Virus record (IMG/VR): IMGVR_UViG_3300033571_013691
Span: 1-26,020 of that record
DNA length: 26,020 bases
Strand: one strand, 5' to 3'
DNA from: a virus
Below, piece after piece: positions 1-26,020 of this stretch; the stretch's first letter is position 1; every line of letters starts with the position of its first letter. The notes under the pieces are model-generated. The model had not been told where the DNA came from, did not search any database, and saw only the letters and a list, made by a program, of their open reading frames with translations. The position numbers were made by a program, and so were the translations under genes.

Positions 1-72
1 AGCGGTATGGGTCCGCAGCAACAAAGCGGTATGGGTCCGCAGCAACAAAGCGGTATGGGTCCGCAGCAACAG
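1..72 (+). repeat. Three tandem copies of a 24-bp coding repeat
   Basis: Units at 1-24, 25-48 and 49-72 are identical except for the last base of the third. Each encodes SGMGPQQQ. The array may continue upstream of the window. The near-perfect DNA identity points to recent expansion by slippage or unequal recombination. Confidence 0.95.
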
Positions 73-567
73 TCTACGGGCAACATGTTTTTAGGTAGTG
101 ACCAGACTGGCGGAGTAAGCGGTAGCGCTGGATACACCACCGGTCCTGACGGTATGGGGCCGATGGCACCTCCGATGATGCGCGGGGGTTTTGGTGGGTA
201 TGGGCCTTTTGGCGGTGGCTTTGGGGGCTACAGCCCCTTCGGAGGCTACGGCGGTTTTGGTGGCTACGGCGGGTTTGGTGGCTACAGCCCCTTTGGAGGC
301 TACGGCGGCTTTGGTGGTATGGCCGGTCTAGACCCGCGTGCTGTCGCTGCTGATCCTCGGGGGTTCCAATCGTGGCAGCAAGGACGGCAGCAGTTTATGC
401 AGACGGGGCAGTACCCGCAGCCGTCAAGGCCCACTCGGCCTCAACCCGTGCCGTATCAAAGGATGGTGTTCCCGCAACCCGCTCCTCCAGATCAAGCGGC
501 GTCGTACTACGATAATTCTTCCGCAGGCGCTGCACAAGGCGGCATCATGCGATTGGTCAATAAATGA
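1..567 (+). CDS. Glycine-rich phage structural-type protein, 5' end outside the window
   Basis: The reading frame is already open at base 1 and an in-frame ATG at 7 lies inside a tandem repeat, so the real start is probably upstream. The visible protein (188 residues) begins with three copies of the octapeptide SGMGPQQQ. It continues through a Gly/Tyr/Phe/Pro-rich stretch (roughly residues 55-105) built of GGYGGF and GGYSPF units, and ends in a Pro/Gln-rich tail. There are no recognisable catalytic motifs, membrane segments or signal peptide. It lies directly upstream of the GNAT-like gene, sharing an ATGA overlap, and heads the structural gene string. Gly-rich repeats of this kind occur in phage tail or internal virion proteins, but the sequence alone does not tell which. 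I am confident that it is coding and unsure of its role. Confidence 0.75.
   Translation, partial: SGMGPQQQSGMGPQQQSGMGPQQQSTGNMFLGSDQTGGVSGSAGYTTGPDGMGPMAPPMMRGGFGGYGPFGGGFGGYSPFGGYGGFGGYGGFGGYSPFGGYGGFGGMAGLDPRAVAADPRGFQSWQQGRQQFMQTGQYPQPSRPTRPQPVPYQRMVFPQPAPPDQAASYYDNSSAGAAQGGIMRLVNK
226..318 (+). repeat. Pair of 39-bp direct repeats in the Gly-rich gene
   Basis: The stretches at 226-264 and 280-318 each encode GGYSPFGGYGGFGG and differ at only a few third-codon positions. They are 54 bp apart and lie in frame, within a larger GGY/GGF region that starts near 185. Confidence 0.85.
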
Positions 568-995
568 CACTGCACATCCGCGTCGTCGAGAATGCGTACG
601 TTAATCAGACATGGCCGCTGATTGAGTCGTTTATTGAAGAGGCGATGCAAAAGGGCGGGGACTTCCCGTCGTGGGCGGACAACTACACCACTGAGCATAT
701 CCGCGTTTTTGTGGCGAATGGTTCGTGGTTGCTCCTTGTTGCTGTCGACGACGAAGGAAAGATGCACGGCGCGTGCACAGTCTCGTTCATTAACTACCCG
801 CTGCACCGCGTGGCTTTCGTGACCGCCATCGGCGGGCGTATGATCTCCAATCAGGACACCTTTGCGCAGCTTAAACAGATCCTGAAAGCCTACGGCGCAA
901 CTAAAATTCAAGGTTACGGGCGAGACGCGATTGTCCGACTTTGGAGCCGTTATCATTTTGAACCGAGGAATACCTTGGTTGAGGTGCTGATATGA
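564..995 (+). CDS. Small GNAT-like (acetyltransferase fold) phage protein
   Basis: This 143-residue protein overlaps the preceding gene by ATGA and the following gene by ATGA, implying translational coupling; no strong SD precedes its start. The layout suits a GNAT fold: an N-terminal helix region, central strands with LLLVAVDDEGKMHGACTV, and a C-terminal GYGRDAIVRLWSRYHFEP stretch. That stretch resembles the G-R-x-G-W...G-F ending seen in phage GNAT-like proteins. I cannot see a full acetyl-CoA loop (Q/RxxGxG/A), so enzymatic activity is doubtful. Its place just before two large virion-type genes is like that of T7 gp13, a small internal virion/assembly protein. The fold call is moderate and the role is inference. 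Confidence 0.6.
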   Translation: MTLHIRVVENAYVNQTWPLIESFIEEAMQKGGDFPSWADNYTTEHIRVFVANGSWLLLVAVDDEGKMHGACTVSFINYPLHRVAFVTAIGGRMISNQDTFAQLKQILKAYGATKIQGYGRDAIVRLWSRYHFEPRNTLVEVLI

Positions 996-3934
996 CTTAC
1001 TCCCGTCGACAACTGTACGCGCTTGGAGAGCCGCTTGGCGATGCCGTCACCCGAAAGGTTGGCGGCAAAGTTGTTTATGGCGGTGGCGGGGGCGGTGGAC
1101 CGTCCTCACAAACCATCACGCAGAGCAACATTCCTGATTGGTTGCGTCCGCAAGCCGAGACTGTTCTCGGTGGTGCGATGCAGGAGTTGTTCAATGTAAA
1201 GAAGGGTGAGGACGGCATTTATGATGTAACCGGCGTTAAGCCGTACGTCCCGTACAGCACCAACCCGGAGGACTACGTCGCCGGGTTTAGTCCCTTGCAA
1301 CAGCAAGCAATGGGTAGTGCTGCGGGGCTGCAGATGCCCGGTCAGTTTGGTGCTGCAACGCAGATGGCCGGTATGTCGGGGCTTGGAGGTCTTGGCACGG
1401 CGGGGCTTGCACAGGGTTATGCGGGGCAGCAGGCAGGCGCGGGTGCTGACTATGCGCGGATGGCGACTGATCCCTCCGCCATGCAGGCGTACATGTCGCC
1501 CTACATGCAGAATGTCGTCGACGTTCAGCAACAAGCGGCACAGCGACAGGCGGATATTGCCCGACAGACCTCACAGGCGCAGTTCGCTCGGGCTGGAGCT
1601 TTTGGCGGTGCACGGCACAACATTCAGCAGGCGCAAGCTGCTGCGGATCTAGCGCGGCAGAAGCAAGGTATCCAAGCCCAAGGGCTTCAGCAAGCCTTTG
1701 GCGAGGCGCAGAAAGCCCAGCAGTTTGGTGCCGGTCTGGGGCTACAAGGTTTGGCTGGCGCTCAGCAAGGTCTGCAAACGAGTCTCGGTGGCTACGGCCT
1801 GCTCGGCCAGCAAGCGGGGGTATTGGGCGGGTTGGGCGCACAGCAGCTTGGCGCACAGCGAGATATTATCGGTACGCAGGCACAGCTTGGTGGTCTGGAG
1901 CAGCAGCGTCAGCAAAGCATTATCAATCAAGCGATCAGCGATTACGCGCAATCGCAGCAGTATCCGCTGCAACAGTTCAACGCGTACAACGCGCTCTTGC
2001 GCGGGTATGCGGTTCCGGGTCAGACGGCTACGACGTATCAGGCGGCTCCGGGTCTGGCGCAACAAGTTGCAGGTCTTGGTCTTGGGGCGGCGGGTGTCTC
2101 CCAGCTCGTAAAGAAAAAAGGCGGCACGGTCAAGTCGATGGCCGAGGGTGGGTTTGCGGCAATCGACGACAAGGTTCGCAACAACCCGACCAAGTACTCG
2201 GAAGATCAGATCAAGCGGAGTACGGCCAATGAGATCATCGATCCCCAGACTGCTGCTATCGCTCTGGCTGAAATCGCTCGAGCCAAGAAAGCCGCTGCCG
2301 GTCTCAACGCACTCTCGTCCGGACTTCCGGCTCAGGGCTTTGCACCGGGCGGCATCGTAGCGTTTGAAGACGGCGGTAAAGTCGAGCGGTATCAGAATCA
2401 GGGGTTGGTTAAGACGCAAGAAGAAAACGATCGTGAGGCTTTGCTAGAGAGTCTTCGTCGTTTCGGGCTTGCGGGTAAAGATGTCTTGTCGGCACCTGTA
2501 CGTGGTGTGGCGGGGGCATTTGAGTCTGTAGTTACACGTCCTTTGCGCGCCTTGGGGGTGCCCGTCCCCTACCTACCAGACGCTTTTTATGGGGGTGATC
2601 GTAGCAGCTTGACGCCGTATATGGATGCCCTGCGACGCAAAGAACTTGAGAAAGCAGCGCCTAAACCTGCCACCCCACCCTCGGCTGCGCCTTCCGCCGC
2701 TGCTCCCTCGGCTGCGCCTCCCGCCGCCCCTTCTGCTCCGCGACAGGCTCCGCCAAGTACGGCCTCTTCCAGTCTTGAAGATATTTTAGCCCGCGTACAG
2801 GCTGCGCGAGATGAGTCACTCACGGCTGGCGACATTATGAAGTTGGTGGGGTTTGATTCTACTAAACAAGGTGTAGACGTCCAGAAAGGGCTGGCAGCGT
2901 TGGCTGCGCCTAACCTGCCTGAACTGACACCGGAAGCTGTGCGGACGATGCGGAAAGCCGTCATGCCGCAGGGCAGAGATGCGTACGAAAGCGAACTGAC
3001 GCCCGAGTACGCCGCCATGCGGGAGGCTGCTGAAAAAGCTGCCAGCGAGCAGCTTGAAGAGCGGAAAAGAATCTCTGATCGTCTGGATACCATGCGTGCA
3101 TCCCAAGAAGCACGCTACAAGGCCAAAGAGAAAGATCTCGAAACGGATCGTAGCCGCTCGGTTGGCATCGCGCTGCTCGAGGCCGCACAGGCCATGACGC
3201 AGCCGGGACAGACGTTCATGCAGGGACTTACCCGCAGCGCCGCTGCAGGCGGCAAGCGCTTGATGGCTGACAAAGAACGTCTTGATCAGCGGTCTGATGC
3301 GCTTACGGACGCGCTTGCCCGTCTCGATGAATCTCGCCTTGGCGATGCGAAGGAGCGTGCTGCGGCGAGGAACGAATACAATCAAGCGCTGCTTGGTGCT
3401 CGTAAATCGATGCTCGATCACATGCAGAGTAACTTGGGCCTGAACCGCAGCGAGGCCAATGCCACTCTCGATACCATTCTCAAACGTCAAGGTGATAGAG
3501 CTACACTTGAGCAAAGAACGGCGGAGGCACAGCAGCAATTCTTGCTGGGTGCGGAGCGTAATCGTCTGGCCGGTATGGGTGTGGGCATTCAAGCACTCAC
3601 GGCAGCAGACGCTGGAAGAAAGGCGGCTGGTGAGGGGGTCACGGATGCGATTCGTGCGCAGGCTGCGTTGACGACTGCGGAGAGACCGAATCCGCAGCTT
3701 GAGATCTATCAGGAAGCACTTAGGAATCCGAAACTCGCGGCGTTGCTCTCAAAGAACGACAAAGGCTTTTCGGAATTTACGGACTTCCTTAAAGCTAATC
3801 CGCAGTTGGCAATGCAGCCTCCTACCAAACAGCTAGAAGCATTTATGTTGGCAAAACAGATGGTCAATCCGACGGTATACTCGTCAGCACAACCACCGGC
3901 TAATGCCATCCCCTACACGCCCCCGGCGAGGTAA
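992..3934 (+). CDS. Predicted internal virion/DNA-ejection protein, Gln/Ala/Gly-rich, 980 aa
   Basis: The start is preceded by GAGG at 8-base spacing and overlaps the previous stop. Residues 28-35 are a poly-Gly run, followed by a segment containing IPDWLRPQAETVLGGAM. Residues about 100-380 form a Gln/Ala/Gly-rich helical region that includes YMSPYMQNVVDVQQQAA and QFARAGAFGGARHN. I have seen this pattern in large structural proteins of uncultured marine and freshwater phages. Near residues 452-461 lies GGIVAFEDGG, a motif recurrent in such proteins. A Pro/Ala-rich hinge follows at about 550-600, and then a long charged coiled-coil-like C-terminal half. There is no signal peptide or catalytic motif. 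Located just upstream of the giant gene, it may be co-packaged with that product and ejected with the DNA (inference). It is clearly coding, but its exact role is unassigned. Confidence 0.7.
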   Translation: MTYSRRQLYALGEPLGDAVTRKVGGKVVYGGGGGGGPSSQTITQSNIPDWLRPQAETVLGGAMQELFNVKKGEDGIYDVTGVKPYVPYSTNPEDYVAGFSPLQQQAMGSAAGLQMPGQFGAATQMAGMSGLGGLGTAGLAQGYAGQQAGAGADYARMATDPSAMQAYMSPYMQNVVDVQQQAAQRQADIARQTSQAQFARAGAFGGARHNIQQAQAAADLARQKQGIQAQGLQQAFGEAQKAQQFGAGLGLQGLAGAQQGLQTSLGGYGLLGQQAGVLGGLGAQQLGAQRDIIGTQAQLGGLEQQRQQSIINQAISDYAQSQQYPLQQFNAYNALLRGYAVPGQTATTYQAAPGLAQQVAGLGLGAAGVSQLVKKKGGTVKSMAEGGFAAIDDKVRNNPTKYSEDQIKRSTANEIIDPQTAAIALAEIARAKKAAAGLNALSSGLPAQGFAPGGIVAFEDGGKVERYQNQGLVKTQEENDREALLESLRRFGLAGKDVLSAPVRGVAGAFESVVTRPLRALGVPVPYLPDAFYGGDRSSLTPYMDALRRKELEKAAPKPATPPSAAPSAAAPSAAPPAAPSAPRQAPPSTASSSLEDILARVQAARDESLTAGDIMKLVGFDSTKQGVDVQKGLAALAAPNLPELTPEAVRTMRKAVMPQGRDAYESELTPEYAAMREAAEKAASEQLEERKRISDRLDTMRASQEARYKAKEKDLETDRSRSVGIALLEAAQAMTQPGQTFMQGLTRSAAAGGKRLMADKERLDQRSDALTDALARLDESRLGDAKERAAARNEYNQALLGARKSMLDHMQSNLGLNRSEANATLDTILKRQGDRATLEQRTAEAQQQFLLGAERNRLAGMGVGIQALTAADAGRKAAGEGVTDAIRAQAALTTAERPNPQLEIYQEALRNPKLAALLSKNDKGFSEFTDFLKANPQLAMQPPTKQLEAFMLAKQMVNPTVYSSAQPPANAIPYTPPAR

Positions 3935-3939
3935 TACGC

Positions 3940-6900
3940 ATGGCTCAGTATGTTCGTTTGCCCAGCGGGCGTTTTCTTGAGCTTGGTCCTGATGAATCGG
4001 CCCAGCAAGCGTTGATGCGGGGGATGCAGCAGCACCCTGCCGAGTTCAATCTTGAACCAGAAAAACAACCCCAAGGCGGCTTCGGCGCAGCGTTCAGCTC
4101 GGGGCTGTCTAGATTGGCCGGTGAGACCGGTCTAACGGCGGGTAAAGCGGGCATCGTTGATCTGGCAACGGCAGAAGAGTATTACCGTCAGCAGCAAGAG
4201 AAAGCGGCACGGATCTTCAAACCGACTGAGAAAGGCTGGACTGAAGATCCTCTGTTGAAGCTCAGAGAGGTGGCGGGTGGCTCCGCTGCCTACATGCTCG
4301 GCCCTCTTCTTGCGGGTGGTGCGGCGGCTTTTGCTCCCGTCTCTGTACCCGTTATTGGCGCGGCGGGCTTGGCAGCGGGGCTGACTTCGCTCGGTCAGTA
4401 CACCGGCTCGAACATCGCCGCGCAGATGGACGAAGGCAAGAAGCTGGCCGAAACCAGCGGTGCTCTCGCTGCTGCTACGGCGCTCCCTCAAGCAGCGCTT
4501 GACGTTCTCAGCTTCCGCATGATGCCGGGGATCAAAGCGATCTTTGGCGCAACGGGCAAAGAGATCACGGAGGCGCAAGCCAAGGCACTGGCTGAGCAGA
4601 CGCTCAAGCAAAAGATTGGGGACTACGCTGCCGCCACCGGCGTCTCAATGGGCGTCGAGGGTGCGACGGAAGTTGTGCAAGACTTCCTCGAGAAGGCGCA
4701 GGCCGGTGCCCAGTTGACCGATCCGAAAGCGCGGGCGGACTACCTCGAGAGCCTGATCGGTGGCGCAGCCCTTGCGGGTGTGCTCGGTCCGTTTGGTCGT
4801 GGCTTTGAGCGGCGGGGTATCGCGGCTGAGGGTAAGCGGCTTGAGCAGACGCGTCTTCAAGAAGAGGCTGCACAGCGAGAGAAAGAAAGACTGGCTGCGC
4901 TCGAGGAAGAGCGTGCGTTCAAGCTTACGCCCCCTGAAGGTTTGATCGGTCCGGAGGCACCTGCTGAGTTGCAGCAGCAAAGACTTCAGGCACGCCTTGC
5001 ACAGATCGAACAGGAAGTTCAGGTAGCGCGGCAGGCTCGCGACATAGACAAACTGCTGCAGTTGCAGCGTGAGCGGACGGCGCTGGAGGCACAAGTAGAA
5101 GAAGAAGTCTCGCCGTTTGATAAACGCCGCGATCTCGAAAAGCGTATTTCTGCACTCGAGAGCTTAGAAGTAAAGCTTCAGGAAAGAGCCGACGCTGCAA
5201 CGCTTGTTGGGCGACAGCCTATTTTGGCAAGTTTGACTTCTGTTCAGGAGCAGCTACGGACTGCCCGGAATGAGTTGGAGACGGGTGAGAAATCAGGCGC
5301 GTTGCCCAAAATTGAAAAGTCCGATGCGCCTTTGCTGAAGCGTGAACAAGCGGCGATCAAAGCTCTCCTCGCTGCCAGAGAAACAGGATCTGGAGCGGCG
5401 CAGGCGCTAGCGGCAGGGCGGCTCAATCAAATTGAAGAACAGCTTGGTCTCTTCGGCATGGAGTCGTTTGCTGCAAATGAGCGGTCTGCCGCCGAACAAA
5501 GACGCCGAGAGGAAGAAGCCGAGGCCGCTCGCCTTGCGGCTCAAAAGCCACTATTGCTGACCGATCAGCGCGGTGTTACGCCGATTGAGATGGGGGTCAA
5601 CACCGAGCTGTTCCCGACGGTGCCTTACAAGCCCGGTCCGTACACTCAAGAAACGCTCTTCGGACCTCCTGAGCGCGTCATGACGCCGTCTCGAACCGAG
5701 ATGACGCTTCCGCAGATTCAGTCGACGGTAGCGCAGATTAAAGAACGCGCCAATCTGTCGCCGCAAGACCAGATGATGTTGGCACGGCTCCGGCAAAAAG
5801 AGAATCTGACGCGCATCGAGCGAGCGCTCTTGACGAGGCTGGAAGAAAAAACGGCGCTGTCTCCGGAAGATCAGGCGCTGTTGGAGCGCATTGAGAACGT
5901 CGCCGTGCCTGCTCCCGGCGTTAACATTCCCGAGGCGCTGCAGACACGCTTGACGGCTTTGCAAGGTGTGCGACAGCGAATTGAACAGCAGTTGCTGCAA
6001 CGCGGTTCGCCCCTGCTGAGGGAAGAAGAAGAAGTTGCGCCTGCGGCAGAACCCGAGAAAGAAGCTGCTCCGGTTGAGACACCGCCTGTAAACACGCTAC
6101 CTGCTCCCAACGCGTTTAGGTACACGGTGTTGGAAAAACCGGCGTACGAAGGCGTTGAAGCCCTCAGTCGAGAAGACGCTGAATTTGAGCTTGAGGTACT
6201 GCTGCTAGAAGCAGAGCGTGGTCGGTTGACGCCAGAGTGGTTTAGCAGGTCGGTTATTGGGCGCATGTTGGACACCGCTCAAATGACGGAGGTTAACAGC
6301 AACATCCGCCAAGACCCGGTCGCGGCGGTACAGGGACTGATTGCTGCAATCAAACCTGCAGAAGCTAAACCTGCAGAAGCCAAACCCGCCGAGGCAGAAG
6401 CCAAACCCGCCGAGGCAGAAGCAAAGCCAGAACCCAAAGCCACGTACAAGTACATGCGGGACGAGTACGGGAATCTTGTTCCGATTCTCGTCGAATCCAA
6501 GAAGAAAGCTGCGCCGGTTGCCGAGACTGCAGCGGAAGCGGAAACTGAAACTGAAGCGGAAGCAGAAGCAGAAGCGGAAGTTGAGGAAGAGGAGCGTCTC
6601 TCTGACGCTGCCAAGCTCAGGATGCTTCGGCAGAAGGTTAAGGTGTCTCCTCGCGTTTTGAGCCTAGATCCGAGCGAGAGGAGCGAGGCCGATCTGACGG
6701 AAAGGCTGCAGCAAAGACTTCGACAAAACAGCACGCTGTCGTCGCTCTTCAACCGTCTAGATCGGCTCGACCAGATTGAGAAAGAACTGACGGAGAAGCT
6801 GCGCGGTGCGGACCGTAAGGCCGGGACGTTGCTCGAGAAACTGACCGGACGCGACGAGCAGAACGTCACACTTCGTCAACGCATCTCCGACTGGCTGAGC

Positions 6901-9900
6901 GACACCGCCCAAGGCCGTGGCAATGAAGAGTCTCGTCGTGCCCTTGAAGAAGCGCTGTTGCTGGTTGAACAGGGGCAGCGTGGTGAGAAGCAACCACTGA
7001 CTACGCTCAAGCGTCGTATCGCCACGCAGGAAGAGAGCAAACTGCTTGGCGGCAAGAAGACTGTTAGCGAGCGTGTCGAGACCGGAGAGGCTATTACCGC
7101 TCAACAACCGGAGCTGTTTGCCGATACTGAGGCGGCAAGTGCTGTTGAGTTTAAGACGCCGGAAGAAATGCAGGCGTTCATGGCGTCCAAAAAGCTGCAA
7201 AAAGAACGGTCAAAACAAGGAAAGCAGGCGCTTCGCGAAGCTCAAGAAGCAGGTCCGCCCCGCCCCGACGAACTGAAAAGAGCTCAGCAATTGCTGCGCC
7301 CGACGATTGCCTATCTTAATAAGCAGATTGTCGGATTGAAGAATGTTATAAAGCGCTTGACTGGGCGGGTTGACGACTACAACACGATGCTCCAAGTCCG
7401 TACAGAAGAACAAGAAGACGCGCTTATCAAAGCTAAGAAACAGTTGGCGGAGGTCATTCTTGCCATTTCTAAATCTTTGGCTAGTCAGCACCAGAAGTAT
7501 GCGCTCGCTAAACTAGAGCTAGACAACGCACAGAACGTCTACGCGGGTCTTGCCGATTTTAAGCAGTCTGTTGAAGACGCAATGGGGCAGGCGCTTGATC
7601 GCGTATCAGCTTTTGCGGGCTTTCAAACAAAAGTAAAAGAGCGCATCGAAAAAGATCTGGCAGAAAAACACAAAGCGTTTATCGCCGCTTTTGAAAAAGC
7701 GTTCCAGCTTCGAGAAAACATTGTCGATGTTGACTTTGGCGAGGCCCGAGACAAATATGTTTCGCCGCCTGATAAACGTCAAAAAATGACGGAGGCCGTC
7801 GATCCTTACCTCGAACTTTGGCCTGCGTACAATCGTGCGCTCAAAGAAGCACAGGATGCTTTCAAAGCAATACAAGACAGTCTTGAAGAAAATATTGGGC
7901 GTCCTTTAACGCCTTCGGAATTAGAGGTTATTTCTGACGAAGAGATCAGTAACTTTTTGGAGCAAGATGCCACACTGACCGAGATGCTTATCGGGCAACG
8001 GCGTACTGTGTACATGTACGAAAGGGAAGTTGCAGCCGCCAAAGAGGCATTGGACAGCGCTCGGCAGGATCAAGAAAAAGATCCCGTGTGGTCGGCGTTC
8101 TTGAAAGAAGCAGAAGCGGCGATTCAGGCAGCTACGGACATCCCAAAGAAAGACCTGCTTACAGAACCAGTTGCGCTTAAAAAAGCAATTGTCGCAGCGA
8201 ACAAGCAGATTAACAATTTGAAAGCGCAGCAGCGCGATAGGTCTATACAAGAACAGATCAGGCAGCTAGAAGAAGAAAAAGACAAAATTACGATGCGCAT
8301 TAAGGACTTTTCGCGGGAGTATTTGGCATCAAGCCTTAGACGTCTGCGACTGGTCCCGCTTACAAAAGCAGAAGCCGATGTGCTCGAGGAGAAAACTACC
8401 CCGCTTACAGAAGAAGAAAAAGCTGCACTTGAGGATTTTAGAAGTAAGCGTCGTTACGCTTCCGCATTTACACCAGAAGAACAAGCCGCGCTAGAAAACA
8501 AAACGACTACGCTGCAAGAGATTGCCGACAATCGTAGAGCCAGAATTGCCAGCATTGATCAGCAGATTAACGCGCTGCGTAAAGAACTGACAACCACGAC
8601 GCTTAGGGGCGAGCGACAGGCAAAAGCCGCGCAGGAACGTGCGGAGAAACAGGCAAAGACGCAAGCAGACATCCGTTCAGAGAATGAGCGTTTGCAACGT
8701 GCAGCGGCGGCTACTTTGCAGATTAGTGGCTTGACGCCTGAACAGCGTGAAGCTGTTAAGAAGGTACAAAAAGACATTGAGAGTTTGCTCGAAGCCAAAG
8801 CAGAGGCTATCGAGGCGAAGCAAAAGCAAACATCTAACTTTCGTCTTTCGGACGAACTGAAAAAAGACGTTGCCGCCAAACAAAAAGCCGTGCGTGCAGA
8901 AGCCGCTAAAAAGCTCAAGGCGGAAAAAGACGAAAACAAAAAAACCGCCATAAGGGAACAGGCTGCAAAAGATATAGCCAAAATAGCGGCGGATGCTAAA
9001 GAGCTTCAGCGTGCTGCCGACATCCAAAAGATTGAAGCCGCCTTTAAGCCGCAGATTGAGAAAGCCTTGGATAAGGTGCGGCTGTTTCGCGACGTGGCAC
9101 CGACGAAAACTTCGCAGCGTGAAGCGGATGAAGAAATCGATGCGATTGCGGAGACGCAAAGGTTGTCGCGCACCGGTCCGGTGTTGGTGGATGTTCGCAC
9201 TGGACGTGTCAGTGAGCCGGGTAAAGACGTAGACGACGCTGTTGCCAACGAGGCAAAAGAAAGAGCGTTAATGCTTCAGTTTTTGCTGGGAGAAGAAACA
9301 ACTAAAGTGCTCGGCAGACAACTTCGTCCGTCGGAGTTTGAAAATGATACGCTGGCTACGCTAAGGACTAAGGTTGAGAAGATTCGGAAACTGCAGCAAA
9401 AAGAAGTAGAGAAGGCTGCGGCACAAAGACTTACTCCGGAGCAAGCGGCAGAAGCGAGCCGTGTTGACACGCTGCAAAAAGCGTCTAACTACAAAGAAAA
9501 AATAGCGCAAATTAAAGCTAAGATTGATGCTGTAGCAAAAAAATACAAAGCAGATCTTGCAACTTTACGGCAAACCAAGTTTAAGCTGCCTTTAAGCGTG
9601 CGTGCAGATATAGCCGCTGACAAGTACACGGAAGAAGAGGCTTTTGCAGATACTCTAGCCAGAAAAGAAAGACTGTTGTTTGATATGTTTAATTCTGAAG
9701 TCGGCGGGCTTCAAAGAGAACTGGCTGCACTACTAAACAAAGAAGCTTTAGACCGCATCATCTCCCACGACTACGCCGCTCGAGAGAACACGCCGCTTGA
9801 TCAGACGACTGCTGCCGCCGTCGGCAAGGGCGACCTGAAGAGTGCGCTGGAATCGCTGGCTGAGAACGGCTCCACTCCGTTTGTCAGGATGGTCGCCAAG

Positions 9901-12900
9901 CAACTCTTGCCGATGGTAGAGAACACGACCCTCGAGACAGCTTCGCTCGAAGGCAAAGGCGGTGAGTTCGATCCGAACACCAACAACATCACGCTCAATG
10001 CTGACGCGCTGACGGAAGAGGATCTGCTGCATGAGGCAGCGCATGCGGCAACAAATGCGGTTGCCAGTTACGAAGCAAAAGAATTTGGGATGACGCGCAG
10101 GCAGTTCCTTCAAGGAGCTGGAGCCGTTTTGACTGCGGTAAAGCTGCCCGACATACCCGCTAACTTATCTCTTGCTGAGCAGGAGCGCATGTTCTTCAAC
10201 ATGTTGGATGCTTGGGGAAATTGGGTTAAAGCGGCGAAAAAACTTGCTCCTACGTTAGACCTTGATTCCTACACTTCTTTGGATGTAGCAGACCGTGATT
10301 TGCGCGGCTTTCTTGAGCAAATGGAATACAACGAAGTCAGTGACGCCGACGTTGTTGAGATGCTTCAAGATGGCGGTCTGAAGAAACTTCAGTCTGCGAT
10401 CAACGCTTCTCAACGCGCCATCATGTCCGAGGCGACAAAGCAAGGCGAAGGTAAACCGACGAAAGAAAAGTTCGTTCCGACCAAGGAACAGCTTGCTGCC
10501 CGTGACGCCCTCGAGAAGCTCTACGCCAAGATGCAGGAGCGCCCTGAGTTCAAGGACGAGTATGGCAACGTCAGCTTCAAGGAGTTTGTCTCCGAGTTGC
10601 TGTCGAACCAGCAGGTACGCGACAAGATCAACCAGACCGCTGGTCTGCTGCGCCGTATCTACGAAGGCTTTCTTCGTATGCTTGGGTTCAACCCAAAGAC
10701 CTTGTCCGACAAGGCTGTTGAGCAGGCGTTCGCCATGTTCAGCCCTAGCCAAGCCAGCGTTACCCCACAAGCGCGTCTTGCTTCCATTGCTCAAGCCACT
10801 GGTAAAAAGTTAAATCCCGTCACAGCAAACCTCTTTCATGGCTCCCCCAACGCGGACTTAACTTCTCTACAAGATTTTTCTTTCTTTACGCCTAATCAAA
10901 AAGTAGCCGAGCAGTACGCTAAAAAACAAGTCGCATTTACTGGCAGCACAACCGATACAGGGGGCAAAGTATATTCAGTATCGGTGTCAACAAATAACAC
11001 ACTTGATCTACGCATCCCAGAGCATCGAGCTGCTTATCAAGAAGCCCGCGCTAAATGGAACAAACAAAACCCTGACCCAGAAGATCAGCTACCTTCCTTG
11101 GGTAGTGAGGGGTTTGTTATGTCGACTACGGGTCTTCCCGGCTATGGGCGAATAGCCGCAGTCCTCAGAGCCATGCCCGAGTTTGATTCAGCTTACGTTG
11201 ACGAAGGTTCACAAGGCGTTTCTCTTGTTGTAAAAAAGGGGTCTGCTGCGCAGATCCTTAACCGGCAAGAGCGTCTTGCCTCAATCGCTCGAGGCGTCTT
11301 CCCCGGCACCGCAACAAAGTACTCCTCGGCAGTGCCCAAGGAAGTGCAGGACATGGTCAACCGGACCATCGCTCGCACTGCGACCCTTGGCGACAAGATC
11401 ACAGCCAACGCTACCGGCCTGCGGATGCGCACGTTCATTGCGGACAGTTGGGCACCTGTCGAAGCGCTCCTCAAGATGGGCGTTGCGAAAGACAAGATCA
11501 AAGAAGCCCAAGCGCTGCAGATGCGCGTCTACATGCGGCTCTTCAGCAACCAGCAGGAGTACACCAACGCCGCGCTGCTGAACGGTGTGCCGGAGTTGAA
11601 GACCGACACTGACGGCGTCCGAAACATTGAAGGCGGCGATGCCAGAGCCAACGCAAAGACCATCGCTGCGGCGCTCAGCAAAGCCAGCAAGCTCGGCAAT
11701 CAACAGGCTGTTGAGCGTCTCTTCACGATGTGGATGGCGTCTCTGCGTGCCAAGCAGGATGGCGTGGGCTTCGACAAGCTGAACTTTAAGAACCCGCCGA
11801 CAGCCGCCGAACTGACGGCGCTGGAGCAAATGTTCAAAGACAACCCGGACGTGAAGGACGCGTTCGAGGAAGCTCGCCGCCTCTACAAGGAGCACAACAA
11901 GCGCTTGCTGAACCTGCAGGTCCAGACTGGAGCCATGAGTAAGGAAGTGGCCGACGAGCTTGGCAAGGGCGACTACGTGGGCTACTACCGTGTGAACGAC
12001 AACGGCGTTGTCGAGTTGATGATGGGCGGGTCTCGCCCCATGCGGATCGGTAGCGTCGTGGATCAGCCGTACCTGAAAGAGCTTGTGGGGGGTGAGCAGC
12101 ACATCCTGCCGTTCTTCTCGAGCATGGTGCAGAACACGTCGATGCTGATGACCATCGCGCTGCGGAACGTGCAGAACGATGCGACGGCCAACATGTTTAA
12201 GAAGATGGAGTTGGGCGAGATCATCAAAGTGAAGGAAGGCAGCAAAGCCCCGGTCGGGAAGATCCACTTCAAACGTGACGGCGACGAGTACTGGTTCGAC
12301 GCTGACGCAGACGCCTTCGAGGCAGCGGGCATCCCCGCTGACCTGATGATGCAAGGTCTGCAGGGTGTGAAGACGACCATCCCCGGACTGGTACGGGCGC
12401 TGGCGGTGCCTGCGAACTTCCTTCGTAAAGCGGTACGGCGGCTCCCCACCTACACGCTTCGGCAGACGATCCGCGATCCGATGCACGCATGGATGGTTAC
12501 GGGCGGGAATTTCACGCCTGTGCTGAGCACTTGGAAGGAACTCTACAAGGGGATGACCAACACCAGTCAGACCCAGATGACGCTCAAAGAAGCTGCCGTC
12601 GTCGGCAACAACGTCTACTCCGGTGATACCGAAGGCGTCGCCGACATGCTGCGGCAGTTGTCGGGCAATCAAAGCCAGTTCGCGAAACGGATGATGCAGC
12701 TTGACGAGTTTGCGATGAAGGGCGAAGCGGCGACTCGGGCTGTGCTGTACGACACCTTCCGTCAGAAAGGCATGGGGCATGTCGAAGCGTTGCTGAACAC
12801 CGCTGAGACGATGAACTTCGGACGGCGTGGCACGAGCGCCAGCTTGCAGTGGCTGTCAATGCTGACGCCCTTCTTCAACGCTCAGATCCAAGGTCTGGAT

Positions 12901-13902
12901 TCGGTGTACCGCTCGCTCAAGGGCGACAACACATTCGAGCAGAAGATGAACGCTCGGAACATGCTGCTCAAGCGCGGGGCGCTTCTCGCTGCCAGCACCA
13001 TGATGTACGCGCTGATGATGGAGGACGATGAGGCGTACAAGAACGCCACGCCTGCTGAGCGCTACGGCAACTGGTTTGTGCCGGTACCCGGTACGGACAA
13101 GACGATTCGTGTTCCGATCCCGTTTGAGTTGGGCCTGATCTTCAAGTCGATGCCCGAGGCGTTCGTCAACACGGCGTTTGGCGATACCAAAGCTAAAGAG
13201 GCGATCAAAGCGCTGGCGAAACAGGCGTACATGTCGTCTCCAGTTGGACATTCCCAAAGTATTCCGACGGCGGTCAAAGGCCCGCTCGAGCTTGCGTTCA
13301 ACTACAACATGTTCAGCGATCAGCCAGTCGAGACCGCTCGAGAGCGGGCGATGGACGCCGACGAGCGCTACCGTGAGAGCACCACGGAGGTTGCGAAGCT
13401 GCTCGGAAAGTTTGGTGTCCTGTCGCCTGTGCAGATCGACCACTTGGTGCGGAGCTACACGAGCAGTGCCGGTATCGCCCTGCTGTCGATGGCGAACTTC
13501 GCGCTGCGTCCGCTGACGACTCGCGAAGGTGTAGAGAAACCTGACTGGGTGCTCGAGGAGGTGCCGGTCATCGGCCCGCTGTTCCAGCCCAAGACCGGAC
13601 GCGGTATGGTCAATGCGGCCTTCGAGGACATGATGCGCATCGAGCGAGCGGCGCAGACCTATAAGACCTTGGCGGGATCGGATCCTGAAGCGGCTCGAGC
13701 CTACGCTGACGACTACGCCAAACAGATCTCTCTGGCACCGTTGGGTGGGCAGTTCCGCCAGCAGATGGGGGAGTTCGCCAAGTACAAGCGCATGGTGGCG
13801 ATGAATCCCAACCTGACCGCTGCTGAGAAGCGTGAGCAGATCGAGAAGATCAAGCAGCAGGAGATCCAGTACTCGACGATGCTGCGGAAGGTCGCGGCTT
13901 GA
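3940..13902 (+). CDS. Giant mosaic polyvalent phage protein (zincin-like, ART-like and LPD38-like parts), 3320 aa
   Basis: GAGG lies 8 bases before the ATG, five bases after the previous stop. Residues 110-155 and 265-285 are hydrophobic, Gly/Ala-rich and potentially membrane-active. About 290-1990 is mostly charged coiled coil with low-complexity KPAEA (about 805-833) and Glu/Ala tracts. A zincin-like HEAAH motif lies at H2031-H2035, with candidate third ligands E2215 or E2219 in EFVSELLSN. Between them is an insert with the Tat-like TRRQFLQGAGA (R2053, R2054). Residues 2298-2440 resemble polyvalent-protein ADP-ribosyltransferases: H2300-G-S, then FFTP at 2315-2318 and a C-terminal VVKKGSAAQIL. 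About 2460-3310 resembles large polyvalent protein domain LPD38 (for example MLTPFFNAQIQGLDSVYRSL and VPIPFELGLIF). By position and size it is probably packaged and ejected into the host. I see no RNA polymerase motifs. Domain calls are from pattern recognition. Confidence 0.8.
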   Translation: MAQYVRLPSGRFLELGPDESAQQALMRGMQQHPAEFNLEPEKQPQGGFGAAFSSGLSRLAGETGLTAGKAGIVDLATAEEYYRQQQEKAARIFKPTEKGWTEDPLLKLREVAGGSAAYMLGPLLAGGAAAFAPVSVPVIGAAGLAAGLTSLGQYTGSNIAAQMDEGKKLAETSGALAAATALPQAALDVLSFRMMPGIKAIFGATGKEITEAQAKALAEQTLKQKIGDYAAATGVSMGVEGATEVVQDFLEKAQAGAQLTDPKARADYLESLIGGAALAGVLGPFGRGFERRGIAAEGKRLEQTRLQEEAAQREKERLAALEEERAFKLTPPEGLIGPEAPAELQQQRLQARLAQIEQEVQVARQARDIDKLLQLQRERTALEAQVEEEVSPFDKRRDLEKRISALESLEVKLQERADAATLVGRQPILASLTSVQEQLRTARNELETGEKSGALPKIEKSDAPLLKREQAAIKALLAARETGSGAAQALAAGRLNQIEEQLGLFGMESFAANERSAAEQRRREEEAEAARLAAQKPLLLTDQRGVTPIEMGVNTELFPTVPYKPGPYTQETLFGPPERVMTPSRTEMTLPQIQSTVAQIKERANLSPQDQMMLARLRQKENLTRIERALLTRLEEKTALSPEDQALLERIENVAVPAPGVNIPEALQTRLTALQGVRQRIEQQLLQRGSPLLREEEEVAPAAEPEKEAAPVETPPVNTLPAPNAFRYTVLEKPAYEGVEALSREDAEFELEVLLLEAERGRLTPEWFSRSVIGRMLDTAQMTEVNSNIRQDPVAAVQGLIAAIKPAEAKPAEAKPAEAEAKPAEAEAKPEPKATYKYMRDEYGNLVPILVESKKKAAPVAETAAEAETETEAEAEAEAEVEEEERLSDAAKLRMLRQKVKVSPRVLSLDPSERSEADLTERLQQRLRQNSTLSSLFNRLDRLDQIEKELTEKLRGADRKAGTLLEKLTGRDEQNVTLRQRISDWLSDTAQGRGNEESRRALEEALLLVEQGQRGEKQPLTTLKRRIATQEESKLLGGKKTVSERVETGEAITAQQPELFADTEAASAVEFKTPEEMQAFMASKKLQKERSKQGKQALREAQEAGPPRPDELKRAQQLLRPTIAYLNKQIVGLKNVIKRLTGRVDDYNTMLQVRTEEQEDALIKAKKQLAEVILAISKSLASQHQKYALAKLELDNAQNVYAGLADFKQSVEDAMGQALDRVSAFAGFQTKVKERIEKDLAEKHKAFIAAFEKAFQLRENIVDVDFGEARDKYVSPPDKRQKMTEAVDPYLELWPAYNRALKEAQDAFKAIQDSLEENIGRPLTPSELEVISDEEISNFLEQDATLTEMLIGQRRTVYMYEREVAAAKEALDSARQDQEKDPVWSAFLKEAEAAIQAATDIPKKDLLTEPVALKKAIVAANKQINNLKAQQRDRSIQEQIRQLEEEKDKITMRIKDFSREYLASSLRRLRLVPLTKAEADVLEEKTTPLTEEEKAALEDFRSKRRYASAFTPEEQAALENKTTTLQEIADNRRARIASIDQQINALRKELTTTTLRGERQAKAAQERAEKQAKTQADIRSENERLQRAAAATLQISGLTPEQREAVKKVQKDIESLLEAKAEAIEAKQKQTSNFRLSDELKKDVAAKQKAVRAEAAKKLKAEKDENKKTAIREQAAKDIAKIAADAKELQRAADIQKIEAAFKPQIEKALDKVRLFRDVAPTKTSQREADEEIDAIAETQRLSRTGPVLVDVRTGRVSEPGKDVDDAVANEAKERALMLQFLLGEETTKVLGRQLRPSEFENDTLATLRTKVEKIRKLQQKEVEKAAAQRLTPEQAAEASRVDTLQKASNYKEKIAQIKAKIDAVAKKYKADLATLRQTKFKLPLSVRADIAADKYTEEEAFADTLARKERLLFDMFNSEVGGLQRELAALLNKEALDRIISHDYAARENTPLDQTTAAAVGKGDLKSALESLAENGSTPFVRMVAKQLLPMVENTTLETASLEGKGGEFDPNTNNITLNADALTEEDLLHEAAHAATNAVASYEAKEFGMTRRQFLQGAGAVLTAVKLPDIPANLSLAEQERMFFNMLDAWGNWVKAAKKLAPTLDLDSYTSLDVADRDLRGFLEQMEYNEVSDADVVEMLQDGGLKKLQSAINASQRAIMSEATKQGEGKPTKEKFVPTKEQLAARDALEKLYAKMQERPEFKDEYGNVSFKEFVSELLSNQQVRDKINQTAGLLRRIYEGFLRMLGFNPKTLSDKAVEQAFAMFSPSQASVTPQARLASIAQATGKKLNPVTANLFHGSPNADLTSLQDFSFFTPNQKVAEQYAKKQVAFTGSTTDTGGKVYSVSVSTNNTLDLRIPEHRAAYQEARAKWNKQNPDPEDQLPSLGSEGFVMSTTGLPGYGRIAAVLRAMPEFDSAYVDEGSQGVSLVVKKGSAAQILNRQERLASIARGVFPGTATKYSSAVPKEVQDMVNRTIARTATLGDKITANATGLRMRTFIADSWAPVEALLKMGVAKDKIKEAQALQMRVYMRLFSNQQEYTNAALLNGVPELKTDTDGVRNIEGGDARANAKTIAAALSKASKLGNQQAVERLFTMWMASLRAKQDGVGFDKLNFKNPPTAAELTALEQMFKDNPDVKDAFEEARRLYKEHNKRLLNLQVQTGAMSKEVADELGKGDYVGYYRVNDNGVVELMMGGSRPMRIGSVVDQPYLKELVGGEQHILPFFSSMVQNTSMLMTIALRNVQNDATANMFKKMELGEIIKVKEGSKAPVGKIHFKRDGDEYWFDADADAFEAAGIPADLMMQGLQGVKTTIPGLVRALAVPANFLRKAVRRLPTYTLRQTIRDPMHAWMVTGGNFTPVLSTWKELYKGMTNTSQTQMTLKEAAVVGNNVYSGDTEGVADMLRQLSGNQSQFAKRMMQLDEFAMKGEAATRAVLYDTFRQKGMGHVEALLNTAETMNFGRRGTSASLQWLSMLTPFFNAQIQGLDSVYRSLKGDNTFEQKMNARNMLLKRGALLAASTMMYALMMEDDEAYKNATPAERYGNWFVPVPGTDKTIRVPIPFELGLIFKSMPEAFVNTAFGDTKAKEAIKALAKQAYMSSPVGHSQSIPTAVKGPLELAFNYNMFSDQPVETARERAMDADERYRESTTEVAKLLGKFGVLSPVQIDHLVRSYTSSAGIALLSMANFALRPLTTREGVEKPDWVLEEVPVIGPLFQPKTGRGMVNAAFEDMMRIERAAQTYKTLAGSDPEAARAYADDYAKQISLAPLGGQFRQQMGEFAKYKRMVAMNPNLTAAEKREQIEKIKQQEIQYSTMLRKVAA
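6351..6438 (+). repeat. In-frame KPAEA/EAKPAEA short tandem repeats
   Basis: Imperfect 15- to 21-bp units encode repeated KPAEA and EAKPAEA within the giant gene. A second low-complexity tract of alternating Glu/Ala/Thr codons follows at about 6526-6594. These probably form flexible linkers between coiled-coil blocks and are prone to length change by slippage. Confidence 0.85.
10768..11295 (+). repeat. Direct repeats flanking the ART-like domain of the giant gene
   Basis: The 30-bp stretches at 10768-10797 and 11266-11295 match at 24 positions. They encode QARLASIAQA (residues 2277-2286) and QERLASIARG (2443-2452). They are 498 bp apart, exactly 166 codons, and enclose the ADP-ribosyltransferase-like segment. 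The layout fits an in-frame domain gained by recombination, or a duplicated linker. Confidence 0.75.
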
Positions 13903-14074
13903 TGTAGAACCATACGCCGACTTTGCCGCCCCGGATTCCGGGTGCGGCTTGGGCGTTGATGCGGTATGGGATCGCTGCGCGTAAGCCTAGCGCACGCACT
14001 TTCTCAAGGTCGAGACAGGGCACGAAGAAGCCCTGTCCCGCCTCAAGCTGGGTCCACGGAAACTTGACCTTCAT
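13850..14074 (-). CDS. Small phage protein of the FPW...GxxFFVP type, unknown function
   Basis: The chosen ATG at 14074 has AGAGAAGG six bases upstream; a TTG two codons earlier lacks such spacing. This gives 74 residues. The protein begins MKVKFPWTQLEAGQGFFVP and ends its conserved part with GGKVGVWFYIKP, followed by a Ser/Ala-rich tail. The pattern (F/Y-P-W/F, then G-x-x-F-x-V-P, then a terminal G-V-x-x-W) matches the 82-residue protein at 17538-17786, so the two may be related. The first 32 bases overlap the primase-helicase 3' end, and the last 53 bases lie antisense to the end of the giant gene. It is the last gene of the minus-strand module. The function is unknown and I do not propose one. 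Confidence 0.65.
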   Translation of the reverse strand: MKVKFPWTQLEAGQGFFVPCLDLEKVRALGLRAAIPYRINAQAAPGIRGGKVGVWFYIKPRPSAASSSTGSPAA

Positions 14075-17000
14075 CGCCAACCTTCTCTTTGCGGAGCCGC
14101 AGGTGCATACAGGTGACGCGCAATGACGGACCGTCTGTGCGGGCCAGAATGTCCTTCTTCACGCCAAACTTCACCTGATAGTCGCCCACCTTCTGTCCCG
14201 CTTCCATCTTGCTCTTGAAGTCCGTGTAGCCGAAGGACATCGTCGCGCAGTGCTTGCGCAGCATCTGCTCTTCAATGAAGTACTCGATGAAGTCAGGGTG
14301 CGTCGTGCCATGCTCGATCCGCCCCAGCACCGTGTTGCGGGTGCTGGTCTTGCCCTCAGAGCTTAGGTTCCACTGCGTTACGAACTTTGAGTCTTCATCG
14401 CGACGAATCACGACGAACTTGCCGTAGAAGGTGCGGGTGTAGGTGTTCAACACATCCTCGGCAGAGCGCCGCGCTTTGGCGTACACCAGCCGCGACCGCA
14501 CCACCATCTCATCCAGTGCGTGTATCACGCCCACGACGGGCACCGCCAAAATGTTGGAGTAAAGGGGACCAAGCAGGATCGCAGCCGTGACGTCTGATGT
14601 ACACCCTGCATGCCAGTACCGCTCCTCGTCTGTGAACTTCAGGCTCTTCCGCAGCATCTCGTGGGTCTCGAGCCAGACTTTCCGAGCCGTTGCTTGGTTG
14701 ACCACCAGCCACCGTATCCACGCCTCACCCGCCACGCCGTAGTTGCGACGCAGCAGCTTTAGCTGTGTACGTTCAACATCGTTGAAGATAAGCTCCTCGG
14801 AAGGGTTCCACTCGAGCAGGCGCATCATCTCGCCCTGCGCAGCGTGTTCTCCTGTGCCGAGCAGCACGTCGATCATGTGCACGTTGGCGGTCGTGGTTGC
14901 GGTCAGCGACCAAGTCGAGTTGTTGATGCGCTCCTTGTTCGTGCCAGACTCCATCCGCTCCTTGCCTTTGCCCTCCGCTGTGTCGAAGATGAACGCGGAC
15001 GCCCACTCCGAGTCGCTGCGAGCTTTGGTCGTGATCTCGTCGATCAGGAGCGGCAGACTGTTGAGCAGACCAGCACGCTGTTGCAGCGCAACAAGAGACG
15101 TGCCCTTGCCGGTGCGGTAGCGTAGCGGGTGGCCCCACACGCCAGCTTTCAAGCTGAGCGTGAGCGACTTGCCGGTGCCTGACTCAGTCGAGCCGATGTG
15201 CCAGACAAACCCTTCGTACTCTGAGAAGTGCATCAGCGTCGAGCCAAACGAGTCGACACACATGGCGAGCATCGTGTGCATCTTGCGAGCGATCAGCAGT
15301 TCCCACGGCTTGCGCCACTCCTCGAGCGTGCCCTTGGAGGTTGTGTCGCGGTTCAGGTTCTCCAGCCCCGGCATCGGCACAGCGATCTCGCTGCCATCAG
15401 GTCTGAAGATCCGGTTGTTGTACACGAACGATCCGTTCTTCTGCCAACCAAACTGCGTCGGCACGTCCACCGCCTTGCGCATCTGCGCAGACTCAGCAAC
15501 GGCAGCACGGACGTAGCCGTACAGATACGGATCCATCGCAACGCCACGGTCCGCGTAGATGTTGTGCGTTGCGAGACATTTCAGAAGTTCATCTTTCGCC
15601 ACCACCGCCTTGCTCGGCATGATGACGGGGGTGTACTCGGTAACCTGCTGCGTCGGTTCGTCCGCAGGCCCGATGGTCTTGATCGCCATCAGGTGGACAG
15701 CGTGTTCCTTCTCCTCGATGCGCAGCATGTCGACGACGAACAGGTCGTAGGACAGCACCGGCACTTGTGTCTTGATCGTGACGCCTGATGCGTCGGTCTC
15801 TTTCAGCTCGGCAAACACACCGCCGTTCTTGCCGTAGAAGAATCCTTTGGGCGGGGGTGGGCGCTTGGCAAGGCGGGTACGACGGTTCAGCTCTACCCCA
15901 GCTTCATCTGACTCGCTCGTGATGCCGTCCTCGAGGTACTCGACGGCATCGTCTTCATCGACGGGCGTGGTCTGCAGCGGGATCTCGTAGACCTTCTCCT
16001 CGTTGCTTGCCACAACTTCTCTTCCCAACGCGAGCGCATTGGTGATCTTCCCCCAGTGCGGACAGGTCGGACACAGCCCCGGATTCTCACTGTCCATCTT
16101 GATGCAGGGGTACGGCCCTTTGATCTCGGCCAGCTTCTGCTGCATCCGTTCAGGCTCGTAAGGGTGAAGCTCCGATAGCTTGACGTTGTACGCATGCCCG
16201 TCTTCACACACCTTCGACCACGACAGCAGACCCCGCCAGATCGGCTCCATGCCGTCTTCGGTTGCGTTGTCGATGTAGTTTTTAAGCTGCCGACAACCTT
16301 CCCCCTGCTCAGTCTTCAACCAGATGGTCTCGAACCGTGTGACGCTGTTGCCGAGCATCGCCTCGGCGAGCTTCGAGCGTTTGCTGTTCGCTTTGGTCGG
16401 GCGTTTGCCATCAAGCTGCGCGGGCACAAAGTTGTTGCTCGTGGGCGCGAATGCCTCGGTCAGTTGTCCGCGCACCGCTGCACCGAAGTGCAGCAGATCA
16501 ATCGCACCACCGCCTTGAAGCAGCAGCTTGACCGGGCGAGGCTCGGGGTACTTATCCTTGTAGTTGAACGTGCCGGGGATGCGCAGGAAGCGGGCAGCGT
16601 CTGACGTCACCGTCATGTCGATCTTCATCTGCTCCTGTCGGCACAGGCGTTTGAAGTTCTCGGCAATCGGCTTCCATGTGGTGATGTCCGCTTCTGTGGT
16701 CAGCGGCCAGTAGCAGTGCAGTCCACCCCCCGACGACAGGATGTGCGGCGCGGGGAACTGATCTAGCCCCGTCTTCGCAAGAAAAGAAGCGAGCGCTTCA
16801 GCCGCTGCCTTCTTCGACTCGTAGCCGTCCAGATCCACGAAGATGGATTTAACGTAACGTGCGTTCGCTTGCGTCCTACGGCCTTTGGTTTTGTTCTTGA
16901 TCGCCTCCTCGTCGTACGTGCACGGCGTGAAAAAGATGTTGCGGTGCGCTGCGAGCCAGCGCTTAACGTGTGGTTTGAACTCCTCCAGACTGGAAACGAA

Positions 17001-17096
17001 TTGATGCTCTCTTTTTTTGGTGCTCAGTTCTGCCAGACAGTACACGCCATGTCCGGACGCAGGCAGAACATCCGCAAGGAATTCCAGCGGTTTCAT
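14043..17096 (-). CDS. Phage primase-helicase: AEP-type primase fused to DUF927-like ATPase
   Basis: This protein has 1017 residues, and the start is preceded by AAAGGA at five-base spacing. The N-terminal archaeo-eukaryotic-type primase shows D88-x-D90 in SIFVDLDGY, then SGGGLHCYW (H127), and D160...D166, R169, R172 leading into RIPGTFNYK. A Cys cluster near residues 330-347 includes CPTC and may bind zinc. The C-terminal half resembles DUF927 superfamily-III-like helicases. Its Walker A is GSTESGTGKS (K643), its Walker B is LLIDE (D686, E687), and a sensor-like stretch TATTTANVHM follows. It would synthesise primers and unwind the fork for the polymerase encoded at 22057-24039. It comes near the end of the minus-strand operon, nine bases after the 49-residue gene. 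The active-site residues expected for both domains appear present. The family calls are by eye but the motifs are strong. Confidence 0.88.
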   Translation of the reverse strand: MKPLEFLADVLPASGHGVYCLAELSTKKREHQFVSSLEEFKPHVKRWLAAHRNIFFTPCTYDEEAIKNKTKGRRTQANARYVKSIFVDLDGYESKKAAAEALASFLAKTGLDQFPAPHILSSGGGLHCYWPLTTEADITTWKPIAENFKRLCRQEQMKIDMTVTSDAARFLRIPGTFNYKDKYPEPRPVKLLLQGGGAIDLLHFGAAVRGQLTEAFAPTSNNFVPAQLDGKRPTKANSKRSKLAEAMLGNSVTRFETIWLKTEQGEGCRQLKNYIDNATEDGMEPIWRGLLSWSKVCEDGHAYNVKLSELHPYEPERMQQKLAEIKGPYPCIKMDSENPGLCPTCPHWGKITNALALGREVVASNEEKVYEIPLQTTPVDEDDAVEYLEDGITSESDEAGVELNRRTRLAKRPPPPKGFFYGKNGGVFAELKETDASGVTIKTQVPVLSYDLFVVDMLRIEEKEHAVHLMAIKTIGPADEPTQQVTEYTPVIMPSKAVVAKDELLKCLATHNIYADRGVAMDPYLYGYVRAAVAESAQMRKAVDVPTQFGWQKNGSFVYNNRIFRPDGSEIAVPMPGLENLNRDTTSKGTLEEWRKPWELLIARKMHTMLAMCVDSFGSTLMHFSEYEGFVWHIGSTESGTGKSLTLSLKAGVWGHPLRYRTGKGTSLVALQQRAGLLNSLPLLIDEITTKARSDSEWASAFIFDTAEGKGKERMESGTNKERINNSTWSLTATTTANVHMIDVLLGTGEHAAQGEMMRLLEWNPSEELIFNDVERTQLKLLRRNYGVAGEAWIRWLVVNQATARKVWLETHEMLRKSLKFTDEERYWHAGCTSDVTAAILLGPLYSNILAVPVVGVIHALDEMVVRSRLVYAKARRSAEDVLNTYTRTFYGKFVVIRRDEDSKFVTQWNLSSEGKTSTRNTVLGRIEHGTTHPDFIEYFIEEQMLRKHCATMSFGYTDFKSKMEAGQKVGDYQVKFGVKKDILARTDGPSLRVTCMHLRLRKEKVGDEGQVSVDPA

Positions 17097-17105
17097 GCCT
17101 GTCCT

Positions 17106-17255
17106 TTAACGTGCGGCGTCTACAAAGTTTTCCAGTCGTTTGGCAAGCTCCATGATCCACGCACGCGCCCACTCTGGAACTGTATCCATATCCAGTAGAT
17201 GTGCGTACTTGACCAATTCGTCGTTGCTCAGGTTCTGAGGTTGAATTCCGAACAT
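17106..17255 (-). CDS. Small phage protein, 49 aa, unknown function
   Basis: A short gene with ATG at 17255 and TAA at 17106-17108. It starts inside the last 28 bases of the HTH gene in another frame and ends nine bases before the primase-helicase start. GGGGGAAG precedes the ATG closely. The product reads MFGIQPQNLSNDELVKYAHL, then LDMDTVPEWARAWIMELAKR, then LENFVDAAR. This is a compact amphipathic helical protein whose LSNDEL...PEW...EL..RL layout resembles other tiny phage proteins. The good SD, tight overlap and sensible composition support it as real. No function can be read from it. Confidence 0.6.
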   Translation of the reverse strand: MFGIQPQNLSNDELVKYAHLLDMDTVPEWARAWIMELAKRLENFVDAAR

Positions 17256-17509
17256 ATCTTCCCCCATGCTTCTTCAGATGTCTTGGAGTCCTGCATGCAC
17301 TGCACTAGCCGCACTACGCTTTCTTCGTAGACCTTCAGGATGCCGCCGCCCTTCATCCAGTTGTAGACAGATTGGCGAGTTGCGCCAAGTGCCTTGGATA
17401 TCTTAGTGACGGGGATGTCGTGATAGATCGCCCAGAGTGCGAGGCGTGTGCCGAGCATGCCGTGTGGCTGCTGCTTAACGCGGGCAATGAATTGAGAACT
17501 GTAAGGCAT
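17228..17509 (-). CDS. Small helix-turn-helix DNA-binding protein
   Basis: This 93-residue protein has a clear HTH at about residues 32-53 (IPVTKISKALGATRQSVYNW), in the style of phage Cro-like or transposase-type HTH domains. The rest is helical, ending in SEFNLRT. No catalytic domain is visible. A regulatory role within the replication module is likely, but its target is unknown. Its ATG has no SD at normal spacing. The only good one, TAAGGAGGT, is separated from it by a 16-base UNCG hairpin plus six bases (see the site at 17507-17540), so translation may depend on RNA folding. The 3' end overlaps the 49-residue gene. The HTH call is firm; the role is inference. Confidence 0.75.
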   Translation of the reverse strand: MPYSSQFIARVKQQPHGMLGTRLALWAIYHDIPVTKISKALGATRQSVYNWMKGGGILKVYEESVVRLVQCMQDSKTSEEAWGKICSEFNLRT

Positions 17510-17540
17510 AGTTTAGGGGGCCGTAGCCCCCACCTCCTTA
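17507..17540 (-). promoter_or_regulatory. Hairpin-bridged ribosome binding site of the HTH gene
   Basis: On the minus strand TAAGGAGGT (17540-17532, containing the stop of the upstream gene) is followed at once by a perfect hairpin GGGGGC-TACG-GCCCCC (17531-17516). TAAACT and the ATG at 17509 come next. The linear SD-ATG gap is 22 bases. With the hairpin folded, the effective gap is about six. T4 gene 38 is a known precedent for such an arrangement. The hairpin sequence is certain; the translational role is inference. Confidence 0.6.
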
Positions 17541-17786
17541 TTCAACGCGCCAGACGCGAACGCCGTCCGACACCCTGCGCAAAGCAAACTTAAAACCCAA
17601 AGACTTACCAGCACTGTGTGCGGCGGGGCCAATGCGTTTCATCAACTTGTCAAGGTCATTAGTCGCTTCTTTTTTTGGCACCAAGAAGCTCATGCCGACA
17701 TGCATGTCCTTGAAGGGGTACTTGCGCTTACGCTCTTTGATGTTGCTGCGTGGCGGGATTGGAATACCTACTTGCAGTTTGTACAC
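17538..17786 (-). CDS. Small phage protein with YPF...GxSFxVP...RVWRVE signature
   Basis: This 82-residue protein begins with GTG at 17786, preceded by AGGAG at six-base spacing. A basic N-terminal part (PIPPRSNIKERKRK) leads to KYPFKDMHVGMSFLVPKKEA, then a helical middle, and finally FALRRVSDGVRVWRVE. I recognise this layout as a widespread family of small uncharacterised proteins in phage replication regions (possibly DUF7303-like, by memory only). It lacks catalytic motifs; a nucleic-acid-binding role is possible but unproven. The 74-residue protein at 13850-14074 shares its skeleton. It sits between two UNCG hairpins, one before its start and one after its stop. Confidence 0.7.
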   Translation of the reverse strand: MYKLQVGIPIPPRSNIKERKRKYPFKDMHVGMSFLVPKKEATNDLDKLMKRIGPAAHSAGKSLGFKFALRRVSDGVRVWRVE

Positions 17787-17797
17787 AGTACGCTCCT

Positions 17798-17819
17798 AAA
17801 AGTGGGGGCCGAAGCCCCC
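17798..17819 (-). terminator. UUCG-loop intergenic hairpin with short T tract
   Basis: After the stop at 17826, the minus strand carries the perfect hairpin GGGGGC-TTCG-GCCCCC (17819-17804) followed by ACTTTT. The cUUCGg loop makes it very stable. The T tract is short and runs straight into the SD of the next gene, so it is more likely a partial terminator, attenuator or RNA-protecting hairpin than a full stop. Confidence 0.5.
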
Positions 17820-17825
17820 GGTTGA

Positions 17826-18797
17826 TTACTCGTCGTCCCACTCGCTGACCATGTCGACCAGCGAGGACTTCTTGTCCACGACCGGCGGCTTGGGAGCAGT
17901 GCGAACCTCCGGCTCCTCAACCTCCTCGACGGGCGCAGCGGGCTTCGCAGCTTTCTTCGCCTTGGGGGCAGGCGGGGGCGGAGGAGGCGCAGCCTCTTCA
18001 ACTTCTTCCTCTTCCACCACAGCTCCCACCTTCGCCTTGGCAGGCGGCTTGCCCTCGAGCTTGGCAGGCGCAGCACGCACACCGTCCATCTTCGCGACGG
18101 TCATGGTCACTGCCTTCTCTGCGTCAGGCGACTCACCCGCACGCTCGACCGTCTCGTACTCGTTGTCGCTCAGCCAGCGCATGGCCTTGAAGAACAGCTT
18201 GGGGGACTCGGACTTGGTGTCGAACTTCATCCGCGTCACCACCGTCTCCGGGCTGATGTCCTGAGCGGCGAGCCAGCGAGCATACTCTTGCAACGGGCGG
18301 TTGTCGCCGTCCGCCTTGCCGAAGATAGACGTGGCGGGCAGTACCAACTGCAACACATCGCCGTCCACATGGTTAGCCAGCACCACAGCCAGACGCTGCT
18401 GATAGCGGCAAGCACGGCTGTTGCCTTGACCTGAACCGGCGATGTTCTGCGGGCAACCTTCGCAGCTTGCAGCCTGCTTGTTGGCGCTGTCGGGACTGGG
18501 CCTGACACCGTCTGCTGACCAGCAGTCGGGGCCGCTGACGGCTTCCGCGTCATACGCCTTGGCGTAGAACACGCGGTTCACTTTGGGTGCTGCCTTGACG
18601 ACCACGACATCGAGATAGCGCTCTTCAATCGAGGCCACTTCTTTGCCACCGCTCAGCAGACGAAACACACCCCCTTTGATGGAGATGCGCTTGCCGCTGT
18701 TGGCACCGCCACCGGCAAGTGCCTTGGCGGTTTCGGACAAGCCTTTGCGAGCAAAGGCGGGAGCTTGGGACGGGTTAAACAGAGCGACGTTGCTCAT
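17826..18797 (-). CDS. Probable single-stranded DNA-binding protein with Cys4 site and acidic tail
   Basis: This 323-residue protein has GAGG five bases before its ATG, nine bases after the previous gene. The N-terminal part is strand-rich (KRISIKGGVFRLLSGGKEV). C92, C112, C115 and C130 form a likely zinc site within PDCWSADGV...SCEGCPQN...RACRYQQR. The second half becomes a Pro/Ala/Lys/Glu low-complexity linker ending in LVDMVSEWDDE. A flexible linker plus an acidic C-terminus with an aromatic residue is typical of ssDNA-binding proteins such as T7 gp2.5 and T4 gp32, where it contacts replication partners. Its place among helicase, primase and polymerase genes supports that role. I cannot identify an OB fold with certainty, so the function is inference. 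Phage proteins of this type are usually annotated hypothetical. Confidence 0.55.
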   Translation of the reverse strand: MSNVALFNPSQAPAFARKGLSETAKALAGGGANSGKRISIKGGVFRLLSGGKEVASIEERYLDVVVVKAAPKVNRVFYAKAYDAEAVSGPDCWSADGVRPSPDSANKQAASCEGCPQNIAGSGQGNSRACRYQQRLAVVLANHVDGDVLQLVLPATSIFGKADGDNRPLQEYARWLAAQDISPETVVTRMKFDTKSESPKLFFKAMRWLSDNEYETVERAGESPDAEKAVTMTVAKMDGVRAAPAKLEGKPPAKAKVGAVVEEEEVEEAAPPPPPPAPKAKKAAKPAAPVEEVEEPEVRTAPKPPVVDKKSSLVDMVSEWDDE

Positions 18798-18806
18798 AGG
18801 TTCCTC

Positions 18807-19217
18807 TCACTTGTGGGCAGGTTTACGAACTGAAATGCTGAACTCAGAGTTGCTGTTCAGACCGGGCGGCATCAGAGACGGGTTCTCTTTGAGGAAGGTC
18901 GCCATGTTGGTCTGAGCAATACGCTTCTCGAGCAGATCAACCGCATCATGCTCAATCACGAACTGCTTGAAGGCATCCCAGTCCTGCGTGTTGTAACGAA
19001 CCTTCGTCGAAAGGATCACCGTGCCAGCGTCGGTGTTTACTGACTTCACACCGAGGGCCAGCATGCGGTCCTTCAACTCGTTCTTGATGGTTTCTTGCTG
19101 AGCCTTGAGCGCCTCGACTTCTGACTCGTACGCGGCGGTTAGCTCTTGGATGCGCTGCTGCATCTTGCGATACACACGCGCCAGTTTGTCCATAGGGACA
19201 TCGGGTGTCTCAGACAT
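18807..19217 (-). CDS. Conserved-type phage protein with N-terminal coiled coil, unknown function
   Basis: This 136-residue protein has AGGAGA at good spacing before its ATG. Residues about 10-52 form a charged coiled coil (DKLARVYRKMQQRIQELTA onward). A compact C-terminal part follows, with GTVILSTKVRYNTQDWDAF, LLEKRIAQTNMATFL and PPGLNSNSEFSISVRKP. The overall plan is reminiscent of Gp157-type phage proteins (coiled coil, then a small beta domain ending in VR), but I cannot confirm membership. It is the first gene after the promoter-like sequence at 19263-19290 and comes directly before the putative ssDNA-binding protein. A structural or accessory replication role is possible. No catalytic residues are evident. 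Confidence 0.65.
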   Translation of the reverse strand: MSETPDVPMDKLARVYRKMQQRIQELTAAYESEVEALKAQQETIKNELKDRMLALGVKSVNTDAGTVILSTKVRYNTQDWDAFKQFVIEHDAVDLLEKRIAQTNMATFLKENPSLMPPGLNSNSEFSISVRKPAHK

Positions 19218-19262
19218 TGTCTTCTCCTGTCGAAGTGTCTGGGGGTTGTAAATCTTTTGACT

Positions 19263-19290
19263 ATCATACAGCTTTTTAGACCTCGTGCAA
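19263..19290 (-). promoter_or_regulatory. Sigma70-like promoter inside the replication module
   Basis: On the minus strand TTGCAC (19290-19285) and TATGAT (19268-19263) are separated by 16 bases, in the only sizeable A/T-rich gap between the helicase gene and the 136-residue gene. The predicted transcript would start near 19256, about 40 bases before the ATG at 19217. The -10 box is near consensus; the -35 box is weak at its 3' half. Confidence 0.5.
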
Positions 19291-19298
19291 GACCTCTT

Positions 19299-20864
19299 TT
19301 ATTTTTTTCCTTTGACCTCCTGATCAAACATTTCGACCAGCAATGCGTGGTCGTCGACCTTGCGGCCCATAGCGCGGAACATGCGTTCTTCAATTGGACT
19401 GCTCTGGATGTGCACGACCGTGACCTTGTCGCTGTCCTGTCCCTTGCGGTCGGCACGGGCGATACACTGTAGATACATCTCAACAGACATCAATGGACCG
19501 TAGAAGACAACCGTGTCCGCTGCCGTCAGCGTGATGCCGTGTGCCGTGGCTTGAGGCTGCATGACCAACACTCTCACCAAGTCAGTCGTCTGGAAGTCGT
19601 TGATGATGCGAGCGCGTTTGGCTGCGCTCACGCCGCCATGTATCTGCGTGTTCTTGATACCGTGCTTGTCGAGATGGCGCGTGATGGTGTCGATACTGGA
19701 ACGGAACAAGGCGAAGATGATGACCTTGCGTTCAGTCTCGTCGAGCACTTCCATCAACGTGTTCAGTCGCGGGGCGCAATCGAACTCGACCACTTCTTTC
19801 TCGTCGGTGTAGGCTGCACCGCACGAGATCTGTAGCAGCTTGTTGACTGCGACACCGGCATTCACCGCTGTGATCGTCTCGCCTGCTGCCTGCACCAGCA
19901 TCTGCTCTTTCAGCAGCTTGTAGTACTTGACCTGTTGCGGAGACATCGGGACGTTCCGAGTCACCGTCACGACCGGCGGCAGGTCGAGGCACTGTGCTTT
20001 GGTGAACCGGATGGCGGGCTGCAACGCCTCATGCACTAGCGTCTTTGCATTCGACTTCGGTGCCCACTTGAACTGCGTGATCTTGTTCATCACCTTGTCG
20101 CGCCATGCCGACATGAACTTCGGCACACCTTCAGGGTTCACGAGCTTCGCCAACCCGTACGCATCGACAGGCGACTGCGAAGCGGGTGTGCCCGTCATCA
20201 TCCACAGGTACGTCTCAGGCTTGATGATGGAGGCCAACGCCTTCCAGCGCTGTGTGCTGGGATTCTTGTACGCGTTGGCTTCATCGACAATGATTAGATC
20301 AAACCGCCCATCGGCAGCGATCTCGTTGGCGATCAGGTTCAAACCTTCGTAGTTGATGATCACGAACTCGTAGTTGCCCTGAACCAACTCGATGCGGCGA
20401 ACCGCCTGTGCATGATGTGCGACGACTGCGCTGCGGTGAATGATTGAGTGATTGATGTCGCCCATCCACGCGCTTTGCATGATCGACAGCGGGCACAGCA
20501 CCAACACGCGTCGAACCTTGCCGAGGTTCATCAGATAGTCTGCTGCCCACAGAGCCGACAGCGTCTTGCCTGTGCCGGGTTCGTTGAACACGAATGCGCG
20601 GCGATGCAGCGTCAGGAAGTCTGCCGTCTCCACCTGATGCGACATCGGTTTGAAACGACCGGGCCAGTCGTACTTGCGACGGATGGGTGATGGGGGATTC
20701 TTGACGCCCAAGTTCTTGAGCACGCGCATCTCGTCCAGACCCCAGTACACCGCAACGGTGTACCCTCCTGTCCAACGATCAACGACCTTGCTCTTCGGGA
20801 TAACGGTGTACTTCTCCGGGTTGCGCGTGCGGATGAGCACGGCCTTGTTGTCGACGATTTCCAT
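19299..20864 (-). CDS. SNF2-family superfamily 2 helicase/ATPase
   Basis: This 521-residue protein has the full SF2 motif order. There is a Q-like KPMSHQVETADFL region before motif I NEPGTGKT (K100). Motif II is IIVDEANAYKNP, DEAN rather than DEAH (D193, E194). Motif III is MMTGTPAS. The C-terminal RecA lobe has KVIIFALFRSSID, TQIHGGVSAAKR and motif VI QCIARADRKGQ near residue 470. This is the compact SNF2-type helicase common in phage replication clusters, where it may remodel DNA or displace proteins at the fork or during recombination. The start abuts the HNH gene (stop 20866). The SD is weak (GGAC), so translation may be coupled. The family is secure; the exact job is not. Confidence 0.9.
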   Translation of the reverse strand: MEIVDNKAVLIRTRNPEKYTVIPKSKVVDRWTGGYTVAVYWGLDEMRVLKNLGVKNPPSPIRRKYDWPGRFKPMSHQVETADFLTLHRRAFVFNEPGTGKTLSALWAADYLMNLGKVRRVLVLCPLSIMQSAWMGDINHSIIHRSAVVAHHAQAVRRIELVQGNYEFVIINYEGLNLIANEIAADGRFDLIIVDEANAYKNPSTQRWKALASIIKPETYLWMMTGTPASQSPVDAYGLAKLVNPEGVPKFMSAWRDKVMNKITQFKWAPKSNAKTLVHEALQPAIRFTKAQCLDLPPVVTVTRNVPMSPQQVKYYKLLKEQMLVQAAGETITAVNAGVAVNKLLQISCGAAYTDEKEVVEFDCAPRLNTLMEVLDETERKVIIFALFRSSIDTITRHLDKHGIKNTQIHGGVSAAKRARIINDFQTTDLVRVLVMQPQATAHGITLTAADTVVFYGPLMSVEMYLQCIARADRKGQDSDKVTVVHIQSSPIEERMFRAMGRKVDDHALLVEMFDQEVKGKK

Positions 20865-20865
20865 C

Positions 20866-21105
20866 TTAGTGTCCGTTGTCGGATTGGTTGCTTCGTTTGC
20901 TGCGCAGTCTCAGGTTGCCCTTAGTGCTCTTACCGCCAGCACGCAGAGGCTTGATGTGGTCGATGTCTTTTCCAGTTCGATCAACTCCCTCCTTGTCGTA
21001 CATCCTGCGAGCGCGTTGACGCTCGATCTGATCCGTGGTTTCGCCGCTCGCCTTCTGAAGCTTGTAGGCGTGCTTGTAGTTGCGCTTGCCATTTACTTGA
21101 GTCAT
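20866..21105 (-). CDS. Small HNH-type nuclease-like protein
   Basis: I chose the ATG at 21105 because GGAG lies seven bases upstream and it starts one base after the previous stop. A GTG at 21129 would overlap the neighbour without a good SD. The 79-residue product is basic, with a C-terminal core IDHIKPLRAGGKSTKGNLRL. D49-H50 supply the first HNH residues, N64 the central Asn, and N73 (in SKRSNQSD) the last position, so it is an HNN variant. No Cys zinc knuckle is present. Such small HNH proteins occur within phage replication operons. It could nick or cleave DNA, though the lack of a final His leaves activity uncertain. Confidence 0.72.
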   Translation of the reverse strand: MTQVNGKRNYKHAYKLQKASGETTDQIERQRARRMYDKEGVDRTGKDIDHIKPLRAGGKSTKGNLRLRSKRSNQSDNGH

Positions 21106-21106
21106 C

Positions 21107-21775
21107 TCAATGCTCCGGGTGATATTCACAGGTTTTAACAGGGCACCATCGACAGAGCGGCGACGATGTGGGGTTCCACACGTCGTTCTCGAAGCTGGCC
21201 TCGAGCCGCCCGGTTCGTTCTCTGTACTTCGTCCAGAATGCCTGCGCCTGTTCGCGCTGCATCTGCAAGCGCACCATGTCTTCTTTCACGATGAAGAGCA
21301 GCGCCGAGTTGACCTTGCGGATGTGCGGGAAGTGCTGAAACACCATGAGCGACATCAGCACAAGCTGATCGCGATCCGGGTATTTGTTATTGCCGGTTTT
21401 CCAATCACCCACCCACGCCGTCAGGTTGTCGTCGTCAATGATCAGGATGTCGGCGATGCCGCGCACCCAGCCGTTGGGGGCGTTCCACTTGCAAACGTTC
21501 AGATCTTTGTCGAGCGCCATCTCGTACTCGGCAAACTTTCTTCCCGGCTTCTTCAACAGCGCGTCCACCACCGGCTGGAACTGCGCGTACATGGGAGGGA
21601 TCGGCGTGTTGTTCTTGATGTAATACTCGATGGCTTCATGCACTTGCGTGCCGTAGCGGGTGGCCTCGGTCTCTTGGAACGGATACTTCTGAAGAACCTT
21701 GACCTGATGATACCGACGAGCACAGCCCTCGTAGTCCTTCAGAGCGCTGTGCGACCACCTCACTACGTTAGCCAT
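21107..21775 (-). CDS. Cas4/RecB-like PD-(D/E)XK nuclease with probable Fe-S cluster
   Basis: This 222-residue protein starts with SHSALKDYEGCARRY, the usual SxS-L-x-x-Y-x-x-C opening of RecB/Cas4-like nucleases. The catalytic set follows: H46 in GTQVHEA, D109 in RGIADI, D124-x-K126 in GDWKTG, and Q137 in the QL helix. C18 together with C208, C211 and C216 (LCRWCPVKTC) can hold a 4Fe-4S cluster, as in Cas4 and AddB. It likely acts as a DNA exonuclease or flap/end-processing enzyme in phage replication or recombination. The ATG overlaps the upstream stop by one base, with GAGG five bases before it. There is no CRISPR array or cas1/cas2 nearby, so an adaptation role is not supported. Confidence 0.87.
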   Translation of the reverse strand: MANVVRWSHSALKDYEGCARRYHQVKVLQKYPFQETEATRYGTQVHEAIEYYIKNNTPIPPMYAQFQPVVDALLKKPGRKFAEYEMALDKDLNVCKWNAPNGWVRGIADILIIDDDNLTAWVGDWKTGNNKYPDRDQLVLMSLMVFQHFPHIRKVNSALLFIVKEDMVRLQMQREQAQAFWTKYRERTGRLEASFENDVWNPTSSPLCRWCPVKTCEYHPEH

Positions 21776-22047
21776 TAGAACCTCGCGCTGTTGATTGATT
21801 GCGAAAGAAGCTTGGCGAACTGCTTGACGAACACCTCGCTGCGATACAGCGGGTGGTCCATCTCGTGCAGGATGGCATGCGTTAGCTCATGCCAGAACGT
21901 CTCCTGCATCTGGGCGGGCTTGTGGTCGTGGATGTAGATGTCGCCGGGTGTGTAGTCGATGTAGCCCAGCGCTCGCGGGAAACGCTTGGCGGGACCGACA
22001 TGCACGACATACTTGCGACGACCAACACGGACAGTCTTGGGGATCAT
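21775..22047 (-). CDS. Small zinc metallopeptidase-like protein (HELTH motif)
   Basis: The ATG at 22047 has AGGAG six bases upstream; a TTG two codons earlier is less suitable. The 90-residue product has a strand-rich N-terminus (RKYVVHVGPA) and YTPGDIYIHD, then ETFWHELTHAILHEM. H53-E54-x-x-H57 is the zinc-binding helix, and E71 in SEVFVKQFAKLL is a plausible third ligand. It resembles the short SprT/ImmA-type zincins found beside phage replication genes. SprT-like enzymes elsewhere cleave DNA-protein crosslinks and ImmA-type enzymes cleave repressors, so either target class is possible here. It lies directly between the polymerase and the PD-(D/E)XK nuclease. The metallopeptidase fold is well supported; the substrate is unknown. 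Confidence 0.78.
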   Translation of the reverse strand: MIPKTVRVGRRKYVVHVGPAKRFPRALGYIDYTPGDIYIHDHKPAQMQETFWHELTHAILHEMDHPLYRSEVFVKQFAKLLSQSINSARF

Positions 22048-22056
22048 GTACAACTC

Positions 22057-24039
22057 CTACTGTTTGGCAAGACCATATCGACGGTGAACGCCACCGTCAG
22101 CGGCCAGAGGAATCCCCGGCAGGTATGAAGGCTCGAGCGTCATCTGCGCAAGCATCCATTCGTATGCAGTCTGCGCTTCTGCATCCGGCGCAACTGCAAT
22201 GCACTCGTCATGAACGGTACCGACTACGGGGTAGCGTTTTGCTATCCGTAGCATGCCGTCCGTCATCACAATGCGTGCGGTTCCTTGCACGACATTGTTC
22301 GTTATCTTTCCTGCGTACAGCTTGGTGGCGTCTGGACCGTACACCCACGATCTCCCACCGTCTGCTGTCTTTTCCTGACGCAGATTAGGATACCTGATAC
22401 TCATCCCGTTGGGAAGCACGATCTCTTCCTTCCTGAAAGTCAGGCACTTGTGGGTGTACTCCGCGCCCTCGACCAGACTGCGCTCGATCAGAGACGAGAA
22501 CAGCCCCCACAAGCCCGTCACCGGGTACGCGGTCTCTCGATACACGTCGATGATCTTCTTGGATGCGAGGCAGTGTTCGAGCAGTTCCGAGTCCGTACAG
22601 GTGTGGGGGATGTTCGCCATGCGCTCGCGGTTGTCTTCCCAATCAAGGAAGCGCTGCACATACGTGCCGTCTACGCCCAGCTTCTTCGCCACCGTCCTGT
22701 CGTACCGCACAGGTGGTGCACCGAGGAATCCTGTCAGAAGCTGTGCGGCGAATGACGACCAGCCCAACTGATACCCGCAGCCCAGCAACGCGGACTTTGC
22801 AGACTGCCGCAGTTCCGGATGGGTCTCCTTGGTCATCCCCGGCACGTTGAACATCCGAGCACCAAACTGTGCGTAGGGGTCACCCTTGGCTCTGAAGATG
22901 TCGAGCATGTCCTCGTAGTCCGCGAGCCATGCCAGCACTCGAGGCTCGATCTGGGACAGGTCAGCGACGATCAGTTGGTGTCCCTCCGGGGCCATGATCG
23001 CCTTACGCAGGAAGCTCCCACGCTTCAGGTTCTGCATGTTGATGGCGCTGCCCTTGCTGGCCGTCCACCGTCCGGTGGTGGCCCCGTAGTACGACAGCGG
23101 CACAGGCAGCGCACCGCGCTTGGCGATATCGAGGAACCGCTGCGCTCTCGTTCGCTCTGACGTCGACTTGACCCGCAGCCTCGCCTCGCACAGGAGCGAG
23201 ATGTCTTCCCGGTCACCGTTGAGCAGGGCTTGGAAGAGGGCGTCGTTCTTTGCCAGCGCCAGCGTCGGCTTGCCTGTGGTCTTGCTTGTCTTGATGGGCG
23301 GCTCGCAGCCCAGACCAGCCAGCAGGTTCGCAAACTGTGGGTTGCTCGCGAGTGCGGTCTCCTCTACACCCAGCCGTTCAAGCAATGCTTCTCTCGTCTC
23401 CTTCTCTTCAAAGATGGCGTCCACCAACATGTTCTGGTCAAGCTCCAACAGCGGACGGGTGTACATGCGCAGGGTCAGATCGATGAGGCGTAGCTCCTTG
23501 TTTGGATACCCCTTGATGAGTCGCTTGAAGATCTCCTCACAGAGCACCGTGTCGTGTGCACAGTACTCGGCCAGTTCCTGCTCAACCTCCTCGCTAAGCG
23601 AGTCCAACATACCGTTCGTGCTGTGCACGGCCTGTCCCTTGGGCGGCAGACCAAAGTCTGCGGCGAGCTTCGCGAGGCTGTTGCCCACCTCGACACCGCG
23701 CAGTGCCCTCGCCATCGACAACGTGTCGAAGATGAAGCACGGCTGCACGCCGTAGCGCCACGCGAGGATCGTCACATCGAACTGAGCGTTGTGTGCCAGC
23801 ACGGCGGTCGTCGACCAATCGATGCTGTTTGCCCAGCCTTGGATCTCGTCGCCGCTTACCCACTCGGGGGCACCATCGGCCCCCGCAACTTTCCAACACA
23901 ACCCCCACGCCTTGAAGCGCGGGTCACGCACATACTCTTCGGTTGTCATGGATGAAAGCGTGTAGGTCTTCTTGCACCACGCCGTCTCGAAGTCGATGGC
24001 AAGTATGCGGTCAAAAGGGGGTCTAGTTGTAGTGCCCAT
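22057..24039 (-). CDS. Family A DNA polymerase with 3'-5' exonuclease
   Basis: I chose the ATG at 24039 (660 residues). An open frame continues upstream to 24222, but that stretch is the coding region of the preceding 97-residue gene and is not polymerase-like. The DEDDy exonuclease is intact: D16/E18 in AIDFETA, D88 in HNAQFD, and Y159/D163 in YCAHD. The polymerase motifs are intact too. Motif A is VADLSQIEPR (D360), motif B is RQSAKSALLGCGYQLGW (R411, K415) and motif C is VHDE (H610-E612). The length is typical of phage enzymes lacking a 5' nuclease domain. It is the replicative polymerase, working with the primase-helicase and the ssDNA-binding protein encoded downstream. It overlaps the previous gene by 17 bases. 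Confidence 0.95.
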   Translation of the reverse strand: MGTTTRPPFDRILAIDFETAWCKKTYTLSSMTTEEYVRDPRFKAWGLCWKVAGADGAPEWVSGDEIQGWANSIDWSTTAVLAHNAQFDVTILAWRYGVQPCFIFDTLSMARALRGVEVGNSLAKLAADFGLPPKGQAVHSTNGMLDSLSEEVEQELAEYCAHDTVLCEEIFKRLIKGYPNKELRLIDLTLRMYTRPLLELDQNMLVDAIFEEKETREALLERLGVEETALASNPQFANLLAGLGCEPPIKTSKTTGKPTLALAKNDALFQALLNGDREDISLLCEARLRVKSTSERTRAQRFLDIAKRGALPVPLSYYGATTGRWTASKGSAINMQNLKRGSFLRKAIMAPEGHQLIVADLSQIEPRVLAWLADYEDMLDIFRAKGDPYAQFGARMFNVPGMTKETHPELRQSAKSALLGCGYQLGWSSFAAQLLTGFLGAPPVRYDRTVAKKLGVDGTYVQRFLDWEDNRERMANIPHTCTDSELLEHCLASKKIIDVYRETAYPVTGLWGLFSSLIERSLVEGAEYTHKCLTFRKEEIVLPNGMSIRYPNLRQEKTADGGRSWVYGPDATKLYAGKITNNVVQGTARIVMTDGMLRIAKRYPVVGTVHDECIAVAPDAEAQTAYEWMLAQMTLEPSYLPGIPLAADGGVHRRYGLAKQ

Positions 24040-24316
24040 GCAGGGGTGCCTCGGCTTGGATGTGTTCGGCCAATTGACTGGATGCTTTGTCGAGCGCGAT
24101 GTACGCGTCGTCAAGGTCGAGATTGAACGAGTGGATGTGCAGTTCCCAAGCGTCTTCATCTGCGGCGGGTGTACGCACGACCAAGACAGCGCCGATGTTG
24201 GAATCGTCTTTGGAGCAGGCAATCAGCATGCGCACGGTCTCGAACAACACTCGTGCGTTGCGACCCTCGATCTGTTTCAGTTGATTTATGAACTCACGAA
24301 CCTCTTCAATATCCAT
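24023..24316 (-). CDS. Small acidic phage protein, unknown function
   Basis: This 97-residue protein has GGAG seven bases before its ATG. It overlaps the VRR-NUC gene by 11 bases upstream and the polymerase gene by 17 downstream. The sequence is acidic and alternates helices and strands: MDIEEVREFINQLKQIEGR, then IGAVLVVRTPAADEDAWELH, then DDAYIALDKASSQLAEHIQ. I see no catalytic motif, Cys cluster or membrane segment and do not recognise the family. The strong SD and coupled overlaps on both sides make it a real gene, probably made in step with the polymerase. Confidence 0.68.
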   Translation of the reverse strand: MDIEEVREFINQLKQIEGRNARVLFETVRMLIACSKDDSNIGAVLVVRTPAADEDAWELHIHSFNLDLDDAYIALDKASSQLAEHIQAEAPLHGHYN

Positions 24317-24593
24317 CTAACATCTCCTTCAGTTGGTCAAGGTTGTGCTCGTTCACGACGAGCGAGGTGCCGCCTGCGTTGCGGATGTCTTGCAGATGCT
24401 TCTCTTGCAGCGCAGTGGTTGTGCCCTTGCCTGCCTTGGCTTCGATGCCGATGAAGTGGCCGTTGTGGCAGACAAGGAAGTCGGGGACACCGCTGTTGCC
24501 GTAGCCGGTGCCGATGGGCATGGCGTAGTAGGCGCGTGTGGTGTCGAGGATTTTGCGGATCTGTTTCTTGACCCGCGCTTCTGGCGTCATCAT
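24306..24593 (-). CDS. VRR-NUC domain nuclease
   Basis: This 95-residue protein has AGGA seven bases before the ATG. It is a single VRR-NUC domain of the PD-(D/E)XK superfamily. GNSGVPDFLVC carries D38, and FIGIEAKAGKG carries E51-x-K53. The following TTALQEKHLQDIRNAGGTSLVV is the usual Gln-containing helix and last strand. Stand-alone phage VRR-NUC proteins are thought to cut branched DNA, such as Holliday junctions or flaps. The active-site residues look complete. It is the first gene after the structured intergenic stretch at 24632-24758 and overlaps the next gene by 11 bases. Confidence 0.88.
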   Translation of the reverse strand: MMTPEARVKKQIRKILDTTRAYYAMPIGTGYGNSGVPDFLVCHNGHFIGIEAKAGKGTTTALQEKHLQDIRNAGGTSLVVNEHNLDQLKEMLDGY

Positions 24594-24631
24594 GTACGAG
24601 TCCTGTGCTGTAGGGGTGGGTAGGGGGGAGA

Positions 24632-24758
24632 TGTAGATTCCGCGCCCCCCTGCTTCGCGGTGAGGAGATACGGCACGCCTGAAACGCTAACGTGCCGTAC
24701 GACAGAGGCCCACATCTACAAGGCGGGAGCCCCCTGCCGGTACATGCCCTGCGGGCAT
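24632..24758 (-). other. Multi-stem structured intergenic element, possible RNA
   Basis: The gap of about 160 bp between the DUF3310 gene and the VRR-NUC gene holds no gene but has dense inverted repeats. A closing stem pairs TGTAGAT (24632-24638) with ATCTACA (24714-24720). Inside it are CCGCG/CGCGG (24640-24644 with 24656-24660) and TACGGCACG/CGTGCCGTA (24669-24677 with 24691-24699, loop of 13). This makes a three-way junction. Two further hairpins follow: GGCGGG with CCC-T-GCC (24722-24738) and ATGCCC-TGC-GGGCAT (24744-24758), the latter touching the stop codon of the upstream gene. Transcription is probably on the minus strand with the operon. It could be a leader, processing or attenuation element, or a replication-related DNA structure. 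Confidence 0.5.
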
Positions 24759-25054
24759 TAACTTGGTTCAGACAATACTTCGATCAGCTTCTGAAGATAG
24801 TGAGACGCTTTCTGGATCTCTTGAAGAGACATGTCCTTCGCACCCATACGCATCACATACTTTAGCGCATTCCCACGGTAGAAGCCGATCCTTTGTTCAC
24901 GAGGCCATGTGTCAACGACGTCCCACGGCTCGACCCCCATCGACAGGTAGTGCGCACCGCCGATCTGTACATCACGAGCTGATGGTTGCTGCACGTTTTT
25001 TCTCCAGATATCGCCGATTGATTTCAGCTCGTTCAGTTTTTCTTCGAGGCTCAT
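24758..25054 (-). CDS. DUF3310-type phage protein
   Basis: I chose the ATG at 25054 (98 residues) because GGGAG precedes it. The frame continues to an ATG at 25126, but that segment has no SD and lies over the winged-helix gene. The core is the DUF3310 signature: VQIGGAHYLSMGVEPWDVV (about 29-47), GFYRGNALKYVMRMGAKD (57-74), and a final helix EIQKASHYLQKLIEVL. This family is widespread in phages, often near nucleotide or replication genes, and has no settled function. It overlaps the previous gene by 83 bases. The stop codon sits in a small hairpin at the edge of the structured intergenic element. Confidence 0.85.
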   Translation of the reverse strand: MSLEEKLNELKSIGDIWRKNVQQPSARDVQIGGAHYLSMGVEPWDVVDTWPREQRIGFYRGNALKYVMRMGAKDMSLQEIQKASHYLQKLIEVLSEPS

Positions 25055-25277
25055 CTTCACGTTCTCCCAGACTGTATACAGGTATGCTGTCTCGCCCAAG
25101 ACTGTCGGGTAACCACTGACACACATGGATTGTCTTGTTTCGTTTCAGTTCGCGTAACCATGCCTGTGCGGTGATGAGATGAATGCCGATGTCGTAGGAC
25201 AGCACGGCTGCGGTAACCGGACCTTTCTGTAGTGCCACTAGTGTTCGAGCAAGTTTGCTCGCGTTGATCTTTCTCAC
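24972..25277 (-). CDS. Small winged-helix DNA-binding-like protein
   Basis: This 101-residue protein starts with GTG at 25277, sharing GTGA with the previous stop and preceded by GGAGGT at nine-base spacing. Residues about 5-50 form a winged-helix region (KLARTLVALQKGPVTAAVLS then the recognition helix LITAQAWLRELKRNKTI). A phage-type extension follows: IHVCQWLPDSLGRDSIPVYS leading to LGEREDEPRR and a basic NRRYLEKKRA tail. The extension HI-x-x-W...PVY-x-x-G also occurs in the protein at 25550-26020. A transcriptional or replication regulator is plausible, with the target unknown. Confidence 0.7.
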   Translation of the reverse strand: MRKINASKLARTLVALQKGPVTAAVLSYDIGIHLITAQAWLRELKRNKTIHVCQWLPDSLGRDSIPVYSLGEREDEPRRKTERAEINRRYLEKKRAATISS

Positions 25278-25531
25278 AGTCGCGTGACCTCCGACTGCAC
25301 CCGTACGGTCTGCGTCAACAGGCGGGCCTGCGCAACAAGTACAGGCCCGAGATCAACTGCCTCCTGCCACCGCTTTTCCAGCAAAAGCTTTTCGTACTTC
25401 TTGAGGGTGTGCGCCAGTTCCAGCAGCGGTGCCGAGTAGTCTTGCATGGTGTCGATTTTCTTTTCCATTTCTCTCCAAGCTTCCTCTTCTTCAAGGGTTG
25501 TTTCGATGTATTCACGGAGCGTCTTTACCAC
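25274..25531 (-). CDS. Short coiled-coil phage protein, unknown function
   Basis: This 85-residue protein starts with GTG at 25531, preceded by AAGGAGG at six-base spacing. It is almost entirely helical: REYIETTLEEEEAWREMEKK, then a Leu-rich stretch LLELAHTLKKYEKLLLEKRW, then a C-terminal helix VLVAQARLLTQTVRVQ. The heptad-like spacing suggests a coiled coil or oligomerisation helix. There is no catalytic or nucleic-acid-binding motif. It lies 18 bases downstream of the partial winged-helix gene and overlaps the next one by four bases, so it is part of the same operon. I do not recognise the family. Confidence 0.62.
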   Translation of the reverse strand: MVKTLREYIETTLEEEEAWREMEKKIDTMQDYSAPLLELAHTLKKYEKLLLEKRWQEAVDLGPVLVAQARLLTQTVRVQSEVTRL

Positions 25532-25549
25532 GGTGCGCCTCCTTGTTCG

Positions 25550-26020
25550 TCAAGTGATTGCTGAAAACCAGCTTTGCCGGGGCGGCATCGGTCGCTTAGG
25601 GGCGGGTGGCTGGGTGGGGACATGGAACGGAGTTGCTCCAAAGTCGGGAAAGGCCACATTGGCGTTGCGCTTCCACGTTCTGGGTTTGCTTGCGGAGCCT
25701 CCGGGGGTTTTGATGATGTAGCCTTTTTGTTCAAGCGCATGGATGTCCTTCCTTGTAGAGCTTAGGGATCGGTTGATTGCCGTCGCAAGTTGTTTGCTGG
25801 TGAAGAGCGCCGAGCTGTTGCGGAACACTTCTAAGAGCTGTTTCTCGTTGGGGCTCCACCGTGTCGTGACATCCTGACCGGGACCGAAAGCGTAGACCGG
25901 GACGTAGCAGGTGCTCTCGAACTTAAAGTCCACGATGTGGATCAGCTTCTCCTCATGCATGGACTTCAGAAACCCTCGGACGCCGTCTAAGCCTAGACCT
26001 GTCGCCTCGATCAATTCGCG
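25550..26020 (-). CDS. Tandem winged-helix protein, 5' end outside the window
   Basis: The frame is open to the window edge at 26020, so the start lies beyond it; a TTG at 26014 is unlikely to be the start. The visible part (156 residues) has a first HTH remnant (ATGLGLDGVRGFLKSMHEEK) and then LIHIVDFKFESTCYVPVYAF with GPGQDV. This is the same extension type as in the 101-residue neighbour. A second winged helix follows (SALFTSKQLATAINRSLSST then RKDIHALEQKGYII). The tail is Pro-rich. It is likely a DNA-binding regulator. Two DNA-binding units in one chain, and a related single-unit protein two genes away, suggest duplication. Confidence 0.68.
   Translation of the reverse strand, partial: RELIEATGLGLDGVRGFLKSMHEEKLIHIVDFKFESTCYVPVYAFGPGQDVTTRWSPNEKQLLEVFRNSSALFTSKQLATAINRSLSSTRKDIHALEQKGYIIKTPGGSASKPRTWKRNANVAFPDFGATPFHVPTQPPAPKRPMPPRQSWFSAIT

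Follow-up and report, generated by a model that had tools for sequence, protein, structure and literature searches.

A candidate RNA family with an interlocked, pseudoknotted fold upstream of replication genes in uncultured phages

Introduction

In bacteriophage T4, a pseudoknot (gp32) and a hairpin (gp43) lie 67 nucleotides (nt) and about 40 nt, respectively, upstream of their own start codons (PMC3014915). Both operators are small single elements that serve one gene each, with a fixed tie to the start of the gene that they regulate. Flaviviruses carry exonuclease-resistant RNAs (xrRNAs), in which a 5' segment is paired with a junction and the loop of the junction's last hairpin forms a pseudoknot with bases directly 3' of the closing stem; these RNAs also halt the bacterial RNase J1 (PMC5760640; PMC8571300; PMC13161572). 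The known xrRNAs sit in 3' untranslated regions and leave a noncoding product. The orphan RNA motifs of metagenomes (e.g., PMC2864571) are conserved structured RNAs of no assigned function that were recognized by covariation.

Here, we describe an RNA element from an uncultured phage. The window, i.e., the whole stretch of DNA that was analyzed, is a single record of 26,020 bases (IMG/VR phage contig IMGVR_UViG_3300033571_013691). Like the T4 gene 32 and gene 43 operators (PMC3014915), the element is a folded part of the leader in an mRNA of phage replication genes, but it has up to three pseudoknots, and the gene that follows it varies. It shares with the metagenome orphan motifs a conserved structure recognized by covariation, whereas it is without a match in Rfam 15 and was found only in uncultured phages. 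The HRIMA motifs, almost all of which are reported to be exclusive to metatranscriptomes, were set aside as an identity for the element on that ground (PMC10085705).

Results

Location of the element

The element lies on the minus strand, which is the gene strand, in the gap at positions 24594 to 24757 between a DUF3310 gene and a VRR-NUC gene. The surrounding features are as follows.

24758 to 25126, minus strand: DUF3310 protein gene, 122 amino acids (Pfam PF11753, E = 7e-11), the 5' neighbor of the RNA
24594 to 24622, minus strand: leader from the RNA to the VRR-NUC start codon, with AGGA inside
24306 to 24593, minus strand: VRR-NUC-type nuclease gene, 95 amino acids (PHROG 93, endonuclease, E = 9e-16), the 3' neighbor of the RNA
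24023 to 24316: small open reading frame (ORF) between the polymerase and VRR-NUC genes
22057 to 24042, minus strand: family A DNA polymerase (PolA; PF00476, E = 6e-23), in the same gene cluster as VRR-NUC

The stop codon of the DUF3310 gene (24758 to 24760) abuts the element. No Pfam match at 0.001 was found for the 95-amino-acid VRR-NUC-type protein. In the window, a consensus scan detected neither a sigma-70-like promoter in the surroundings of the element nor any gene-strand site that resembles a terminator. An earlier note on this DNA, made from the sequence alone, had described the stretch as the only sizeable noncoding gap of its module, which is roughly right in that long gaps elsewhere in the module contain small ORFs that have PHROG matches, although gaps of about 130 to 140 nt also exist at 13903 to 14042 and 17097 to 17227. 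The window also contains, on its plus strand, an open frame of 3,320 amino acids (3940 to 13902) that adjoins a DNA-ejection-protein-like gene (992 to 3934; PHROG 4287).

All of the inverted repeats reported in that note are present. Read along the plus strand, they comprise a perfect 9-bp repeat (24669 to 24677 and 24691 to 24699), a putative closing stem (TGTAGAT at 24632 to 24638 and ATCTACA at 24714 to 24720), CCGCG (24640 to 24644) with CGCGG (24656 to 24660), and ATGCCC (24744 to 24749) with GGGCAT (24753 to 24758). The G-rich run at 24610 to 24629 is likewise real and corresponds on the transcript to a C-run plus the leader. On the gene strand, and with helix names from the comparison with relatives below, the parts of the window's RNA are as follows.

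24744 to 24758, minus strand: small hairpin ATGCCC-GCA-GGGCAT (RNA sense) at the 5' end of the element
24731 to 24739, minus strand: P1 5' strand CGGCAGGGG, which pairs with 24700 to 24708 and covaries in relatives
24714 to 24720, minus strand: PK1 5' strand TGTAGAT, inside the P1 loop, with pair changes in relatives
24700 to 24708, minus strand: P1 3' strand CCTCTGTCG
24691 to 24699, minus strand: P2 5' strand TACGGCACG, of a perfect 9-bp stem
24669 to 24677, minus strand: P2 3' strand CGTGCCGTA
24656 to 24660, minus strand: P3 5' strand CCGCG, which covaries (CCGCG/CCACG/CTGCG/GCACG/ACACG)
24645 to 24650, minus strand: PK2 5' strand, the G-run in the P3 loop, which pairs with the C-run
24640 to 24644, minus strand: P3 3' strand CGCGG, after which comes a single invariant A (24639)
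24632 to 24638, minus strand: PK1 3' strand ATCTACA
24623 to 24628, minus strand: PK2 3' strand CCCCCC (the C-run)

The nested folding energy of the 167 bases alone was ordinary (z = -0.7 for the plus strand and -0.4 for the minus strand). This energy is not significant because nested minimum-energy folding is blind to pseudoknots, and a comparison with relatives was therefore needed.

Relatives in uncultured phages

Relatives were sought in viral contigs by way of VRR-NUC and of DUF3310 and then by a core pattern, GGGGGCGYGGAATMTACNNNNCCCCC, which yielded 107 stretches; a relaxed form of the pattern was searched too. The element is present in more than 100 uncultured phage contigs, with 97 distinct full-core copies that fall into 55 k-mer clusters, plus two divergent lineages; the clusters are k-mer groups without a tree, and their counts are not counts of independent events. 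The search patterns demanded the core, so that divergent copies are undersampled and part of the conservation seen in PK1 and PK2 stems from the search itself. The element is 135 to 162 nt long in relatives (median, 147 nt), and the start codon usually lies 15 to 48 nt beyond its end. On the gene strand, the features common to the relatives are the P1 stem, with GTAKAT (in two clusters GTAAAT) in the loop; the P2 hairpin, which varies; P3, whose loop carries a G-run; a single A; ATMTAC; 2 to 4 bases; and the C-run. In one group (L170, L180, L207, L238, L263, L278, L281, and L282), GTATAT stands against ATCTAC or ATTTAC, with one mismatch in the middle of PK1 that is tolerated in several contigs.

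Against a covariance model built on PK1 and P3 only (R1), of which it was itself a part, the window reached 81.8 bits (E = 1e-17). Among 99 other loci without a pattern match, the sole R1 match was L052, which is the same contig as the divergent lineage L293; in another set of 36 loci, which included many known carriers, 28 had scores above 50 bits. Rfam 15 gave no match at the gathering score for the window or 11 relatives, and in permissive searches with the window and relatives, the best matches were at chance level. A DNA search of phage isolates, in a collection with one genome per species, did not find the element, and an R1 scan around seven of the nearest isolates by VRR-NUC or PolA gave no match. 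The nearest isolates infect Rhizobium and Pseudomonas. In prokaryote genome contigs, the fixed pattern gave two chance matches, neither of which was recovered by R1; one of them, L260, was rejected since the partner strand of PK1 is missing. No described phage RNA of a comparable kind was found in open-access main texts. As judged by Rfam 15 and these texts only, the RNA family was previously uncatalogued.

Two isolates yielded separate observations. Pseudomonas phage Rollin (L284) encodes, at 4001 to 4273, a VRR-NUC relative of 41.8% identity that is unannotated in the record. Rhizobium phage RHph_TM3_14A (L289) has a 400-nt gap (3453 to 3853) behind a metallopeptidase-domain gene, with PolA downstream, which holds GATGGGGGT and ACCCCCAT about 75 nt apart; R1 gave no convincing match to this gap, nothing in Rfam matched it, and ARAGORN found no tRNA, and it may hold a further structured RNA at a comparable location.

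Fold and covariation

Comparison of the relatives predicts, with little room for doubt, that the element is a three-way junction formed by the PK1 helix, P2, and P3 and locked by three pseudoknots, Pa, PK1, and PK2. In PK1, the P1 loop pairs with the strand behind P3. In PK2 (5 to 7 bp), the G-run of the P3 loop pairs with the C-run 2 to 4 nt past the junction. In Pa (6 to 15 bp; 50 of the 55 clusters), a strand near the stop codon of the upstream gene pairs with the P2 loop, usually directly beside P2 (a gap of 0 in 35 of the 50). No convincing Pa was found in the window subgroup (the window, L004, L006, L010, and L011). The small hairpin at 24744 to 24758 occupies the position that the Pa 5' strand has in other phages, and in the window-type group (L002 and L011), its sequence varies while its pairing is kept. 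The three-way junction proposed earlier for the window thus stands as a conserved core, but its supposed closing stem really joins the P1 loop to the downstream strand (PK1). A hairpin proposed at 24722 to 24739 is present but weaker, and it is not conserved; its bases belong to P1.

Compensatory changes were found in all six helices. Across the 19 pairs of PK1, P3, and PK2 in 57 sequences (the 55 clusters plus L293 and L294), 96.3% were standard pairs, two-sided changes were seen at 10 pairs (mean of 5.5 in shuffles) and in 85 cells (25.5 expected in shuffles), and the covariation score was 0.234 (0.089 in shuffles). None of 500 shuffles reached the observed value on any of these measures, and when the pairing was slid by 1 to 3 columns, two-sided changes appeared in at most 4 pairs and 10 cells. 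The outer pair of PK1 was U-A in 29 sequences, A-U in 17, and G-C in 6; its inner variable pair, the fifth of seven, was G-C in 45, U-A in 9, and A-U in 2; and columns 100 and 118 of P3 were G-C in 38 and A-U in 16. PK2 was compensatorily and independently rewritten in two lineages, L293 (GGCGGG/CCCGCC) and L294 (GTCGGG/CCCGAC), which were recovered by R1 and by a targeted pattern; a pattern search for a third PK2 variant found none.

Pa, P1, and P2 were poorly column-aligned by MAFFT and were tested by comparing pairing with a cluster's own 3' strand and with those of other clusters. Pa was 100% paired within clusters and 47.5% across them (41 distinct strands in 49 clusters), P1 was 93% paired with its own strand and 44% across clusters, and P2 was 98% paired with its own strand and 47% across clusters (49 distinct 5' strands in 54 clusters); these helices had been placed to pair, and more weight belongs to a structure-blind version, in which the best-helix scores, own and cross, were 22.1 and 15.3 for Pa, 17.5 and 13.0 for P1, and 17.6 and 12.3 for P2. 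Covariation across homologues had been named beforehand as one half of a test that could refute the finding; the finding survived this half, and covariation in numerous lineages lends strong support to a structured RNA in this gap.

Only about two unpaired positions are invariant, a C three bases before GTAKAT and the A between P3 and PK1. A mechanical scaffold would be expected to have so few invariant unpaired bases, and a ligand pocket or an active site less so. A self-cleaving ribozyme that cuts the polycistronic transcript ahead of the replication genes would suit the pseudoknotted junction fold and would make the identity of the next gene immaterial, but the scarcity of invariant unpaired nucleotides and the lack of any match to an Rfam ribozyme make it improbable.

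Functional strand

G.U outnumbered A.C by 33 to 3 in the helices, with both scored as mismatches and the placement favoring neither. The molecule under selection is therefore the gene-strand (minus) RNA, and this RNA is the functional molecule. The replication or packaging signal suggested earlier is disfavored, in the form of a signal in double-stranded DNA, by the excess of G.U over A.C. A replication-origin or primer RNA or a packaging signal would agree with the location in the replication module, but the G.U excess and the gene-strand polarity fit mRNA and the place of the element within the operon changes, which leaves this reading very improbable.

Genomic context

Of the 52 clusters with enough downstream sequence, 51 have VRR-NUC downstream of the element and on its strand, which speaks for a role in cis in the mRNA. 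It is the immediately next gene in 31 of those clusters and otherwise lies 0.2 to 2.8 kb away, with PolA near. The next gene may be VRR-NUC, PolA (L162 and L242), a metallopeptidase-like gene (L186), a small ORF, or an HNH-type gene; in L010 and L214, by reading of the sequence, HNH-type endonuclease-like genes lie between VRR-NUC and an intact RNA. A switch specific to a single gene is therefore unlikely. Genes of the AAA ATPase and DUF2201-type metallopeptidase families (e.g., in L186 and L219) were each found at 14 of the 55 RNA-bearing loci and at none of 30 VRR-NUC loci without the RNA; flank lengths differ between these sets, and that such genes accompany the RNA is only a hint.

The upstream stop codon falls inside Pa or at most 20 nt 5' of it in 38 of the 46 clusters with a readable upstream frame. 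A terminating ribosome would therefore reach Pa, although the closeness may be simple compaction. At the other end, no specific pairing was found between the leader (24594 to 24622) and the element, and pairing of the element with the ribosome-binding site scored 9.72 for own and 9.77 for cross pairing. That the pyrimidine-rich J2/3 sequesters the ribosome-binding site was rejected, own pairing being equal to cross pairing. Regulation of VRR-NUC and polymerase synthesis, as proposed in the earlier note, is possible in that the element lies upstream of both genes on their strand, but it has to contend with the varying next gene and with ribosome-binding-site pairing no higher than in the cross control.

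These data bear on three readings. A leader of the replication operon that senses a ligand, such as a riboswitch, would account for the position ahead of genes, the complex fold, and the conserved core; the roughly two invariant unpaired positions, the variable downstream genes, the failure to find a pairing switch at the ribosome-binding site, and the lack of a terminator-like site on the gene strand make it unlikely. A noncoding RNA that is cut from the operon transcript and acts in trans (it might, for instance, titrate a host factor or serve the replication machinery) seems somewhat less unlikely. Its operon position varies while the RNA itself is conserved, and the fold is compact and self-contained, with three pseudoknots, but the element is tied to the VRR-NUC/PolA neighborhood in nearly all clusters, begins at the stop codon of the upstream gene, and has neither a sigma-70-like promoter nor a terminator of its own that could be found in the window. 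The third reading is a translational operator, to which a replication protein of the phage (the polymerase, VRR-NUC, or a single-strand binding protein) would bind to repress translation of the replication genes. It has a direct precedent in phage T4 gp32 and gp43 (PMC3014915), the end of the element mostly lies 15 to 48 nt ahead of a start codon, the genes behind it are replication genes, and the conserved sequence of PK1 and PK2 could be a protein footprint. The varying next gene, the HNH-type genes inserted behind the element, and the failure to find specific ribosome-binding-site pairing weigh against an operator, which we regard as doubtful but close behind the reading that we favor below.

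Discussion

The core of the element resembles xrRNAs of class 1 in topology, with the xrRNA side taken from papers; we claim neither homology nor class membership. Both have a three-way junction with a closing stem, here the PK1 helix, which by covariation closes P2 and P3, and both have a pseudoknot between a hairpin loop and a downstream strand (PK2, 5 to 7 bp here and 2 to 7 bp as reported there). The 5' end of class 1 xrRNAs forms 1 to 2 bp (their PK1) with the junction, and P1 of the phage element joins a 5' segment to a junction strand but is much longer, mostly 5 to 13 bp. The conserved J2/3 cytosine of class 1a has no counterpart in the phage element, in which no C between P2 and P3 is invariant. 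The phage element further differs by its additional pseudoknot Pa, its position 5' of genes, and the lack of an Rfam match.

Our leading guess, which is tentative and draws on this analogy, is that the element sits in cis within the polycistronic mRNA as a mechanical roadblock or a processing or stability element and works like an exonuclease-resistant RNA. RNA decay or processing coming from the upstream genes would halt at its 5' face, and the replication genes behind it would thereby keep a stable 5' end. We lean toward a roadblock because the core topology is common to exonuclease-resistant RNAs and because the element has no tie to a single gene, few invariant unpaired bases, and no specific pairing with the ribosome-binding site. 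Against a roadblock, the sequence of PK1 and PK2 is conserved beyond the needs of pairing, which a purely mechanical block leaves unexplained. The further proposal that bacterial viruses arrived, independently of the flaviviral xrRNAs, at an exonuclease-blocking RNA that would shield the replication part of a polycistronic mRNA by the same ring topology is more speculative still, and we would not expect it to hold.

The element represents a phage RNA family with a well-supported and unusually interlocked fold that is widespread in uncultured phages and missing from Rfam, and the covariation singles out the pairs for a disrupt-and-repair test. Among known viral pseudoknots, that of gene 32 may stand alone in autoregulating translation (PMC3014915), and a further pseudoknotted kind in the replication operons of phages would be of note. 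Should the core indeed stop exonucleases, bacterial viruses too would use mechanical RNA roadblocks.
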